A stretch of 64,000 nt of DNA from Pseudonocardia sp. SCN 73-27 (GTDB lineage: Bacteria > Actinomycetota > Actinomycetes > Mycobacteriales > Pseudonocardiaceae): positions 1-64,000 of the forward strand of contig MEGH01000099.1 in the NCBI GenBank assembly GCA_001725415.1, read 5' to 3'. The notes beneath the pieces were generated by a model. The model was not told the origin of the DNA, ran no database searches, and was given only the letters and a program-made list of their open reading frames with translations. The position numbers and the translations under genes are program-made. Positions 1-64,000 of this stretch are shown in pieces (within the stretch, counting starts at the first letter, position 1; the number at the start of each line of letters is the position of its first letter).

Positions 1-28
1 AGGTCCGGCCGCTCGCCGAGCCGGCCCC

Positions 29-1201
29 GTGATCGAGGAGGTCTTCCGCGCGGAATGGTCGCGGGTCGTCGCGACGCTCGTCGGCTTCTGCGGCGACCTG
101 CACGTCGCCGAGGACGCGGCGCAGGAGGCCTTCGCGGCCGCGGCCCGGCGCTGGCCCGTCGACGGTCCGCCCGACGCGCCCCGCGCATGGCTGGTCACCG
201 TGGCCCGCAACCGGGCCGTCGACATCCTGCGCCGCGAGCGCCGGCACGCCGAGAAGCTGCGGGAGCTCCATCCCCCGGACCGACCCGTCGAGGAGGTGGC
301 GGACGTGGCCGAGCCGGCTGTCGTCGACGACGAGCGCCTGGAACTGATCTTCCTGTGCTGTCACCCGGCGCTGGCCCCGGAGGCGCAGGTGGCCCTGACC
401 CTTCGCGCCGTCGGCGGCCTGGACACCCCCGAGATCGCGCTGGCCCTCCTTGTCACCGAGGAGACCATGAAGCGCCGGCTCACCCGCGCCCGGTCGAAGG
501 TCCGCGACGCCGGCATCCCGTTCCGGGTGCCCGACGAGACGCTGCTGCCGCAACGTCTCGACACCGTGCTCACCGTGCTGTACCTGATCTTCAACCAGGG
601 CTGGGGCGACGGCCGGACCGACCTCGCCATCGAGGCGATCCGGCTCGCCACCCTCCTCGACGAGCTGCTCCCCGACCAGCCGCAGGTGACCGCGCTGCGC
701 GCCCTCATGCTGCTCCACGACTCGCGGCGGGCCGCCAGGTTCCGCGACGGGGCGATCGTGCCGCTGGCCGAGCAGGACCGCACGCTGTGGGACACTGGCC
801 GGATCGCCGCCGGGCGCGAGTTGCTCGGCCGGGCCCTGGCCCGCGGCGCCCGCGGACCGTACGCACTGCAGGCCGCGATCGCGGAGCTGCAGACCTGCGA
901 CCCGATCGACTGGGTCGAGGTCCGCCGCCTCTACGACACCCTGCTCGCGACGACGGGCTCGGCGGTGGTCGCGCTGAACCGTGCCGTCGCCGTCGCCGAG
1001 ACCGACAGTCCCGCCGCGGCGCTCGCGATCGTCGACGGCCTGGACCTCGGCGACTACCGCTACCTGCACTCGACCCGCGCCGAGCTCCTGCGCAGGCTCG
1101 GCGACCGCGACGCCGCACGCGCCGCCTACGACGAAGCCATCAGGCTCGCCGCGGGCGACGCCGAGCGCCTCTTCCTCACGCGCCGCCGCGCCGACCTGTG
1201 A
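29..1201 (+). CDS. ECF42-type RNA polymerase sigma factor with C-terminal TPR-like extension
   Basis: A sigma-70 family factor that would redirect RNA polymerase to a small regulon. Sigma region 2 covers roughly residues 5-75, with 'DVAEDAAQEAF'-like and 'PRAWLVTVARNRAVD' signatures. Region 4 follows at about 105-160 ('LTLRAVGGLDTPEIA'). After it comes a roughly 220-residue alpha-helical extension typical of the ECF42 group, including the 'YLIFNQGW' block. Length (390 aa) is close to the family norm. The GTG at 29 aligns with the usual start, but the frame stays open to the window edge, so the true start could lie further left. ECF42 genes usually sit next to a DGPF/YCII-domain gene, which would be outside this window. 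No anti-sigma factor is seen. Confidence 0.9.
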   Translation: MIEEVFRAEWSRVVATLVGFCGDLHVAEDAAQEAFAAAARRWPVDGPPDAPRAWLVTVARNRAVDILRRERRHAEKLRELHPPDRPVEEVADVAEPAVVDDERLELIFLCCHPALAPEAQVALTLRAVGGLDTPEIALALLVTEETMKRRLTRARSKVRDAGIPFRVPDETLLPQRLDTVLTVLYLIFNQGWGDGRTDLAIEAIRLATLLDELLPDQPQVTALRALMLLHDSRRAARFRDGAIVPLAEQDRTLWDTGRIAAGRELLGRALARGARGPYALQAAIAELQTCDPIDWVEVRRLYDTLLATTGSAVVALNRAVAVAETDSPAAALAIVDGLDLGDYRYLHSTRAELLRRLGDRDAARAAYDEAIRLAAGDAERLFLTRRRADL

Positions 1202-1225
1202 CCGCCTCCCCGCCGGGCGCGGTCA
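1199..1225. terminator. Bidirectional hairpin terminator containing both flanking stop codons
   Basis: A 7-bp perfect inverted repeat (TGACCGC at 1199-1205, GCGGTCA at 1219-1225) with a 13-nt loop lies exactly between the convergent sigma factor and HbpS-like genes. The TGA stop of each gene forms the outer end of each arm. There is no U-tract, which is common for actinobacterial terminators. Termination function is inferred. Confidence 0.5.
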
Positions 1226-1657
1226 GGCGGCGGGGTACCCCGCGTCGGAGAGCGCGGCCGTCGCGATCTTCATGTCGTCGGTGTAGTGCCCGCCCGACAC
1301 TCCGATCCCACCGACGACGGCACCGTCGACCCTGATCGGGTAGCCACCCCCGAACACGACCAGCCGCGAGGTGTGGACGATGCCGTCGGCGAGCGGGGCG
1401 TCGTCCTTGATGAAGTCGTGCCACTCGTGGGTGGCCAGACCGAACGACGCCGCGGTGTAGGCCTTGTCCTGCGCGATCTGCACGGTGAGCAGCGCGGCGC
1501 CGTCCATGCGGACGAAGCCCTTCAGCACACCCGAGTTGTCGACGACGGCGACCGCGCCGGCCTGGCCGTGCGCCTCGGACGCCGCGACCGCGGTGTCGAG
1601 CAGCCTCCGGGCGAGCGCGGCACTGACCGTCGGCGGGGCGAAGGTGGGATCGGACAT
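1223..1657 (-). CDS. GlcG/HbpS-family protein (heme-binding-like), copy 1
   Basis: A small (144 aa) single-domain protein of the GlcG/HbpS family (PF03928). The family core is plain: 'GFVRMDGA', 'QDKAYTAASFG', 'FGGGYPI' and 'IGVSGGHYTDD'. Members include the extracellular heme sensor HbpS and proteins encoded beside glycolate or aromatic catabolic genes. This one has no signal peptide and is probably cytoplasmic. The ATG at 1657 was chosen over longer upstream options because AAAGGTGA lies just before it and homology starts there. It is the last gene of the minus-strand catabolic operon. A close paralogue is at 62063-62497, beside another luciferase-like monooxygenase. Its molecular role in such operons is unknown. 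Confidence 0.88.
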   Translation of the reverse strand: MSDPTFAPPTVSAALARRLLDTAVAASEAHGQAGAVAVVDNSGVLKGFVRMDGAALLTVQIAQDKAYTAASFGLATHEWHDFIKDDAPLADGIVHTSRLVVFGGGYPIRVDGAVVGGIGVSGGHYTDDMKIATAALSDAGYPAA

Positions 1658-1662
1658 GGTGG

Positions 1663-1977
1663 TCACCTTTCCGAGGTTCGACGCGGGGGCGCGGACAGCG
1701 CGAGGATGCGTTGCACCGCAGCCTCGGAGACGTTGACGTTGGGGGCGTGCACGGAGCGGACCCCCGGGACGGCGCGCACGATCGGCGCGACCTTGCTGAA
1801 GAACGTGGCGGCGACGGCGGGACACGCCCGGCAGGCCCCGTCGAACTGCAGGGTGACGTCGCCGTCCGCGGTCACCGACGCGCTGGCGACGGCTCCGCCG
1901 TGCGAGTCGAGAAACCGGGCGATGTGCTCGCGGATGGCCGCGTCGACCCGCTGTCGGAGATCGGCGTTCGCGGTCAT
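1663..1977 (-). CDS. NifU-like Fe-S scaffold domain protein
   Basis: A 104-residue protein consisting only of the C-terminal NifU-type domain (PF01106), which carries or transfers Fe-S clusters. The CxxC pair sits in 'DGACRACPA', followed by the expected hydrophobic tail with 'VPGVRSV'. The start codon overlaps the amidohydrolase stop (TGATG), so translation is probably coupled. It lies 5 nt from the HbpS-like gene. A NifU domain inside a catabolic operon suggests that an enzyme of the pathway needs a dedicated Fe-S donor, yet no Fe-S enzyme is obvious in this operon, so the client is unknown. Confidence 0.82.
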   Translation of the reverse strand: MTANADLRQRVDAAIREHIARFLDSHGGAVASASVTADGDVTLQFDGACRACPAVAATFFSKVAPIVRAVPGVRSVHAPNVNVSEAAVQRILALSAPPRRTSER

Positions 1978-2987
1978 CACGGGGTCCGTTCGTCGCTGCC
2001 GTGGATCGTCTTGAGCTTCTGGCCGACGTCGATCCCCATCAGCCGGGCATAGTTCTCGCCGAAGATCTTCCGCTTGGTGTCGCGTGTGATCTGCGGATAT
2101 CCGTAGTCCTCCTGCAGATTCTCGGGCATCTCCATCTTCGCGAAGAGGTCGATGTAGCCCTGGACGTTGGGCCACACGAACGCCTCGGAACCCCAGACCA
2201 GCCGGTCGGGTCCGACGTTCATCAACGCCTTGCCCAGCCGCTTGAGCGCCTCCCTGGGCATGATCGGATAAATGTTGATCCATGCCGACAGTGCCAGCCA
2301 GACGTTCGGGTTCCGCGCGGCGACACTGATCGACTCGTCGATGTAGGGGTCGCCGAGATGGTGGATGACGAACGTGAGCTCGGGGAAGTCGATCGCGGCC
2401 TGCTGGATGTCGGTGGGGTGCATGTGTTCCATGCGCTCGGTCCCGAACGGCACCCCCTTGTGGAACTGGACGTTGGTGATTCCGAGCTCGAGCGCCTTCT
2501 CCCACATCGGGTAGGCGATCTGCCGGTCGTCGATCCGCCAGCTCAGCGAGTTGTCGTGGGCCTGGTAGAACTTGAAGCTGACGGAGCCCCATTCCTGGGC
2601 CTGCCGGGTCATCTCGTTGCACGCGCCTTCGACGCCCTGGAACAGGGGATCGACGCCGCCGCAGAACAGCACGCGATCGGGGAACGCCTCCTTCAACGCG
2701 TACTGACGCCGGGCCGGCGAGAACCCGTCCTTCCACCAGCCGAACAGTGGCACGGTCTGGGCCATTGCCATGTCGGTCTGCGATTCCTCGAACAGGATCC
2801 GGCCGGCCTCCTCGACGCTGAGTTCCTCGCCGAGGAAATGGTCGTTGGCCGGGTACTGCTCGTTGGAGAGAGCGACGCCGAATCCGTGCAGGTTGCGCGC
2901 GACCTGCTCGCCGCGCGGCCCGATGTTGCTCGCTTTGTTGTCGTACATGTGGACGACGTTGTCGAACACGAACATTCCGTCGCGCAT
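1977..2987 (-). CDS. Amidohydrolase family 2 (TIM-barrel) metal-dependent hydrolase or decarboxylase
   Basis: A 336-residue member of the amidohydrolase-2 family (PF04909), whose TIM-barrel enzymes hydrolyse or decarboxylate cyclic and aromatic acids. Visible landmarks are the N-terminal 'FDNVVHMYD', the metal-site 'FVIHHLGDP' and the C-terminal 'DRLVWGSEA'. The canonical first HxH pair is reduced to one His (VVHMYD), so metal binding may be unusual. The ATG at 2987 has AAGGAG about 8 nt upstream, which rules out the longer in-frame extension. It sits between enoyl-CoA hydratase and NifU-like genes in one operon. The substrate cannot be assigned from sequence. Confidence 0.85.
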   Translation of the reverse strand: MRDGMFVFDNVVHMYDNKASNIGPRGEQVARNLHGFGVALSNEQYPANDHFLGEELSVEEAGRILFEESQTDMAMAQTVPLFGWWKDGFSPARRQYALKEAFPDRVLFCGGVDPLFQGVEGACNEMTRQAQEWGSVSFKFYQAHDNSLSWRIDDRQIAYPMWEKALELGITNVQFHKGVPFGTERMEHMHPTDIQQAAIDFPELTFVIHHLGDPYIDESISVAARNPNVWLALSAWINIYPIMPREALKRLGKALMNVGPDRLVWGSEAFVWPNVQGYIDLFAKMEMPENLQEDYGYPQITRDTKRKIFGENYARLMGIDVGQKLKTIHGSDERTP

Positions 2988-3010
2988 GGTGGGAGGCTCC
3001 TTCTCAGTCG

Positions 3011-3766
3011 TCAGTTCCGGAAGCGTGCTGTCCGTTCGTCGAACTCGGGGCCGGTGAGCAGGCTCGCCTGGATCGAGCCGAGGGCCGCGAGCTCGGTGTC
3101 GGCGCCCTGGGCGAGAGCCCGCCGGAGCGCCTGCTTGCTGCGGGCCAGCGCCACGGGTGGCAGCGCGGTGAGCTCCCGTGCCCACGCGGTGGCGCACGTG
3201 CGTTCGGCTCCGTCGGGTACGACCTCGTTGACGAGGTTCCATAGCTCTGCGGTCGCCGCATCGATTCGGCGCCCGGTCAGGACCATCTCGGCGGCGCGGG
3301 CCCCACCGAGCAACCTGGTGAGCCACAACGCCCCGCCCATCCCCGGGACCAGTCCGACGCCGATCCAGGAGCTGGCGAAGGTCGCTCCCGCGCCGGCGAT
3401 CCGCAGGTCGCAGACAGCGGCGAGGTCGAGGCCGGCGCCGAGGGCCGGTCCGTTGACCGCGGCGATCACCGGTACGGCCGTGGTGGTGATCGTGCGGACC
3501 AGGTCGTGGAACCGGGTGTAGATCGTCTCACCGACCGCCATCGCGCCCTGCGCCGCGATCGCCGACAGCTCGGTCAGGTCGCCGCCCGCGCAGAAGGCGG
3601 GCGGTGCCCCCGTGAGCACGACGGCGCGCGCTCCGGCGCCGGGCGCGGTCGCGACCGCCTCGGCCAATGCGGCGACGAGGCCGACGGTGAGCGCGTTGCG
3701 ACGCTCCGGCCTGTCCAGGGTGAGGACCAGGACGTCGTCCTCGCGTTCGACGAGCAGCCCGGTCAC
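3011..3766 (-). CDS. Enoyl-CoA hydratase/isomerase family protein
   Basis: A 251-residue crotonase-fold enzyme, expected to hydrate or isomerise an enoyl-CoA. The N-terminus 'LDRPERRNALT', the oxyanion-hole segments 'FCAGGDLTEL' and 'NGPALGAGLDLA', and 'VGLVPGMGG' are classical. The 'P-G' residues replace one of the two usual catalytic glutamates, and only some crotonases keep both. The GTG start overlaps the TGA of the upstream acyl-CoA ligase (GTGA), so they are co-translated. Together they indicate CoA-activated beta-oxidation chemistry. Confidence 0.88.
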   Translation of the reverse strand: MTGLLVEREDDVLVLTLDRPERRNALTVGLVAALAEAVATAPGAGARAVVLTGAPPAFCAGGDLTELSAIAAQGAMAVGETIYTRFHDLVRTITTTAVPVIAAVNGPALGAGLDLAAVCDLRIAGAGATFASSWIGVGLVPGMGGALWLTRLLGGARAAEMVLTGRRIDAATAELWNLVNEVVPDGAERTCATAWARELTALPPVALARSKQALRRALAQGADTELAALGSIQASLLTGPEFDERTARFRN

Positions 3767-5283
3767 GTCCGCCTGCCGAGCTCGTCGCGCAGCCGGTACT
3801 TGGCGATCTTCCCGGCGGCGGTGCGCGGGAGGTCGGCCGCGAACACGAACTCGCCCGGGACCTTGAACGACGCGAGCCGCTCCTGGCACAGCTGCCGCAC
3901 GTCGTCGGCGGACGGTGCCGCTCCCCGGCACTCCAGGACGGCGACCACCGACTCTCCCCAGCGCTCGTCGGGGACGCCGAGGACGGCCACGTCGGTCACG
4001 CCCGGGACGGCCGACAGGACGCTCTCGATCTCCTGCGGGTAGATGTTCTCTCCGCCGCGGACGATGAGGTCGCGGCTGCGGCCCATGTAGTAGTGGTAGC
4101 CCTCGGCGTCGCGGCGGGCGAGGTCGCCGGTCCACACCCAGCCGTCGCGCAGCACCTCGGCGGTGGCCTCGGGCAGTTCGAGGTACCCGCTCAGGGCGCC
4201 GTCGGTGCGGCAGACGATCTCCCCCACCTCGCCCTCGGGGACCTCCTCGTCCTCCGGGTCGAGGATGCGGACGTCGACGCCGGGTGCCGCCCGGCCGAGC
4301 GAGCCGAGCAGCTCGTGGCGGCCGGCGTGCGCGGCGCGGTGGTCGGCAGCGTCGAGGACGGTGACGAGGCCCGTCTCCGAGCTGCCGAACAGGTTGAACA
4401 TCTCGGCGTCGAGGTGCTCGATGGCGCGCGAGAGCAGCCGCGGTGAGATCGTCGACCCGCCGTAGTGCAGCTGCGGGAGGCGGAACGTGCCGGGGCCGAG
4501 CTCGTCGAGCACAAGGTCGAGCATGGTCGGCACGAGGAATGCCCCGTCGAGGGACGCGGAGCGCACCAGGTCGGCGAGGGTCGCGGCGTCGAACTGCGGC
4601 AGCAGGACCGAGGTGAACCCGCGGGCGAGGTGGGTGAAGATCGTGCGGTGCCCGGCCACGTGGAACATCGGCGAAGCGGAGTAGCGGACGTCGCCGAGTG
4701 AGCCCGGGAACTGGCTCTGCCGCCAGATCTCGGTCTTCATCGAGCGCTGCGACTGCATGACGCCCTTGGGTCGGCCGGTGGTGCCGCTCGTGTAGCAGAC
4801 GGCGACGACGTCCTCGTCGCCCGGGCGGTGCTCGGACGGACGGTCACGGCCGCTCTCGACGAGGTCGCGGAACTGCAGCTGTCCGCGTCCGTCGGGGTCG
4901 AGCGCGACCGTCGTCGCCTCCCGCCCGGCCGCCGACGCCTCGACAACCGGGGCGTAGCGGTCTCCGACGAAGACGAGCTCGGGCCGCGCGTGGGTCAGGA
5001 TCGTGTCGAGCTCGGCCCCGGCAAGGCGGTAGTTCAGCGGCACGTAGACGATCCCGAGTCGCATGCACGCGAGGATCACGACCATGTACTCGTAACTGTC
5101 CGTGGCGAGGATCGCCGCCCGGTGGCCGGCCCGGAATCCCTTCCCCGCCAACGCGTCGGCCAGCCGGTGGACATCGGTCCACAGCTCCTCGAGCTCCCAG
5201 GTGCGGACGCCGGGGGTCGTGAACGCCACGCCTGCGCCGGGACGTCGCCGGCCCAGCTCCAGCATGTCGACGAAACCGATCAA
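3763..5283 (-). CDS. AMP-forming acyl-CoA synthetase
   Basis: An ANL-superfamily adenylating enzyme of about 506 aa that would activate a carboxylic acid to its CoA thioester with ATP. Core motifs are in order: P-loop 'YTSGTTGRPKG', 'FNLFGSSE', 'WTGDLARRD', the hinge 'GRSRDLIVRGGENIYP', and the C-terminal 'PRTAAGKIAKY' with the catalytic Lys. The TTG at 5283 is preferred because GGGAGG lies 6 nt upstream; an ATG at 5265 is the alternative. It heads the CoA steps of the operon and overlaps the hydratase. Substrate is unknown; the neighbours suggest a branched, cyclic or aromatic acid. Confidence 0.9.
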   Translation of the reverse strand: MIGFVDMLELGRRRPGAGVAFTTPGVRTWELEELWTDVHRLADALAGKGFRAGHRAAILATDSYEYMVVILACMRLGIVYVPLNYRLAGAELDTILTHARPELVFVGDRYAPVVEASAAGREATTVALDPDGRGQLQFRDLVESGRDRPSEHRPGDEDVVAVCYTSGTTGRPKGVMQSQRSMKTEIWRQSQFPGSLGDVRYSASPMFHVAGHRTIFTHLARGFTSVLLPQFDAATLADLVRSASLDGAFLVPTMLDLVLDELGPGTFRLPQLHYGGSTISPRLLSRAIEHLDAEMFNLFGSSETGLVTVLDAADHRAAHAGRHELLGSLGRAAPGVDVRILDPEDEEVPEGEVGEIVCRTDGALSGYLELPEATAEVLRDGWVWTGDLARRDAEGYHYYMGRSRDLIVRGGENIYPQEIESVLSAVPGVTDVAVLGVPDERWGESVVAVLECRGAAPSADDVRQLCQERLASFKVPGEFVFAADLPRTAAGKIAKYRLRDELGRRT

Positions 5284-5329
5284 GGTCGCCTCCCGCGACT
5301 CGCTGCGACGTCGGGCCTCCCGGCGAACA

Positions 5330-5746
5330 CTATGCGGGCTGCGTCGGCGCGGAGAAGTCCGTGCGACGAGCGATCTCGTCAACGGCGGCAAGGTATTCCG
5401 CCGACCGGCTCAGGGGCGTGAGCGTTCTGAGCAGTGCGACGTCGCCCTCGGGGCGGATGCGTCCGGAGCGGAAGGCCTCCTTCTCCGGCAGCCCGCCCGT
5501 GAGGTGCAGGATGCTGTCGTCGTAGGTCGAGTAGAGGACGACGTCGGGTGCGCCGTGGTCGGCCAGCACCGAGCGCAGGAGCCGGCCGTCGTCGAAGACG
5601 CGGTGGAACACGACGTCGCCCCCGCCGGGCGCGTCCGTCATGACGCACTGCATCACGAACGTCGCGCCCGGGCAGGGCGGCATCGGCTCCATGACCGCCG
5701 TCGACATGTCGAGCCATTCCTGGGTGAGGTACGGGATCCCGCTCAT
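5330..5746 (-). CDS. SCP2-like sterol/lipid-carrier domain protein (probable)
   Basis: A 138-residue protein. The C-terminal half reads like an SCP2 fold: 'DVVLYSTYDDSILHLTGG', then 'KEAFRSGRIRPEGDVALLRTLTPL', matching the 'aF..Gk...eGD..la..L' pattern. Such domains bind acyl-CoAs or hydrophobic ligands. The ATG at 5746 follows GAGAGGAG and is favoured over the ATG 18 nt upstream. It lies between the ligase and the decarboxylase-like gene on the same strand, so it may present a hydrophobic acyl substrate to the pathway. Assignment rests on pattern only. Confidence 0.6.
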   Translation of the reverse strand: MSGIPYLTQEWLDMSTAVMEPMPPCPGATFVMQCVMTDAPGGGDVVFHRVFDDGRLLRSVLADHGAPDVVLYSTYDDSILHLTGGLPEKEAFRSGRIRPEGDVALLRTLTPLSRSAEYLAAVDEIARRTDFSAPTQPA

Positions 5747-5765
5747 CGGACTCCTCTCGGGCACG

Positions 5766-6506
5766 TCAGGACCCGGCCGGTACGACGGTCGCCGTACCCT
5801 GCGCGGCGGGCAGGTCCGGGTCGCAGACGAACCGGATCGCGGGCAGCGTGATGTCGACCGTCGCCGACGTCGCGGAGATCGGCCAGGTCGGTGCGAGCCG
5901 GTCGTCGACCAGCCCCGGGTGGTGCCTGACCTGCGGGCGGCCCCGGGCGACGGTCTTGACGAGGTACTCGGGATCGACCTGCAGCAGCCTCGTCCCGAGC
6001 GGTGTGCGGGCGAGGTTCATGCTGGGTGCGTAGTAGACCGACCCGCTCGCGATGGGCGCCGGGTCCTCGAGCTCGACGTCGAACGGGGTGTTCCCGCCGA
6101 CGTCCGCCCATCCCGCGATGCGGTCGTGGCCGACGCGGAGTCCCACCTCCGCATCGACGCAGGGGAACCCCCAGGAGTCCCGCAGCGCGGCGCCGGCCTC
6201 GGGGTTGTCGACGAACGCGTGCACCAGGAAGCTCCGGGACTTCGTCGCGGCCCGGGCCCCGACCCGGATGCTCGCCAACCGGAAGGCACCCCACGGGCTC
6301 TCGCGCACCTCGAGCAGCTGCCAGATCGCGATCGGCGGGCTGGTCGGGTGCAGGGCCGGTGGGAGGACGGCGAGCTGGCCGGCCACGCCGATCTCGCAGA
6401 TCACCTGCAGGAGCGTGGCGTCGGTGATCGCGACCGGCTCCGTGACGAACCGGTCGACGGTGGGCGCCTCCGTCGCTGGGACCGGGAGGGTGCCGAAGTC
6501 GGGCAT
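5766..6506 (-). CDS. Acetoacetate-decarboxylase-like fold protein
   Basis: A 246-residue protein resembling the acetoacetate decarboxylase family (PF06314): 'LPPALHPTSPPIAIWQLLEV', 'SPWGAF', 'AGAALRDSWGFPC' and a C-terminal beta-rich half. In true decarboxylases a Schiff-base Lys follows the 'WGFP' segment. Here the sequence reads 'GFPCVDAEV' with no Lys, so decarboxylation by that mechanism is doubtful. ADC-like proteins lacking this Lys include aldolase-dehydratases and hydratases. Start and stop overlap the monooxygenase gene (TGATG). Function is left open. Confidence 0.65.
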   Translation of the reverse strand: MPDFGTLPVPATEAPTVDRFVTEPVAITDATLLQVICEIGVAGQLAVLPPALHPTSPPIAIWQLLEVRESPWGAFRLASIRVGARAATKSRSFLVHAFVDNPEAGAALRDSWGFPCVDAEVGLRVGHDRIAGWADVGGNTPFDVELEDPAPIASGSVYYAPSMNLARTPLGTRLLQVDPEYLVKTVARGRPQVRHHPGLVDDRLAPTWPISATSATVDITLPAIRFVCDPDLPAAQGTATVVPAGS

Positions 6507-7621
6507 CAGGCGACCTCGTCCGCCGACACGGAGCCGACGGCGGGCCGGTGCCCGAAGGCCGGCATCACCTCGCGGGCGAAGAGCCGCAGGCTGTCCAGCA
6601 CCTCGGCCTGCGGGATCGTCTCGACGCTGTTGAGGATGAACACGACGCGGTCGACACCGATGGCCTCCCACCGCTTCAGCGACCGGATGACGCGGTCCGG
6701 GTCACCGATGGCGATGCCGTCGGGAATCTTCATCGGGTCGCCCGAGCTGGTCGACTCCTGGCGGAGCGCGGAGAACAGGCCGTCGGTCGCGTACGACTGC
6801 GTCGGATAGATCTCTTTCACGAAGAGCTGCTGGGGAGCGAGGTAGTTGAAGTGGTCGGAGAGCTGGGCCCCGCGCTTCATGGCGTGGGCCGGGTCCTCGT
6901 GGCAGTACATGAAGTTGACGGTGTTGACCTGCTCGTTGACGAAGCTGCCGACGGGGTCGCACAGCTGGATCCGACGCCGGTAGGTGTCGATCGTCTTCTC
7001 CTGGCGCTTCATGCCGCCCACCACCAGGCCGAGGCAGCCGAGCCCGCGGTCGGCGGCGTCGACCTCCGTGCCGGGTGACGTGACCGCGACCCACAGCGGC
7101 GGGTGCGGGTCCTGCAGCGGCTTGGGGACGATCGCCCTCTCGGGCATGGAGAAGCTGCGGCCCCGGTGGCTGTAGGTGGGCTGCGTCCACATCCGGGGGA
7201 TCGCGCGGACGTACTCGTCCCAGGTCTTCTTGGTCTCGTCGGGGTCGGCGGCGAAACCTCCCAGCTCGGTCCAGGTGGCCGAGCGCCCGGTCCCGATCTC
7301 GGCGCGGCCGCCGGAGAGGACGTCGAGCATCGCGGCGCGCTCGGCGATCCGAGCGGGGTGGGAGAACTGGGGGACGCACACCGCGATCCCGAAGCCCAGC
7401 CGAATCTGCTCGGTGCGCATCGCGATCGCGGAGAGCAGCATCTCCGGTGCCGAGCAGTGCGAGATCTCCTCGAGGAAGTGGTGCTCGACCGCCCAGACCT
7501 GGTCGAATCCGAGCTGGTCGGCCAGTGCGGCCTGCTCGATGCAGTTGTCGACCACCTGCTTCTCGACGCCCGGGTGGAAGGGCCGTGGAACCGAAATCTC
7601 GAACACGATGCCGAACTTCAC
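6506..7621 (-). CDS. Luciferase-like (LLM class) flavin-dependent oxidoreductase
   Basis: A 371-residue bacterial-luciferase-family monooxygenase (PF00296), using FMNH2 or F420H2. It has the family N-terminus 'FGIVFEI', 'VWAVEHHFLEE', 'IRLGFGIAVCVPQFSHPAR' and 'LSGGRAEIGTGRS'. It starts with GTG behind an AGGGGG ribosome site. It is the promoter-proximal gene of the minus-strand operon (7621 down to 1223). The 'EHHF...CSAPEMLLSAIA' arrangement is typical of actinobacterial members acting on hydrophobic or cyclic substrates. No dedicated flavin reductase is encoded in this operon. Confidence 0.9.
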   Translation of the reverse strand: MKFGIVFEISVPRPFHPGVEKQVVDNCIEQAALADQLGFDQVWAVEHHFLEEISHCSAPEMLLSAIAMRTEQIRLGFGIAVCVPQFSHPARIAERAAMLDVLSGGRAEIGTGRSATWTELGGFAADPDETKKTWDEYVRAIPRMWTQPTYSHRGRSFSMPERAIVPKPLQDPHPPLWVAVTSPGTEVDAADRGLGCLGLVVGGMKRQEKTIDTYRRRIQLCDPVGSFVNEQVNTVNFMYCHEDPAHAMKRGAQLSDHFNYLAPQQLFVKEIYPTQSYATDGLFSALRQESTSSGDPMKIPDGIAIGDPDRVIRSLKRWEAIGVDRVVFILNSVETIPQAEVLDSLRLFAREVMPAFGHRPAVGSVSADEVA

Positions 7622-7679
7622 GAGGCCCCCTGCGGCGGTCGGCGCAACTCATGTGGGAGGACGTTGAGAAGTCCTCACC

Positions 7680-7692
7680 TGACATGTCGTCA
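7680..7692. promoter_or_regulatory. Putative TetR operator, site A (TGAC-N5-GTCA)
   Basis: TGACATGTCGTCA is an inverted repeat with 4-bp arms and 5-bp centre. The same architecture recurs at 8742-8754 on the other side of the tetR gene, and a 10-bp-spaced version lies at 8638-8657. It is a likely target of the TetR protein encoded at 7774-8508 (inference). Confidence 0.45.
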
Positions 7693-7720
7693 AGTTAGCT
7701 ACGCCGACACGCAGCGTCAA
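7692..7720 (-). promoter_or_regulatory. Putative sigma-70-type promoter of the 7621-1223 operon
   Basis: On the minus strand, TTGACG (7720-7715) and TAACTT (7697-7692) are separated by 17 bp. The leader to the GTG at 7621 would be about 65 nt. The -10 overlaps the TGAC-N5-GTCA palindrome at 7680-7692, as expected for repression. Confidence 0.4.
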
Positions 7721-7773
7721 GACCGCAGTTAACAGCACAACCGGGGATGAACTGGGTGGGTCGTGGCGCGGGC

Positions 7774-8508
7774 CTACTTGAGAGACTGTCCAGCGACCGC
7801 GGCACGGGGCCGGACGGTGCTCTCGGCCAGGTCGATGGCGTCCGCCCACAACGTCGCCAGCAGGTGCGCGGTGTCGCTCACCGACGGCGTCTCCCCCGAG
7901 GAGCCGAGCACGAAGACGTCGTAGCAGTAGCGCTCCATCATCAGCGTCATCGCGCGCGCCATCCCGTACGGGTCGAGGTCGCTGCGGACCAGGCCGAGCG
8001 CGACGCCCTCCTCCAGGTAGCGGGCGAAGGTCTCCTGGAATTGCCGGTTGTACTGGACGTACTGCTCGAGCATCCGCTCCTCGGCATGGATGACGGACTC
8101 GCGGATCGCGAAGAACTCGGCATGCCTGGCGAAGCTCTCGACGTAGGACGTCACGACCCGCGACAGCCCGGCCCGGCCGCTGCGCGGGTCCCACTTGCCG
8201 ACGCCCTGACGCATCACGTCGCCCACGACCTCGTCGAGCAGCGCGATCACCACGTCGGACCGCTCGGCGAAGTACACGTAGAAGGTCGCCAGGCTGACGC
8301 CGGCGCTGCGGGCGATGTCGGAGACCGTCGTCGCCACGTAGCCCTTCTCTCGGAACAGCTCGGTCGCGCTGTCGATCAGACGGCGCCGTGTCTTCAGTGC
8401 CCTGGGGCCCAACGTGGCGGTGTACCGGTTGAGCTCACCCCGAGGCTCGGACGCGCCCTCGTCGAGCCGCGCCGCCGCACCCTCCCGGCCATCATCGTTC
8501 CTGGTCAT
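7774..8508 (-). CDS. TetR/AcrR-family transcriptional regulator
   Basis: A 244-residue TetR-type repressor. The helix-turn-helix lies near residues 40-90 ('LIDSATELFREKGYVATTVSDIARSAGVSLATFYVYF'-like, split here for length), followed by a helical ligand/dimer domain. A polar N-terminal extension of about 35 residues precedes it. It lies between the minus-strand monooxygenase operon and the plus-strand ABC transporter operon. The TGAC-N5-GTCA palindromes on both sides suggest it controls both. The ligand is probably an acyl-CoA or the transported substrate, as in KstR/FadR-like TetRs (inference). Confidence 0.93.
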   Translation of the reverse strand: MTRNDDGREGAAARLDEGASEPRGELNRYTATLGPRALKTRRRLIDSATELFREKGYVATTVSDIARSAGVSLATFYVYFAERSDVVIALLDEVVGDVMRQGVGKWDPRSGRAGLSRVVTSYVESFARHAEFFAIRESVIHAEERMLEQYVQYNRQFQETFARYLEEGVALGLVRSDLDPYGMARAMTLMMERYCYDVFVLGSSGETPSVSDTAHLLATLWADAIDLAESTVRPRAAVAGQSLK

Positions 8509-8637
8509 GAGCCGCCTCCTCGGAGCGCTGATGGCGTGAAGGTGGGAGCGGCGAGCGTACCCGGACGGCCCCGCACGGTACCGGCCGTCGCCCGACGACC
8601 CCGTGACGACGCTGCTCCGGCAGCCCCGGTGAAGTGG

Positions 8638-8657
8638 TTGACATGAGAGGGTGTCAA
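8638..8657. promoter_or_regulatory. Inverted repeat TTGACA-N8-TGTCAA, possible operator and divergent -35 elements
   Basis: Arms are 6 bp and perfect. Each arm reads as a consensus -35 box (TTGACA) on one strand, so the element could serve both the tetR and transporter directions while binding a repressor. Matching -10 boxes are weak (GATTCT, 18 bp away, on plus). Confidence 0.4.
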
Positions 8658-8741
8658 GCGCGATTCTCTCGATGCTCGCCGCTTTGGTTCATGTCGCACA
8701 GCGTAGCGCGGCTGGGCTCGACACCTTGGTGACCAGGAGTG

Positions 8742-8754
8742 TGACGCCGTGTCA
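8742..8754. promoter_or_regulatory. Putative TetR operator, site B (TGAC-N5-GTCA)
   Basis: TGACGCCGTGTCA has the same half-sites and spacing as site A at 7680-7692, and both are followed by A (TGAC-N5-GTCAA). It lies about 240 bp upstream of the substrate-binding-protein start. Confidence 0.42.
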
Positions 8755-8992
8755 ACGAACCGCAGCCGGCCGTTGCCGATCAGGTCGCCTCATCGCGGCC
8801 GCACCGATCACACGCTCCGGATCGCTGGAACTCTGCGAGACCGTCAATTTCCGCGACACGTGCCGAGCGCGCCGTCGAGCCCGACCGGCCCCTGACGCGC
8901 GACCGATCCCTCCGCCTGCGGTCCCACGGTCCTTCCCCATCGATCCCGTGATCTCGCGGATTCCGCCACCCCCCTCGAAAGGGATCCACTCC

Positions 8993-10231
8993 ATGAAGAT
9001 GCGAACGATCTTCACCACCTGCGTGACAGCGATGGCGCTGGCGGTCGCGGGCTGCAGTTCGGGCGGTGAGAGCGAGTCCGGTGGCGCCGGAGGTCTCACC
9101 GGCGATCCCATCGTCATCGGGGTGCAGGCGCCCTCGAAGGGCACCACCGCCGCGTACCCCCAGAGCGAGTACGGCGCCCAGGCCGCCGAGTGGTTCATCA
9201 ACAACAAGATGGGCGGCATCAACGGTCGGCCCGTCAAGCTGGAGATCTGCCAGGGCGACGGCAGCCCCGAGACGTCGGTCAACTGCGCCAACCAGTTCGT
9301 GACGTCGAACGTGCCGGTCGTCTTCGACGCGAACGACCCCTCGTCATCGGCCGGCGTCCCCGTGCTGACCGGTGCGGGCACCCCGATCGTCGGCGAGCTG
9401 AGCGCCACCGCGATCCCCGACGCGCTGCCGTGGGGTCAGGCGTTCTACTTCTCCGGGCCCCTCGAGACCAGCGCGCTCGGCCTGGTCACCGTGGTCCAGC
9501 GCCTCGACAAGCGCGTCGTCACCCTCGCGGCGTCCGACAACGCGGGCAGCCACGCGTTCATCGACAAGCTCGTCCAGCCGGCGGCCAAGAACCTCGGCGT
9601 CTCCGTGTCGGCCATCTACACGCCGGCCAACAGCGTCAACTTCCAGGTGCTCGCCGCGACCGCGCTGTCCGGCAAGCCCGACGTCGCCGGGAACCTGTCG
9701 CTCACCGAGGACGGCTGCACCGGCTTCTTCCAGGCACTGCGCCAGCAGGGCTACAGCGGCACCCTCTACGCCGGTTCCTGCTCGCAGTTCATCGCGGCCA
9801 TGAAGGAGCAGGCGGCCGGCGCGATCCTGCAGCCCCGCCTGTGGCTCCCGGCCTCGCGGCCGCACGCTCCCGCCGCCGTCCAGCAGCAGCTCGACGACTT
9901 CGCCTCCTCGATGAACGAGGTGAACCGGGAGAAGGAGCAGTCGGCCCGCTCGCTCTACTCCTTCGCCGGGATGATCAACCTCGCCAACGTCCTCAAGACG
10001 GTGCAGGGCGACCACACGCCGGAGTCGGTCACCACAGCGCTCAAGGCCGTCAAGGACATGCCGAGCTTCGCCGGACCCGCCATCACCTGCGACGGCCGGC
10101 AGTGGCCGGGCCGCCCGTCGGCGTGCAGCAAGAAGGCCATCTTCTTCAACGTCCAGCCCGACGGCAGCCTCGCGCCCGTCAACCCCGACGGGTTCATCGA
10201 GCTCGACCCGAAGGCACTGCAGAGCGCCTGA
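8993..10231 (+). CDS. ABC transporter substrate-binding lipoprotein, branched-chain amino acid/amide type
   Basis: A 412-residue periplasmic-binding-protein-type receptor (Peripla_BP_6 class), the ligand-capturing part of an importer. It begins with a short lipoprotein signal peptide ending in 'LAVAGC', so the mature protein would be lipid-anchored at Cys about 22 and lie outside the membrane. The ATG at 8993 is supported by this signal and by AAAGGGA upstream. Characteristic blocks are 'IVIGVQAPSKGT', 'EWFINNKMGGINGRPVKL' and 'FAGMINLANVLK'. It is first in a Liv-type operon. Such receptors in catabolic clusters often bind aromatic or dicarboxylic acids instead of amino acids. Confidence 0.9.
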   Translation: MKMRTIFTTCVTAMALAVAGCSSGGESESGGAGGLTGDPIVIGVQAPSKGTTAAYPQSEYGAQAAEWFINNKMGGINGRPVKLEICQGDGSPETSVNCANQFVTSNVPVVFDANDPSSSAGVPVLTGAGTPIVGELSATAIPDALPWGQAFYFSGPLETSALGLVTVVQRLDKRVVTLAASDNAGSHAFIDKLVQPAAKNLGVSVSAIYTPANSVNFQVLAATALSGKPDVAGNLSLTEDGCTGFFQALRQQGYSGTLYAGSCSQFIAAMKEQAAGAILQPRLWLPASRPHAPAAVQQQLDDFASSMNEVNREKEQSARSLYSFAGMINLANVLKTVQGDHTPESVTTALKAVKDMPSFAGPAITCDGRQWPGRPSACSKKAIFFNVQPDGSLAPVNPDGFIELDPKALQSA

Positions 10232-10291
10232 CGCCCGATCGCCCGAACGACAGGGCACGGAACGGTTCGGTAGGGAACGGAAGGAGCCAAC

Positions 10292-12260
10292 GTGGGTACC
10301 GTCCTGCAGTTCGTGGTCCTCGGACTGGGGCTCGGGGCCGTCTACATCGGCCTCGGCAGCGGACTGCTTCTCGTCCACCGCGCGACGGGAATGATCAACT
10401 TCGCACAAGGTGCGATCGCGACCTGGGGCGCCTACGTCTTCGCCGAACTGCGCAACACCGGGACGCTTGTGTTCCCGATCGGCTCCGTCGACCTCGGCGA
10501 GCCGCCGTCGACGGCGACAGCCCACGTGATCGCGCTGGGCTTCGCCGTCCACTACCTGGCCTTCCGGCCGGTGCAGCAGAACTCCGTGCTGGCCCAGGTC
10601 GTCGTCTCCGTGGCGCTCCTGATCACCATCCAGGCGCTGGTCGTGCTGCGGTTCGGCCCGAACAAGATCGACGTCGAGTCGTTCGTCCCCGGCGGGACGG
10701 TGACGCTGTTCGGCGCGGCGATCCCCACCCGGGAGCTGTTCATCGCGCTGGTGATGATCGTGCTCGCGGCGCTGGTGTGGTGCTATATGCGCTTCACGCG
10801 CATGGGGATCGCCACCCGCGCCGCCTCGGAGAACGAGCGCGCCGCGGTGCTGATGGGCTTCTCGCCCAGCTGGCTGGCGGCGATCGCGCAGGCGGGGGCG
10901 GCGTTCGTCGGCACCGTCTCCGTGATCCTCGCGAGCTCGCTGACCGGCCTGAACGCCGACTGGTTCGGGCTGCTCGTCGTGCCGGCCCTGGCCGTGCTGC
11001 TCGTGGCCAAGCTCGAGTCGATCCCGGTCCTGGTCGTCGCGGCAATCGGGCTGGGCGCGTTCCAGTCGCTGATCGGCCTGCTCGTCACGCAGCCGTGGTG
11101 GCCGGTGTGGGCCCAGTCCGGGCTCGACCAGGTCATCCCGTTCGCCGTCGTCATGGTCATCCTGTTCGTGACGGGCAAGCGACTGCCCACACGCGGTGCG
11201 ACACAACAGATCCGGCTTCCCGACGTCCCCATCCCCCGGATGCGGCCGCTCGTCGCGATCGGGCTCCTCGTGGCGGCGGGGCTCGCGCTCGCCTTCACCA
11301 CCGGGACCATCCGGTTCGGGCTCACGACGTCGCTGATCCTGTCGCTGCTCGCGCTGTCCTACGTGGTGCTCACCGGCTACCTGGGCCAGATCTCGTTGGC
11401 GCAGAGCGCCTTCGCCGGAGCTGCGGGGTTCGTCCTGTCGAAGGCGTCGGTCGACTGGGGCATCCCGTTCCCGATCTCGATGGTCCTGTGCGCACTGCTG
11501 GCGACGGCGCTCGGCATGCTCGTCGCGTTGCCCGCCTTCCGGATCCGCGGCGCGCAGCTGGCCATCGTCACGCTCGCCGCCGGGCTGGGGATCGAGCGCT
11601 TCATCTTCAACAACTACAGCCTCAGCCCGCCCGAGGGGAACCCGATCGCCGACGCGAGCCTCTTCGGGCTGAACCTCGCAGTCCGTGAGGGCCGCGACCT
11701 GTCGCGGCTCGCGTTCTCCCTGATGGTGCTCGTCATCGTCGCGGTAGTCATCTGGGTGTTCGTACGGGTCGCGTCGGGCGACATGGGCCGGGCGTTCCTC
11801 GCGGTGCGCGCCAACGAGCGCGCCGCCGAGTCGAGCGGGATCAACGTCCGGCGCACCAAGGTCATCGGCTTCGCCCTCTCGGCCTTCGTCGCCGGCATCG
11901 CCGGCTGCCTCATCGGGTTCAGCCGCGGCCAGCTCTCCGCCGAGTCTTTCACCGTCATGGCCGGGCTGCAGCTGCTCGCCGTCGCCTACCTCGGCGGGAT
12001 CACGACGATCGGCGGCTCCCTCGTCGCCGGGCTCATCGGGCCGCTGGGCATCAGCTACGTCCTCATGCGGACGTGGCTCGACCTCGGCGAGTACTACGAG
12101 CTGGTCCTCGGGCTGGCGCTCGTCCTCACCGCGATCCTCAACCCCGTCGGCATCGCCGGGGCGGTGCGGCACCAGGTCGAGTTCGTCCGCAGGAAACTGC
12201 GACGGCCGTCCGCGTCCCCACCGGTCGACGGCGCACCGCGCCGCACGGAGGAGGCCAGCC

Positions 12261-12268
<8 letters not shown>
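10292..12268 (+). CDS. Fused LivH-LivM-type ABC permease
   Basis: A 658-residue polytopic membrane protein joining both permeases of a branched-chain amino acid-type importer. The N-terminal half (about 1-290) is LivH-like ('GLGAVYIGLGSGLLLVHRATGMINFAQGA'-type start, split across the first helices). The C-terminal half (about 310-640) is LivM-like ('LSYVVLTGYLGQISLAQSAFAG', 'LGGITTIGGSLVAG'). The GTG start has GGAAGGAG upstream. Its stop overlaps the ATPase start by 8 bp. Usually these are two genes; a single-chain form forces a 1:1 pairing. The linker carries a cytoplasmic basic segment. Confidence 0.9.
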
Positions 12269-13014
<746 letters not shown>

Positions 13015-13022
<8 letters not shown>

Positions 13023-13758
13023 CGCACCCGTCCTCTCGGTCAGCGGCCTCACCGCCGGCTACAACGGCGTCCCCGCCATCCGCGACCTGTCGCTCGAGGT
13101 GCGCGCGGGTGAGGTCGTCGCGCTGCTCGGCCCCAACGGCGCCGGCAAGACGACGTCGCTGCTCGCGATGGTCGGGCTCGTCCCGCTCCTCGGCGGCGAG
13201 GTCCGCGTGCTCGGCGCCCCGCTCGGCCGGCGACGGCCACACCAGCTGGCGCGCAACGGGGTCCTGCTCGTGCCCGACGACCGGGGGCTGTTCCCGTCGC
13301 TGTCGATCCGCGAGCACATGCGCCTCGCCGCCCGCAGGCGCGACGCCCGCCACGAGCAGGAGGTGCTGGAACGTTTCCCGGCGCTGCTCGACCTCGGGTC
13401 GCGGCACGCGGGCCTGCTCTCCGGCGGGGAGCAGCAGATGCTGGCGATCGCCAAGGCGCTGCTCGCCCGGCCGAAGGTGCTGATCGTCGACGAGATGAGC
13501 CTCGGGCTCGCGCCGAAGATCGTGCAGGACCTGCTGCCGATGATCGGCCGGCTCGCCCGCGCCGACGGCATCGGCGTCGTGCTCGTCGAACAGCACATCG
13601 AGCTGGCGCTGCAGGTCGCCGATCGCGGCGTCGTCGTCAACCACGGGCGCGCCGTCCTCGCCGAGGACGCCGCCGCGCTGCTGGCCGACCGTGACCTCGT
13701 CGAGGAGGCCTACTTCGGGACCGGGCGGTTCGCCGAACCCCTCGGCGAGACGGCGTGA
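13015..13758 (+). CDS. ABC transporter ATP-binding protein, LivF-like
   Basis: The second ATPase (247 aa). It shows Walker A 'GPNGAGKTT', signature 'LLSGGEQQML', Walker B 'VLIVDEMSLGLAP' and 'VEQHIELAL', all typical LivF features. The ATG at 13015 lies inside the livG-like stop region (8-bp overlap) and is favoured over the longer in-frame option. With the lipoprotein receptor and fused permease it completes a five-domain importer. The next gene, an acyl-CoA dehydrogenase, starts 4 nt after its stop, so transport and degradation genes are co-transcribed. Confidence 0.92.
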
Positions 13759-13762
13759 GCGC

Positions 13763-14986
13763 GTGGACCTGACGCGCTCACCGCAGGAGGAACAGTTCAG
13801 GACGCGGGTGACGACGTTCCTCGCCGATCAGCTCCCGGCCGGCTGGGAGGGGTACGGCGCGCTGTCCCCCGGCGACCGCGCGTCGTTCCTCGTCGAGTGG
13901 CGTGTGCTCCTGCGCGAACACCGGCTGCTGGGCGTCTCGTGGCCCGTGGAGTACGGCGGTGGCGGGCTCGGCCTCGCCGAACAGGCCGTCCTCGTGGAGG
14001 AGTTCGCGCGGGCGGGTGTCCCCACCCACCCGCACCCCAACGACACCTTCGGCCTCAATCTCATCGGCCCGACCCTGCTCGCCCTCGGCACCGACGACCA
14101 GCGCCGACGCTTCCTGCGCCCCACTCTCGACGGCGACATCGCGTGGGCGCAGGGCTACTCCGAACCCGAGGCGGGATCCGACCTCTTCGCGCTGCGCACC
14201 CGCGCCGACCGCGACGGCGACGAGCTCGTCCTCCACGGCCAGAAGGTCTGGCAGACCGCCGGCCTCACCGCGAACCGGATGTTCACCCTCGTCCGCACCG
14301 ACCCCGACCAGCCGCGCTCCCGCGGGCTCTCGTTCGTCCTGCTCGACCTCGACCAGCCCGGCGTCGACGTCCGCGGCATCCGCACCATCACGGGCGAGAC
14401 CGAGTTCAGCGAGGTCTTCCTCGACGGCGCCCGCGCGCGGATCGACGACGTCGTCGGCGGCCTCGGCGCCGGCGCCCGGGTCGCGCTCGCGCTGCTCGGT
14501 TTCGAACGCGGCGCCGTCGGCCTCGCCGCGGCGGTCGGGCACCGGATCGAGCTGGGCCGGCTGATCGCGCTGGTCCGCGCGCAGGGTCTCGCCGCCGACC
14601 CGCTGGTCCGCCAGGACGTCGTGCGCTGCTGGACCCGCGTCCACCAGCTGTACTGCCTCGCGCTCACCGCCCTCACCGCCGGCCTGCGCGGCGACCCGCC
14701 CGGCCCCGAGTCGTCGCTGGTCAAGCTGCTCACTGCCGAGCACCACCAGACCGTCACCGACCTGGCGATGCGTGTCCTCGGCCCCGCGGTCCTGGCGCCG
14801 ACCGGCCCGCGCGCCGCCGAGTGGCTCCGCCCGCAACCGCTCGGCACTCCCCCCGACTCCGCCGCCCCCTGGACCGACGACTACCTCAACGCCCGGGCAC
14901 GCACCATCTACGGCGGCTCCAGCGAGATCCAGCGCGACACGATCGCCACACGGATCCTCGGGCTGCCCCCGGCGCGAGGAGCGTGA
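13763..14986 (+). CDS. Acyl-CoA dehydrogenase, larger partner
   Basis: A 407-residue acyl-CoA dehydrogenase (FAD, alpha-beta dehydrogenation of an acyl-CoA). Motifs are 'WAQGYSEPEAGSDLFALRT' and the C-terminal 'YGGSSEIQRDTIATRILGLP'. The position of the classical MCAD-type base (the Glu of 'YEGT') is Gly here ('YGGS'), so the base, if any, is elsewhere or in the partner. The GTG start lies 4 nt after the ABC ATPase stop. It is immediately followed by a shorter dehydrogenase gene, the arrangement of obligate heteromeric enzymes such as the mycobacterial ChsE/FadE pairs that act on steroid side chains. Confidence 0.88.
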   Translation: MDLTRSPQEEQFRTRVTTFLADQLPAGWEGYGALSPGDRASFLVEWRVLLREHRLLGVSWPVEYGGGGLGLAEQAVLVEEFARAGVPTHPHPNDTFGLNLIGPTLLALGTDDQRRRFLRPTLDGDIAWAQGYSEPEAGSDLFALRTRADRDGDELVLHGQKVWQTAGLTANRMFTLVRTDPDQPRSRGLSFVLLDLDQPGVDVRGIRTITGETEFSEVFLDGARARIDDVVGGLGAGARVALALLGFERGAVGLAAAVGHRIELGRLIALVRAQGLAADPLVRQDVVRCWTRVHQLYCLALTALTAGLRGDPPGPESSLVKLLTAEHHQTVTDLAMRVLGPAVLAPTGPRAAEWLRPQPLGTPPDSAAPWTDDYLNARARTIYGGSSEIQRDTIATRILGLPPARGA

Positions 14987-14987
14987 C

Positions 14988-15992
14988 GTGCACTTCGGAC
15001 TGAGCGACGAGCAGGACGACCTACGCCGGACGGTGCGGAAGTTCCTCGACGACGTCGCACCGCTCTCCCCCGGGAACGGCCGCCGTACCGGCGTCTGGGC
15101 CCGCATGGCCGAGCTTGGCCTGCCCGGGCTGACGGTCGCGCCAGACCTCGGCGGAACGGGCGCCGGACCGGTGGAGCTCGTCGTCGTCATGGCGGAACTC
15201 GGGCGGGTACTGGCGTGCGAGCCGGTGTTGAGCACCGTGTACGCCGCCGAGGTGCTGGGGAGCTGCGACGACCCCGTGGCGTCGGACTGGCTCGTCCGCA
15301 TCACGTCGGGGACGTGCGTCGCGACCGTCGTCACGGGCGGTCGCGTTGTCGCGCAGGGTGATCGGCTGACCGGTGAGGCGTCGTGGGTGGTCGACGGCGC
15401 GTCCGCCGACCTGATCGTCGTCGGCCGTCACCTGGTCCAGGCCGACAGCCCCGGCCTGGTGCGGACGCCCCTGCCCACCTTCGACAACACCCGATCGCTT
15501 GCCAGGCTCACGTTCACCGACGTGGCCGCCATCCCTTTCACAGGTGCCGCCCCGTCGAGGGCCGACGACGTCGCGCTGCTCGCGCTCGCCGCCGAACAGA
15601 TCGGTGGCGCCCGCGAGTGCCTGCGGATGGCGACCGACCACGCCACGAACCGGCACGCCTTCGGCCGGCCCATCGGCAGTTTCCAGGCGATCCAGCACAC
15701 GTGCGCGACCCTGCACCTGGAGATCGAGGCCGCCTGGGCCGCCCTGCTCCACGCCGCCTGGACCGCCTCCGTCGCCGGCCCCGACCTGCCGCTCCTCGCC
15801 GCGACCGCCGCCGCGTCGGCGTCCGAGGTGTTCGTCCACGCCGCCACCGAGAACATCCAGATCCACGGCGGCATCGGCTTCACCTGGGAACACCCCGCGC
15901 ACCTCTACCTCAGACGAGCCCGGTCGAGCTACGAGCTGTTCGGTTCCCCCCGCCTGAATCGGGAACGCGCCGCCGCGCTCATCGAGCTGTAG
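14988..15992 (+). CDS. Acyl-CoA dehydrogenase, smaller partner
   Basis: A 334-residue acyl-CoA dehydrogenase-like subunit, shorter than homomeric enzymes (about 380-400 aa). It keeps 'GLPGLTVAPDLGGTGAGPVE', 'RHAFGRPIGSFQAIQH' and 'IQIHGGIGFTWEHPAHLYLRRA'. The GTG at 14988 has GAGGAG 8 nt upstream and follows the previous stop by 1 nt. The pair probably forms an alpha2-beta2 flavoenzyme. Substrate is likely a bulky or branched acyl-CoA made by the ligase at 3763-5283 or a similar enzyme (inference). Confidence 0.87.
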   Translation: MHFGLSDEQDDLRRTVRKFLDDVAPLSPGNGRRTGVWARMAELGLPGLTVAPDLGGTGAGPVELVVVMAELGRVLACEPVLSTVYAAEVLGSCDDPVASDWLVRITSGTCVATVVTGGRVVAQGDRLTGEASWVVDGASADLIVVGRHLVQADSPGLVRTPLPTFDNTRSLARLTFTDVAAIPFTGAAPSRADDVALLALAAEQIGGARECLRMATDHATNRHAFGRPIGSFQAIQHTCATLHLEIEAAWAALLHAAWTASVAGPDLPLLAATAAASASEVFVHAATENIQIHGGIGFTWEHPAHLYLRRARSSYELFGSPRLNRERAAALIEL

Positions 15993-16663
15993 AGCTTGCC
16001 GAGGACCACGCAGATCGGGATGATTGCGCCGAACGGCGCAGCCCAGCAGCGTGACTACGACCGACCACTGTGGCGCGATGTGGCGGTTCCGGGGGGCATG
16101 GACGACGTGGTGTTCGAGAACCCCTCGGGTTGTCCGACGGTGCGCGAGCGCTGCCGCGGTCTCCCCGACCTCTGGCTGCTCGACGCCTTCGCGCGCGGCG
16201 GCGTGATGATCGACGGCATGCTCGTCCGCGACCTCGACAGGAGGACCCTGCCAGGCAGCGAGATCACCATCGGCTGACCCCACACGCACTCGGGGCCGTT
16301 TCCAGCCCTGCTCCACCCACCGTCGTCAGCCGGCACCCGCACCTCCTCGTGCTCGGCCTCGGCTGCCTGGCCGACCTGAGCCAGGTGCCGCCGGTCGACC
16401 TCGGCAGCAGCATCAGCAACGCCCGGGGAACCGGCCCGATCGACGTCACCTGGTCACCCGGTCACCGGCGTCACCGATCCAGGCCCGCTCCCGTAGTGCA
16501 GCCACGCAGTGTGCCGCCAGTTCCGGTGCGCCGTCGACCTGCTGCACGAGCGCGAGCGCAGCGCCGTCTCCGAGGAGCTGCCAGGTCGGAGTGCAGTCCC
16601 CAGCTCGATCACCGCGGCCGTGGCCGCGGTACACGGCACCTCGAAGCTGTCTCGCCCATCCGC
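15993..16663. other. Stretch without a confident gene; contains decayed coding fragments
   Basis: No intact gene is convincing. A plus-strand frame from the TTG at 15996 to 16277 (93 aa, 'LPDLWLLDAFARGGVMIDGM') has some protein character but no recognised family. On the minus strand, 16446-16663 reads protein-like in two frames in succession ('TAATAAVIELGTAL', then 'LGDGAALALVQQVDGAPELA' and 'VAALRERAWIGDAGDR'). This is the picture of a frameshifted HEAT-like or other helical tail downstream of the pRiA4b ORF-3-like gene. Treated as degenerate sequence. Confidence 0.4.
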
Positions 16664-17809
16664 TCACCACGCCGGATCCCGCGACCAGATGTGAGCGAGC
16701 CGCGTCGCCCGTGGGAGGAGGGTCCGCGCCGAGGGTCCGGCCCGCCAGATCCTCCAGTCCCCCGCGACCAGGTCGAGCGCCGTCAGTTCGCCGACGAGCA
16801 GCGCGATCTCGCGGTCGTAGTCGGCGCCTACCCCGTTCTGATCGACCCAACGGTCTCCCATCAGCCCGCCGACGAGGTCCACCACCTCTTCCGCGGTCAG
16901 CGGCCCTGCCGCCGCCAGCACGCCGACCGTGATCGCGCCGAGGTAGTCGCGGAACTCGTCGTCGTCGAACCACCCACGTAGCCGTCGGATGATCTGGGCG
17001 TCGTCACCGGCCGCCCTCGTCGGTGTCAGGACCCCGCGGGACAGTCGGAGCAGACCGACCTTCCGCAGGATGCCGTGCAGGACGAACAGCGCGTGCAGAT
17101 GCTCCTCGAACGTGGCAGGCCTGCCGTCGGCGGACCATTCGGGCCGCTGCGCCTGCACCGAGCGCACGACCACCCGAGGGAGTCGACCCCCCGGCGTGAG
17201 CGTGACGCCGTCCTTCACCACGTCCAGCAGGATGCGGACGCTCTCAGGGACCTCACCGGCGGTCTGCCGCACGTAGACATCCGTCGCCTCCCGGTCGAAC
17301 GTCGGCAGGTCCCCGGCCCAGTCCTTCAGGTCCACATGCTCCTCGTGGTTCGGATCGGCGAGGACCTGCAGCAGACGCGCGTAGCCGCGAGGGCCGCCGC
17401 AGTCCTCCGGCGGGCAGCCCCCACTTCCCTCGACGCACCCCGGCACCTCACCGCCGGGACCGACGAACTCGACGTCGTGATCCCAGCAGTCGCCGAGGTC
17501 GTAGAGGTAGTCGAACCGCGACGGCATGTCACGGAGAAGCGACGTCGCCTCGTCCACGACCGGCTGGCCCCAGTCGGGGTCAGGCGCGGCGTGGACGACC
17601 CCGCCGGCGGTGAACTGATGAACGTGGACGTCCGTCCAGCCGAAGGCCGACTGCAGCAGCAGGTGCAGCTCCGCGAGCGTCACCACCTCCGGCACGTCGA
17701 TCACCCGCACGACTGACGGGTCGACGCCCCGCAGGGTCGTTCTCAGTCGTGTCGTCCGCACCGGCGGACCGTACCGCTCGCGCGCCGCCCGGTGAGGGCG
17801 GCGCGTCAC
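16664..17809 (-). CDS. Plasmid pRiA4b ORF-3 family protein
   Basis: A 381-residue protein. The N-terminal about 170 residues match the pRiA4b ORF-3/IS1096-passenger domain (PF07929): 'VTLAELHLLLQSAFGWTDVHVHQFT', split here, 'FDYLYDLGDCWDHDVEF', and the Cys/Gly-rich 'SGGCPPEDCGG'. The function of this family is unknown; it was first seen on a plasmid and in the IS1096 element. The C-terminal half is helical and not recognised. It follows the alpha/beta hydrolase stop by 21 nt and may be co-transcribed. Decayed coding sequence follows it. The family often marks mobile DNA, but no transposase is present here. Confidence 0.85.
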   Translation of the reverse strand: MTRRPHRAARERYGPPVRTTRLRTTLRGVDPSVVRVIDVPEVVTLAELHLLLQSAFGWTDVHVHQFTAGGVVHAAPDPDWGQPVVDEATSLLRDMPSRFDYLYDLGDCWDHDVEFVGPGGEVPGCVEGSGGCPPEDCGGPRGYARLLQVLADPNHEEHVDLKDWAGDLPTFDREATDVYVRQTAGEVPESVRILLDVVKDGVTLTPGGRLPRVVVRSVQAQRPEWSADGRPATFEEHLHALFVLHGILRKVGLLRLSRGVLTPTRAAGDDAQIIRRLRGWFDDDEFRDYLGAITVGVLAAAGPLTAEEVVDLVGGLMGDRWVDQNGVGADYDREIALLVGELTALDLVAGDWRIWRAGPSARTLLPRATRLAHIWSRDPAW

Positions 17810-17830
17810 GGATGCAGGTCGGACCTCAGC

Positions 17831-18676
17831 TCAGCCGTCGGCGACTGCCCGGCGCAGCGGCGCCGCGTTCGCCGTCGCCCACTCCAGGGCCTTGTCCGCC
17901 ACGGCCTCCCAACCCGGCGCCGCGCACGTCCAGTGGTCGCGACCCTCGAGCTCGATGAACTCCGTCAGGGCGGGCGACCGGTGGTAGTGCTTGGCGTTCG
18001 ACCGATTCACCGACGGCGGCATGATGTGGTCCTTCTCCCCCGCGATGAACAGCAGCGGGGCCCGGTCGGCGGAGTAGTCGACCCAGGTGTCCTGGTGGCC
18101 GGGCTTGTAGTTCGCGAAGAGGCCGTACTCGAAGATCCAATGGCCGGGGGCGGCGATGGCGTAGCGCTCCCACGCGGCCCGGGAGTCCTCCGCGCTCAGC
18201 GTGTTGGCGAAGGCGTAGTGGAACTCCTCGGGGGTGAAGCCGACGGCCTTGTGCCGGTTGGCCGGGTTCTTCAGAGCCGGGAACAGCGACCTGGCCTGCG
18301 ACAACGGGTTGACCCGGACCCCTTCGGTGGGTGCAGAGTCGATCACTACGCCGGCGGCGCCCAGGCCCCGCGCCAGGAGCAGCTGGGTGAGGGTGCCGCC
18401 GAAGGAGTGGCCGATGATGATCGGCGGTGCATCGAGTGACTCGATCACCGACGCGAGGTGGTCCACGGTGTCGGCGACCTTCAGGTCGGCGATCACCTGG
18501 GGGTTCTCGCGTAGGGCCTCGACCTCGATCTCGAAGCCGGGGTAGGCCGGCGCCAGGACCGTGAGACCCCTGGCCTCGTAGTGGTCGACCCAGTGCTCCC
18601 AGCTGCGCGGGGTCATCCAGAGGCCGTGCACGAGCACGACGGTGTCGGGGTGGGCGGCGGAACTCTCGTCGGTCAT
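17831..18676 (-). CDS. Alpha/beta hydrolase
   Basis: A 281-residue alpha/beta-hydrolase. The oxyanion 'LVHGLWMTPRSWE', the nucleophile elbow 'GHSFGGT' and a C-terminal 'GRDHWTC' His complete a Ser-Asp-His triad. 'FIAGEKDHIMPPS' carries the acidic residue. No signal peptide, so cytoplasmic. Proteins of this shape are common non-specific esterases of actinobacteria. It lies downstream of the GlxA-like regulator on the same strand (117-bp gap) and upstream of the pRiA4b ORF-3-like gene. Substrate unknown. Confidence 0.88.
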   Translation of the reverse strand: MTDESSAAHPDTVVLVHGLWMTPRSWEHWVDHYEARGLTVLAPAYPGFEIEVEALRENPQVIADLKVADTVDHLASVIESLDAPPIIIGHSFGGTLTQLLLARGLGAAGVVIDSAPTEGVRVNPLSQARSLFPALKNPANRHKAVGFTPEEFHYAFANTLSAEDSRAAWERYAIAAPGHWIFEYGLFANYKPGHQDTWVDYSADRAPLLFIAGEKDHIMPPSVNRSNAKHYHRSPALTEFIELEGRDHWTCAAPGWEAVADKALEWATANAAPLRRAVADG

Positions 18677-18793
18677 GCGGGAACCCTCCGGGGCCGAGGC
18701 GATCGGTGCTCTCGGACCCGAGCGTGGGGTCGGCGCTCGACACGCACAAGGACACGAAGACCGCGGATCACGACATTCCGGGCTTCAGTCGGC

Positions 18794-19771
18794 TCAGCCG
18801 GCCTGCACACCCGTCGTGCGGAAGCGGGCCCGGTAGTCCCCGGGCCCGATCCCGACCGTCCGGACGAAGGCACGACGGAGAGCGTCGTCGGAACCGAGCC
18901 CGCACCGCCGGGCGATCGCCGCGAGCGGCAGGTCCTCCGCCTCGAGCATCGAGCGTGCCGCCTCGACCCGGACCTGCTCGACGTAGCGGGCGGGCGTCGT
19001 GCCCGTCTCCTTGACGAACACCCGCAGCAGGTGCCGCTCGCTGTAGCCCACCTTCGCGCTCATCGCCGCCAGCCGGTGGTCACCCGCGGGGTCGGCGGCG
19101 ACGTCGTCGAGGAGCCCCCGCAGCACCGCATTCCGGGTCGGGCTCGTCTCGAGCCGCACACTGAACTGGGCCTGCCCGCCCGGCCGTTGCATGAACACGA
19201 CGAGGTACCGGGCGACCTCGCGGGCCAGCTCCGGGCCGTGGTCTGCCTCGACGAGCGCCAGCCCCAGGTCGATCCCTGCGGTGACGCCGGCCGAGGTGTG
19301 CACCGTTCCGTCGCTGACGAAGATCGGGCCGCGCTGCACGGCGGCGGTCGGGAAGGTGTCCTGCAGTTCGTCGAGGAACTGCCAGTGCGTGGTCGCCCTG
19401 CGGCCGTCGAGCCCGCCCAGCGCCCCGACCAGGAACGCACCTCCGCACACCGCGGCCACCCGACGGGCCCGTCCCATCCCCTCGCCGAGCGCGGCCAGCA
19501 GGTCGGGATCGCCCATCCGCGTCCTGAACGCGTGGGTCCCGGGGACGACGAGGGTGTCGAGCGGCTCGGTGAGCTCGCTCAGGGCGCTGTGCACCCCCAT
19601 CCGCACCCCGGAGCTGCCGATCACATCGGCACCCGTCGGCGACACCACCCGGACCGCGTAGGCGTCACCCCCGGCGATCGTGTCGGCCGTGGCGAACGCT
19701 TCGGCCGGCCCGGTGACGTCGAGCAGCTGCACGTCGTCGAACGCCAGCACGGCGACCGTCCGGGTTCCCAT
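18794..19771 (-). CDS. GlxA-type transcriptional regulator (DJ-1/PfpI domain + AraC HTH)
   Basis: A 325-residue regulator. An N-terminal DJ-1/PfpI-type glutamine-amidotransferase-like domain (about 1-195; 'VCGGAFLVGALGGLDGR', 'VSDGTVHTSAGVTAGID') senses a ligand, and two AraC-type helix-turn-helix units (about 215-315) bind DNA. The elbow Cys is present (VCGG). It diverges from the copper amine oxidase gene, about 207 bp away. GlxA-like regulators often control amine or carnitine metabolism, so it is the obvious candidate regulator of the amine oxidase and permease (inference). Confidence 0.9.
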   Translation of the reverse strand: MGTRTVAVLAFDDVQLLDVTGPAEAFATADTIAGGDAYAVRVVSPTGADVIGSSGVRMGVHSALSELTEPLDTLVVPGTHAFRTRMGDPDLLAALGEGMGRARRVAAVCGGAFLVGALGGLDGRRATTHWQFLDELQDTFPTAAVQRGPIFVSDGTVHTSAGVTAGIDLGLALVEADHGPELAREVARYLVVFMQRPGGQAQFSVRLETSPTRNAVLRGLLDDVAADPAGDHRLAAMSAKVGYSERHLLRVFVKETGTTPARYVEQVRVEAARSMLEAEDLPLAAIARRCGLGSDDALRRAFVRTVGIGPGDYRARFRTTGVQAG

Positions 19772-19894
19772 GGGAGATGTCTACCGCGCGCGGGCCCACG
19801 TCGGCAGGGGCGATTCGTCCGTGACGGGACCCCACCGGCAGCACCCCGGCAGAGCGCACGCTTACTCCATCGCGCTCACCCGCGGCTCATGTTC

Positions 19895-19923
19895 TTGTTG
19901 GACCCGCTACGCAGGGCTACCGT
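19895..19923 (+). promoter_or_regulatory. Possible promoter of the amine oxidase-permease operon
   Basis: TTGTTG (19895-19900) and TACCGT (19918-19923) are 17 bp apart, about 55 bp before the GTG start. Moderate match only. Confidence 0.3.
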
Positions 19924-19978
19924 CGCCCTTCTGGCAGGCCTGCAGGTCAGCACCTTGTGTTCCCCCGGAGGAGGGCTC

Positions 19979-21991
19979 GTGTCCGTCCAGTCACCCGAGG
20001 TCCGCACCGGAACGACCAACCCGCTGCAACCGCTAGACCCGGCCGAGATCCGGCGAACGGCGGAGATCCTGCGCGAGCAGCAGCACCTCGACGAGAAGGT
20101 CCGCTTCGTGACCGTGTCACTGCACGAGCCGGACAAGCGCGAGGTCCTCGACCATGATCGCAATGGCGGTCCGGTTCCCGAGCGGGCGGCGTTCGTCGTC
20201 CTCTACGACCGCCGTCAGCAACAGACCGTCGAAGCGGTCGTGTCGCTCACCAGCGGTGACGTGACGTCCTGGCGGGTCGTCGACGACGTGCAACCCAGCG
20301 TGATGCTCGAGGAGTTCTTCACCGCCGAGGAGATCACGCGGGCCGACCCACGGTGGCAGGAGGCGATGCGCAAACGAGGGGTCACCGATTTCTCGCTCGC
20401 GATGATCGACCCGTGGGCGGCCGGTTACGACATCGAGGACCCGGCGGGACGACGGCTCCTGCGGCCGTTGACGTTCGTCCGCTCACGTGAGGACGACAAC
20501 GGGTACGCCCGGCCGGTCGAAGGCCTGATCGTGCTGCTCGACATGGACCGGATGGAGGTCATCGACGTCCGCGACCACGGTGTCGTGCGGTTGCCGCCCA
20601 CGTCCGGGAACTACGTGCCCGAGCTGATGTTCGACGACGACAACAGGCCCGCGTTCACGCAGCTGCGCGACGACGTGAAGCCGCTGGAGATCACGCAGCC
20701 GGAAGGCCCGAGCTTCACCGTCGACGGGCACGCGGTGAGCTGGCAGAACTGGCGGCTGCGCGTCGGCTACACCCCGCGCGAAGGTCTCGTCCTGCACCAG
20801 GTCGGGTACGAGGACCGGGGCCGGCTCCGTCCGGTGCTGTACCGCGCGTCGCTGTCGGAGATGTACATCCCCTACGGGGACCCGGCTCCCACGCACCGGA
20901 TCAAGAACGTGTTCGACGAGGGCGAGTACGGCGTGGGGATGCTGCTGAACCCGCTGACGCTGGGCTGCGACTGCCTCGGCGAGATCTTCTACTTCGACGC
21001 GACCGCGAACGACCAGGAGGGCCAGCCGGTCACCATCCCCAACGCGATCTGCATGCACGAGGAGGACTACGGGATCAGCTGGAAGCACACCGACTTCCGC
21101 ACCGAGAAGGTCGAGGTCCGCCGTTCCCGCCGGTTGGTCGTCTCGTGCATCGCGACGGTCGGCAACTACGAGTACGGCTTCTTCTGGTACCTCTACACCG
21201 ACGGCAGCATCCAGTACGAGGTGAAGCTGACCGGCGTGCTCTCGACCGGCGCGCTGGCCGACGGGGTGGAGCCACGGCACGGCGTCGTCGTCGCGCCCGG
21301 GCTCTACGGTCCCCACCACCAGCACTTCTTCAACGTCCGCCTGGACATGCAGGTCGACGGGGACCGCAACTCGGTCTACGAGGTCGACGCGGCCGCGGTG
21401 CCCCTCGGCCCGGACAACCCGTACGGCAACGCCTGGGTGTCGCAGAAGACGTTGCTGGCGCGGGAGAGCGAGGCCCGGCGGCTGATCGACCCGCTGATCG
21501 CACGGGTCTGGTACGTCGTCAACCCGAACGAGATCACCGAGCTCGGGCACCCGACCGGCTACAAGCTGATGCCGGGCGACAACGTGCTCCCGCTGCAGCA
21601 GGAGGGGTCGCAGGCGTTCGCCCGCGCCCAGTTCGCCTACAAGCACCTGTGGGTGACCCGGTTCGACCCGCACGAGCGCTACGCCGCGGGCGACTACCCG
21701 AACCAGCACGGCTCACCGGGCGGGCTGCTGGAGTACCAGAAGGCCGACCGGCCGCTGGAGAACGAGGACGTCGTCGTCTGGTACAGCTTCGGCGCCCACC
21801 ACGTCGTCCGGCCCGAGGACTGGCCGGTCATGCCGGCGACCTACATCGGGTTCACTCTCAAGCCCGTCGGCTTCTTCGACGGCAACCCCGCGCTCGACAT
21901 GCCCCGCTCTGCCGCGGCCTGCCACGAGGGCGACGGGCACTCCCACAGCGAGAACGGTCGTGCGGTTCCGATTCAGGAGGTGACCGAATGA
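19979..21991 (+). CDS. Copper-containing primary amine oxidase
   Basis: A 670-residue copper/TPQ amine oxidase oxidising a primary amine (tyramine, phenethylamine or histamine class) to aldehyde, ammonia and H2O2. The cofactor site 'TVGNYEYG' puts the TPQ precursor at Tyr 397. Copper ligands are the HxH of 'HHQHFFNVRLD' plus a late His in 'HHVVRPEDWPVMP'. The catalytic Asp lies in 'KNVFDEGEYGVG'. N-terminal N2/N3 domains are present. The GTG at 19979 has GGAGGAGGG just upstream, so the long upstream open frame is not coding. No signal peptide. Its stop overlaps the permease ATG. Confidence 0.94.
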   Translation: MSVQSPEVRTGTTNPLQPLDPAEIRRTAEILREQQHLDEKVRFVTVSLHEPDKREVLDHDRNGGPVPERAAFVVLYDRRQQQTVEAVVSLTSGDVTSWRVVDDVQPSVMLEEFFTAEEITRADPRWQEAMRKRGVTDFSLAMIDPWAAGYDIEDPAGRRLLRPLTFVRSREDDNGYARPVEGLIVLLDMDRMEVIDVRDHGVVRLPPTSGNYVPELMFDDDNRPAFTQLRDDVKPLEITQPEGPSFTVDGHAVSWQNWRLRVGYTPREGLVLHQVGYEDRGRLRPVLYRASLSEMYIPYGDPAPTHRIKNVFDEGEYGVGMLLNPLTLGCDCLGEIFYFDATANDQEGQPVTIPNAICMHEEDYGISWKHTDFRTEKVEVRRSRRLVVSCIATVGNYEYGFFWYLYTDGSIQYEVKLTGVLSTGALADGVEPRHGVVVAPGLYGPHHQHFFNVRLDMQVDGDRNSVYEVDAAAVPLGPDNPYGNAWVSQKTLLARESEARRLIDPLIARVWYVVNPNEITELGHPTGYKLMPGDNVLPLQQEGSQAFARAQFAYKHLWVTRFDPHERYAAGDYPNQHGSPGGLLEYQKADRPLENEDVVVWYSFGAHHVVRPEDWPVMPATYIGFTLKPVGFFDGNPALDMPRSAAACHEGDGHSHSENGRAVPIQEVTE

Positions 21992-23484
21992 GCGCGCCGG
22001 AAGCGAACCAGCACCCGGCCCACTCCGACACCGGGCTGGCGCACGGGTCGATGACCCAGATCGACGTGCTGGCCCAGTCCGTCGCCGGGATCGCCCCGAG
22101 CGCGGCGATGGCCACCACCCCGGCGCTGATCGCCCTCTACGCCGGCAACGGCGCGTGGCTGTCCTACGTGTGCGCAACCGTCGTCGTCATCCTGGTCGGG
22201 CTGGTCGCGACCCAGTTCGGACGCCGGTTCGCCTCCTCCGGATCGCTCTACAGCTACGTGGCGCGCGGCCTCGGGCCGGCCAGCGCGTTCGCCGCCGGAT
22301 GGGGCCTGGTCATCGGGTACGCATTCATCGCGATGATCGGGGTCGTCGGCTCCGGCCTCTACTTCGGCGCTTTCCTCACCGGACTGGGCCTGCCCGCCGG
22401 CGGCACGCTCGCCGTCTGCATCATCCTCGTGGTCGCCGCGATCGGGGCCGCCGCGTTCGCGATCATCGGAATCAAGATCTCGACCCGGGTCGGACTCGTC
22501 CTGGAGATCATCTCGGTCGCCGCCGTGCTCGTCGTCCTGGTCGCCGTCCTGGCCGGGAACCCGACGGGTGGCAACAGTGCGCAGTTCACGTTCTCCGGCC
22601 TGTCGTTCGACGGTGTCGCCTTCGGCATCGTGCTCGGCGTGCTCGGCTTCGTCGGGTTCGAAAGCGCCGCCAGCCTCGGTGCGGAGGCGCGCAACCCGCA
22701 CCGCGTCATTCCCCGCGCCGTGCTCGGCAGCGCGGTGCTCGTCGGCATCCTGTACGTCTTCGCGGCCTACACGATGGTCCGCGGGTTCGGCGACCCGAAC
22801 GCCCTCGGCCAGAGCTCGGCGCCGATCAGCGACCTCGCCGGCCGGTACGGGCTCGGCAGCGTCTCGTGGATCGTCGACCTGGGCATCACCGCGTCGTTCT
22901 TCGCGGTGACGATCGCCTGCATCAACGCGTCGTCGCGCATCCTCTACACGATGGGCGAGGAAGGCATCCTGCCGCGAAGGCTCGGCCGGGCGCACCCGAC
23001 GCACAAGACCCCGCACGTGGCGATCGCCGTCATCGCGCCGGTCGTGCTCGTCGTGCCCGTCATCCTCGTGCTCGTCGGCTTCTCACCGCTGGAGGTGTTC
23101 ACCTACACCGGCACCATCGGGACCTTCGGCTACATGCTGGCCTACGTACTGATGGCCATCGCCCTGCCGGCCTTCCTACGCAGACGCGAGGAGTTCAACC
23201 CGTTGTCGCTGGTGCTCGCGGTCGTCGTCGTCGCGGCTCTCGTCTACGTCTTCTACAAGAACGTCGTCCCGGTGCCCGACTACCCGCTCAACCTGATGCC
23301 CTGGATCTTCCTCGGGCTCGTCGTGATCGGGCTGGCCTGGTACGCGGCGATGCGGGCCCGGACGCCCCGGCTGGGCGAGGAGGCCGGCACGTACGAGGAG
23401 GACCCTGTCCCACCCGGCACCGTGCACCCGCAGCACCCGGCGCCGCCCGGACGCGGACCCGAGGGAGGCACCGGACAGACGTGA
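21988..23484 (+). CDS. APC-superfamily amino acid/amine permease
   Basis: A 498-residue transporter of the amino acid-polyamine-organocation superfamily with about 12 hydrophobic helices. Diagnostic blocks are 'QSVAGIAPSAAMATTPALI', 'FASSGSLYSYVARGLGPA' and 'GFVGFESAASLGAEARNPHRVIPRA', split here. AGGAGG lies 7 nt before the ATG, which overlaps the amine oxidase stop (ATGA). It most likely imports the amine used by the oxidase. The C-terminal tail is long and Pro/Gly-rich. Confidence 0.92.
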   Translation: MSAPEANQHPAHSDTGLAHGSMTQIDVLAQSVAGIAPSAAMATTPALIALYAGNGAWLSYVCATVVVILVGLVATQFGRRFASSGSLYSYVARGLGPASAFAAGWGLVIGYAFIAMIGVVGSGLYFGAFLTGLGLPAGGTLAVCIILVVAAIGAAAFAIIGIKISTRVGLVLEIISVAAVLVVLVAVLAGNPTGGNSAQFTFSGLSFDGVAFGIVLGVLGFVGFESAASLGAEARNPHRVIPRAVLGSAVLVGILYVFAAYTMVRGFGDPNALGQSSAPISDLAGRYGLGSVSWIVDLGITASFFAVTIACINASSRILYTMGEEGILPRRLGRAHPTHKTPHVAIAVIAPVVLVVPVILVLVGFSPLEVFTYTGTIGTFGYMLAYVLMAIALPAFLRRREEFNPLSLVLAVVVVAALVYVFYKNVVPVPDYPLNLMPWIFLGLVVIGLAWYAAMRARTPRLGEEAGTYEEDPVPPGTVHPQHPAPPGRGPEGGTGQT

Positions 23485-23498
23485 CCCGGATCCGGGTC
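23483..23498. terminator. Bidirectional hairpin between convergent permease and marR genes
   Basis: A 16-bp perfect palindrome, foldable as GACCCG-GATC-CGGGTC. It starts inside the permease stop and ends 11 bp before the marR stop. Position and symmetry suggest a shared terminator. Confidence 0.5.
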
Positions 23499-23508
23499 GC
23501 GGGGCGCC

Positions 23509-23973
23509 TCAGCGGGGTGCGGCGATCCGGGCCAGGACGGCCTCGGCGATCCGGGCGAGCGCGTCGACGTCCGCGTCGTCGAGGCCGTCGAACACCAGCT
23601 CACGGACGGCCGCGACGTGGGGCGGTGCGGCGGCGTCGATCGCCCGCCGCCCCTCGGCGCTGAGCAGTACGAAGGCGCCCCGGGCGTCGTCGGGGCAGTC
23701 CTCCCGCTCGATCAGTCCGCGCTTCTGCATGCGGGAGAGGTGGTGGGAGAGCCTGCTCTTCTCCCACTGCAGGGCCTCGGCCAGCTCGAGGACGCGCATC
23801 CGCTCGGACGCACGGTCGGTCAGTGCGACGAGGACGTCGAAGTCGGCCAGTGACAACCCTGACTCCGCCTGCATCCGCCGGTGCAGCTCGGCGTTCAGCT
23901 GCGCCTGCATCGCGATGTAGCCGCGCCATGCGCGCTGCTCCCGCGCGTCGAGCCATCGAGTCACGCGGATCAC
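23509..23973 (-). CDS. MarR-family transcriptional regulator
   Basis: A 154-residue winged-helix regulator: helices 'LSLADFDVLVALTDRAS', recognition region 'LQWEKSRLSHHLSRMQKRGLI' and wing 'EREDCPDDARGAFVLLSAEG'. It diverges from the YceI-pirin-VOC-DUF5996 operon, and a 10-bp palindrome (TGACATGTCA) lies 15 bp from its start, so it probably autorepresses and controls that operon. The GTG at 23973 is used; a GTG three codons later is an alternative. Confidence 0.92.
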   Translation of the reverse strand: MIRVTRWLDAREQRAWRGYIAMQAQLNAELHRRMQAESGLSLADFDVLVALTDRASERMRVLELAEALQWEKSRLSHHLSRMQKRGLIEREDCPDDARGAFVLLSAEGRRAIDAAAPPHVAAVRELVFDGLDDADVDALARIAEAVLARIAAPR

Positions 23974-23987
23974 TCTACCGGAATAGT

Positions 23988-23997
23988 TGACATGTCA
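23988..23997. promoter_or_regulatory. Putative MarR operator TGACATGTCA
   Basis: A perfect 10-bp palindrome in the 80-bp gap between divergent marR and yceI genes. A second, 8-of-10 copy lies at 24019-24028 (TGACACATCA). The left arm overlaps a TTGACA (-35-like) on the plus strand. Confidence 0.5.
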
Positions 23998-24053
23998 CCA
24001 ATCGTTGGGCAAGGTAGATGACACATCAACAAGATGTACCGGAAAGGATCGAC

Positions 24054-24608
24054 ATGACCACCGCGACCGCCCTCAGCGCCCTCACCGGCACCTACGCCAT
24101 CGACCCCACCCACACCCGCATCGGGTTCGTCGCCCGGCACGCCATGGTCACCAAGGTCCGGGGCGCCTTCAACGAGTTCGCCGGCACCGCCCACATCGAC
24201 GGCGACGACCTCGGCCGCTCCTCCGTCGAGCTCACCATCCAGGTCGCGAGCATCGACACCCGCAACGCCGACCGCGACGGACACCTGCGCAGCAACGATT
24301 TCCTCGCCCTCGACGAGTACCCCGAGATCGTCTTCCGCTCCACCGGGGTCACCCCGACCGACGACGGCGTCGACATCACCGGCGACCTCACGATCAAGGG
24401 CGTCACGAAGTCCGTGACCGTGCCCTTCACCTTCGAGGGCCAGGCCACCGACCCGTTCGGCAACGAGCGCGTCGGCTTCGAAGGCACCACCACGATCAAC
24501 CGCAAGGACTACGGCCTGACCTGGAACGCCGCGCTCGAGACCGGTGGCGTCCTCGTCAGCGACAAGATCGTCCTGGAGTTCGAGATCTCCGCCATCCGCC
24601 AGGCCTGA
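24054..24608 (+). CDS. YceI-family lipid-binding protein
   Basis: A 184-residue YceI-like protein (PF04264), an eight-stranded lipocalin-like barrel that binds polyisoprenoids or quinones. Typical blocks are 'TYAIDPTHTRIGFVARHAMVTKVRG', split here, 'DGHLRSNDFLALDEYPEI' and 'LTIKGVTKSVTVPF'. No signal peptide, as in many actinobacterial members, so cytoplasmic. The ATG at 24054 has GGAAAGGA upstream. It is first of a four-gene operon controlled by MarR. Such MarR-YceI pairs respond to organic or oxidative stress (family knowledge). Confidence 0.92.
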   Translation: MTTATALSALTGTYAIDPTHTRIGFVARHAMVTKVRGAFNEFAGTAHIDGDDLGRSSVELTIQVASIDTRNADRDGHLRSNDFLALDEYPEIVFRSTGVTPTDDGVDITGDLTIKGVTKSVTVPFTFEGQATDPFGNERVGFEGTTTINRKDYGLTWNAALETGGVLVSDKIVLEFEISAIRQA

Positions 24609-24647
24609 CCCCGTTCGCCCCCACATCGCCCTCTCGGAGGACCGGAC

Positions 24648-25415
24648 ATGAGCACCCCCACCCTGACCCCTCGGATCGACGTCCGGCGTGCGGACGACCG
24701 GTTCTCCACCCGGATCGACTGGCTGGACAGCAAGCACTCCTTCTCCTTCGGCCACCACCACGACCGGGAGAACACCCACCACGGGCTCCTGCTCGTCAAC
24801 AACGACGACGTCGTCGCGGCCGGCAGCGGGTTCGAGACCCACCCGCACCGCGACATGGAGATCGTCACCTGGGTCATGCAGGGCTCACTCGTCCACCAGG
24901 ACAGCACCGGCCACAACGGCGTCATCTACCCGGGCCTCGCCCAGCGGATGAGCGCCGGCACCGGGATCCTGCACAGCGAGAAGAACGACTCCTGGCGGCT
25001 GCAGGGCGGCGACGAACACCGTGACGACGTGCACTTCGTCCAGATGTGGGTGGTGCCCGACGAGGGCGGCGTCACCCCCGGCTACGAACAGCTCGAGATC
25101 GACGACGCGCTGCTCAGCGGCGGGCTCGTCCCCGTCGCATCCGGGATGGAGAAGCACGGCGACGCCGCGATCCGCATCCGCAACCGCTACGCCGCCCTGC
25201 ACGTGGCGCGGCTGCAGCCCGGCCAGGGCGTCGAGCTGCCCGAGGCTCCGTTCCTGCACCTGTTCGTCCCGCGGGGTGCCGTCACCCTCGAAGGCGCCGG
25301 CGCGCTGTCCACCGGCGACGCCGTCCGCTTCACCGCCACCGGTGGCCAGCGGGTGACCGCCACCGAACCGGCCGAGATCCTGGTGTGGGAGATGCACGCA
25401 GGAGTCGGCGCCTGA
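24648..25415 (+). CDS. Pirin-family bicupin protein
   Basis: A 255-residue pirin-like protein. The N-terminal cupin carries the metal-binding set 'FETHPHRDMEIVTWVMQG' and 'GTGILHSE', with His and Glu ligands. Pirins of bacteria include quercetin 2,3-dioxygenases and redox sensors. The C-terminal cupin lacks metal ligands, as usual. CGGAGG precedes the ATG. Its position after yceI and before a VOC gene fits a detoxification or oxidative-stress unit. Confidence 0.92.
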   Translation: MSTPTLTPRIDVRRADDRFSTRIDWLDSKHSFSFGHHHDRENTHHGLLLVNNDDVVAAGSGFETHPHRDMEIVTWVMQGSLVHQDSTGHNGVIYPGLAQRMSAGTGILHSEKNDSWRLQGGDEHRDDVHFVQMWVVPDEGGVTPGYEQLEIDDALLSGGLVPVASGMEKHGDAAIRIRNRYAALHVARLQPGQGVELPEAPFLHLFVPRGAVTLEGAGALSTGDAVRFTATGGQRVTATEPAEILVWEMHAGVGA

Positions 25416-25432
25416 GACGAGAGGACCACGCC

Positions 25433-25933
25433 ATGACCACCACTCCCGACACCGTCGCGCTCGACGACGAGCGCGCCCGCATCCGCGCGGCACACCTGCG
25501 GCCCACCGGCGAGCGGCCCGCCTCGACCGCCCGCGGCCTGCACCACACCGCGCTCGTCTCGGCCGACGTCGAACGCACCGTCCGCTTCTACCAGGACGTG
25601 CTCGGCTTCCCGCTGACCGAGCTGATCGAGAACCGGGACTACCCCGGCTCCTCGCACTTCTTCTTCGACATCGGCAACGGCAACCTGCTCGCGTTCTTCG
25701 ACTTCCCGGGCCTCGACGTCGGCCCCTACGCCGAGGTACTCGGCGGGCTGCACCACATCGCCATCAGCGTCGAACCCGAGCGCTGGGACGAACTCGTCGG
25801 GCGACTCACCGACGCCGGGGTCGAGCACGTCGTCCACAGCGACGTGTCCGTCTACTTCCGCGACCCCGACGGCGCACGCATCGAGCTGATCTCCGACCCG
25901 CTCGGCGAGATGTACGGCGAGCACGTCCTCTGA
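25433..25933 (+). CDS. VOC-family (glyoxalase/dioxygenase fold) protein
   Basis: A 166-residue vicinal-oxygen-chelate protein. Candidate metal ligands are His in 'GLHHTALVS', His in 'GLHHIAISV' and Glu in 'GARIELIS', the standard H-H-E set. 'TVRFYQDVLGFPLTEL' and 'SSHFFFDIGNGNLLAFF' are family hallmarks. It is 17 nt after the pirin stop. It resembles the VOC protein at 42902-43504 in the aryl-CoA operon ('HFFFDIGNG'). Could be a glyoxalase, an extradiol-type dioxygenase or a resistance protein. Confidence 0.88.
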   Translation: MTTTPDTVALDDERARIRAAHLRPTGERPASTARGLHHTALVSADVERTVRFYQDVLGFPLTELIENRDYPGSSHFFFDIGNGNLLAFFDFPGLDVGPYAEVLGGLHHIAISVEPERWDELVGRLTDAGVEHVVHSDVSVYFRDPDGARIELISDPLGEMYGEHVL

Positions 25934-25984
25934 CCTGCCGGTCCCCGGCACCATCGCCCCACCGACACCGATGGAGACGATCCG

Positions 25985-26923
25985 ATGACGAACCCCGAAG
26001 CCACCGACGCCTGGCCCGCGCTGAAGGTGGCGGACTGGACCGCGACCCGCGACACCCTGCACATGTGGACCCAGATCGTCGGCAAGATCCGCATGGCCCA
26101 CGCGCCGCTGGTCAACCACTGGTGGCAGGTCACCCTCTACGTCTCACCCCGCGGGCTGACGACGTCGGCGATCCCGTTCCGCTCGGGCTCGTTCGACATC
26201 GAGTTCGACTTCGTCGACCACCACCTGCGCATCCGCAGCAGCGACGGCGGGACCCGGGAGATCGCGCTCGTCCCGATGTCGGTGGCCGAGTTCCACGACC
26301 GGACCCTCGCCGCGCTCGGCGAGCTGGGCATCGAGGCCACCATCTCGGCAGGCCCCAACGAGGTCGACCCCGCCATCCCGTTCGCCGAGGACCACGAGCA
26401 CGCCTCCTACGACCCCCAGGCCGCCCACCTGTTCTGGCGCCAGCTCCTCGCCGCCGACCGGGTCATGGCCGAGTTCCGGTCGCACTTCGTCGGCAAGGTC
26501 AGCCCCGTCCACTTCTTCTGGGGCGCGATGGACCTGGCCTGCACCCGCTTCTCCGGCCGGCCCGCCCCGACCCACCCCGGCGGCGCCCCGAACTGCGGGG
26601 ACTGGGTGATGGTCGAGGGCTACTCCCGTGAGCTCTCCAGCTGCGGCTTCTGGCCCGGCGGAGGCGAGGAGGGCGCCTTCTACGCCTACGCCTACCCCGA
26701 ACCCGACGGCTTCCGCGAGCACCCGGTCCTCCCCGAGCAGGCGTTCTTCAGCGAGCAGTTCCAGCAGTTCCTGCTGCCCTACGAGGCGGTCCGCGCCTCG
26801 CCCGACCCCGACGAGCTCGTCGCCGAGTTCCTGCACTCCACCTACGAGGCCGCGGCCGAACACGGCAACTGGGACCGCGCGTCGTTGGAGGACGACCCGC
26901 AGCGCTGGCAGGAGTTCCGCTAG
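25985..26923 (+). CDS. DUF5996 family protein
   Basis: A 312-residue cytoplasmic protein of a family of unknown function. Conserved-looking features are 'LHMWTQIVGKIRMAHAPLVNHWWQ', split here, 'FDIEFDFVDHHLRI', 'VHFFWGAMDLACTRFSGR' and the 'CGFWPGGG..GAFYAYAYPEP' segment. It is rich in Trp, Phe and His but has no obvious catalytic motif. It is last in the MarR-linked operon, about 50 nt after the VOC gene. Confidence 0.82.
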   Translation: MTNPEATDAWPALKVADWTATRDTLHMWTQIVGKIRMAHAPLVNHWWQVTLYVSPRGLTTSAIPFRSGSFDIEFDFVDHHLRIRSSDGGTREIALVPMSVAEFHDRTLAALGELGIEATISAGPNEVDPAIPFAEDHEHASYDPQAAHLFWRQLLAADRVMAEFRSHFVGKVSPVHFFWGAMDLACTRFSGRPAPTHPGGAPNCGDWVMVEGYSRELSSCGFWPGGGEEGAFYAYAYPEPDGFREHPVLPEQAFFSEQFQQFLLPYEAVRASPDPDELVAEFLHSTYEAAAEHGNWDRASLEDDPQRWQEFR

Positions 26924-26930
26924 GGCGCGC

Positions 26931-26990
26931 ACAGGACCTGGGTCGACGTCGGGGACGCCGTCCGGACACGACCTGGGTCCCTGTCGGGAA
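26931..26990 (+). repeat. Imperfect direct repeat upstream of the M23-like lipoprotein gene
   Basis: Two about 25-bp copies start at 26931 and 26966 (35 bp apart) and share ACA-n-GACCTGGGTC followed by nnTCGGG. They lie 70-130 bp before the start at 27062 and may be tandem regulator sites. Confidence 0.4.
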
Positions 26991-27061
26991 TTCGCGCGGC
27001 TGCCTATCGTCGGCCGGGCGGTCCGTCGGGCCGGTCCCACCACCTGGCCCCAGGAGCCGAC

Positions 27062-28324
27062 ATGCGCCGCGCCCGCCTCGCTGCCATCGCCGTCGTGACG
27101 GCCGCGGTGCTCGCAGGATGCGCCTCCGCACCATCGGCTCCGCCTCCGGCAGGCTCGCCCGGCCTTGTCACGCAGGACCCGGCGACGTTCCTCCCGCTGG
27201 TGATCACCCCGAACGATCAGCCGCCGTCGCCTGTCCGCGGCACCGACGGCCGTTTCCACGTCGCCTACGAACTGCAGGTGCTCAACGCCGGGCCGCGGCC
27301 GGCGACGCTCACCTCGGTCGAGTCGCTCGCCGACGGACCGGACGGGCGAGTCGTCGGCTCCCTCGACGGGCCTGCGGTGACGGCACGATCACTGATGGTC
27401 GGCGACTACCCGCTCCCACCCGTCCCGGTCACGGAGATCCCCGCAGGCCGCACCATCCTGCTGATCCTCGACGACGTCTTCGACTCCCGCGAGGCAGCGC
27501 CCGCCGCGATCGTGCACCGTGTCCGGGCCACCTTCGGGCCCCTGCCGCCCGGGCAGGCCGAGTTCGCGAACAACTTCCCAGCGTCGAGCGAACAGGTCAC
27601 CTCCCAACCGGTACGGGTCGACGGCCGCGCCCCGGTCGTGGTGGGGCCGCCGCTGGCCGGACCGGACTGGGTCGCCGTCAACGCGTGCTGCGAGCTCTCA
27701 CCCCACCGCGGCGCGATGGTGCCGTTGAACGGCCGCATCAACGGCGCCGAGCGCTACGCGGTCGACTGGTCGCGGTTCGACCTGGCCCGCCGCCCGATCG
27801 TCGACTTCGCCGCAGGCACGCAGGCCACCTTCACCGGCGACCCGACGCGCAACGAGGACTACTTCACCTTCGACCAGCCGGTTCTCGCCGTCGCCGACGC
27901 GACCGTCGTCGCCGTCGTCTCCGACCTCCCCGAGGCCGCACCGCACCAGTTCCTGAGCCTCCCGGTGAACGACCTGGGAGGGAACCGGATCGTCCTCGAC
28001 CTCGGCAACGGCGTGTTCGCCTTCTACGGCCATCTCAAGACGGGGTCGCCGGAGGTTCGCGTCGGCGACCCCGTCCGGCGGGGGCAGGAGATCGCGCGCA
28101 CCGGGAACTCCGGCAACACCAGCGAGTCGCACCTGCACTTCGGACTCATGGACACCCCGGCACCGCTCACCGCGACCAACGTACCGTTCGAGATCGACAC
28201 CCTGACCTACGTCGGAACCGTGACCCCCGAGACCGTGCTGGCGGACCCTCCTCCGGGCGTCCGCTCCGGGGAGCTCCCCCTGATCAACAGCGCCGTCGAC
28301 TTTCCCGAGGCCCCACCGAGGTAG
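27062..28324 (+). CDS. M23-like (LytM/peptidase-like) lipoprotein, zinc site incomplete
   Basis: A 420-residue exported lipoprotein. A signal peptide ends in 'AAVLAGC' (lipid Cys about 20). An Ig-like N-terminal part is followed by a C-terminal M23/LytM beta-barrel: 'AVDWSRFD', 'GNRIVLDLGNGVFAFYGHL', 'GQEIARTGNSGNTSESHLHFGLMD', split here. The late HLH pair is present, but the first zinc ligand of the HxxxD motif appears as Arg ('RYAVD'), so endopeptidase activity is doubtful; it may be a regulator or wall-binding protein like degenerate LytM factors. It is convergent with the CLC gene. Confidence 0.85.
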   Translation: MRRARLAAIAVVTAAVLAGCASAPSAPPPAGSPGLVTQDPATFLPLVITPNDQPPSPVRGTDGRFHVAYELQVLNAGPRPATLTSVESLADGPDGRVVGSLDGPAVTARSLMVGDYPLPPVPVTEIPAGRTILLILDDVFDSREAAPAAIVHRVRATFGPLPPGQAEFANNFPASSEQVTSQPVRVDGRAPVVVGPPLAGPDWVAVNACCELSPHRGAMVPLNGRINGAERYAVDWSRFDLARRPIVDFAAGTQATFTGDPTRNEDYFTFDQPVLAVADATVVAVVSDLPEAAPHQFLSLPVNDLGGNRIVLDLGNGVFAFYGHLKTGSPEVRVGDPVRRGQEIARTGNSGNTSESHLHFGLMDTPAPLTATNVPFEIDTLTYVGTVTPETVLADPPPGVRSGELPLINSAVDFPEAPPR

Positions 28325-28373
28325 CCCGGCGCGGAGGAATCCGGCGCGGCGTCGCGAGGCCGGCACCCCGAGG

Positions 28374-29756
28374 TCACTCCCCCTGCGTCGCGCCTGATGC
28401 CGGCGTCGGAGGGTCCGCCGGTCCCGTCGCGGCGTCCGCCTGCCTGCGGCGGGCCAGGAGGAACTTCACGCTCTCCATGGCGAGGAAGGCGGTGACGACG
28501 GCGATGAGGACGGGGGCGGTCTGCAGGGCTCCCACCTGGGTCAGGAACGCGGTCAGCAGCACCATGGTGAACGGTGCCGCCACCATCGCCCCCGGAAGCG
28601 CGGCGAGCATGCAGCTGAACGCCAGTCCGAGGGGCACACCGGGTATCACCTCGTGCACGAGCAACCCGGCCACCCCGCCCATGAACAGCGCCGGGAAGAT
28701 GGGGCCGCCCACGAAGCCGCTGCCCTGGCTGACCGCGAAGGTGAGCATCTTCGCGACGAGTACGGCGACGAGCAGCCCCAGCCCGAGCGCTCCTGCGCCG
28801 AGCATCGTCTTGAGCTGGTCCGAGCCGCTGAACATGGTCAGCGGCAGGACCACACCGACGACCCCGAAGATCACCCCGCCCAGCACGGACTTGACGACGT
28901 CCGGGACCTGCAACCGGTCGAACAGCGTCGCCGCCCCGCGGACGAAGACGGCCAACACCGTCACCAGCACGGCCGCGAACAGGCCGAGGGGGATCGCGGC
29001 GAGCAGGTGCCAGTCCTCGAACCCGTATTGGGGCACCGTGTACTCGCCGAGGAAGACCGCTCCGGCGATCGCGAAGTAGACGCCGAACGAGACGCTGGAC
29101 GCCACGATCTGCGTGGCGAGGGCCTTGGTGAACCGCTGCCCGCCGGGGCGCGCGATCTCCATGATCAGCATCACGACGATGACGGTGCTGGAGAACAACC
29201 CGCCGTAGGCGCCTGCGAAGCCGGCGAGGGTGTTCGCCTGGGCGTCGGCCTTCGCGAGCTTTCGCCGCCGGGCGAGCCAGGTGCCCGCCCCGCCACCCAT
29301 CGACCCCAGCGCCTTCTCCGGACCGAGGCTGGCGCCGCCGATCAGCGACACCAGGGAGACGGCCACGATCCCGGGCACCAGCTTCGTCTCGACGGACCCG
29401 GTCTGCAGATCGTCGAACAGGCCGGGGGTCGTCCAGGGCAGGCGGGTCAGCCGGCGCGCGATGCCGACCGCGACACCCGCGGCAGCGGCGACCGCCACCC
29501 ACCACCAGTGCCCGCCGAGCCATCCCGGGTCGGCAGCGTCGTACCACTTGCCCCCGAAGGTGATCGCTCCGACGAAGATCAGCGCGGCGAACGCCCCGAA
29601 CACCCCGAGGACCACCGCGTACCCGACCAGGGCCCAGAACTCCGGCCTCTGCAGTGCCGGTGACGTCGGCGGTGTCGGTGCCGCGCTCACGACGTCGGCC
29701 TCGGCGGGCTCGAGCCCGGGCGTCGGTCGCCCACACGCGGCCGGAGTCCTGGGCAT
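28374..29756 (-). CDS. CLC-family chloride channel/antiporter-like protein
   Basis: A membrane protein of about 460 residues with the CLC fold (PF00654) and 10 or more helices. 'GGASLGPEKALG' stands where CLCs have the GREGP pore loop, and 'SGFVGGPIFPALFMGG' matches the second GxFxP loop. The usual gating-Glu context is altered (SLGPEK), as in the YfeO-like branch, so selectivity and coupling are uncertain. I use the ATG at 29756; a GTG at 29858 would add 34 residues without membrane character. Confidence 0.85.
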   Translation of the reverse strand: MPRTPAACGRPTPGLEPAEADVVSAAPTPPTSPALQRPEFWALVGYAVVLGVFGAFAALIFVGAITFGGKWYDAADPGWLGGHWWWVAVAAAAGVAVGIARRLTRLPWTTPGLFDDLQTGSVETKLVPGIVAVSLVSLIGGASLGPEKALGSMGGGAGTWLARRRKLAKADAQANTLAGFAGAYGGLFSSTVIVVMLIMEIARPGGQRFTKALATQIVASSVSFGVYFAIAGAVFLGEYTVPQYGFEDWHLLAAIPLGLFAAVLVTVLAVFVRGAATLFDRLQVPDVVKSVLGGVIFGVVGVVLPLTMFSGSDQLKTMLGAGALGLGLLVAVLVAKMLTFAVSQGSGFVGGPIFPALFMGGVAGLLVHEVIPGVPLGLAFSCMLAALPGAMVAAPFTMVLLTAFLTQVGALQTAPVLIAVVTAFLAMESVKFLLARRRQADAATGPADPPTPASGATQGE

Positions 29757-29823
29757 CGCCCACTCATGCGTCACCGACTCTCTGACGACGAAGGTCCTGC
29801 CGGGCCCGGCCGCAGCCCGCCCG

Positions 29824-30024
29824 TCACCGACACCGTGTGACCGTTGTCCGTCCGACACATCGTCCGTCGTGGGTGACAGGCTGCGCGCAGGCGCGAGCGA
29901 TCAGCCATGAGGCGATGTGCTCGGCGACGGCGGCTGCCGTCACCTCGGGGTGATCGACGTGCGCGTTGTACCCGGCCCCGGCGAGCTCGTGGACGTCGAC
30001 GCCGAACCGCTCCTCGTCCGTCAT
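29824..30024 (-). pseudogene. Alpha/beta-hydrolase C-terminal relic
   Basis: A short minus-strand frame (66 codons) reads like the last part of an alpha/beta hydrolase: 'VHELAGAGYNAHVDHPEV', containing the catalytic-His region, followed by 'AAAVAEHIASWL'. The remaining about 200 residues, including the nucleophile elbow, are absent upstream. Confidence 0.5.
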
Positions 30025-30254
30025 CGCCGCGGGTCGTGGTGGGCACCGTGGAGCCGGTGCACGACGCCGGTCGCCCGGATTCTGCCTCGGACGCCCGCCG
30101 GTCGTGATCTCCTGGTGATCGGCGGTGCCATGGGCAGAATGTGCGGGGCGGGAGCGGAAGGCGCCTCCCGGACCCGGATTCCGGAGCTGCTGATGGCCGT
30201 CGTCCCGAACGTGTTCGATCCCCGGATCTTCGCCCGGCGCGTTCCGCACGAGGC

Positions 30255-30717
30255 CTTCCGCCGGGCGGTGTGCTGGCGCTGTGCGAGCATCCGGAGCAGC
30301 AGCTCCTTCTCCGTGAGCGGCCCGAGCCGCTCGGAAGCGCGATCGAGGAGATGCTGCGCTGGCATCCGCCCGTCCTGTCCTTCCGGCGGACGGCGACCCG
30401 GACGACCGAACTGGCCGGCCGGCACATCCGCCGCGGCGACAAGGTCGTCGTCTACCACGTGTCGGCGCACTACGACGAGCGGCAGTTCCCCGACCCGATG
30501 CGCTTCGACATCACCCGCGAGCGACCCCAACGACCACCTGGCGTTCGGGAACGGGCCGCACTCGTGCCTCGGCGCACACTTCGCCCGACTGCAGATGCGG
30601 GTGTTCTTCACCGAACTGCTGCACCGGCTCCCGCCGGTGTCCCTGGCCGGCGAGCCGAAGCGGCTGACCTCCAACTTCATCAACGGCCTCACCCACCTGC
30701 CGATCGGTTGGGGCTGA
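30255..30717 (+). pseudogene. Cytochrome P450 pseudogene, C-terminal third with frameshift
   Basis: The sequence encodes the end of a P450 in two frames. First frame: 'LALCEHPEQQLLLRERPE', ExxR helix 'AIEEMLRWHPP', 'RRTATRTTELAGR' and 'FPDPMRFDIT'. After a shift near 30520 the second frame continues with 'NDHLAFGNGPHSCLGAHFAR', the heme-Cys loop, to the stop. The N-terminal about 230 residues, including the oxygen-binding helix, are missing, so it cannot be functional. An excess of about 4 nt at the shift restores the frame if removed. Confidence 0.8.
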
Positions 30718-31029
30718 CCGAGTCACGTCGACCGGCAGGACGGCGCCCACTCTCGACGGGTGATGCCGCGCGGCGCACCCGTCCGCAGCCTCGGTCAGGG
30801 CGATGCGCAGGGGAGGCGGGGTGAGCAGAGTCGGCTTCGGCACCGACGAACGGACGGCCTCGGCTTCAGCGATTGCCTGGGAGAGCCGCATCGAGGAAGT
30901 CGGTCGCCCCTTCGCGGCAGCCGACGCTCCTTGCCCTCGCGCCGGCCCGTCAGCGCGACGACGACACGAGCAGCGGGCGCCGTCGCTGTGCTGGTCGAAC
31001 TGCGGACCGACGTCGTCCGTCGATATCTG
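30718..31029. other. About 310 bp with no supportable gene
   Basis: Lies between the P450 ruin and the end of the radical SAM gene. A minus-strand frame starting at 30891 ('MRLSQAIAEAEAVRSS') looks mildly protein-like but runs on into the antisense of the P450 ruin and has no ribosome site that I trust. Confidence 0.4.
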
Positions 31030-32571
31030 CTACTTCTTCTCGATGGCCAGATGACGGGGATGTGTGCCGGCCGGTGACAGGTCGGGTGTCCGGTCCGCGA
31101 GCGAGAGCAGCTCGGCGTAGCGGCCGAGCATCTGCTCGCTCACATGACGATAGAACTCCGGCAGGGCGGCGGTACGGCCCTCGTGGAACGCCAGGAACTC
31201 GGGGTCGGACCGCAGCAGGCTGAGAATGCGCCGGAAGCTTCTGATGTCGGCGCGGAAGCTCGCCGTGCGGGCCCGGTGGACGTACCCGATGATCCGGTTC
31301 GAGGTGGTAGTGAGGCGGCGGCGCAGCATCGCCGGGGACGCCGCGTGCGCGTAGAGCTCGACGAGCTTCTCGTAGTAGGTCACCGGGTCGTAGTGCTTGA
31401 TGGTCGTCACCAGGTAGGGCGCGTAGTAGAAGCTGAACGGCATGGCCTCGAGGATGCGTCCGCCGGCGGCGAGCTCGTCGTGCAGCGGGGTGCCACCGAA
31501 CGGCACGGGGATGTTGATCGTCGGAAAGGCGAACGGGGCCAGGTCCATGAAACGCTTGGTCAGTTCGACCGGTTCCTCGCCCTGGTCGGTGTCCAGCCCG
31601 AACATGAAGTTCGCCTGCAGGTAGGGCACGTTCTCGGCCAGCTGGGCGAAGTGCGCGGCGACCCGCTCGACCTTCCCCGCCCCGCCGCTACGGCCCACAC
31701 CGGCCTTGTTCGAGTAGTCGGTCCACGACTCGACGCCCGGCGCGACCATCGCGCAGTTCGTGTCCTTCAGCCGTCGCGGCCGATCGCCGCGCAACACGGT
31801 GAGCGAGCTCTCGATGATGTACGGCGGCCGCTCGCCGGGAGGCTGGGCCTCGAGGGTCTCGAAGACATCGTCGAACTTCACGGCGAAGTTGGGGTCGTGG
31901 AACACGATGAGCCGGCCCGGCAGGTGCCGCCCGAGGTAGCGCAGGTCGGCACTGAGCCGGTCGGCCGGTAGCGGTCGGTACGTGCTGCTCCAATCGATGC
32001 AGAAGTCACACCGGTATGGGCAGCCCATGCTCGCGAGCATGGGCACTGCCGAGAGCAGCAACGGCTTGCGGCCCCAGAAGAATGCCGACGAGCGGATCTC
32101 GGGCATCCGCTCCTCGACGGTCGGTACGTCGTCGAACGGTTGAGCGGCCGAGATGACGGCGCCAGGATCGAACTGTCCAGCCAGGATGTCGCTGACCAGC
32201 GCCGGATCGCACTCCCTGACGACCAGGTCGAAGAAACGCAGGCAGTCCACCGGGAACGCCTTGGCGTGCGGGCCGCCGATCACCGTGCGGACGCCGGCCC
32301 GGCGGTAGAGCTTGGCCAACGCGTAGGCGAGGTGGCTGACCTGGGTGTAGCAGGAGATGAACACCACATCCAGGTCGGCCGGAAGCAGACGGTGCGGCCG
32401 GCCGAGGCCGTAGTACGTGGCGTAGAACGTCTCGTGCCCCATCCGCCGGCACCACACCGAGATGGCCTGCGGAGTGATGCTCGCGTACTGCTTGGTGATC
32501 AACAGCTGATAGCCGAGATCCACCGGGCGCCGGGCCGGCGGACCCAGAAGATCGAGGATTCCAATTCTCAC
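31030..32571 (-). CDS. B12-binding-domain radical SAM protein
   Basis: A 513-residue protein with an N-terminal cobalamin-binding-like Rossmann domain (about 1-130: 'DVVFISCYTQVSHLAYALA', 'VRTVIGGPHAKAFP') and a radical SAM barrel with the 4Fe-4S motif CxxxCxxC at Cys 184, 188 and 191 ('MGCPYRCDFC'). The B12 His ligand motif (DxHxxG) is not evident, as in many class members. Homologues methylate unactivated carbons, cyclise, or modify hopanoids and bacteriochlorophyll. The GTG at 32571 follows GAGGGG; the ATG/GTG starts 27-33 nt earlier are less well placed. The C-terminus (about 400-513) is helical and unassigned. Partners are not evident, apart from the transporter upstream. Confidence 0.87.
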   Translation of the reverse strand: MRIGILDLLGPPARRPVDLGYQLLITKQYASITPQAISVWCRRMGHETFYATYYGLGRPHRLLPADLDVVFISCYTQVSHLAYALAKLYRRAGVRTVIGGPHAKAFPVDCLRFFDLVVRECDPALVSDILAGQFDPGAVISAAQPFDDVPTVEERMPEIRSSAFFWGRKPLLLSAVPMLASMGCPYRCDFCIDWSSTYRPLPADRLSADLRYLGRHLPGRLIVFHDPNFAVKFDDVFETLEAQPPGERPPYIIESSLTVLRGDRPRRLKDTNCAMVAPGVESWTDYSNKAGVGRSGGAGKVERVAAHFAQLAENVPYLQANFMFGLDTDQGEEPVELTKRFMDLAPFAFPTINIPVPFGGTPLHDELAAGGRILEAMPFSFYYAPYLVTTIKHYDPVTYYEKLVELYAHAASPAMLRRRLTTTSNRIIGYVHRARTASFRADIRSFRRILSLLRSDPEFLAFHEGRTAALPEFYRHVSEQMLGRYAELLSLADRTPDLSPAGTHPRHLAIEKK

Positions 32572-32828
32572 AACATGCCCCCCTCGCCGGTCGAGCATGA
32601 CCACAAGGCGACGCGCGCATCCTGGTCAGCGTTACAGCGTCTCACGTTCACCGCGGCCTGGGAGCTGCCTCCAACATTGACGTCCCTACTGCTCGGCCGC
32701 CGCCGGCGACGGGCCTTCGGCACACCCCCTGCATCACGGCAGCGCCATCACGGCCACGCCGTCTGTGTGTTTCGTTCCTGGCACCGCCGAGTGCAGGCTG
32801 GTTTCCGCAGGCGGTTGACGCACGCGTG

Positions 32829-32858
32829 CACGCCCGACGGATCGTCGGCTCGGGCGTG
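32829..32858 (-). terminator. Hairpin after the MHS transporter gene, with an alternative inner stem
   Basis: Perfect 9-bp arms (CACGCCCGA / TCGGGCGTG) with a 12-nt loop, 10 bp past the transporter stop. A competing 6-bp stem (CCGACG-GAT-CGTCGG) overlaps it, so two mutually exclusive folds exist. No U-tract. Between it and the radical SAM start (about 260 bp) I see no gene or precursor peptide that I can support. Confidence 0.5.
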
Positions 32859-32868
32859 CTGCAATACG

Positions 32869-34203
32869 TTACGCATTGGCTGCGGGCTCGGCCGGCGAGG
32901 CCGTTGATTCGGTGACGTCGTCCGGGCGGTGGGGGCTGCGGAGGGCCAGCGTGGCGATCAGACTGACGAGCGCGGCGACCGCCACGTACCCCGCCACCGC
33001 GGTGAGACCCCCGGTCGAGCTCGCCAGCAGCGTCGCGACGATGGGAGCACACGCGCCGCCCAGAACCCCGCTGATCCCGTACGCGACAGAGGCGCCGCTG
33101 TATCGCACCTCGGCCGGGAAGGCCTCGGTGAGGTAGGCGCCGTACGGCCCCGTCATCAGGGCGATGGTCAGCGCGGCGACGATCGACCCGACGAAGACGC
33201 CGACCGTCGAACCCGACTCCACCAGAGCGAAGTAGGGGAACGCCCACACGCCCATGGCCACGATCCCCGCGACGAGGACCGGCCTGCGGCCGTAGCGCCC
33301 GGCCAGCACCGCCGCGAGCGGGAGGGCCACGCTCCAGAGCAGCGCGGCGACCATCGTGACCGTCAGCATCGTCGAGGCACTGTGCAGCTTCGCCTGCGCG
33401 GCGTACCCGAGCACGAAGGCGAGGAGGAGGTTGCCCAGCACCGAGGCCGCGATGGTGACCCCGGAGGCCGGGACCCAGATCCGCGGGGCACGGAACACGT
33501 CCGCGATCGGGGCGCGTCGGACCGTGTTCCGCGCCCGCAGCCGCTCGAACTCGGGGCTCTCGTCGATCTTCAGGCGGATCACCAGGCCGACTACGACGAG
33601 CACAGCGCTGGCGAAGAACGGGATCCGCCAGCCCCAGGCCACGAAGCCCTCGTCCCCGGTGGACAGCCGCACGAGAAGGAACACCATGCTGGACAGGACC
33701 ACGCCCAGCGGCAGGCCGACCTGGGGCAGAGAGCTGAACAGCGTCCGCTGCGCGGGCGTCTTGGCGTGCTCGAGGGCCAGCAGCGTCGCACCGCCCCATT
33801 CGCCACCGACCGCGAGCCCCTGCGCGAGCCGCACCACCACGAGGAGGATCGGGGCGCCGACGCCGATGGTCTCGTAGGTCGGGAGCACACCGATCAGCGC
33901 CGTCCCGATCCCCATCACGAGCAGGGACAGCACCAGCATCTTCTTGCGGCCGACCCGGTCCCCGAAATGTCCGATCAGTGCGCCGCCGATGGGCCGGGCG
34001 ACGAAGCCGATGGCGAAGGTCGACAGCGCGGCCAGCGTGCTCGCCAGGCTGGACGTGCTCGGGAAGAACTGCGGGGCGAACACCAGCGTGGCCGCCAGCG
34101 CGTAGATGAAGAAGTCGTACCACTCGATGGTGGTGCCGATCAGGCCGGCGACCGCGACCCGCCAGGGACGGCCGGTCCTCGTCGCGGAGGTGGTGTCAGA
34201 CAT
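32869..34203 (-). CDS. MHS-family (metabolite:H+ symporter) MFS transporter
   Basis: A 444-residue 12-helix major facilitator of the metabolite:proton symporter group. Signatures are 'GTTIEWYDFFIYALAATLVF' at helix 1, 'RPIGGALIGHFGDRVGRKKML' for the loop 2-3 motif and 'RLAQGLAVGGEWGGATLLALEH', split here. Family members carry shikimate, alpha-ketoglutarate, proline/betaine or aromatic acids. It precedes the radical SAM gene on the same strand but a hairpin separates them. On the other side lie reductase and P450 genes transcribed toward it, so it may be the uptake system for the P450 substrate. Confidence 0.92.
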   Translation of the reverse strand: MSDTTSATRTGRPWRVAVAGLIGTTIEWYDFFIYALAATLVFAPQFFPSTSSLASTLAALSTFAIGFVARPIGGALIGHFGDRVGRKKMLVLSLLVMGIGTALIGVLPTYETIGVGAPILLVVVRLAQGLAVGGEWGGATLLALEHAKTPAQRTLFSSLPQVGLPLGVVLSSMVFLLVRLSTGDEGFVAWGWRIPFFASAVLVVVGLVIRLKIDESPEFERLRARNTVRRAPIADVFRAPRIWVPASGVTIAASVLGNLLLAFVLGYAAQAKLHSASTMLTVTMVAALLWSVALPLAAVLAGRYGRRPVLVAGIVAMGVWAFPYFALVESGSTVGVFVGSIVAALTIALMTGPYGAYLTEAFPAEVRYSGASVAYGISGVLGGACAPIVATLLASSTGGLTAVAGYVAVAALVSLIATLALRSPHRPDDVTESTASPAEPAANA

Positions 34204-34224
34204 CGTTGTCCTCTCGGGGTGGTG

Positions 34225-35076
34225 TCAGAGGTCGAGCACGAGCCGGGAGCCGAGGCATCGCGAGACGCACGGCAGGAACCGGTCCCCCGCGGCCTGTTCC
34301 TCGTCCGTCAGCACGGAGTCGCGGTGATCGGGGACGCCGGCCACCACCGTGGTCTCGCAGGTTCCGCAGGTGCCCTCCTCACACGAGGTGAGGAGGTCGA
34401 CGCCGGCCGCCGGCAGGACGTCGGCGATCGACCGGTCGGCGGGCACGAAGTACTCCGAGCCCGTCGAGGCGATCGTCACCGTGAACGCACGGTCCACGGC
34501 GGCCGGAGCCACGTCCTTGGGCGCGAAGCGCTCCGTTCGCAGCGGGAGCCCGCGGGCGGCGCACGCCGCCTCGGCGGCGGCGAGCATCGATTCGGGACCG
34601 CAGCAGTAGACGACGGTGCCGGGTGCGAGCGGGTCGAGCGCCGCCGCGAGGTCGAGCGGCCCGGACTCGTCCTGCGGGACGACGGTGAGTCGCCCGCCCG
34701 CGACGTCGGCCAGCTCGTCGAGGTAGGCCATCGTGGACCGGCTGCGGCCGCCGTAGTGCATCGCCCACTCGGCCCCGGCCGCCGCCGCCCTGCGGACCAT
34801 GGTCAGCAGGGAGGTGACGCCGATGCCACCCGCGAGGAACAGGTAGCGCGCCGCCGGCTCCAGCGGGAAGTGGTTGCGTGGCCCGCGCACGGTGAGCTTG
34901 TCGCCTTCGTCGATGTCGTCGTGCAGGCGCGCCGACCCCCCGCGGCCCGCCTGCCGGCGCAGCAACGCGATCCGGTAGCGCAGCTCCTCACCCGCCACCG
35001 CGCGCAGCGCGAACTCCACGACGTCGTCGGCGAGCCGGGTGCGCGCCTCGACGACGACCCGGATCTCGCCCGTCAT
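34225..35076 (-). CDS. Phthalate-dioxygenase-reductase-type oxidoreductase lacking part of the flavin domain
   Basis: A 283-residue protein of the PDR/VanB reductase family, expected to pass electrons from NAD(P)H through FMN to a plant-type 2Fe-2S cluster and on to the adjacent P450. The NAD part ('YLFLAGGIGVTSLLTM', 'VYCCGPESML') and the C-terminal ferredoxin ('SCEEGTCGTCETTV' and 'CVSRC') are intact. After 'EFALRAVAGEEL' the sequence jumps to 'RYRIALLR', skipping about 40 residues that normally hold the flavin-binding 'RxYSL' motif; the frame is kept. Family length is about 320. The ATG overlaps the P450 stop. It is possibly inactive, or misassembled. Confidence 0.82.
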   Translation of the reverse strand: MTGEIRVVVEARTRLADDVVEFALRAVAGEELRYRIALLRRQAGRGGSARLHDDIDEGDKLTVRGPRNHFPLEPAARYLFLAGGIGVTSLLTMVRRAAAAGAEWAMHYGGRSRSTMAYLDELADVAGGRLTVVPQDESGPLDLAAALDPLAPGTVVYCCGPESMLAAAEAACAARGLPLRTERFAPKDVAPAAVDRAFTVTIASTGSEYFVPADRSIADVLPAAGVDLLTSCEEGTCGTCETTVVAGVPDHRDSVLTDEEQAAGDRFLPCVSRCLGSRLVLDL

Positions 35077-36257
35077 TCCGGGTTCTCCGCGGTGAAGGCG
35101 ACGGGAAGGACGTAGTGCGTCATCAGCGATCCGCCGACGAGGCCGCTCTCGACGGGGTCCCCGTCGAGGCGCAGGTCCGGCAGCCGGTCGAGGAGCCGGC
35201 CCGTCGCGATTCGCAGCTCGGCCCGGGCCAGGTGCTGACCCTGGCACACGTGCGTGCCGGTCCCGAAGGTGAGGTGGCGGTTGCGGCTGCGGCCGCGGTC
35301 GAAGGTCTCGGGGTCGCCGAACTCGCGCGGATCGCGGTTGGCGGCGGCCAGATCGAGCAGTACCCGACCGCCTTGCGGCAGCTCGTGCCCACCGACCTGC
35401 GCCGGGCATCGGACCGTGCGGGCGAACAGCTGTAGCGGAGTGGTCAGCCGCAGGCTCTCCTCGATCACCGCCGGCAGCGCCTTCCGGTCGGCGACCAGTT
35501 CGTCACGAAGCCCGGGCACGGTGAGCACGTGCCGGATCAGTCCACCCAGGGCCGACCCGGTGGAGTGGTGGCCACCGAGGATGTAGGCCAGCAGCAGACC
35601 GGCCGCGCCGACGTCGTCGATCTTCCTGCCCTCGATCACGCCGTTCGCCAGGTGCGTCAACATGTCGTCGCCGGGGTGGCGGCGGCGGTCGGCCAACCAC
35701 CCCTGGGTCGTGTCGTGGAACTCGGCGTACCGATCGGCGAACTCGGCGGTCCCCATCGCGGCGTACAGTGCGGCGGCAATCCCGCGGGCCCGCACCGCCT
35801 CCGTCTGTTCCAGCCCGATCATCCGGCCGATCACGATGGCGGGCAGGGGTTCGGCGAGCTGGTCGACGAGGTCGGCCTTCCCCGATCCGGCGAAGTCGTC
35901 GATGAGCAGGTCCGCGACCTCGGTGATCACCGGCTCGAACGCCCGCACGGCACGCGGGGTCAGCGGGCCGTCGAGGACCCGGCGCCACTCGCCGTGCTCG
36001 GGCTCGTCGAACTCCAGCGCCGGGACCGGCGGGAGCAACGAGTTGGCCGGGATCTTCACGCCGTCGGCCGAGGAGAACGTCGCCGGGTCGCGCAGCGCGG
36101 CGCGGACGTGCTCGTAGCGGGTCAGGTAGTCGAAGCCGCCGTGGCGGTCGCTGTGCACCACCGGGCAACGCTCCCGCATCTCGGTGTGGGCTCGGCGGAC
36201 GCCGGCGGCGGGCAGGGTGCCGTCGAGGTGGTCGAAGGCGGCAGGTGTGGTGGTCAT
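35073..36257 (-). CDS. Cytochrome P450
   Basis: A 394-residue bacterial class I P450. The oxygen-binding helix reads 'LAYILGGHHSTGSALGGL' (two His next to the usual Thr position, an uncommon variant). The ExxR helix is 'VIEESLRLTTPL' and the heme loop 'FGTGTHVCQGQHLARAEL' places the axial Cys at about 338. It is followed without gap by the reductase-ferredoxin gene, forming a self-contained electron chain if that reductase works. Substrate not predictable. Confidence 0.93.
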   Translation of the reverse strand: MTTTPAAFDHLDGTLPAAGVRRAHTEMRERCPVVHSDRHGGFDYLTRYEHVRAALRDPATFSSADGVKIPANSLLPPVPALEFDEPEHGEWRRVLDGPLTPRAVRAFEPVITEVADLLIDDFAGSGKADLVDQLAEPLPAIVIGRMIGLEQTEAVRARGIAAALYAAMGTAEFADRYAEFHDTTQGWLADRRRHPGDDMLTHLANGVIEGRKIDDVGAAGLLLAYILGGHHSTGSALGGLIRHVLTVPGLRDELVADRKALPAVIEESLRLTTPLQLFARTVRCPAQVGGHELPQGGRVLLDLAAANRDPREFGDPETFDRGRSRNRHLTFGTGTHVCQGQHLARAELRIATGRLLDRLPDLRLDGDPVESGLVGGSLMTHYVLPVAFTAENPE

Positions 36258-36376
36258 GGCGACTCCTTCGTCTTCGCTGACCGGCCGACCCAGCCTGACC
36301 TGGGAGATTCGGGCGGTCTATCCCGTCGGCGCGGCGATGTCCGCAGGGCGCGACCCGGTCGGGGGGCGCGCGACGC

Positions 36377-36953
36377 TCACCGGCGCGCGGCGCATTCCGC
36401 GGCGAAGGCGAGCTGCCCCAGGTGGAACGCCCTCGAGAGCCGGTGGTGGTCGAGATCGTGGCCCGCGCCGCCCTGGGTCCGGGCGTGCACCCACGGGGCC
36501 GACGTGAAGGCCCCGGCGAACGCCGCCAACCGCTCCTCGTCGACGATCCACAGCCCGTCGTGTTCGGCGAGCGTGTACTGGACGGGGACGACCACGTCGG
36601 CCGCCGGCCTCACGTTCGCCGTGGGCCACCCGTCGACGATCTCCAGCATCTCCGCGAGCGGCAGCGGCGCGACACTCGCCCTGGCCGCGTCCACAGCCTC
36701 CTCGTCGACCGTGCCCGCCGGCCCGTAGAGCAGCGCCCGCCGCTGCGGAGCCGGGAGCTCCACCGGCCCCGCGCCGGGCGGAACGCCGTGCCAGGCGTCG
36801 ACCACACGGGCCGGCGACCGGTCCGGTGCCCCGACCCGTGATCCGCCCCGCGGCGGTGCGCAGCCGCACCGTCGTACGTACCGTCGTGGTGAGGGCCGGC
36901 GTCGTGAATGCCGGCGTCGTGAATGCCGGCGTCGTGAATGCCATGGTCGTCAT
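36377..36953 (-). pseudogene. Alpha/beta-hydrolase pseudogene with core deleted
   Basis: From an ATG at 36953, overlapping the AraC stop (ATGA), the frame encodes a Thr-rich N-terminus ('MTTMAFTTPAFTTPAF') and 'TTVRLRTAAGRITGRGTGP'. The protein-like signal then switches frame near 36815 to 'DAWHGVPPGAGPVELPAPQ' and a hydrolase-like C-terminus with 'VVVPVQYTLAEHDGLWIVDE' and 'RAFHLGQLAFAAECAARR', split here. The central part with the nucleophile elbow is missing. The 142-residue tail alone could be translated but would not be an enzyme. Confidence 0.55.
36898..36942 (-). repeat. Three perfect tandem copies of a 15-bp unit
   Basis: GGCGTCGTGAATGCC repeated three times without interruption. It lies in the N-terminus of the hydrolase ruin and reads as A-F-T-T-P repeats on the minus strand, immediately beside the AraC stop. 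Confidence 0.85.
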
Positions 36954-37954
36954 GCCCTCGTCCTGCGGGGCCGCCCGTCCCGCGCGACGCGACGGGCGCC
37001 GTGCAGCGTGACGGACGGCGGGATGCCGTAGTGGGCGCGGTAGTCCTGCGCGAACCGGCCCAGGTGAACGAACCCGCAGGCCAGCGCGACATCCGCGACC
37101 GTCGCCTCGCCCGGGGGACCGGTCAGCATCCCGTGGGCGCGCACGAGCCGCTGCTCGCGCTGGAAGCCGGTGAGCGTGGTCCCGAACCGCGACCGGAAGC
37201 CCTCCTGCAGCGTGCGCAGCGAGACCCCCGCCGCCGCGGCAAGCTCCTCGGGGCGCAGCGGCGCGACCGGGTCCGCCGCGACCCTCTCGGCCACGACCCC
37301 CGCCGCCCGGTGACCACGCGCTCCACCGCCCCGGGTCAGGGCGGCGGCGTGGTCGTGCGGCTGGGCCAGCAGGAGGGTGGTGACCAGCATGCGTTCCAGC
37401 TCGGCACCCGCACCCGGAGGCAGGACGCCGCTGTCGAAGCGGTCCACCGTGGAGGCCGCAAGCCGGAGCACCCCGGGCCACGGTGAGTTGTCCGGCACAC
37501 GCAGGTCGAAGGTCAGGTCGTGTGGCGGTTCCGTCCCGACCCGGGAGAACGCCTGGTCGACGACGGCCTGCGGCAGCTTCGCCGCGACCTGCGCCGTCCG
37601 GGGGCCGAACCGCAGACGCAACCGTTCTCCCGGTGAGATCACGCAGGCCCGGCCCGCGGCGATCCGGTGCCGCCCCAGATCGGTCGTGACATCCATCCCA
37701 CCGCTGAGCGCGAGCACGACGGTGTAGTACTCCATCGGGACCCGGCCTGTGAGCTCGGCCTCGCCCTCGTACAGCGCGGAGAGCAGCGTCGACGTGCCGA
37801 TCGCGACGGCGTGCACGCGCGACCCGAACTCCCGGGGACGAGTCGCGCGCAGCCGGTGCGCCGACATCACCCGGCCCGCCACCTCCTCGGCCTCGTCGAG
37901 TGCGGTGGTCTGCATCCGGGTGTGTCTGCGCAGCGGCAGGGGCGTCGTCGTCAT
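36950..37954 (-). CDS. AraC-family transcriptional regulator
   Basis: A 334-residue activator-type protein. An N-terminal cupin-like AraC_binding_2 domain (about 20-200; 'YYTVVLALSGGMDVTTDLG', 'CVISPGERLRLRFG') precedes two helix-turn-helix units (about 225-320; 'ELAAAAGVSLRTLQEGFRSRFG', split, and 'VADVALACGFVHLGRFAQDY'). It follows the aryl-CoA ligase gene by 51 bp on the same strand and overlaps the start of the hydrolase ruin. Relatives regulate aromatic and nitrile catabolism. Confidence 0.92.
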   Translation of the reverse strand: MTTTPLPLRRHTRMQTTALDEAEEVAGRVMSAHRLRATRPREFGSRVHAVAIGTSTLLSALYEGEAELTGRVPMEYYTVVLALSGGMDVTTDLGRHRIAAGRACVISPGERLRLRFGPRTAQVAAKLPQAVVDQAFSRVGTEPPHDLTFDLRVPDNSPWPGVLRLAASTVDRFDSGVLPPGAGAELERMLVTTLLLAQPHDHAAALTRGGGARGHRAAGVVAERVAADPVAPLRPEELAAAAGVSLRTLQEGFRSRFGTTLTGFQREQRLVRAHGMLTGPPGEATVADVALACGFVHLGRFAQDYRAHYGIPPSVTLHGARRVARDGRPRRTRA

Positions 37955-38005
37955 CTCGGTCCTCCGTTGACCCTCACGATGATCGTCGTGCCCGAAAGGT
38001 GCCCG

Positions 38006-39667
38006 TTACGAGCCGGCCCGCGGGGTCAGGTCCTCGGCGAGCCGGCGGAGGCGGATCCGGTCGATCTTGCCGACCTGGCTGACCCGCGGCATCTCGGCCA
38101 ACACCTCGACGCGTTCGGGCCATTTGTACTTCGCGACCTCCAGGCGCTCGAAATGGGCCCGGACGGCGTCGAGGTCGATCTCCGCACCCTCCCTCGTCAC
38201 GACGAACGCGCAGGCCCGTTCGCCGAGCCGCGGGTCGGGCATCGCGACCAGTGCCGCCTCGGAGATCGCCGGGTGTGAGCCGAGCAGCAGCTCGACCTCC
38301 TCGGTGTTGATCTTCTCTCCGCCCCGGCTGATCATGTTCTTGATCCGGCCTTCGACGGTGTAGCAGCGCACGCCCGCGATGGTCCGCTCGGCCATCAGGT
38401 CGCCGGTGCGGTAGAACCCGTCGGCGGTGAAGGCCCGGCGGTTGTGCTCGGCGGACTCGTAGTACCCGCGCAGCGTGTATGGGCCTCGGGTGCAGAGCTC
38501 ACCCACCTCGCCGGGCGCCACCTCGTCCTCGGTACCGGGCTCGTACAGGCGGATCTCGTCAGCGCTCGAGATGGGGACACCGACGCTCTCCGCCCGCGCG
38601 TCGAGCGGGTGGTCGAGCGGGGTGGTCAGGCACAGGCCCTCGCTCATCCCGAAGATCTGTCCGGCCCAGACCCCGTGGGCGTCCAGGGCGTCAACATGGG
38701 TGCGGGGGACCTTCTTGCCGCTGAAGAGGACCCGGCGCAGGGAGCCCGCCGCGGCGAGCCCCTCGTCGAGGGCGATGTCGTAGGCGAACGGGCCGAGGAG
38801 CAGGTCGGTGGCCTCATTGCGGACCACGAGATCGACCACGGCCCGCGCGTCGGGCACGCCGAGGACGAGCGTCGCGCCGACGCTGTGCGGACCCTGCAGT
38901 CCGATGATCACTCCAGCGTTGTGCACGATCGGCATCGTGAAGGCCATCCGGTCGCCCGGGCTCCAGCCCATTGCCCGGGCAAGGCTCGCACCGTAGAGCC
39001 AGTACGGGGCCTGCAGGCACGGGATCACCTTGGGCACGCCGGTCGTGCCGCCGGACAGCTGGAACGCCGCCAGGGACTGCATGCCCAGCCCCGCCTGCAC
39101 ACGCTCCACGACCGCACGGGCCGCTGCGGGATCGATGTCGTCCCCGAGGTGGTCGAGCTCGACCGCACGCGGGTCGGACGTGGCGCCGTCGGACACGAGG
39201 ACCGTCCGCTCGGTGCCGGCCGCCTGCTCGAACGCGAAGGCGACCAGGTCGAAGCGCGGGTCCGCGGCGGCGACCAGGTGGGCGACGGGTGAGGTCTGGC
39301 GGGCAATTTCACCGATCTCGTGTCCACGGTGGAGCGGCAGCGTGCAGACCGGCACCAATCCGGCCTTCAGAAGCGCGTACCACACGACCACGGTGTGGAC
39401 GGTGTTGTGCACCTGCAGCAGGACGGCACCGCCGGGTTCGAGCCCCAGCCTGTGAAGTCCCGCCGCCCGCAGGTCGCTGAGCCGGTCCAGCTCGGCAAAG
39501 GTCAGGCGGGCGGCACCGCAGACCACTGCGTCGGTCGTCGGGTGCTCGAGGGCGATCGTGTGGAGGTGCTCCGCGATAGTAGGTGCCTGCCAGAGGCCGT
39601 CGCGGACGTAGCGTGCCTCGACCTCGGGTGGGTAGAGGACGATCGTGGTGTCGGAAGCGAGCGTCAT
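38006..39667 (-). CDS. Aryl-CoA ligase/aryl adenylate-forming enzyme (salicylyl-CoA ligase-like)
   Basis: A 553-residue ANL enzyme closest in pattern to 2,3-dihydroxybenzoate/salicylate-activating enzymes: 'YPPEVEARYVRDGLW' at the N-terminus, 'FQLSGGTTGVPKVIP' for the P-loop, 'IFGMSEGL', 'FYRTGDL' and 'GRIKNMISRGGEKIN' with a C-terminal 'VSQVGKIDRIRLR'. The last motif carries the catalytic Lys. No carrier-protein or NRPS gene is nearby, so it most likely makes an aryl-CoA, feeding the adjacent CoA-ester hydroxylase. It is last in the six-gene operon. Confidence 0.9.
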   Translation of the reverse strand: MTLASDTTIVLYPPEVEARYVRDGLWQAPTIAEHLHTIALEHPTTDAVVCGAARLTFAELDRLSDLRAAGLHRLGLEPGGAVLLQVHNTVHTVVVWYALLKAGLVPVCTLPLHRGHEIGEIARQTSPVAHLVAAADPRFDLVAFAFEQAAGTERTVLVSDGATSDPRAVELDHLGDDIDPAAARAVVERVQAGLGMQSLAAFQLSGGTTGVPKVIPCLQAPYWLYGASLARAMGWSPGDRMAFTMPIVHNAGVIIGLQGPHSVGATLVLGVPDARAVVDLVVRNEATDLLLGPFAYDIALDEGLAAAGSLRRVLFSGKKVPRTHVDALDAHGVWAGQIFGMSEGLCLTTPLDHPLDARAESVGVPISSADEIRLYEPGTEDEVAPGEVGELCTRGPYTLRGYYESAEHNRRAFTADGFYRTGDLMAERTIAGVRCYTVEGRIKNMISRGGEKINTEEVELLLGSHPAISEAALVAMPDPRLGERACAFVVTREGAEIDLDAVRAHFERLEVAKYKWPERVEVLAEMPRVSQVGKIDRIRLRRLAEDLTPRAGS

Positions 39668-39689
39668 CGCACGTCTCTCTCGTGGGGCG

Positions 39690-40814
39690 TCAGCGTAGGT
39701 CGCGCTCGTAGCCGAGCACCACGTCGCGGTTCTGGCGGCGGAAGTCGCGGTAGGACACCCGGCCGGTCCGCATGAGGTACTCCAGCGCGAACTTCGTGGG
39801 GTGGGTGATCGTGCGGCCGGGCAGGCCCTCGTACCAGTCGATGCTCCGCTTGGCAGCGGCCTGGAAGGCGTCCGCGACGGGCTTGCGGGTGCGCTCGAAC
39901 TCCTTGAGGCCCACCTCGACGTCCCAGCCGGAGCCGGCGAGGGCCTTCGTGAGGTAGACGGCGTCCCGCATCGCGAAGCGGGTGCCCGACCCGATCGACG
40001 GGTGCACCGTGTGCAGCGCGTCCCCGATCAGCACGAGGTTGCGGTGGGTCCAGTGGGCGCAGCTGAGGAACTTCGTCTGGAACCACGGCGAGTGGTTGCT
40101 CCTCAGCGGCGCGCCGTCGAGCGAGCCGGCGAACAGTTGCTCGCACAGCGCCCGCGACTCCTCCTCGGTCATCTCGCCGAACCCGAGGTGGTCGAAGGTC
40201 TCCTGGCCGACCTCGACGGTGAAGTTGCTCATCTCCGGGGAGAACTGCGAGGCATGGCTCATCAGCAGGCCGTGGTCGCTGTTCTGCAGGATGATCGACG
40301 GCGGGTAGGCCTTGGGCGTTCCGTACCAGGCCAGCCAGTTCGTGCCCAGCTCCTCGGTGGGAGCGAACTGCTCGGCGAACCGCTCCCGGGTCCGGCTGTT
40401 CACCCCGTCCGCGCCGACCACGAGGTCCGAGTCCGCCAGCTCGGCCTCGCTGACGGCGGCCTGCGCGTCGTGCTCGACGGTCACGCCCGCCTCGCGGGCG
40501 ACCCGCTCGAGCGCCGCCAGCAGGGTCCAGCGGGCGTTGAGGAAGCTCCGCCCGACGTGCACCGGAACGTCCGTCCCGTCGAGGCTGAGCACCATCTCCT
40601 CGTGGCTCATGCCCGCGGTCAGGGCGTCGACGACGTCCGGGGCGGCGGGCCGCAGCGCCTCGGCCGCGCTCTCGCTGAAGGCCACCCCCCAGCCGTAGGT
40701 CACACCGGGCGGGTTCTGCTCGCGGACCTGCACCGTCGCCGTGGGGACGGCCCGCTTGGCGAGGAGCGCGAAGAACAGACCGGCGGGTCCGCCGCCGACC
40801 ACCAGGATCCTCAC
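39690..40814 (-). CDS. FAD-dependent monooxygenase, salicylyl-CoA 5-hydroxylase-like
   Basis: A 374-residue class A flavoprotein hydroxylase. FAD motifs are 'VVGGGPAGLFFALLAKR' and 'VLIGDALHTVHPSIGSGTR'. 'REQNPPGVTYGWGVAFSES' is characteristic of the salicylyl-CoA 5-hydroxylase (SdgC) and anthraniloyl-CoA monooxygenase group, which hydroxylate CoA-bound aromatics. The GTG at 40814 overlaps the flavodoxin stop (GTGA) and has AAGGGG upstream. In the known Streptomyces route the product is gentisyl-CoA. Here no gentisate dioxygenase is encoded in the window. Confidence 0.88.
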   Translation of the reverse strand: MRILVVGGGPAGLFFALLAKRAVPTATVQVREQNPPGVTYGWGVAFSESAAEALRPAAPDVVDALTAGMSHEEMVLSLDGTDVPVHVGRSFLNARWTLLAALERVAREAGVTVEHDAQAAVSEAELADSDLVVGADGVNSRTRERFAEQFAPTEELGTNWLAWYGTPKAYPPSIILQNSDHGLLMSHASQFSPEMSNFTVEVGQETFDHLGFGEMTEEESRALCEQLFAGSLDGAPLRSNHSPWFQTKFLSCAHWTHRNLVLIGDALHTVHPSIGSGTRFAMRDAVYLTKALAGSGWDVEVGLKEFERTRKPVADAFQAAAKRSIDWYEGLPGRTITHPTKFALEYLMRTGRVSYRDFRRQNRDVVLGYERDLR

Positions 40815-41383
40815 AGTCCGGTCCCCTTCCACAGCGCCACTTGACGCGCGACGCGCTCACCGAGCGACGCGGCGGTGCGCAGGTCGCTGTCCTTCATGCC
40901 TTCCAGACCCTGGTCCGAGTTCGACTGGGCCATCGCGCCCGCATAGGCGCCCAACCGGTTGAGCTCGGCGTCCGAGCCAGAGCTACGGCCGTTGCCGTCC
41001 AGCAGGCCCAGGCCGATCCAGACCATCCCGTGCTGCATCGCGAAGAGCCACAGCTGGGTCAGAGTGCTCAGCTTGTCCCCGGAGTGTCCGCTGGAGTTGG
41101 TGAACCCGGCGGCCAGCTTGCCCTTCCAGCCCTGGCCCAGCCAGATCTTGGAGCTCGCCTCCATGAACGTCTTGAACACGGCGGAGCCGCTGCCCATGTA
41201 GGTGGGGGTGCCGAAGACGAGCGCGTCGCACCCGTCGAGCTGTCGGGGATCGAGGGCGACCTCCTCGGCGAAGTACAGCGAGACCTCGGTCCCGGGGACC
41301 GAAGCGGCCCCCTCCCCGACCGCCCGTGCCTGGGCGGCGGTATGGCCGAAGCCGCTGTCGTAGACGACTCCGATGGAGCCCAT
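40811..41383 (-). CDS. Flavodoxin/WrbA-like FMN protein
   Basis: A 190-residue flavodoxin-fold protein of the NAD(P)H:quinone oxidoreductase (WrbA) type: phosphate loop 'YDSGFGHTAAQARAVGEGA', 'LVFGTPTYMGSGSAVFKTFM' and 'GKLAAGFTNSSGHSGDKLST', split here. It may reduce quinoid products of ring hydroxylation or supply FMN. It sits between the hydrolase and hydroxylase genes, overlapping the latter. Confidence 0.9.
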   Translation of the reverse strand: MGSIGVVYDSGFGHTAAQARAVGEGAASVPGTEVSLYFAEEVALDPRQLDGCDALVFGTPTYMGSGSAVFKTFMEASSKIWLGQGWKGKLAAGFTNSSGHSGDKLSTLTQLWLFAMQHGMVWIGLGLLDGNGRSSGSDAELNRLGAYAGAMAQSNSDQGLEGMKDSDLRTAASLGERVARQVALWKGTGL

Positions 41384-41388
41384 GTGGG

Positions 41389-42651
41389 TCACCTCGTCAC
41401 GTGTCGTGCTTGAGTGCCGAAGCGCTCGGCGAGCCAGTGGTCGACGTGGACGGCGGCGGCGGCGTAGCCGGTCGGCTCGCCCTCGGCCACGGGCTGGCCG
41501 AAATGCTGTCCGCGCACGACGTGGTGCGTGAGATCGGCCGCCCCGAGAGCGGCGACCATCCGGGCGCCCGCGGCCGGCCGCGCTGCCTGGTCGCCGCTGA
41601 ACTCCAGGTACAGCGTCGGGACCGTGACACCGGGGGCGCAGCGCACGAAGTCCGCGCGGGTGTGGTTCGCCGACCAGGTCGAGAGCCAGGAGTCCGGGGT
41701 GGTGAGCCTGCCGAACCCGACGAGCCCGTAGTTGATCAGGTCTGGCCGGTGCCCGAACAGCGACCCGTAGTGCCGGTCGTTGGGCTCGATGGTCGGGTCC
41801 ACGTACGCCGGGTCCGCGTCGGTCCGGTAGGTGGTGAGGATGTGCGGAGCCAGAGCCGCTCGCCGGTCGGCCGGGTCCTTGCTCCTGCTGAACCGGGCTC
41901 GCGCTCGTGCCACCTCGTCGGCCGCGGCGAGCGCCCGCGCGTCGATGCGGGCGATCCGCTCGGCCTGCGCGGCGCGGTATGCAGCGACGAAGTCCGCCGA
42001 GTAGCGGCTCGGCTCGGGCGGCGCAGCGAACCCGTTGCGGCCCGCGTACATGTCGAGCGCGGGATCCACCGACATCGGGTCGGCCTCGTCGACGACCGAC
42101 GGGTCGATGCAATGGCGCAACACCTGCCCCTGTCCGGGGTGCGGGGCGAGGAAGATCGCCCCGTCCGGCAGCGGCATCTGTGTGCCGGGCAGCGGGACCG
42201 GCCTGCCGGCCGGAGTCACGTCGAGCCGCCGCTCGGGCTCCGTCCCGGCCTGCTCGATGTAGAAGGCGGACAGCGTGCCGCCGCCGGAGTGGCCGAAGGT
42301 CAACACCGCCTCGAAGCCCAGGTCGCGCAGCAGGACGTGTCCGGCCGCCGCGTCGAGCAGGGCCTGCTCGTGCACGAGCGCGATGTCGTTGTTGGGCGAC
42401 CGGGTGCCCTGGGTCCAGACCGACACTCCCGCCCGCAGGAACTCGGGGATCATGGGGTGATGGGTAAGGGACTGCCGGGGGTGCATGACCGTGACCACCG
42501 CAGTGGCGCCGTCGACGGCGTACAGGACGCCTTCCACCTTGGCCCCGTCCGCGGTCGTCAGCTGGTTGGTGGCGATCGTGACGCCCGGTGGCGCCTCGGA
42601 CGTGTCGACGTCTCGCCCCGCGCCGAGACGGTCGACGGCGACGGGGCTCAC
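41389..42651 (-). CDS. Alpha/beta hydrolase, possible aryl-CoA thioesterase
   Basis: A 420-residue alpha/beta hydrolase, larger than usual because of a helical lid of about 120 residues ('AAQAERIARIDARALAAADE'). The nucleophile elbow is 'TFGHSGGGT', and a C-terminal 'VRGQHFGQPV' supplies His. The GTG start overlaps the stop of the small upstream gene. The Streptomyces salicylate route needs a thioesterase to release gentisate from CoA; this is a candidate, but ester or amide hydrolysis is equally possible. Confidence 0.85.
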   Translation of the reverse strand: MSPVAVDRLGAGRDVDTSEAPPGVTIATNQLTTADGAKVEGVLYAVDGATAVVTVMHPRQSLTHHPMIPEFLRAGVSVWTQGTRSPNNDIALVHEQALLDAAAGHVLLRDLGFEAVLTFGHSGGGTLSAFYIEQAGTEPERRLDVTPAGRPVPLPGTQMPLPDGAIFLAPHPGQGQVLRHCIDPSVVDEADPMSVDPALDMYAGRNGFAAPPEPSRYSADFVAAYRAAQAERIARIDARALAAADEVARARARFSRSKDPADRRAALAPHILTTYRTDADPAYVDPTIEPNDRHYGSLFGHRPDLINYGLVGFGRLTTPDSWLSTWSANHTRADFVRCAPGVTVPTLYLEFSGDQAARPAAGARMVAALGAADLTHHVVRGQHFGQPVAEGEPTGYAAAAVHVDHWLAERFGTQARHVTR

Positions 42652-42905
42652 GGTGTGTCGTCCCGCGGCTCGACAACCAGCTCGACCTTGTTCCAGCGCG
42701 ACACCCGGCCGTCCTCGACGGCGGCGACCGAGCTGTACCAGACCGCGTTGCGACAGCCGGTCGCATCGCGTTCGATCCGGATCTCGCCGACCGTTTCGAT
42801 CTGGAGGTAGGGCCCGCGGTGGCGGACGATCGTGTCCGGATCCTTGCTCGCGACCTCGGCCAGTGGCCGGAAGTCCTCGACGTCGAGGACGTAGAGGGTG
42901 GTCAT
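42648..42905 (-). CDS. Small conserved-looking protein of unknown function (85 aa)
   Basis: An 85-residue soluble protein ('LYVLDVEDFRPLAEVASKDP', 'GPYLQIETVGEIRIERDA', 'VWYSSVAAVEDGRVSRW'). It has the alternating strand pattern of a small beta-barrel or ferredoxin-like fold and no Cys cluster. It overlaps both neighbours (4 bp each), so it is surely translated with them. I do not recognise the family. Confidence 0.75.
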   Translation of the reverse strand: MTTLYVLDVEDFRPLAEVASKDPDTIVRHRGPYLQIETVGEIRIERDATGCRNAVWYSSVAAVEDGRVSRWNKVELVVEPRDDTP

Positions 42906-43504
42906 GCGAACGTCACCAGCTCGGCCTCACCCGCGTAGCGCTCGGCGATGAGCTTCGCCTTGCGTGCGAAGAACTTCTCCAGCGTCGGCTCGTCCTCACC
43001 CGCCACGTCCATGAGGGCGTCGACGCTGACGTTCGCGTCGATGTCGTCCTCGACCGTGATCGCCCGCAGCGGGCGGGTGATCTCCATCAGATGGCCGTTG
43101 GGGTCGGTCACGTAGATCGACTCGACCGTCTCGTGCCGAACCTGCAGCTCACACGGCCAGTCGCTGGCGTCGAGCCGACGGCGGTACTCCTGCAGATGCT
43201 CCTCGGAGTCCACGTGGATCGCCAGGTGCCGGGCCCGATGGATCAGCTCCGGGATCTCGGTGTCGCGGTAGGGCTGGACGCCGAAGTAGTAGAAGAACGC
43301 CAGCCGGTCACCGTTGCCGATGTCGAAGAAGAAGTGGATGAAGTCCGGGTGATCACCTGGACCCCAACCCAGGGCACAGGTCGCGTGGACGACGGGAAAC
43401 CCGAGCACGTCCCGGTAGAACCTGATGGTGGCCCGGGGGTCGAACGTCGGGAACGCCGCGTGGTCGACCCCTCGGACCACGTGCGCTCGTTCCGAGGTGG
43501 ACAT
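42902..43504 (-). CDS. VOC-family dioxygenase-like protein
   Basis: A 200-residue VOC protein and first gene of the aryl-CoA operon. Putative metal ligands are His 15 ('GVDHAAF'), a central His ('RARHLAIHV') and Glu in 'GHLMEITRP'. 'RFYRDVLGFPVVH' and 'FIHFFFDIGNGDRLAFFYYF' are typical. A C-terminal helical tail of about 50 residues follows. In an aromatic operon it could be a one-domain ring-cleavage dioxygenase or a lactone/semialdehyde-processing enzyme. Confidence 0.87.
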   Translation of the reverse strand: MSTSERAHVVRGVDHAAFPTFDPRATIRFYRDVLGFPVVHATCALGWGPGDHPDFIHFFFDIGNGDRLAFFYYFGVQPYRDTEIPELIHRARHLAIHVDSEEHLQEYRRRLDASDWPCELQVRHETVESIYVTDPNGHLMEITRPLRAITVEDDIDANVSVDALMDVAGEDEPTLEKFFARKAKLIAERYAGEAELVTFA

Positions 43505-43516
43505 CGGATGACTCCT

Positions 43517-43536
43517 CCCGAATCGAATGGTTCGGG
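43517..43536. promoter_or_regulatory. Inverted repeat CCCGAA-N8-TTCGGG at the start of the operon leader
   Basis: Perfect 6-bp arms, 12 bp before the VOC start and just downstream of the predicted transcription start. It may be a second repressor site or a leader hairpin. Confidence 0.4.
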
Positions 43537-43540
43537 CAGG

Positions 43541-43579
43541 AGCGTAAGGCGGTCTGGCATATACGTCAATAAACTGACG
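43541..43579 (-). promoter_or_regulatory. Promoter and overlapping operator of the aryl-CoA operon
   Basis: On the minus strand, -35 TTGACG (43569-43564) and -10 TACGCT (43546-43541) are spaced by exactly 17 bp. The inverted repeat CGTCA-N6-TGACG at 43564-43579 covers the -35. It is locally A+T-rich compared with its surroundings. The upstream TetR (43592-44320) is the likely ligand-responsive repressor. Confidence 0.6.
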
Positions 43580-43591
43580 ACCGTGTAGCGC

Positions 43592-44320
43592 TCAGTCTGC
43601 TTCGCGGAGCAGCCTGGCCAGGTAGTCGAGGTCTTGCTGCAGGAGCGCCACGGCGCCGAGCGGCGTAGGCGCACTGGGGCGGCGCTCGTCGACCTGCACG
43701 ACCATGGCCACGGCGTTGGCCGCGATCTGCTCAGCCACCGGGCCAGCGGGATGAGCGGGTGCAGGGTGGAACCACCAGGCCACCCAGTTGCACATGCCGA
43801 TGATCGACAATGCCGTGACGCGACTGTCGAGGGGCCGGAACAGGCCGGCCACGATGCCCTCGTCGAGCACCCCGGTGACCTCGCGCAGGACGGCCCGGCG
43901 CGAGTCCAGGTGACGCTCCGCGATGTCGGAGGGCAGCGCCTGCTCGCTGCGGTCGAGCGTCCGGAACTGGGCCGGGTTGTTGGCTCGCTGCAGGACAAGA
44001 GCCCGCACGAGCGCCTGTAGCTTCTGAGTGGAATCGAGGTCCGATCGTTCCCTCAGCGCACGGAGCGAGTTCGCGGCCTCCTGACTAGTCGCCTCGACCA
44101 TCGCGACAAGCAGTTCCTCCTTGCTCCGCACGTAGTTGTAGAGGTTCGGCCTGCTCAGACCCACCGCATCCGCGACGTCCTGCAGCGTCGTCCCCTCGTA
44201 GCCGCGCTCGGCGAACAGCTGCATCGCCTGCTCGAGGATCTCGCTCATCATGAGCTTGCGCCGCGGCGCCTGCTTCCGGGGACCCCGGCCGTTGCCGCCC
44301 CGCTCGACGTCCTCCGTCAC
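43592..44320 (-). CDS. TetR/AcrR-family transcriptional regulator
   Basis: A regulator of about 242 residues. Its helix-turn-helix lies near residues 25-75 ('ILEQAMQLFAERGYEGTTLQ', then 'VADAVGLSRPNLYNYVRSKEE', split here). The C-terminal half matches TetR_C_33-like ligand domains ('CNWVAWWFHPAPAHPAGPVA'). Start uncertain: GTG at 44320 or, 16 codons earlier, at 44368. It lies directly upstream of, and in line with, the aryl-CoA operon, which has its own promoter and palindromes in the 87-bp gap. Probably senses the aromatic acid or its CoA ester. Confidence 0.9.
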   Translation of the reverse strand: MTEDVERGGNGRGPRKQAPRRKLMMSEILEQAMQLFAERGYEGTTLQDVADAVGLSRPNLYNYVRSKEELLVAMVEATSQEAANSLRALRERSDLDSTQKLQALVRALVLQRANNPAQFRTLDRSEQALPSDIAERHLDSRRAVLREVTGVLDEGIVAGLFRPLDSRVTALSIIGMCNWVAWWFHPAPAHPAGPVAEQIAANAVAMVVQVDERRPSAPTPLGAVALLQQDLDYLARLLREAD

Positions 44321-44431
44321 CCGGTCACCGTAGACGCCGTCCACTCCGGAGACCGGCGGCTCCTCCACGTCGACCCGGCCGCCGCCGGGCCGAGGGGTGA
44401 CGACCCGGCCCGGGTCGGCCCGGTGGGCAGG

Positions 44432-44759
44432 TCAGGCCGTCTCGCCCCGAATGGACCGAGGATCGCGCAAGTCGCCCCGTGAGTGGCTGTCCGGACCTGT
44501 CGGACACCACGTCGGCGCATCCGTGCCCAGCGCGGTGATGATCTGGGCGCCGTAGGAGTGGCCCGCGACGATCGTGGGACCGTCCTGACGGGCCAGGCCC
44601 TGACGGACCCGCGCGACGTCGGCCGCCAGCGAGGACTCCGGGAACTGCGGCGCGGTGACGGTGAAACCGTCGGCCTGCAGGCGCTCGATGACCGCCGCTC
44701 CAGCTGGAGCCGTCGGCCCACGCGCCGTGGACCAGGACGATGTTGACTCGGCGACTCAT
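44432..44759 (-). pseudogene. Alpha/beta-hydrolase N-terminal ruin with frameshift
   Basis: From ATG 44759 the frame gives 'VNIVLVHGAWADGSSWS', a textbook hydrolase N-terminus. A shift near 44700 moves the signal to another frame: 'AVIERLQADGFTVTAPQFPE', 'PTIVAGHSYGAQIITALG' with the nucleophile Ser, then a non-homologous tail to a stop at 44432. The C-terminal half with Asp and His is gone. Confidence 0.7.
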
Positions 44760-44874
44760 GGCGTTCCCTTCCGGATGGCGGCCGCCGGGCCCAGGTGGAA
44801 CGCCGCGGGCGGCCGAGCAACGGTGCACGCCCGTGAGCTGTCGCTGGTTCTCCCCCGAGGGCCGCGCCGGCTCG

Positions 44875-45196
44875 ATGGCCGGGCAGGTCCGCGCGCTGCT
44901 GGCCCGGCAGGACCCGGGGTACTTCGCGGCCTGCTGGGACCCGATCTCCCGGCTCGACGTCGCCGCCGGCCTGGCGGCGCTCGACCTGCCCGTCCTGGTG
45001 CTCACCGGGGACGCCGACATCAGCCTGCCCCCGGCGCGGCGGAGACGCTCGCCCGCACCGCCGGGACACGACGACGTTCACCGTTGCGGGCGGATGGCAC
45101 CTCGGTGCCCACGAGCACCCGGAGCCCTACCGGGACGCGATCGAGGCCTTCCTCGCCATGCTCCCGACCCACCCGAGCGGCACTGTCCTGCGGTAG
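44875..45196 (+). pseudogene. Alpha/beta-hydrolase C-terminal ruin with frameshift
   Basis: The plus strand encodes 'GQVRALLARQDPGYFAACWD' and 'LDVAAGLAALDLPVLVLTGD', split here, with the catalytic acid in 'LTGDAD'. It continues after frame changes near 45020 and 45065 with 'TFTVAGGWHLGAHEHPEPYR' and 'AIEAFLAMLPTHPSG'. It is the tail of a hydrolase, facing away from the N-terminal ruin on the other strand. Confidence 0.6.
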
Positions 45197-45250
45197 GTCC
45201 GCACGAGGGCGTCGTTCGCGCGCGATCCGATATCACCGCTGGTAGGCGGC

Positions 45251-46831
45251 TCAGGTCGTGGGGCCGGCGCCGCGCGGCCGGCGGTCCGCGGCGCGCAGGG
45301 GGCCTCCGGACCCGTACTGCATCGTCGAGGCGTAGCAGGCCAGGTAGAGCGCGAGGAACTGGCTCGGGTCGTCGAGGTCGACGCCGAGCACGTCGAGCAC
45401 CCGCCGGATCCGGTACGCCACCGTGTTGCGGTGGAGGTAGAGCTGCTCGGAGGTGCGGCTGACCGATCGGTTGTTCTCCAGGTAGACCCGCAGCGTCGTG
45501 GCGTACTCCTTCTGCTTGGCCTTGCCCAGTTCGGCCAGCGGGGCCATCAGGTCGTCGATGCTGTGCCGGACGGAGCTGGACGAGTACCACTCGACGAGCA
45601 GCCTGCTCAGCCCCGGCGCATCGAACAGCACCGGCTCGTTCAGCGCGCCGCGCAGCCGGGCGCTCTGCAGGGCGGAGTCCGCCTCGGCCCGGGAGGCGCG
45701 CATCCCCTGGAGGCCCTCGTGGGACCCGCCGATCCCGCAGAGCACCTCGAGGCCGGGCAGCGACGCGACCATCGCGTCGATCACGGTCTGCGCCGCGGTC
45801 CGCAGCCTGCGCAGCTCGGCCGGCCCGTCGGGACGGCTGCTGCTGCGCAGCAGCAGCACGCCACCCGCGCGGGGCGCCATCGTCCACCGCCCCTCGTGGT
45901 GGGCCACGGTCTGCACCGCGACCCGGCCGAGGGTCTGCGTGTGGTGATAGCTGGCGACGGGGTCGTCCTGCGCGAGCGCCGGCAGGTTCGCGAACTCCAG
46001 CTGCACGATCTGGTGCCACGCCTCGACCCGGACGCCGACGTCGGCGGCGCGGCGGATCAGCGGTCCGCCCTCCTCGGTGGTGGCGTCCAGCAGCTGGTTG
46101 AGCAGCTCGCCCGCGGACATGAGGGACAGCTCGTGCGCGCGTTCGGTCTCGATCGAGCGCCGCGTCATCGCCGCGGCGATCCGCCACATCGCCAGCTGCG
46201 CGAGCGCGTCCTCGGCGGCGGTCGTCGACTCGCGCTGCAGCCAGGGGCCTTCCGGGTCGGTCAGCACGGCGGGGATCCCGGTCAGCTGCGGGTCCCTGGC
46301 CACCAGCTGCAGGCCGAACGTCCGGGCGGCGCCGCTGCGCCGCAGCAGCGCCGCGTCGGTGAGCTGCTCGGACTCCAACGCGGCGACCTCGGCGCACACG
46401 CCGATGGCTCGATCCAGCAGCGTCGGCAACTGCGCGTCGAGCATCCGGACGACGGTCGTCAGCAGCCGGGTGACGTCGGCCGGTCTGGTGAGACGGATCA
46501 GCGACAGGTCCTCGCGGCGGGCCAGCGCAACCGCGCTGAGCGAGGGCCGCGGCGCGTCGGACTGCAGGACCAGGCCCGCGACGTCGGCGCCCAGCCGGCG
46601 CAGCGCGACGTCGAGCTTGTAGCCCTGCGCGTCACGCGACGCCGCCCGGCTGAGCACGACCAGCGCCTGCGGCGGGCTCTCGCCGATGTCGTGCAGGTCC
46701 TCGGCCAGCCACACGGCCCGGACGTCACGGTCGGTGGTGCCCGCCAGCACGTCCACGAGCGCAGGCTCGCGCCGCTCCAGCTCGGCCAGCACGTCCGAAA
46801 CGGTCAGGCGCACCCATCGGGCTCCCTGCAT
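45251..46831 (-). CDS. PucR/CdaR-family transcriptional regulator
   Basis: A 526-residue regulator. The N-terminal PucR-type domain (about 5-125; 'VSDVLAELERREPALVDVLA', 'APRPSLSAVALARREDLSLI') senses a ligand, a GGDEF-like middle domain follows, and the C-terminal helix-turn-helix ('TSEQLYLHRNTVAYRIRRVL') binds DNA. The family controls purine and allantoin use and amino-acid or sugar-acid catabolism, usually as activators. The ATG at 46831 is preferred over upstream in-frame starts. It diverges from the nine-gene operon at 46966-58126. Confidence 0.9.
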   Translation of the reverse strand: MQGARWVRLTVSDVLAELERREPALVDVLAGTTDRDVRAVWLAEDLHDIGESPPQALVVLSRAASRDAQGYKLDVALRRLGADVAGLVLQSDAPRPSLSAVALARREDLSLIRLTRPADVTRLLTTVVRMLDAQLPTLLDRAIGVCAEVAALESEQLTDAALLRRSGAARTFGLQLVARDPQLTGIPAVLTDPEGPWLQRESTTAAEDALAQLAMWRIAAAMTRRSIETERAHELSLMSAGELLNQLLDATTEEGGPLIRRAADVGVRVEAWHQIVQLEFANLPALAQDDPVASYHHTQTLGRVAVQTVAHHEGRWTMAPRAGGVLLLRSSSRPDGPAELRRLRTAAQTVIDAMVASLPGLEVLCGIGGSHEGLQGMRASRAEADSALQSARLRGALNEPVLFDAPGLSRLLVEWYSSSSVRHSIDDLMAPLAELGKAKQKEYATTLRVYLENNRSVSRTSEQLYLHRNTVAYRIRRVLDVLGVDLDDPSQFLALYLACYASTMQYGSGGPLRAADRRPRGAGPTT

Positions 46832-46845
46832 CCGGTAGTTCACCA

Positions 46846-46886
46846 CTGTGCAGCCTGAACAATCAAGGCTCCGAGCTTGTGCACAG
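46846..46886. promoter_or_regulatory. Nested inverted repeats between pucR and the catabolic operon
   Basis: An outer perfect repeat CTGTGCA (46846-46852) / TGCACAG (46880-46886) encloses AGCCT-N9-AGGCT (46852-46870), and the right arm is part of TGTGCACA. This is the main symmetrical structure in the 134-bp divergent gap and a likely PucR site. Confidence 0.45.
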
Positions 46887-46965
46887 CGCCATGGCCGCGA
46901 GTGGTCCACGCCACTAACGTCGTCGCAGCTCACGCGAAACGGACCGGACGTGGAAAGGACACTCG

Positions 46966-47958
46966 GTGGCAGCATCGCGTCTCGGCATCCTCCTGCTCAG
47001 CACCACCGCGCCGGAGCGCCTCGGTCAGATGTCCGCTCGGTGCGAGGACCTCGGTTTCGACGAGGTGTGGCTGGCCGAGGACTACTTCTTCTACGGCGGT
47101 TTCAACGCCGCTGCCCAGGCGCTCGCCGCCACCGGTCGGATTCGGGTCGGGCTCGGGGTGATCTCCTGCGTCGCCCGGCACCCGGCTGCGACGGCGATGG
47201 AGATCGCGTCGCTGGAGCGTTCCTTCCCGGGTCGGCTGTTGCCGGGGATCGGGCACGGCGTCCCGGCCTGGGTGGCGCAGATGGGTCTGACCCCGAAGTC
47301 ACCGATGCGCGCGCTGACCGAGGCCGTCACCGGTATCCGGACGTTGCTGACCAGCTCGGAGCCGTTCACGACCGAGGGCGAGTACTTCACCTTCCGCGAC
47401 GTGACCCTCTTCCACCCGCCGGGTGGCGAGGTGCCGCTGTACCTGGGAGTGATCGGGGCCAAGGGCTGCGAGCTGGCCGGCCGGATCGCCGACGGCAACG
47501 TGTTGTCGGTACTCGCGCCGACCGAGTACGTCACGTGGGCGCGCGACCTCGGGCAGCGCGGAATGGATGCGGCGGGCCGATCGGGCACGTTCAGCGTCCC
47601 GACCTACGTGCTCACCGCGGTGGACGAGGACCGCGACCGGGCCCGCCGAGCCGTGCGCGAGTCGCTGGCGTTCTACCTGGACGCGATCGGTCCGACCCCG
47701 CTGACCGGCGTGATCGGCATCAACGACACCGTCGCCGAGCTGGCCGCCGGCGGCTTCGCCGCGCTCGTCGACGGCATGCCGGACGAGTGGGTCGACCGAC
47801 TGGCGATCTGCGGCACCCCTGACGAGGTGGCCAAGCGGATCGAGCAGTACTGGGCCGCGGGCGCCGACAGTGTCGTCCTCTCGCCACAGCCTGCCGGCAC
47901 CGTCGAGTCCCAGCTCGAGCTGATCGCCGCCGAGGTGCTGCCGCGGTTGAGCCGGTGA
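46966..47958 (+). CDS. Luciferase-like (LLM class) flavin-dependent oxidoreductase
   Basis: A 330-residue luciferase-family enzyme, closest in pattern to F420-dependent oxidoreductases ('LGFDEVWLAEDYFFYGGF', 'ATGRIRVGLGVISCVARHP', 'FPGRLLPGIGHGVPAW', 'LGVIGAKGCELAGRIADG'). It could oxygenate or reduce a ring substrate; RutA of pyrimidine degradation, a distant relative, opens a uracil ring. The GTG start follows GGAAAGGA. It is first in the operon, and its stop overlaps the DUF917 GTG. Confidence 0.9.
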   Translation: MAASRLGILLLSTTAPERLGQMSARCEDLGFDEVWLAEDYFFYGGFNAAAQALAATGRIRVGLGVISCVARHPAATAMEIASLERSFPGRLLPGIGHGVPAWVAQMGLTPKSPMRALTEAVTGIRTLLTSSEPFTTEGEYFTFRDVTLFHPPGGEVPLYLGVIGAKGCELAGRIADGNVLSVLAPTEYVTWARDLGQRGMDAAGRSGTFSVPTYVLTAVDEDRDRARRAVRESLAFYLDAIGPTPLTGVIGINDTVAELAAGGFAALVDGMPDEWVDRLAICGTPDEVAKRIEQYWAAGADSVVLSPQPAGTVESQLELIAAEVLPRLSR

Positions 47959-49043
47959 CGGCGGTCGAGGTGGGCACGCGGATCGACCTGGACAACCTAC
48001 CGGCACTCTCCCTGGGCTGCACCGTCTTCGCCGGGGGCGGCGGCGGGGACCCGCGCATCGGCGAGCTCATGGCGATGGAGGCGATCCACCGGCTCGGACC
48101 CGTCGAGGTACTGCCGCTGGAGGCGCTCGCCGACGACGACCTGATCATGCCGTGCGGGATGATCGGGGCCCCGACGGTCATGGTGGAGAAGATTCCGAAC
48201 GGGGCGGAGGGGCGGGTCATCCGCGAGACCTACGAGGACCGTTTCGGCCGGCACGTCGCCGCGGTGATGCCGTTCGAGATGGGCGGGATCAACGGCGTAC
48301 TGCCGGTCGCGTGGGCCGCCTACGCCGGCCTGCCGCTGCTCGACGCGGACTTCATGGGCCGTGCCTTCCCCGAGCTGCAGATGCTCACCCCGCACCTGTA
48401 CGGGATGTCCGGCTCGCCGGCGGTGATCACCGACGAGCGGCTGCAGACCATCGTGTTCAACACCCGCGACAACATCTGGCTCGAACGGCTCGTCCGCAAC
48501 TGCGTGGCGACGCTCGGTGGGTCCGCCTGCGGCGGCCTCTACCCGATGACGGCCGGGGCCGCGCGCCGACCTGCCATCACCGGCACGGTGACGCGGGCCA
48601 TCCGGATGGGCGAGGCGATCCGGCGCGGGGGCGAGGACCCGCTCTCCGCGATCGGGCAGGTCGCGCCGCTGACCCGGCTCGGTCAGGGCAAGGTCGTCGA
48701 CATCGAGCGGCGCACCAGCGGCGGTTTCGTCCGCGGCTCCGCGCTGGTCGAGGGCCTCGCCGCGGACAAGGGTCGGCTCTTCCGGCTGGAGTTCCAGAAC
48801 GAGAACCTCGTCGTGCTCGAGGACGGGGAGCCGCTCGCAACGGTCCCGGACATCATCACGCTGCTCGACCTGCACACCGGGCACGGGATCGTCACCGAGG
48901 GCATCCGCTACGGGCAGCGGATCGAGATCGTCGCGTTCCCCTCGCCCGAGGTGTGGACCAGCGCCGAGGGTCTCTCTGCGGTCGGCCCGCGGGCGTTCGG
49001 CTACGACTTCGACTACGTCGGTGTAGGGGTCCGTCATGGCTGA
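47955..49043 (+). CDS. DUF917 family protein
   Basis: A 362-residue DUF917 protein (PF06032), a family nearly always encoded with hydantoinase/oxoprolinase-like genes and of unknown biochemistry. Blocks are 'LGCTVFAGGGGGDPRIGE', 'FEMGGINGVLPVAWAAYAGL', 'DADFMGRAFPELQM' and 'LDLHTGHGIVTEGIRYGQR'. Cytoplasmic. It overlaps its neighbours on both sides (4 and 8 bp), which argues for a complex or strict stoichiometry with the hydantoinase-like protein. Confidence 0.9.
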   Translation: MTAVEVGTRIDLDNLPALSLGCTVFAGGGGGDPRIGELMAMEAIHRLGPVEVLPLEALADDDLIMPCGMIGAPTVMVEKIPNGAEGRVIRETYEDRFGRHVAAVMPFEMGGINGVLPVAWAAYAGLPLLDADFMGRAFPELQMLTPHLYGMSGSPAVITDERLQTIVFNTRDNIWLERLVRNCVATLGGSACGGLYPMTAGAARRPAITGTVTRAIRMGEAIRRGGEDPLSAIGQVAPLTRLGQGKVVDIERRTSGGFVRGSALVEGLAADKGRLFRLEFQNENLVVLEDGEPLATVPDIITLLDLHTGHGIVTEGIRYGQRIEIVAFPSPEVWTSAEGLSAVGPRAFGYDFDYVGVGVRHG

Positions 49044-50601
49044 GCCGGGCCGGCTGCGCGTCGGCATCGACGTCGGCGGCACCAACACCGACGCCGTGAT
49101 CGTCGACGACCAGGCCAAACTCCTGGCCAAGGTCAAGCACCCCACCACCTCCGACGTCACGACCGGCATCCTCTCGGCGCTGCGGCTGGTGCTCGCCCAG
49201 CTCGACGGCGCCGCCGCAGGGATCAGCCACGTGATGCTGGGTACGACCCACGCCACCAACGCGATCCTGGAGCGCCGCAACCTCAACAGGGTCGCCGCGA
49301 TCCGCCTCGGCGGCCCTGCCACGCACTCCGTCCCCCCGTTGGCCGGATGGCCCGCCGACCTGCGCGCGGCGATCTCCTGCGGCGCGACGATCGTCGACGG
49401 CGGGGTGGAAATGACCGGGGAGCCGATCGTCCCGCTCGACGAGGACGCCGTGCGCCGCTTCCTCGACGAGGTGGCCGAGCAGGCCGAGGGGGTGGCGATC
49501 TCCGGAGTCTTCTCGCCCGTGCTGTCCGACCAGGAGTACCGGGTCGAGGAGCTGGTCCGGGAGGTGCTCGGCGACGTCCCGGTCTCGCTCAGCCACGAGA
49601 TCGGCTCGCTGGGGCTGCTGGAGCGGGAGAACGCGTGCGTGCTCAACGCCGCGCTGGTCGCGGTGGCGGCCAGGGTGACCGCCGGGCTGGGCGACGCGAT
49701 GACCGTCAACGGGATCTCGGCCGAGGCCTACATCGCGCAGAACGACGGCACCCTGATGAGCCTGGACTACGTGCGCCGCTACCCGATCCTCACCATCGGC
49801 AGCGGTCCCACCAACAGCATGCGCGGGGCCAGCTACCTGACCGGGGCGACCGACGCGCTGGTCGTGGACGTGGGCGGCACGTCGACCGACATCGGCATCC
49901 TCACGGCCGGCTTCCCGCGGGAGTCGTCCACCGCGGTCGAGATCGGCGGGGTGCGGACGAACTTCCGGATGCCCGACCTGGTCTCGCTGGCCATCGGCGG
50001 CGGCACGATCGTCGGCCCGGCCGGCGACGACGTGCAGCTCGGGCCGGGCAGTGTCGGGTACCGCCTCACCTCCGAGGCGCTGGTCTTCGGCGGGACGGTG
50101 CCCACGTTGACCGACGCGATCGTCGCCGCCGGCCGGGCGCACGGCATCGGCGACCCCTCCCGCACCGCCGCGCACGAGCGGCTGCTGCGCCGGGCCGTCG
50201 CCGCGTCCGACGCCCGGATCGAGGAGGGCGTGGACCGGGTGAAGACGTCCGGCCGTGAGCTGCCGCTGATCGCCGTGGGCGGGGGCAGCGGGCTCATCCC
50301 CGACTCGCTGGCCGGGGTCGCCGGGGTCGAACGGCCGGAGAACTACGACGTCGCCAACGCGATCGGCGCGGCGATCGCGTCGGTGTCCGGCGAGCTCGAC
50401 CGTGTCTTCGCCTACGGCAAGGACGGCCGCGACGAGGCCATCGCCGAGGCCGTCCGGTTGGCCAGGGACGAGGCGATCCGTGCGGGCGCCGATCCAGGGC
50501 ACGTCGAGGTGGTCGAGATCGAGGAGGTCCCGTTGGCCTATCTCACCGATCCGGTCGCCAGGGTTCGGGTGAAGGCGGCCGGGCCGTTGAAGACACATTG
50601 A
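49036..50601 (+). CDS. Hydantoinase/oxoprolinase family protein (HyuA-like)
   Basis: A 521-residue ATP-dependent ring-opening-type enzyme of the hydantoinase A/5-oxoprolinase family with an actin-like ATPase fold. Phosphate loops are 'GIDVGGTNTDAVIVDD' and 'LVVDVGGTSTDIGIL', 'MLGTTHATNAILERR' follows the first, and 'LAIGGGTIVGPAG' the second. Members hydrolyse cyclic imides and lactams such as hydantoins or oxoproline; short forms pair with DUF917 or HyuB. It completes a candidate ring-cleavage step. Confidence 0.9.
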   Translation: MAEPGRLRVGIDVGGTNTDAVIVDDQAKLLAKVKHPTTSDVTTGILSALRLVLAQLDGAAAGISHVMLGTTHATNAILERRNLNRVAAIRLGGPATHSVPPLAGWPADLRAAISCGATIVDGGVEMTGEPIVPLDEDAVRRFLDEVAEQAEGVAISGVFSPVLSDQEYRVEELVREVLGDVPVSLSHEIGSLGLLERENACVLNAALVAVAARVTAGLGDAMTVNGISAEAYIAQNDGTLMSLDYVRRYPILTIGSGPTNSMRGASYLTGATDALVVDVGGTSTDIGILTAGFPRESSTAVEIGGVRTNFRMPDLVSLAIGGGTIVGPAGDDVQLGPGSVGYRLTSEALVFGGTVPTLTDAIVAAGRAHGIGDPSRTAAHERLLRRAVAASDARIEEGVDRVKTSGRELPLIAVGGGSGLIPDSLAGVAGVERPENYDVANAIGAAIASVSGELDRVFAYGKDGRDEAIAEAVRLARDEAIRAGADPGHVEVVEIEEVPLAYLTDPVARVRVKAAGPLKTH

Positions 50602-50706
50602 CCTGTGCCGGCCGCACAGGTGCGGCGACGACCTCGTGCAGCCGGCACACAGCCTCAGGTGACCGTTCCCAACTTTGGCCGACACGACCGTCGGAAAGGA
50701 GGTGTC

Positions 50707-51558
50707 ATGGAACTGAGTACAGCGGACTCGGTCGACGCGGCCCTCGACGAGCTGTCGCGGCGGGGCGAGCGGTGCCGGGTCCTCGCGGGTGGCACCGACG
50801 TGATGATCCAGCTCGCCCGCCGGGAGATCACACCGGAGCACCTGCTGCACGTCGAGCGGCTCGGCGAGCTGCGGGCTGTCGAGACCGAGGGCAGCACCCG
50901 GCTCGGCGCGCTGGTGACCCACCGGGACCTGGCCGTCGGCCGGCTCGGACCCGGCTATGCCGCGGTCGCGGAGTCGGCCGCCACCGTAGGCGGCCTGCAG
51001 ACCCAGGTCGTCGGCACGATCGGCGGCAACGTCTGCAACGCCTCGCCCGCCGCGGACACGTTGCCCGCGCTGCTCGTGCACGACGCCGAGGTGACGCTGC
51101 GCAGCGTGCGGGGGAGCCGGACCGTCCCGCTGGCCGAATTCGTCGTCGGCAGGCGGGTCACCACGCGGGCGCCCGACGAGCTGCTCACCACGATCACCCT
51201 GGGCCGGCCAATACCGCGCACCGGGGACGTCTATCTCAAGGTCGGCAGGCGCAGCGCGATGGAGGTGGCGATCGTCGGGCTCGCGGCACGGCTGACGTTC
51301 GACGGCACCGGCGTCGTCACCGACGCCCGGATCGCCGTCGCGTCGGTGGGACCGCGCCCGCTGCGCTCGGTCGGCGCCGAGACAGCCCTCGTCGGCGGCA
51401 CCGGGGACGCGGAGTCGGTCCACGCGGCCGCGAAGGCCCTGCTGCAGGACGTCGACCCGATCGACGACGTGCGCGGGACCGCGGACTACCGGCGCCGCGT
51501 GATCCCCGGGCTGCTCGGTAGGGCCGTCCGGGTCTGCGCAGAGCGAGCGGAGGGATGA
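50707..51558 (+). CDS. Molybdenum hydroxylase set 1, FAD subunit
   Basis: A 283-residue FAD-binding medium subunit of the xanthine dehydrogenase family. FAD loops are 'RVLAGGTDVMIQLARR' and 'VVGTIGGNVCNASPAADTLP'. A strong Shine-Dalgarno (AAAGGAGG) 5 nt before the ATG reinitiates translation after a 105-bp gap, the largest in the operon. That gap might hold an internal promoter, but I see none clearly. It overlaps the Fe-S subunit gene. Confidence 0.92.
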   Translation: MELSTADSVDAALDELSRRGERCRVLAGGTDVMIQLARREITPEHLLHVERLGELRAVETEGSTRLGALVTHRDLAVGRLGPGYAAVAESAATVGGLQTQVVGTIGGNVCNASPAADTLPALLVHDAEVTLRSVRGSRTVPLAEFVVGRRVTTRAPDELLTTITLGRPIPRTGDVYLKVGRRSAMEVAIVGLAARLTFDGTGVVTDARIAVASVGPRPLRSVGAETALVGGTGDAESVHAAAKALLQDVDPIDDVRGTADYRRRVIPGLLGRAVRVCAERAEG

Positions 51559-52031
51559 GCCCGGTGGACGTCACGTTGACCGTCAACGGTAGGCGGGAGC
51601 AGGTCGAGGTCGGCCCGGCCGAGACGCTGCTGGGGATGTTGCGCGAGCGGCTGCGGCTGACCGGCACCAAGGAGGGCTGCAACGAGGGCGAGTGCGGCGC
51701 GTGCACGGTGCTGGTCGACGGGCTCCCCGTGGACTCCTGCATCTATTCGGCCGCCGCCACGTCCGGACGCTCGGTCGAGACCGTCGAGGGTCTCGCCGAC
51801 GACGACCTGGGCCGCGACCTGCAGGCCGCGTTCGTCGCCGCCGGCGGCGTGCAGTGCGGGTTCTGCACGCCCGGCTTCCTGACGACCCTCGTCGCCGTGC
51901 TGCGGGAGAACCCTGAACCGTCCGAGCCGGAGCTGCGCGAGGCGCTGGCCGGCAACATCTGCCGCTGCACCGGCTACAGCCAGATCCTCGACGCGGTCGC
52001 CGCGACGATCTCCGGGAGGAACCGACGATGA
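51555..52031 (+). CDS. Molybdenum hydroxylase set 1, 2Fe-2S subunit
   Basis: A 158-residue small subunit with two 2Fe-2S clusters. The plant-type cluster is in 'GCNEGECGACTVLVDG' plus a following Cys ('VDSCIYS'), and the helical-domain cluster in 'QCGFCTPGF' and 'NICRCTGY'. It carries electrons from the Mo centre to FAD. Overlaps of 4 bp on both sides. Confidence 0.95.
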   Translation: MSPVDVTLTVNGRREQVEVGPAETLLGMLRERLRLTGTKEGCNEGECGACTVLVDGLPVDSCIYSAAATSGRSVETVEGLADDDLGRDLQAAFVAAGGVQCGFCTPGFLTTLVAVLRENPEPSEPELREALAGNICRCTGYSQILDAVAATISGRNRR

Positions 52032-54349
52032 GCGTCATCGGCGAGCGCGTCCCGCGCAGCGACGGGCGGGCGAAGGCCAGCGGCGACGCCGAGTACGGCG
52101 TCGACCACGCCGAGCCGGGCATGATCTGGGGCGCGCTGGTGCGCTCGCCCGTCAGCTCGGGCCGGATCACCCGGCTCGACACCGCGCCGGCGCTGGCGAT
52201 GCCCGGGGTGCACGCCGTGGTCACGGCGGCGGACGCGCCCGACACCCGGGCCGGCTGGGTGCTGCGCGATCAGCGGCTGTTCGCCGCCGACCGGGTGCTC
52301 TACGAGGGCCAGCCGGTCGCCGCGGTGGCGGCCGACACCCTTGAGCTGGCCCGGGAGGCCGCGGCAGCCGTCGTGCTCGAGATCGAGCCGCTGCCCGCGG
52401 TGGTCGACCTCGACGCGGCGCTGCGTCCCGACGCGCCTCTCGTGCATCCCGATTGGGAGAGCTACGTCCCGGCCCTCGGCCCCGACGCCGACTACCCGCG
52501 CCACGGGAACCTCGCAGCCGAGTCGGTGTCCGACCCGCCCGGGGTCGACGACGCCTTCGCCAGGGCCCACCGGGTCGTCACCGACGAGTTCGTGGTGCAG
52601 CGCCAGTACCAGGCCTACATCGAGCCCAAGAGCGCGGTCGGGACCTACCGCGACGGCCGCTACACCGTCCACACGGCGCACCAGTTCCCCTACAACGTCC
52701 GCGACCGGGTGTCGCAGTTCCTCGACGTCCGGCCGTCCGCGGTGCGCATCGTCGGGCACACGATCGGCGGCGGGTTCGGCGCCAAGCTCGACGCGGCACT
52801 GGAGCCGTACGCCGCGCTGCTGTCGAAGGCGGCGCGGGGGCGGGCGGTCAAGCTCGTCAACACCCGCACCGAGGACCTGCTCACCTGCCCCAGCCGGGAG
52901 GGCGCGATCACCCGCGTGCGGTCCGCGCTCGACGAGGACGGCACGATCATCGCCCGCGAGCTGGAGGTGATCGCCGACAACGGCGCCTACAGCGGGGAGA
53001 TGCCCTGGCTGGCCAGCATCGCGCTGCACTGCGCGCGCGGCGTCTACCAGGCCGGACCGACGCGGGTGACCGCCCGGCTCGTCTACACGAACACGGCTCC
53101 GACCGGCGCGTTCCGCGGTGTCAACGGCACCTACCTGTACCACGCCGTCGAGCGGCACATGGACCACATCGCCGCCGAGCTGGGCGTCGACCGGCGGGAG
53201 TACCGGCTGCGCCACCTGTTCGACGACGGTGAGGAGCTGCTCAACGGCCAGGTGCTGACCGACGCCGGGATCCTGCGCGAGGGCTTCGACGCGATCGAGG
53301 CGGCGGCGCCGTGGGCGAAGCTGGAGGCGGAGCGGCGGCCTTACCGCGGCGTCGGGATCGCCGCGGCCTGGTGGCTGACCAACCCGATGCCCGGCACGGC
53401 CGTGGTGAAGCTGCACGAGGACGGAACCGCCGCGGTGATCACCGCGGCCACGGACAACGGCTCGGGTGCGGTGTCCATGGGCGTCACGCAGATCGTGGCG
53501 GAACGGCTGGGCATCCCGCCGTCGGACGTGTTCGTCACGCTGCCCGACACCGACGTCGCCGGGTTCGACGCGGGGTCGCAGGGCAGCCGCACCACCCGGA
53601 TCGTCGGAAAGGCCTCGCAGATCGCCGCCGACGAGGTGATCACGAAGCTCAAGGATGTCGCGGCGGGGCTGTTGGAGGCCGCGGCCGACGACCTCGAGGT
53701 CGCCGACGGGACGGTCCGGGTCAAGGGCGCACCGGGCACCAGCGTCCCGATCGCCGTGGTCGCCGCGACGGCGACGAACACCGTCGGGCCGATCCAGGGC
53801 ACCGGGTCGTTCGTCACCCCGTTCCCGGACTTCAACCCCGGCTGTGCCACCGGGTTGATGCTGCCGTCGTTCCCGACGCCGACCTACCACGTGCACCTGG
53901 CCGAGGTGGAGGTCGACCCGGTCACCGGCACGGTGCAGGTGCTGCGCTATCTGGTCGCGCAGGAGGTGGGGGCGGTGATCAGCCCGGACGGCACCTACGG
54001 CCAGGTGATGGGCGGGGTGACCCAGGGCATCGGGTACGCGCTGCACGAGAGCCTGCGGATCGGCGAGGACGGCCGCTACCGCGAGCGGACGCTGGAGAGC
54101 TACCGGCTGCCGCTGGCCGGCGACGTGCCCCGCGTCGAGTTCTTCCCCCTCGAACACCCCGACCCCGACGGCCCGCACGGTGCCAAGGGCGTCGGGGAGG
54201 GGCCGATCCTGCTGCCCGCCGCGGTCATCGCCAACGCGGTCGGCGACGCGATCGGCCGACCGCTGAACAACATCCCGATCACGCCGGAGGAGGTCCTCGC
54301 GGCGCTGCAGACAGCCGAGTTGAGGAACGTCGAGGAGCACATGCGATGA
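52028..54349 (+). CDS. Molybdenum hydroxylase set 1, molybdopterin-binding subunit
   Basis: A 773-residue catalytic subunit holding the Mo-pterin cofactor. Landmarks are 'RSDGRAKASGDAEYGVD', 'GGGFGAKLDAAL', 'APTGAFRGVNGTYLYH' and the catalytic Glu in 'GAKGVGEGPIL'. The 'MGQG' loop, whose Gln contacts Mo in xanthine oxidase, appears as 'DNGSGAVSMG', with Ser instead of Gln, so the active site differs from that of set 2. Order is FAD-FeS-Mo, all overlapping. Substrate probably an N-heterocycle. Confidence 0.93.
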   Translation: MSVIGERVPRSDGRAKASGDAEYGVDHAEPGMIWGALVRSPVSSGRITRLDTAPALAMPGVHAVVTAADAPDTRAGWVLRDQRLFAADRVLYEGQPVAAVAADTLELAREAAAAVVLEIEPLPAVVDLDAALRPDAPLVHPDWESYVPALGPDADYPRHGNLAAESVSDPPGVDDAFARAHRVVTDEFVVQRQYQAYIEPKSAVGTYRDGRYTVHTAHQFPYNVRDRVSQFLDVRPSAVRIVGHTIGGGFGAKLDAALEPYAALLSKAARGRAVKLVNTRTEDLLTCPSREGAITRVRSALDEDGTIIARELEVIADNGAYSGEMPWLASIALHCARGVYQAGPTRVTARLVYTNTAPTGAFRGVNGTYLYHAVERHMDHIAAELGVDRREYRLRHLFDDGEELLNGQVLTDAGILREGFDAIEAAAPWAKLEAERRPYRGVGIAAAWWLTNPMPGTAVVKLHEDGTAAVITAATDNGSGAVSMGVTQIVAERLGIPPSDVFVTLPDTDVAGFDAGSQGSRTTRIVGKASQIAADEVITKLKDVAAGLLEAAADDLEVADGTVRVKGAPGTSVPIAVVAATATNTVGPIQGTGSFVTPFPDFNPGCATGLMLPSFPTPTYHVHLAEVEVDPVTGTVQVLRYLVAQEVGAVISPDGTYGQVMGGVTQGIGYALHESLRIGEDGRYRERTLESYRLPLAGDVPRVEFFPLEHPDPDGPHGAKGVGEGPILLPAAVIANAVGDAIGRPLNNIPITPEEVLAALQTAELRNVEEHMR

Positions 54350-56751
54350 CCATCGTTGAACCCGACAGGACCACCTACACCGGCACCAGGGTGCGGCGCA
54401 CCGAGGACCCGAGGCTGCTCGCGGGCCGCGGCCAGTACGTCGACGACGTCACGGTGCCCAAGATGATCGAGGCAGCGGTGCTGCGCAGTCCGCTGGCGCA
54501 CGCCCGGATCACCGGCATCGACGTCAGCCGGGCCCGCGAGCTGCCCGGCGTCTTCGACGTCATCACCGGCCGCGACCTGGCGGCCGTCGCGGGCGAGCAG
54601 CCGGTGATCTGGTTCCCGATCCCCGACCAGCGGATCGCGCGCACCCACGCGCTGGCCGTCGACCGGGTCCGCTGGGTCGGGCAGGCGGTTGCGGCCGTGG
54701 TGGCGGTGAACCGCTACGTGGCCGAGGACGCGCTGGAGCTGATCGAGGTCGACTACGAGCCGCTGCCGGTCGTCGCCGACCTGGACGCGGCGCTCGCCCC
54801 GGACGCGCCGAAGCTCTACGACGACTGGCCCGACAACGTCAGCGGTTCGCTGACCTACACCGCCGGCGACGCCGAGGCCGCCTTCGCCGAGGCCGACGTG
54901 GTCGTCCGGGAGCGCTTCACCCACGGCCGGGCGTTCGGCTGCCCGCTGGAGCCGCGGGGTTGCATCGTCGAGTGGGACGACTTCGCCGGGACCGTCGACG
55001 TCCACCTGTCCACGCAGTCGCCGAACCTGGCCCGTGACCTGCTGTCCGAGGTGCTCGGGGTACCGGTGCACAAGATCCGGGTGCGCACCCCCAACCTGGG
55101 CGGCGGTTTCGGCAACAAGTTCGACTTCTACGGCGAGGAGGTGATCGCCGCGGTCCTGTCGCGGCGCACCGGTCGCCCCGTCAAGCTCATCGAGGACCGG
55201 CTCGACAGCTTCGTGGCCACCTCGCACTCCCGCGACCAGCGCCTGGACTTCGAGATGGCACTGCGCAACGACGGCACGATCCTCGGGCTGCGCGGGATCT
55301 CCTACGGCGTGCTCGGCGGAGCGCTGGGCACGGTCGGCGCCGGGCCGCCGTGGGCGTCGGTGCTCACCTGCATGGGCCCCTACAAGATCCCGAACCTGGA
55401 CGTGACGGTGAAGGCCGTCGTCACCAACCGGTCGCCGTACGGCTCCTACCGCGGCTGGGGCGTGCCGAAGGGCAACATCGTGCACGAGCGGCTGATCGAG
55501 ATCGCCGCCCGGGAGCTGGGGATGGACCGCGCGGCAATCCGCCGCAAGAACTTCCCGGCGCCCGAGGAGTTCCCGTTCTTCAGCGGGGTCGCCTTCACCT
55601 ACGACAGCGGTGATTACGCCGCCTGCCTGGACCTGGCGATGACCAAGGTCGACGAGCTGGGCTGGCGGAACCGGCAGACCGCGGCGCGGGCGGAGGGGCG
55701 CTCGCTCGGCATCGGCTACTCGTTCCACGTCGAGCCGAGCGCCTACGGGCCGAGCCGGATCCTCAACCTGGTCGGCCTGGCCCACTCCGGCTTCGACGAG
55801 GTGACCGTGCGGATGGACTCCATCGGCAAGGTCACGGTCTACTCCGGGCAGATCAACATGGGTCAGGGGACGCACACGATCTACGCGCAGCTGGCCGCCG
55901 ACGGGCTCGGCATCCCGATGGAGGACGTCGTCGTGGTCACCGGCGACACCGACTCCTGCCCCTACACCGGCTACGGCACCGGCGGCAGCCGGGCCGCCCC
56001 GCTCGGCGGCGCGGCGATCCTGCGGGCGACCGAGCGGTTGCAGGCCAAGATCCTCCGCGTTGCCGCGGAGCTGCTCGAGGCCTCGCCCGACGACCTGCAG
56101 ATCGAGAAAGGCGTGATCAGCGTCAAGGGCACGACGTCGCGCTCGGTGACGACCCGCGACGTGGGCGACGCCGCCTACCGCAGGCTGCTGAACAAGATGC
56201 CCGAGTCGGAGATGCCGACGCTGGAGGAAGTCGACGTGTTCGACCCACCCAACATGGCCACCTCCTACGGGTGCACGGCGCTGCTGGTGGAGGTCGACCG
56301 GGGCACCGGCGCGGTCACCCTGCTGGACTGCCTGCAGGCCCACGACTGCGGCACGGTGATCAACCCGATGCTGGTGGACGGCCAGCTGGCGGGCGGGCTC
56401 GCCCAGGCCCTCGGCGGGGCGCTGCTGGAGGAGCTCGTCTACGACGAGGAGGGCCAGCTGCGCACGGCCAGCTTCATGGACTACCTGCTGCCGACGGCGA
56501 TGGAGATCCCGCCGTTCCACTTCTTCCACCAGGAGACGCCCGCCCCGGACATTCCCGGTGGGATCAAGGGGGTGGGGGAGGCGGGCACGATCGCCGGCGT
56601 CTCGCTCGTCGCCAGCGCCGTCGACGACGCGCTCAGCGACCTCGGGGTGACGGTGACCCGGTTCCCGATCACGCCGCCGCGGCTGCTCGACCTGATCCAG
56701 GCCGCCCGGACCCCCACCGGGCAGGCCCACACCGAGGAGGACGCGCGATGA
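54346..56751 (+). CDS. Molybdenum hydroxylase set 2, molybdopterin-binding subunit
   Basis: An 801-residue catalytic subunit of a second enzyme of the same superfamily. Present are 'EDPRLLAGRGQYVDD', 'GGGFGNKFDFYGEE', 'SPYGSYRGWGVPKGN', 'GQINMGQGTHTIYAQ' and the catalytic Glu in 'GIKGVGEAGTI'. The 'YRGWG' loop differs from the 'AYRCSF' loop of true CO dehydrogenase, so it is a CoxL-like hydroxylase and not form I CODH. It overlaps the set 1 Mo subunit by 4 bp, and both sets appear on one message. Confidence 0.93.
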   Translation: MTIVEPDRTTYTGTRVRRTEDPRLLAGRGQYVDDVTVPKMIEAAVLRSPLAHARITGIDVSRARELPGVFDVITGRDLAAVAGEQPVIWFPIPDQRIARTHALAVDRVRWVGQAVAAVVAVNRYVAEDALELIEVDYEPLPVVADLDAALAPDAPKLYDDWPDNVSGSLTYTAGDAEAAFAEADVVVRERFTHGRAFGCPLEPRGCIVEWDDFAGTVDVHLSTQSPNLARDLLSEVLGVPVHKIRVRTPNLGGGFGNKFDFYGEEVIAAVLSRRTGRPVKLIEDRLDSFVATSHSRDQRLDFEMALRNDGTILGLRGISYGVLGGALGTVGAGPPWASVLTCMGPYKIPNLDVTVKAVVTNRSPYGSYRGWGVPKGNIVHERLIEIAARELGMDRAAIRRKNFPAPEEFPFFSGVAFTYDSGDYAACLDLAMTKVDELGWRNRQTAARAEGRSLGIGYSFHVEPSAYGPSRILNLVGLAHSGFDEVTVRMDSIGKVTVYSGQINMGQGTHTIYAQLAADGLGIPMEDVVVVTGDTDSCPYTGYGTGGSRAAPLGGAAILRATERLQAKILRVAAELLEASPDDLQIEKGVISVKGTTSRSVTTRDVGDAAYRRLLNKMPESEMPTLEEVDVFDPPNMATSYGCTALLVEVDRGTGAVTLLDCLQAHDCGTVINPMLVDGQLAGGLAQALGGALLEELVYDEEGQLRTASFMDYLLPTAMEIPPFHFFHQETPAPDIPGGIKGVGEAGTIAGVSLVASAVDDALSDLGVTVTRFPITPPRLLDLIQAARTPTGQAHTEEDAR

Positions 56752-57623
56752 AGCCACCTGCCGTCCGCTACGCCCGGGCCGGCGACGTCCGGGAGGCCGT
56801 CGCACTGCTCGCCGAGCACGGCTCCGACGCGAAGGTGCTCGCCGGCGGCCAGAGCCTCGTGCCGCTGATGAGCTTCCGGCTCGCCCGACCGTCGATCCTC
56901 GTCGACATCAACAGGATCGGCGGGCTCGACCGCATCGAACAGGACAACGGCAGCCTGCTGATCGGAGCGATGGCCCGACAGCGCGACGTCGAGCTCAGCG
57001 ACGTCGCCGCGGCGGCGGTGCCGCTGCTGCCGCAGGCGCTGCGTTACGTCGGGCACGTCACCATCCGCAACCGGGGCACCGTCGGCGGCAGCCTCGCGCA
57101 TGCCGACCCCGCGGCGGAGCTGCCCGCGGTGGTCACCGCGCTCGGCGGGGACCTGGTACTGGAGGGCCCCGGCGGCACCCGGTCCGTCGCGGCCGAGGAC
57201 TTCTTCACCGGCACCTTCACCACCGTGATGGCACCCGACGAGGTGCTGGTCGGCGTCCGGCTGCCACGGCTGCCCGATCGCACCGGCGTCGCCGTCGAGG
57301 AGCTGGCCCGCCGGCACGGCGACTTCGCCGTCGTCGGGGTGGTCGCCGCGGTCCACCTCGCCGCCGACGGCACGGTCGACCTGGTGCGGCTGGCCGCGAG
57401 CGGGGTCGACTCCGTCCCGGTCCGGCTGCACGCCGCGGAGGCCGCGCTCAGCGGGGCGCGGCCGACCGCAGATGTCCTCGAGGCGGCGGCGGCGACCGTC
57501 GACGCGAGCATCCATCCGACCGACGACGTCCATGCTCCGGCGTCGTACCGGCGACACGTCGCCCGGCTGCTGGTGCAGCGGGCACTGGGAGCAGCCGTCG
57601 AGCGGAGCGGAGCGGAGCGATGA
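56748..57623 (+). CDS. Molybdenum hydroxylase set 2, FAD subunit
   Basis: A 291-residue CoxM/CutM-like FAD subunit: 'KVLAGGQSLVPLMSFRLARP', 'TIRNRGTVGGSLAHADPAAE' and 'EDFFTGTFTTVMAPDEVL'. It overlaps both neighbours (ATGA). Order here is Mo-FAD-FeS, opposite to set 1. Confidence 0.95.
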   Translation: MKPPAVRYARAGDVREAVALLAEHGSDAKVLAGGQSLVPLMSFRLARPSILVDINRIGGLDRIEQDNGSLLIGAMARQRDVELSDVAAAAVPLLPQALRYVGHVTIRNRGTVGGSLAHADPAAELPAVVTALGGDLVLEGPGGTRSVAAEDFFTGTFTTVMAPDEVLVGVRLPRLPDRTGVAVEELARRHGDFAVVGVVAAVHLAADGTVDLVRLAASGVDSVPVRLHAAEAALSGARPTADVLEAAAATVDASIHPTDDVHAPASYRRHVARLLVQRALGAAVERSGAER

Positions 57624-58126
57624 CCGAACTGGCGAGCGAGTCGACTGCACAGCGCGACACCCTGTCGATCACGGTGACCGTCAACGGTCACGCCTATACC
57701 GCCGACTGCGAGCCGCGGGTCACTCTGGCGGACTTCCTGCGGCACACGTGCGGCCTCACCGGCACTCACCTCGGCTGCGAGCACGGCGTCTGCGGAGCCT
57801 GCACAGTCCTGGTCGACGGCCGGTCGGCGCGGGCCTGCCTGACGCTGGCGGTGCAGGCGGACGGCGCCACGATCACAACCGTCGAGGGACTGGCCACCGG
57901 CAACACGCTCAACCCGCTGCAGGAGGCCTTCTGGGACAACCACGGCCTGCAGTGCGGGTTCTGCACGCCGGGCATGCTGATGACGGCGACGGAGCTGCTG
58001 GCCGACAACCCGGACCCCGACGCGGCCGAGGTGCGGGAGTGCTTGTCCGGCAACCTGTGTCGCTGCACGGGCTACGACTCCATCGTGCGCTCGGTGCTCG
58101 ACGCGGCGCGGCGGATGCGCGGCTGA
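57620..58126 (+). CDS. Molybdenum hydroxylase set 2, 2Fe-2S subunit
   Basis: A 168-residue CoxS/CutS-like subunit with clusters in 'GCEHGVCGACTVLVDG', 'ARACLTLA', 'QCGFCTPGM' and 'NLCRCTGY'. It is the last gene of the operon and is followed 5 nt later by a strong hairpin. No XdhC/CoxF-type cofactor-insertion factor or MoCo biosynthesis gene follows, so maturation must rely on genes elsewhere. Confidence 0.95.
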   Translation: MTELASESTAQRDTLSITVTVNGHAYTADCEPRVTLADFLRHTCGLTGTHLGCEHGVCGACTVLVDGRSARACLTLAVQADGATITTVEGLATGNTLNPLQEAFWDNHGLQCGFCTPGMLMTATELLADNPDPDAAEVRECLSGNLCRCTGYDSIVRSVLDAARRMRG

Positions 58127-58130
58127 AGGA

Positions 58131-58171
58131 GCCGCCGGTGGTCGCGCCGAATCACGCGACTCCTCGGCGGC
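58131..58171 (+). terminator. Two-part hairpin terminator after the molybdenum hydroxylase operon
   Basis: An outer stem GCCGCCG (58131-58137)/CGGCGGC (58165-58171) and an inner stem GTCGCG (58141-58146)/CGCGAC (58155-58160) form a 13-bp helix interrupted by a small internal loop. It begins 4 bp after the last stop. No U-tract. Confidence 0.55.
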
Positions 58172-58223
58172 GCAGGGGCCGGGCCCGGGGTGCCGACCCG
58201 CCCCGGGGCCGGCCGGGCGTCAC

Positions 58224-58736
58224 TCAGCGCCGGCCGGCCTCGGCCAGGTCGTCGGTGCAGTGGAGCCGAACCTTGTAGTAGGCATCGGTCGTGAGCCAGT
58301 TCGTCGCGCTGGAGTTCAGCGGGCCTGTCTTCGTCCCCGTGATCAGGCTCCAGTGCTGCGGGTCCCTCGGATCCGGCGTCAGCTCCCACCCGGTGATCGA
58401 GACGCCGATCGGCCACGGCCGGCTGCTGTCCCAGGGGCTCTCGAGAATCTCGAGCCCCGGCGGCAGCGTCGTGAAGTCCGGTGCGTACTTGTCCTTGGTG
58501 AGGTAGGGGTGGTCGGCCGGACAGCTGTAGGCGGGGACCGACTCGCTGGTCCAGCCCTTCATCAGACGCCACTCGCCGTCGACGGTGATCGTCCCGGAGG
58601 CCGTGGTCGGCGACGGCGTGCTCGCCTGCGCCGCCGTCGCGCCGAGCACCCCGGTGACGACGACGCCGACGGCGACGGCCGCTGCACGCCGCCGCCAGCG
58701 CCGGCCGGGCTCGGGGGTCTGTTCCTGGTTCGTCAT
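58224..58736 (-). CDS. Secreted protein of unknown function
   Basis: A 170-residue exported protein. A basic N-terminus ('GRRWRRRAAAVAVG') and hydrophobic core end in 'TAAQAST', a probable signal-peptidase I site near residue 38; a Tat-like RR pair is present. The mature part ('GEWRLMKGWTSESVPAYSCP', 'LPPGLEILESPWDSSRPWP', 'VRLHCTDD') has two Cys, likely disulfide-bonded, and is not recognised. It diverges from the metalloprotease gene. Confidence 0.8.
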   Translation of the reverse strand: MTNQEQTPEPGRRWRRRAAAVAVGVVVTGVLGATAAQASTPSPTTASGTITVDGEWRLMKGWTSESVPAYSCPADHPYLTKDKYAPDFTTLPPGLEILESPWDSSRPWPIGVSITGWELTPDPRDPQHWSLITGTKTGPLNSSATNWLTTDAYYKVRLHCTDDLAEAGRR

Positions 58737-58831
58737 CGCTCCTCCTGGTGGGTGTGTCCCGTCCGGTGCCCTCCGTGTCGGGGCGTCCGGTGTGACCACC
58801 ATCTCCGAGACGAGCAGGTGCGACCGTCGTT

Positions 58832-58873
58832 CGATCGGACCCCGCCCAGGGGGATCCCCCACCCGTCCGATCG
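58832..58873. promoter_or_regulatory. Composite palindrome in the divergent gap before the metalloprotease gene
   Basis: Outer 9-bp arms CGATCGGAC (58832-58840) and GTCCGATCG (58865-58873) enclose a 12-bp perfect palindrome GGGGGATCCCCC (58849-58860). It lies in the 300-bp gap between the secreted-protein and protease genes, which otherwise shows only a repeated ACACGCCGCA (58946 and 58996, 50 bp apart). Confidence 0.5.
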
Positions 58874-59036
58874 GCCGACACCGCGCCCACAGATGGGCTG
58901 GGCTCCGCCATCCGCGGCGGGCGGTCAACCCGGCACACAGTGCTGACACGCCGCATCCGGGTAACGACGCGCAGTGCACGACCGAGCAACCCGCCACACG
59001 CCGCAGATCCGATGCAGTGCGCCAAGGGGGGACGTC

Positions 59037-60539
59037 ATGGCCTTTCCGCTCGGAGGAGCCGAACTCGGCACGCCACGCTGCCGAAAGGCGAATCCTCCCG
59101 GGAGCAGTGGCCTGCACCCCAGCGCCTACGGCCCGCCCGCGGGCCGCTGGCCCGGCACCGACCTGACCTACTCCGTCGACCCTTCCGGCGGCGGCGTCGA
59201 GTACGACGCCGGCGGGAGACTCTCCTCGCAGAACATCGCCGACTGGATCGCCGATGCGTTCGAACTGTGGGCCGATGCGTGGTCCCCGCTCACCCTGACC
59301 CGCGTCCCGCCCGACAGCAACCCACCCGCCGACATCAGGGCCGCGTTCGTCGGCGCGGACGTCCAGCCCGACTTCTTCGACACCAGCAGCGTCGGGAACG
59401 GCGAGTTCCCACCCGATGGCACGATCCATTTCACGACCGCGCGCAACTTCACCGCGACCTCGATGAAGGCCACGGCGATCCACGAGATGGGTCACGCCCT
59501 GGGGTTGACCCACTCGGGCGACGAGGCGTCGGTGATGTACCCGTTCGGCCTCGACGTGGTGGTCATCGACCAGGACAGCCGCGACGCGATCAACGACGTC
59601 TACGCGCCCTGGTCGCCGCAGGCTCAGCTGGGCGACCGCGCCACCGACGACCGGCCGGCGCTCGCGGCATCAGGGTTCGCGAGCTTCGGCGGCAGCAGCC
59701 GCGAGCTCAGTGCCGTCTGGCGCGGGTCGAACGGGGACCGCACGATCTACCACTCCCGGTTCCGCGCCGGCTCGTGGACACCGCAGGAGCGCATCGCGGG
59801 CGCAGCCTCGACCGACGGGCCGGCGCTCGCGTCCTACGACCTTCGTGACGGAACGCCGTCGACGGGGCTGATGATGCTCTGGAAGGGCGCCGCCGGTGAC
59901 TCCACGCTGTGGTGGAACGTCAACCCCGGCAACGGCTGGAGCCAACCCCGGCAGATGCCGGGCGCCGGCACGAGCGCGCGCCCCGCGTTGGCCTCCTTCA
60001 CCGACTCCGTCGCCGCCTGGAAGGGCGCCGGCGACGACACCGGCATCTACTGGTCGCTGTGGCAGGCGGGCGGCTGGGCTCCGCAGCAACGCGTTCCCGA
60101 CGCGGCATCCGGGCACGGCCCCGCCCTGGCGGTGCTCAACCGCCGCCTCTACCTGTTCTGGCGCGGGGTCGGGGACGACCATGCCCTCTGGTACAGCTCC
60201 CGCGGTTCCGGTGAGGACCAGCTCTGGCAGCCCCGCAGGCTGATCCAGGCCGAGGACTTCAGCCTCGACATCGGCGGAGGCGTCTGGATCACCCCCGGGT
60301 CCACGCACGGACCGGCGGCCGCGCACCACGTCGACCGGATCCTCCTGGCCTGGAAGGGCGTCGAGGGCGACTCCGGCATCTACTGGTGCGCGTTCAACGG
60401 TCGCGAGTTCTCTCCGCAGATCCGCGTCGAGGACGTCGGTACCAGCCGCGGCCCGGGTCTGGGCAGTCTCGACGACCGCACCTTCATGATGTGGAAGGGC
60501 GTCTCCGGCGACAACACGCTCTGGTGGTCCCTCTACTGA
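59037..60539 (+). CDS. Matrixin-type metalloprotease with six-repeat WKG (propeller-like) domain
   Basis: A 500-residue protein. The N-terminal metzincin domain has the zinc motif 'HEMGHALGLTH' (His 149) and Met-turn 'SVMYP' (Met 167), so it should be an active M10-like protease. Residues about 228-500 hold six repeats of some 50 residues, each with a 'W(K/R)GxxGD' core and an aromatic 'xxxW' strand, resembling lectin or sialidase-like beta-propellers. The ATG at 59037 follows AAGGGGGG. No signal peptide or propeptide cysteine switch is seen, although such proteases are normally exported. An upstream start at 58974 adds no signal either. Confidence 0.87.
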   Translation: MAFPLGGAELGTPRCRKANPPGSSGLHPSAYGPPAGRWPGTDLTYSVDPSGGGVEYDAGGRLSSQNIADWIADAFELWADAWSPLTLTRVPPDSNPPADIRAAFVGADVQPDFFDTSSVGNGEFPPDGTIHFTTARNFTATSMKATAIHEMGHALGLTHSGDEASVMYPFGLDVVVIDQDSRDAINDVYAPWSPQAQLGDRATDDRPALAASGFASFGGSSRELSAVWRGSNGDRTIYHSRFRAGSWTPQERIAGAASTDGPALASYDLRDGTPSTGLMMLWKGAAGDSTLWWNVNPGNGWSQPRQMPGAGTSARPALASFTDSVAAWKGAGDDTGIYWSLWQAGGWAPQQRVPDAASGHGPALAVLNRRLYLFWRGVGDDHALWYSSRGSGEDQLWQPRRLIQAEDFSLDIGGGVWITPGSTHGPAAAHHVDRILLAWKGVEGDSGIYWCAFNGREFSPQIRVEDVGTSRGPGLGSLDDRTFMMWKGVSGDNTLWWSLY

Positions 60540-60862
60540 CGCGCACCGTCAGCCCGCTGCCGCGCCATCCGCTCGCCGGTGGCGGCCCGACGGGGCCGTA
60601 CGCGCCCGATTTGGGGAGTCGAACCCCAGACCTACGCACGAAGGGAATTGCGATCGGCGTGTTCAGGGTGCCCGCTGAGTCCATCGGCGCCAGTCACGGC
60701 GTCCCCCGTGAACACTGGTCACACCGGGCACCGCCGTTTCGTTCCACGATCCGTTCCACGGCAAAGATCGTTGTGCCGGTCGCTGAGACCCGCTCTACGG
60801 CACGATCCTCAGCCCGCCCCGAGGGCCCACCTCACAGGTCGTGACGGGCATGGGCGATCTCC
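60540..60862. other. Intergenic region with tRNA-like relic and short direct repeats
   Basis: No gene is supported. Besides the T-arm-like element at 60604-60636 it contains two copies of CGTTCCACG (60740-60748 and 60752-60760), 12 bp apart. It lies between convergent genes (protease and RutA-like monooxygenase). Confidence 0.45.
60604..60636 (-). other. tRNA 3'-end-like fragment (T-arm), possible attachment-site relic
   Basis: On the minus strand, TGGGG-TTCGACT-CCCCA (60628-60612) is a perfect T-stem with a consensus TTCRANY loop, preceded by a plausible variable loop and followed by an acceptor-like stretch. The anticodon and D arms do not fold upstream, so it is not a full tRNA. Integrating elements duplicate tRNA 3' ends at their borders. 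Confidence 0.35.
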
Positions 60863-62038
60863 TCAGTGACGGAGGCCTGCCTGCTTCAGCAGCGGTAGGG
60901 CGTTGTCGCCGAAGTAGTCGATCTCCTGGTTGTAGTCGAGCATTCCCATGATCATCCCGTCCATGCCGCCGATGTCGTGGATGCGCTGCATCTCCTCGAC
61001 GACCTGCTCCGGGGTGCCGACGATCGGGTAGCCACCCCAGCCGGCGATGAAGCGCTCCTGGTAGGACGCGAGCTGGGAGGCGAAGGACTCGCTCTGCATG
61101 CCGAGCACCTTCATGACGTTGTTCGCGCCGTCGCGGTCGCCCATGTCGACGATGTGCTGGAAGTCGCGCTTGGCCTCGTCCTCGGTGTCGCGACAGACGA
61201 TCAGGCCATAGGTCATGGTCTGGATCTCACGCTGGTGGTCGTCGCGCGCCTTCGCCTTGAGCTGCGAGGTGTAACCGCTCATCGTCTCGACCGTGTCCAT
61301 CGCGGCGAAGTTGACATCGACGTTGCGAGCGGAGAAGTCGATGCCCGACTTCGAGTTGCCTGCATTGATCAGCGCCGGCCGCGGGCCCTGGTAGGGCTTC
61401 GGATAGGACTCGACGTCGAGGCTGCTGAAGTCCTGGGTCACGAAGTCGAAGGAACCCTCCTCCGTCCAGAGCTTGTTCACGAAGTCGATCCACTGCTGGC
61501 CGTAGACGTAGCGCTGGTCGTGCTCGCGCTGCTCGGCGCCGAACATCTCCATCTCCGGGGTGAACCAACCCATGACGAGGTTGAGCCCGAAGCGACCGTG
61601 GGACACGTGATCGGCAGTCGTCGCCATCTTGGCCGCGACGATCGGGTGCAACGTCGGCAGGTGCGAGGTGGCGAAGATGCCGATGTTCTCCGTGAGCGCG
61701 GCCAGACCGGTCGCCCACGTATAGGTCTCGAAGCAGGTGCCGTTGAAGTTGGTGCTGCTGCCGAAGCCACGCCAACGGGCCACTGGCACGAGGGCCTCGA
61801 AGCCGAGCCGGTCGGCCTTCTGCGCGATCTCGAGCGTGTGCTCCCAGGTCGGCTCGTAGGTGGTCTCGGCGTGGCTTATCGTCAGCCCGTACGAGCAGTT
61901 GGTGCCGAACAGCCCGAGCTTGAGCGGCTGATCGTTGAAGATCGGGTGCGTGGTGCGCCCGTCGGCGACCGGCCTGCGTTGGCCGTCCGGCCGTGGAGTG
62001 GCGGGGACGAGACCCAGACGTTCTGCTGCGCTGCTCAC
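60863..62038 (-). CDS. Luciferase-like monooxygenase, RutA/SfnG-like
   Basis: A 391-residue luciferase-family flavin monooxygenase whose conserved blocks ('LGLFGTNCSYGLTISHAE', 'PVARWRGFGGS'-like 'RWRGFGSSTNFNG', 'FATSHLPTLHPIVAAKM', 'GRFGLNLVMGWFTPEMEMFG') match the pyrimidine monooxygenase/dimethylsulfone monooxygenase group. Those enzymes use FMNH2 and O2 to break C-N or C-S bonds. GTG start. It is the last gene of the minus-strand module that runs 64000 to 60863, 24 bp after the HbpS-like gene. Confidence 0.88.
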   Translation of the reverse strand: MSSAAERLGLVPATPRPDGQRRPVADGRTTHPIFNDQPLKLGLFGTNCSYGLTISHAETTYEPTWEHTLEIAQKADRLGFEALVPVARWRGFGSSTNFNGTCFETYTWATGLAALTENIGIFATSHLPTLHPIVAAKMATTADHVSHGRFGLNLVMGWFTPEMEMFGAEQREHDQRYVYGQQWIDFVNKLWTEEGSFDFVTQDFSSLDVESYPKPYQGPRPALINAGNSKSGIDFSARNVDVNFAAMDTVETMSGYTSQLKAKARDDHQREIQTMTYGLIVCRDTEDEAKRDFQHIVDMGDRDGANNVMKVLGMQSESFASQLASYQERFIAGWGGYPIVGTPEQVVEEMQRIHDIGGMDGMIMGMLDYNQEIDYFGDNALPLLKQAGLRH

Positions 62039-62062
62039 GGGGTTCTCCTCAGATGTCCGGAG

Positions 62063-62497
62063 TTACTGGAGGCCGACGGCCTGCAACGCGCCCTGCGCGA
62101 CGGCCATGTCGTCGGTGTAGTGACCGCCGCTGACGCCGATCGCGCCGACGACCTCACCGTCGACGACGAGCGGGTAGCCGCCGCCGAAGGTCACCAGGCG
62201 GGCGGTGTGCGGGATCCCGATCCGCAACGGTTCGTCGTCCTTGATGAACTCGTGCCACTGGTCGGTCGGGATGCCGAACGCGACGGCCGTGTAGGCCTTG
62301 TCCTGCGAGATCTGCACCGACAGCAGCGGCGCGCCGTCCATCCGGACGAAGGCCTTGAGGGTGCCCTCCCTGTCGCACACCGTGATCACCATCGGCGTGC
62401 CGTTCCCGGTGGCCACCTCGGCCGCCCGTACGACGAGCTCCTGGGCGAACTCTGCGGTGATCGTCGAGACGCTGGCGGTCCTGGTCACATCGGTCAT
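62063..62497 (-). CDS. GlcG/HbpS-family protein (heme-binding-like), copy 2
   Basis: 144 residues, exactly the length of the copy at 1223-1657, and about 70 of 103 core positions are identical by hand alignment ('FVRMDGAPLLSVQISQDKAY', 'HEFIKDDEPL', 'FGGGYPLVVDGEVVGAIGVS', 'GGHYTDDM'). It lacks a signal peptide. It is flanked by an SDR and a luciferase-like monooxygenase, so in both modules the protein accompanies a flavin monooxygenase. Confidence 0.88.
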   Translation of the reverse strand: MTDVTRTASVSTITAEFAQELVVRAAEVATGNGTPMVITVCDREGTLKAFVRMDGAPLLSVQISQDKAYTAVAFGIPTDQWHEFIKDDEPLRIGIPHTARLVTFGGGYPLVVDGEVVGAIGVSGGHYTDDMAVAQGALQAVGLQ

Positions 62498-62525
62498 GTC
62501 ACTGCTCCTCGGATGGGGAATCGGT

Positions 62526-63287
62526 TCATCGGACGGACCAGCCGCCGTCGATGGGGATCGCGGCGCCGGTCATGAACGTCGAGTCGTCGCTCGCGAGGTA
62601 GAGCGCGAGCGAGACGATCTCCTCGGAACGGCCGAGCCTGCCCACGAGGTGGCCGTCCTCGAAGCCCTGCCAGATCGCGTCCTTCTCAGCGAGCCCGCTG
62701 ATGAAGTTGCGGGGCATCGGGGTGTCGACGACACCGGGGCAGATCGCGTTGACGCGGATCCCGTAGGGCGCGAGGTCGACTGCCGCGGCCTTGGAGAACA
62801 TGGCGAGCCCGCCCTTGGCGGCGCCGTAGGCCGCCATGTTCTCGAACGCCACGAGCCCGCCGACGGACGACACGTTGATGATCGAGCCGCCGTGCTCGAG
62901 CATCAGGGGGGCGATCTGCTTGGTGAGCAGGAAGACGCTCTTGAGGTCCACGTCGTGGACGAGGTCCCATTCCTGCTCGGTGGTCTCCAGCAGCGGCTTG
63001 CCCAGGATGATCCCGTGGTTGTTGTAGAGGACGTCCACCCGGTCGAACCGGGCGCCGACCTCGCCCGCGAACCGCTCGACCCCTGCCGATCCGACGAGGT
63101 CCGCGGTCACGAACGCGAAGTCGTGTCCCTTCCCGCGCAGTTCCTCCGCGAGCTGGGCACCGGCCTGCTCGTCGAGATCGGTGCCGAGCACCCGGCCGCC
63201 CTCCTCACAGAACAGGTGGCACGCGGCCTGCCCCTGCCCACCGGTGGCACCGGTGATGACGACGTTCTTGCCATCGAGCTTTCCCAT
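62526..63287 (-). CDS. Short-chain dehydrogenase/reductase
   Basis: A 253-residue classical SDR. The cofactor loop is 'VITGATGGQGQAA', the NNxG motif 'LYNNHGII', and the active site has Ser in 'INVSSVGGL' and YxxxK in 'AAYGAAKGG'. Asp in 'GTDLDEQ' favours NAD over NADP. The usual 'GIG' of the cofactor loop is 'GQG'. Substrate unknown; it likely oxidises a hydroxyacyl-CoA or alcohol of the same pathway as its neighbours. Confidence 0.92.
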   Translation of the reverse strand: MGKLDGKNVVITGATGGQGQAACHLFCEEGGRVLGTDLDEQAGAQLAEELRGKGHDFAFVTADLVGSAGVERFAGEVGARFDRVDVLYNNHGIILGKPLLETTEQEWDLVHDVDLKSVFLLTKQIAPLMLEHGGSIINVSSVGGLVAFENMAAYGAAKGGLAMFSKAAAVDLAPYGIRVNAICPGVVDTPMPRNFISGLAEKDAIWQGFEDGHLVGRLGRSEEIVSLALYLASDDSTFMTGAAIPIDGGWSVR

Positions 63288-63299
63288 CGGGACCTCTCC

Positions 63300-64000
63300 T
63301 CAGATGATTCCGCGCGCAGCCCACTGCTCGCGTCGTTCCCCGGCGACGCCGAGCAGGCCGCCGTAGATCTCGTCGTTGTGCTCGCCGAGCTCCGGCCCCA
63401 GCCACCGGACCCCGCCCGGTGTGTCGGACAGCCGTGGCGCCACGTTCTGCATCGGGAACGAGCCGAGCCGGTCGTGCACGAGGCGGACGATCGCGTGCCT
63501 GGCCCGGAAGTGCGGGTCGTCGAGCATGTCGGCGGCGGTGTAGGTGAGGCCGGCAGGCACGCCGGCCTCGTGCAGCAGGCCCAGCAGGTCGTCGGCATCG
63601 AGCGTCCGGCTCCACCGGGCCAGCAGCGCCATCACCGTGCCGAGCGCGGCGAACGTCCCGGCGAGGGAGTCGCCCAGCGAGATCCCGGCGCGACTCGGGG
63701 CCCGGTCGGCCTCCCCGGTGACATGGCGGATCCCGCCCATCGCCTCGCCGATGGACCCGAACCCGGCCCGCGACGCGTACGGGCCCGTCTGCCCGTAGCC
63801 GGTGACCCTGGCGAGCACCAGCCCCGGGCCGCGGGTCGACAGCTCCGGATAGCCGAGTCCCCAGCGTTCCAGCGTCCCCGGGCGGAAGTTCTCCACCAGC
63901 ACGTCCGCGGTCGCCACCAGATCACGCATGATCTGCTGGCCCTCCGCCGTCCGCAGGTTGCAGGTCACCGACTTCTTGTTGCGCGCGATGATCGGCCACG
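63300..64000 (-). CDS. Class III CoA-transferase (CaiB/BaiF), partial and with a central deletion
   Basis: The frame runs off the window at 64000 ('WPIIARNKKSVTCNLRT' continues upstream). The N-terminal CaiB features are clear: 'VLVENFRPGTLERWGLGY', 'ARVTGYGQTGPYASRAGFG', 'SLGDSLAGTFAALGTVMALL'. After 'MALLAR' it passes directly to 'WSRTLDADDLLGLLHEAGVP', which normally lies 100-130 residues further on. The missing block normally holds the catalytic Asp. Frame is kept, but the product should be inactive. Confidence 0.8.
   Translation of the reverse strand, partial: WPIIARNKKSVTCNLRTAEGQQIMRDLVATADVLVENFRPGTLERWGLGYPELSTRGPGLVLARVTGYGQTGPYASRAGFGSIGEAMGGIRHVTGEADRAPSRAGISLGDSLAGTFAALGTVMALLARWSRTLDADDLLGLLHEAGVPAGLTYTAADMLDDPHFRARHAIVRLVHDRLGSFPMQNVAPRLSDTPGGVRWLGPELGEHNDEIYGGLLGVAGERREQWAARGII

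Follow-up and report, generated by a model that had tools for sequence, protein, structure and literature searches.

Which compound would call for two molybdenum hydroxylases, a luciferase-like protein, a DUF917 protein and a HyuA-type ATPase at once? This question is raised by the 64,000-nucleotide stretch of Pseudonocardia sp. SCN 73-27 DNA that we analysed (hereafter the window), in which nine open reading frames follow one another on the plus strand from 46966 to 58126 (Table 1). They had been predicted to form an operon read away from a PucR regulator, and both points are borne out. The junctions measure in order -4, -8, +105, -4, -4, -4, -4 and -4 bp (seven overlaps of 4 or 8 bp and a single 105-bp gap), the coding sequences sum to 11,088 bp in an 11,161-bp span, and Pfam verified every part, including the HTH_30 domain of the regulator on the opposite strand. 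This operon-like, PucR-linked set, found in soil actinobacteria, has the look of a pathway that breaks down a nitrogen-containing ring.

Table 1. Coordinates of the nine operon genes, the divergent regulator and the candidate operator in the window.
Feature	Coordinates	Strand	Evidence
PucR-family regulator	45251..46846	-	HTH_30 80.1 bits, cut-off 27; start from codon usage
Candidate PucR operator, conserved promoter element TGTGC-N7-ACAATCA-N12-TGTGC	46847..46882	none	Alignment of 7 divergent regions
Gene 1, luciferase-like protein, predicted F420H2-dependent reductase	46966..47958	+	PF00296 172.5 bits
Gene 2, S-Me-THD/DUF917 protein, predicted ring hydrolase or partner	47955..49043	+	PF06032, PF20906
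Gene 3, short HyuA-type ATPase, 521 aa	49036..50601	+	PF05378, PF01968; both DVGGTxTD motifs
Gene 4, Mo hydroxylase 1 FAD subunit (M1)	50707..51558	+	PF00941, PF03450; GGAGG before ATG 50707
Gene 5, Mo hydroxylase 1 2x[2Fe-2S] subunit (S1)	51555..52031	+	PF01799, PF00111; both Cys motifs
Gene 6, Mo hydroxylase 1 Mo subunit (L1)	52028..54349	+	PF02738, PF20256
Gene 7, Mo hydroxylase 2 Mo subunit (L2)	54346..56751	+	PF02738, PF20256
Gene 8, Mo hydroxylase 2 FAD subunit (M2)	56748..57623	+	PF00941, PF03450
Gene 9, Mo hydroxylase 2 2x[2Fe-2S] subunit (S2)	57620..58126	+	PF01799, PF00111; both Cys motifs

A check for conserved gene order, as the original prediction had proposed, recovered the exact nine-gene order with a divergent PucR gene in seven other Pseudonocardia loci (L042-L048) among the 78 named loci that were fetched. 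In Haloechinothrix, Prauserella, Tetrasphaera and several MAGs the set is present in rearranged form. Comparison with three of these seven loci gave dN/dS values of 0.13-0.46, which shows purifying selection on all ten genes, and a motif check found the cofactor motifs of the operon proteins intact. The conserved order, the dN/dS values and the intact motifs together indicate that the nine-gene set is not a chance assembly. Outside the nine genes, gene calls were made from codon usage rather than with a standard gene finder; part of the neighbour genes were scanned for families, and the rest were labelled by BLAST similarity to a scanned member. At >40% identity over half the length, the four upstream genes tested (38006-44368) have no match in related loci. 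Of six downstream genes tested (58224-63998), five have a match in CB1190 but in none of the other related loci, and the sixth, cut at the window end, has none; on this result we rejected the downstream genes as members of the system.

As listed, the PucR reading frame encodes 574 aa and overlaps gene 1 by 10 bp; the codon-usage call moves its start to 46846, which leaves a divergent region of about 120 bp. The promoter element found there is exact in five of the seven named nine-gene loci (L042, L043, L044, L046 and L048). It matches once in the window and never in 100 shuffles, a comparison that is not independent because the pattern derives from an alignment that includes the window. The arrangement suggests that PucR controls the operon.

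Both predicted molybdenum hydroxylases proved complete, each with its FAD, 2Fe-2S and Mo components of the xanthine oxidase family, as judged by Pfam and cofactor motifs. No subunit reaches the XDH, CODH or 4-HBCR equivalog cut-offs. The best PDB match of L1 is 4-hydroxybenzoyl-CoA reductase (1rm6, 267 bits), and with 429 bits against a cut-off of 994.6 for the alpha-subunit equivalog we rejected hydroxylase 1 as a 4-HBCR. L2 is best matched by quinoline 2-oxidoreductase (1t3q, 552 bits), with CO dehydrogenase close behind (533). Hydroxylase 2 was also rejected as an aerobic CO dehydrogenase, since L2 scores 612.6 of 991 bits on the CoxL equivalog and the active-site Cys motif is absent: the Cys of the YACSFR motif is the active-site Cys in CO dehydrogenase, and where 8uem has YACSFR, the aligned residues of L2 are YRGWGV.

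Gene 2 contains both S-Me-THD_N and S-Me-THD_C domains (formerly DUF917). Its only two NCBIfam matches, which cover the greater part of the protein, are to S-methyl thiohydantoin desulfurase (NF058532) and thiohydantoin desulfurase (NF058529), with scores far below the equivalog cut-offs (83.1/450 and 70.9/440 bits), for which reason we rejected it as a thiohydantoin desulfurase. Some DUF917 relatives are named as desulfurases in NCBIfam. The neighbouring gene 3 encodes Hydant_A_N plus part of Hydantoinase_A (profile positions 1-174 of 291 only), and its nearest PDB relative is the N-methylhydantoinase 7hk5 (91.8 bits), 6yra being also matched. DUF917 and HyuA genes are adjacent in all 78 loci; 29 family loci of this comparison partly repeat the genomes of these 78. 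Gene 3 had been taken for an ATP-dependent cyclic-amide hydrolase. The HyuA N-terminal and ATPase domains with their DVGGT motifs agree with this, but the protein is a short form, its constant neighbour is DUF917, and the nine operon genes give no HyuB-family match at E <= 0.001. We found no experimental account of the DUF917-short HyuA pairing in the literature, and the operon gives this widespread gene pair a functional setting. If our reading is true, the pair would represent an ATP-dependent cyclic amidase of a new type, present across bacteria and archaea.

Gene 1 has a luciferase-like TIM-barrel domain, and its AF2 model could be matched to solved members of that fold. In both sequence and fold it stands closest to F420-dependent reductases (Mer). 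Every FMN enzyme ranks below the F420 enzymes, with FGD only modestly ahead: in the fold lists only Mer and Adf stand clearly above the FMN enzymes, and in Foldseek FGD2 (5.9e-18) and a luciferase (6.6e-18) are adjacent. A supply of the reduced cofactor is suggested by the surroundings of related operons. F420H2-generating FGD lies in or near five related clusters from four genera, with pentose-phosphate genes alongside in one, although three of these five links come from extended stretches that were fetched for the clusters and not for the 60 controls, several of which are on short contigs. In Haloechinothrix, 6-12 kb separate FGD from gene 1, and genes on the opposite strand intervene; no FGD appeared in the stretches fetched for the nine-gene operons of Pseudonocardia. 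These genomes are rich in LLM genes (48 FGD-profile matches in that of the window), so the clustering could partly reflect their abundance.

The genome of the window has FGDs over cut-off on other contigs (C24, and C34 with internal stops), and its cofH (512 bits) and FGD (558 bits) matches, both over cut-off, indicate that the host makes and reduces F420. FGD is not found over cut-off in five of 21 genome handles, a count in which G285 and G299 are separate although their identical matches mark them as evidently one genome. The marine MAG G309 (0.9 Mb, locus L054) has a gene-1 homologue and only a marginal cofH match (E 9.8e-4), and in two further genomes the cofH matches are split and below cut-off.

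We infer from these domain and context data an N-heterocyclic substrate, an order of steps and a use of cofactors as follows. The two molybdenum hydroxylases would put water-derived oxygen on ring carbons, so that a cyclic lactam or imide arises from an aromatic azine or azole; gene 1, using F420H2 in the reducing direction, would then reduce one C=C or C=N bond of the ring, with loss of aromaticity; and the ATP-dependent short HyuA with the DUF917/S-Me-THD protein would open the saturated cyclic amide. That the locus is a catabolic operon under PucR control, directed at an electron-poor N-heterocycle and with this logic of "hydroxylate, hydrogenate, hydrolyse", seems to us an evenly balanced proposition. 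More tentatively, it may represent an undescribed route of F420H2-dependent N-heterocycle catabolism, in which two molybdenum hydroxylases are combined with a dearomatising F420H2 reductase (supplied in Haloechinothrix from its own FGD/pentose-phosphate cassette) and a two-part ring opener of short HyuA and DUF917 without HyuB. N-heterocycle catabolism by a PucR-linked set of two molybdenum hydroxylases and a cyclic-amide module, the core of the original prediction, is supported as the simplest reading. Its statement that no characterised pathway has exactly this set agrees with our literature search, which found no match and had most subscription journals outside its reach. The operon family thus links an F420-type reductase to apparent heterocycle catabolism, and with FGD and FbiC genes inside or beside related clusters a genetic test is ready to hand.

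The alternatives turn largely on gene 1, which had been described as a ring-breaking flavin monooxygenase. An FMNH2/O2-dependent luciferase-like enzyme that cleaves the hydroxylated ring ahead of hydrolysis, as do RutA or the pyridine-degrading LLM enzymes, is rather unlikely given the ranking of F420 over FMN enzymes and the FGD genes of the related clusters. Moreover, no PF01613 flavin reductase, the one reductase family searched, lies within 40 kb of the operon on its contig in nine genomes, some contigs ending sooner (at least those of the window's genome and G285, on one or both sides). The reductase partner genes of two-component FMN monooxygenases can also lie elsewhere. On the fold ranking, the FGD linkage and this neighbourhood search we set the RutA-like ring cleaver aside, and gene 1 more likely hydrogenates the ring with F420 than acts as a monooxygenase. 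It is very unlikely that gene 1 is an F420-dependent dehydrogenase that oxidises a pathway alcohol, as Adf does, with FGD incidental: FGD recurs in four genera and makes F420H2, which would serve a reductase.

Other alternatives concern the substrate. A sulfur-bearing imidazole of the thiohydantoin or ergothioneine type, from which DUF917 takes off the sulfur before HyuA opens the hydantoin, the hydroxylases having prepared the ring, would explain why both NCBIfam matches of gene 2 are desulfurases. Their low scores nevertheless make this improbable, as does a general family scan that found no ergothionase- or urocanate hydratase-like gene among the scanned part of the neighbour genes, and the F420H2 step would have no obvious place. 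Least probable is an already described purine, pyrimidine or nicotine/nicotinate pathway in unusual gene order. The PucR regulator would suit it, as would a weak NCS1-like permease beside the Haloechinothrix clusters (under the PF02133 cut-off), a cytosine-permease-like gene, also below cut-off, by some THD-HyuA loci without Mo hydroxylase, and the quinoline and 6-hydroxypseudooxynicotine dehydrogenases among the solved relatives of the Mo subunits. Against it stand the unreached Mo hydroxylase equivalog cut-offs and, by Pfam and equivalog profiles, the absence of urate-, allantoin- and nicotine-pathway enzymes among the nine genes.

The hydroxylate-hydrogenate-hydrolyse operon that we favour resembles several known systems in part. 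Its components depart from their named relatives: L2 has quinoline 2-oxidoreductase (Qor) as its best solved relative, a likeness in sequence that does not give substrate specificity; gene 2 is a distant relative of the S-methyl thiohydantoin and thiohydantoin desulfurases, outside both equivalogs; and gene 3 shares with the HyuA-HyuB N-methylhydantoinases and 5-oxoprolinases the N-terminal domain and part of the ATPase domain, but differs in its length, in the unmatched later Hydantoinase_A profile, in the operon's want of HyuB and in its constant DUF917 neighbour. Gene 1 differs from Mer, of the LLHT reductase clade, in scoring below both Mer equivalog cut-offs (140/348.7 and 162/276 bits; TIGR03555 and NF002619) and in its catabolic-looking operon. 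In overall logic the proposal is like reductive pyrimidine catabolism, where an oxo-heterocycle is reduced (dihydropyrimidine dehydrogenase) and the cyclic amide then hydrolysed (dihydropyrimidinase), although enzymes and cofactor differ throughout. We know of no molybdenum hydroxylases or HyuA/DUF917 proteins in the F420H2-dependent picrate and 2,4-dinitrophenol systems. Compared by description rather than by sequence, the hydride transferases (LLHT) of these systems, although their substrates are nitroaromatic, carry out in actinobacterial catabolism the kind of step that we propose for gene 1, the transfer of hydride from F420H2 onto an electron-poor ring (as described in excerpts of PMC8498797).

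The nine genes stand as the original prediction had them (ORF listing and Pfam; table), and motifs for the iron-sulfur, FAD and Mo subunits and for the ATPase were all found in the encoded proteins. Gene junctions, 5' to 3', measure -4, -8, +105, -4, -4, -4, -4 and -4 bp, and a PucR-type regulator gene is divergent from the operon.

Features of the operon, its regulatory region and other parts of the window (L, Mo subunit; M, FAD subunit; S, 2x[2Fe-2S] subunit)
Feature	Coordinates	Strand	Basis
PucR-type regulator gene	start at 46846		codon usage
TGTGC-N7-ACAATCA-N12-TGTGC	46847-46882		alignment
Gene 1, luciferase-like (LLM) protein	46966-47958	+	ORF listing, Pfam
Gene 2, S-Me-THD/DUF917 (THD) protein	47955-49043	+	ORF listing, Pfam
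Gene 3, HyuA-type protein	49036-50601	+	ORF listing, Pfam
Mo hydroxylase MH1, complete, M1-S1-L1	50707-54349	+	ORF listing, Pfam
Mo hydroxylase MH2, complete, L2-M2-S2	54346-58126	+	ORF listing, Pfam
Second LLM, HbpS-like protein, SDR, CaiB-type CoA-transferase (cut by window's end)	60863-63998	-	
Dihydroxybenzoyl-AMP ligase-like and salicylyl-CoA 5-hydroxylase-like genes	38006-40814	-	

A gene-2 search of genome contigs gave 148 relatives, the best 80 of which, representing 78 loci, were retained. The nine-gene order, whose conservation had been proposed as a check, is intact with a divergent PucR in seven of these 78, all Pseudonocardia (L042-L048: dioxanivorans CB1190, acidicola, bannensis, asaccharolytica and three MAGs), and all ten genes have dN/dS of 0.13-0.46 (against L043, L044 and L046). 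Among related loci, five of six downstream flanking genes tested match CB1190 only, and none of four upstream genes matches any; because the flanks are not conserved, the conserved unit appears, on sequence comparison, to be PucR plus the nine genes. Its distribution is patchy: 112 of 297 genomes sampled from the family carry a gene-2 homologue (E <= 1e-20), and identity of at least 86% is confined to four, all of one genus and including the window's own, the next best being 60%. The element in the PucR/gene 1 divergent region is conserved, exactly so in five of the seven named loci; it matches once in the window versus 0/100 shuffles, a weak control because the pattern derives from the same alignment.

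Elsewhere in the window, the second LLM (FMN type, RutA/SfnG-like, under cut-offs), HbpS-like and SDR genes show synteny with CB1190 only. The ligase-like and 5-hydroxylase-like genes, under equivalog cut-offs, suggest by sequence an aromatic acid pathway.

Within the best 80 relatives, a HyuA homologue lies <=400 bp from gene 2 on the same strand in 78/78 loci, and also accompanies it in 29/29 shorter loci of the family, which draw in part on the same genomes. Besides actinobacteria, this adjoining pair of DUF917/S-Me-THD and short HyuA is carried by Bacillota, Spirochaetota, Chloroflexi and an archaeal MAG. In 11 of 46 annotated loci it is followed closely on its 3' side by an SBP_bac_5-type peptide ABC transporter (one member family-scanned).

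Mo hydroxylase genes occur in 18 of the 78 loci (L042-L059), 16 with two large-subunit genes and two (L052, L056) with one, a count drawing on extended stretches for L055, L057 and L059. Of these 18, 17 carry a gene-1 homologue; the one that lacks it, L056, is a contig of 10.4 kb. The remaining 60 loci, among them several short contigs, show none. Arrangements vary: THD-HyuA-L2-M2-S2-DUF1028-SnoaL-LLM-FGD plus a second, reversed HyuA-THD-M1-S1-L1 set in P. kujensis; THD-HyuA-L2-M2-S2-CoxG-LLM with maturation genes CoxD/CoxE/XdhC in Haloechinothrix and Prauserella; M1-S1-L1-THD-HyuA with divergent LLM-L2-M2-S2-CoxG-FGD in Tetrasphaera; and M1-S1-L1-THD-HyuA-LLM in marine MAGs. Haloechinothrix clusters also hold an NCS1-like permease (Pfam match under cut-off), whose Prauserella homologue is in pieces in codon-usage gene calls.

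A paralogous cluster, THD-HyuA-LLM-L1-S1-(M1)-HyuA-THD, adjoins PucR in two loci, L038 (G285, which is evidently P. bannensis) and L039; it is built from the same set of parts, differently combined, with 31-57% identity to the genes of the window. Of two marine MAG loci, L053 was binned as Acidimicrobiales and L054 as Gammaproteobacteria; their gene order is the same and includes two L1-type hydroxylases, an M24 peptidase and a PLP enzyme. The cofH signal is almost nil in the latter MAG, possibly through misbinning or incompleteness. A ~105-aa HapK/REDY-like (EthD-type) ORF, so labelled from a family scan of the L048 copy, recurs in L043, L045, L047, L048, L052, L053 and L054, at the operon end or 3' of gene 1 (in L043, ~5 kb upstream of it).

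The interpretation originally offered needs one major correction, at gene 1: taken there for a flavin monooxygenase, it is best read as an F420H2-dependent reductase, kin of Mer, scoring under the Mer equivalog cut-offs. Several results, the Mer scores included, count against this reading. No FGD (F420H2-generating) was seen adjoining the nine-gene operons themselves, and the control for FGD linkage to related clusters is not strictly matched. Of 21 genome handles searched, five lack FGD over cut-off; G309, a 0.9-Mb MAG, has no more than a marginal cofH match, and in two others the cofH matches are split and under cut-off. LLM genes are also numerous in these genomes. Beside HyuA-THD in H. alba (L120:1701-17156) and H. 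aidingensis (L121), PGL, transaldolase, 6PGDH, PGI, FGD and a second FbiC are grouped in a way that suggests a cassette dedicated to regenerating F420H2.

The best solved relative of L2 is quinoline 2-oxidoreductase (552 bits), with CODH close behind (533 bits); L2 lacks the CODH Cys motif, which argues against a CODH. For L1 it is 4-hydroxybenzoyl-CoA reductase (267 bits), an assignment rejected on a score far under the equivalog cut-off. The GE motif, which has a catalytic role, is conserved in both L1 and L2, close to the C terminus. The Mo hydroxylases would hydroxylate two ring positions, F420H2 would hydrogenate the ring, and the resulting cyclic amide would be opened in an ATP-dependent step; the reduction is proposed because an aromatic lactam would resist hydrolysis until saturated. 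As originally stated, no described pathway matching the nine-gene set was found in the literature searched, largely outside subscription journals. In the reductive pyrimidine pathway the lactam is likewise saturated first and hydrolysed afterwards. For the F420H2 step, actinobacterial picrate degradation offers a precedent, in which F420H2 transfers hydride to an electron-poor ring (PMC8498797).
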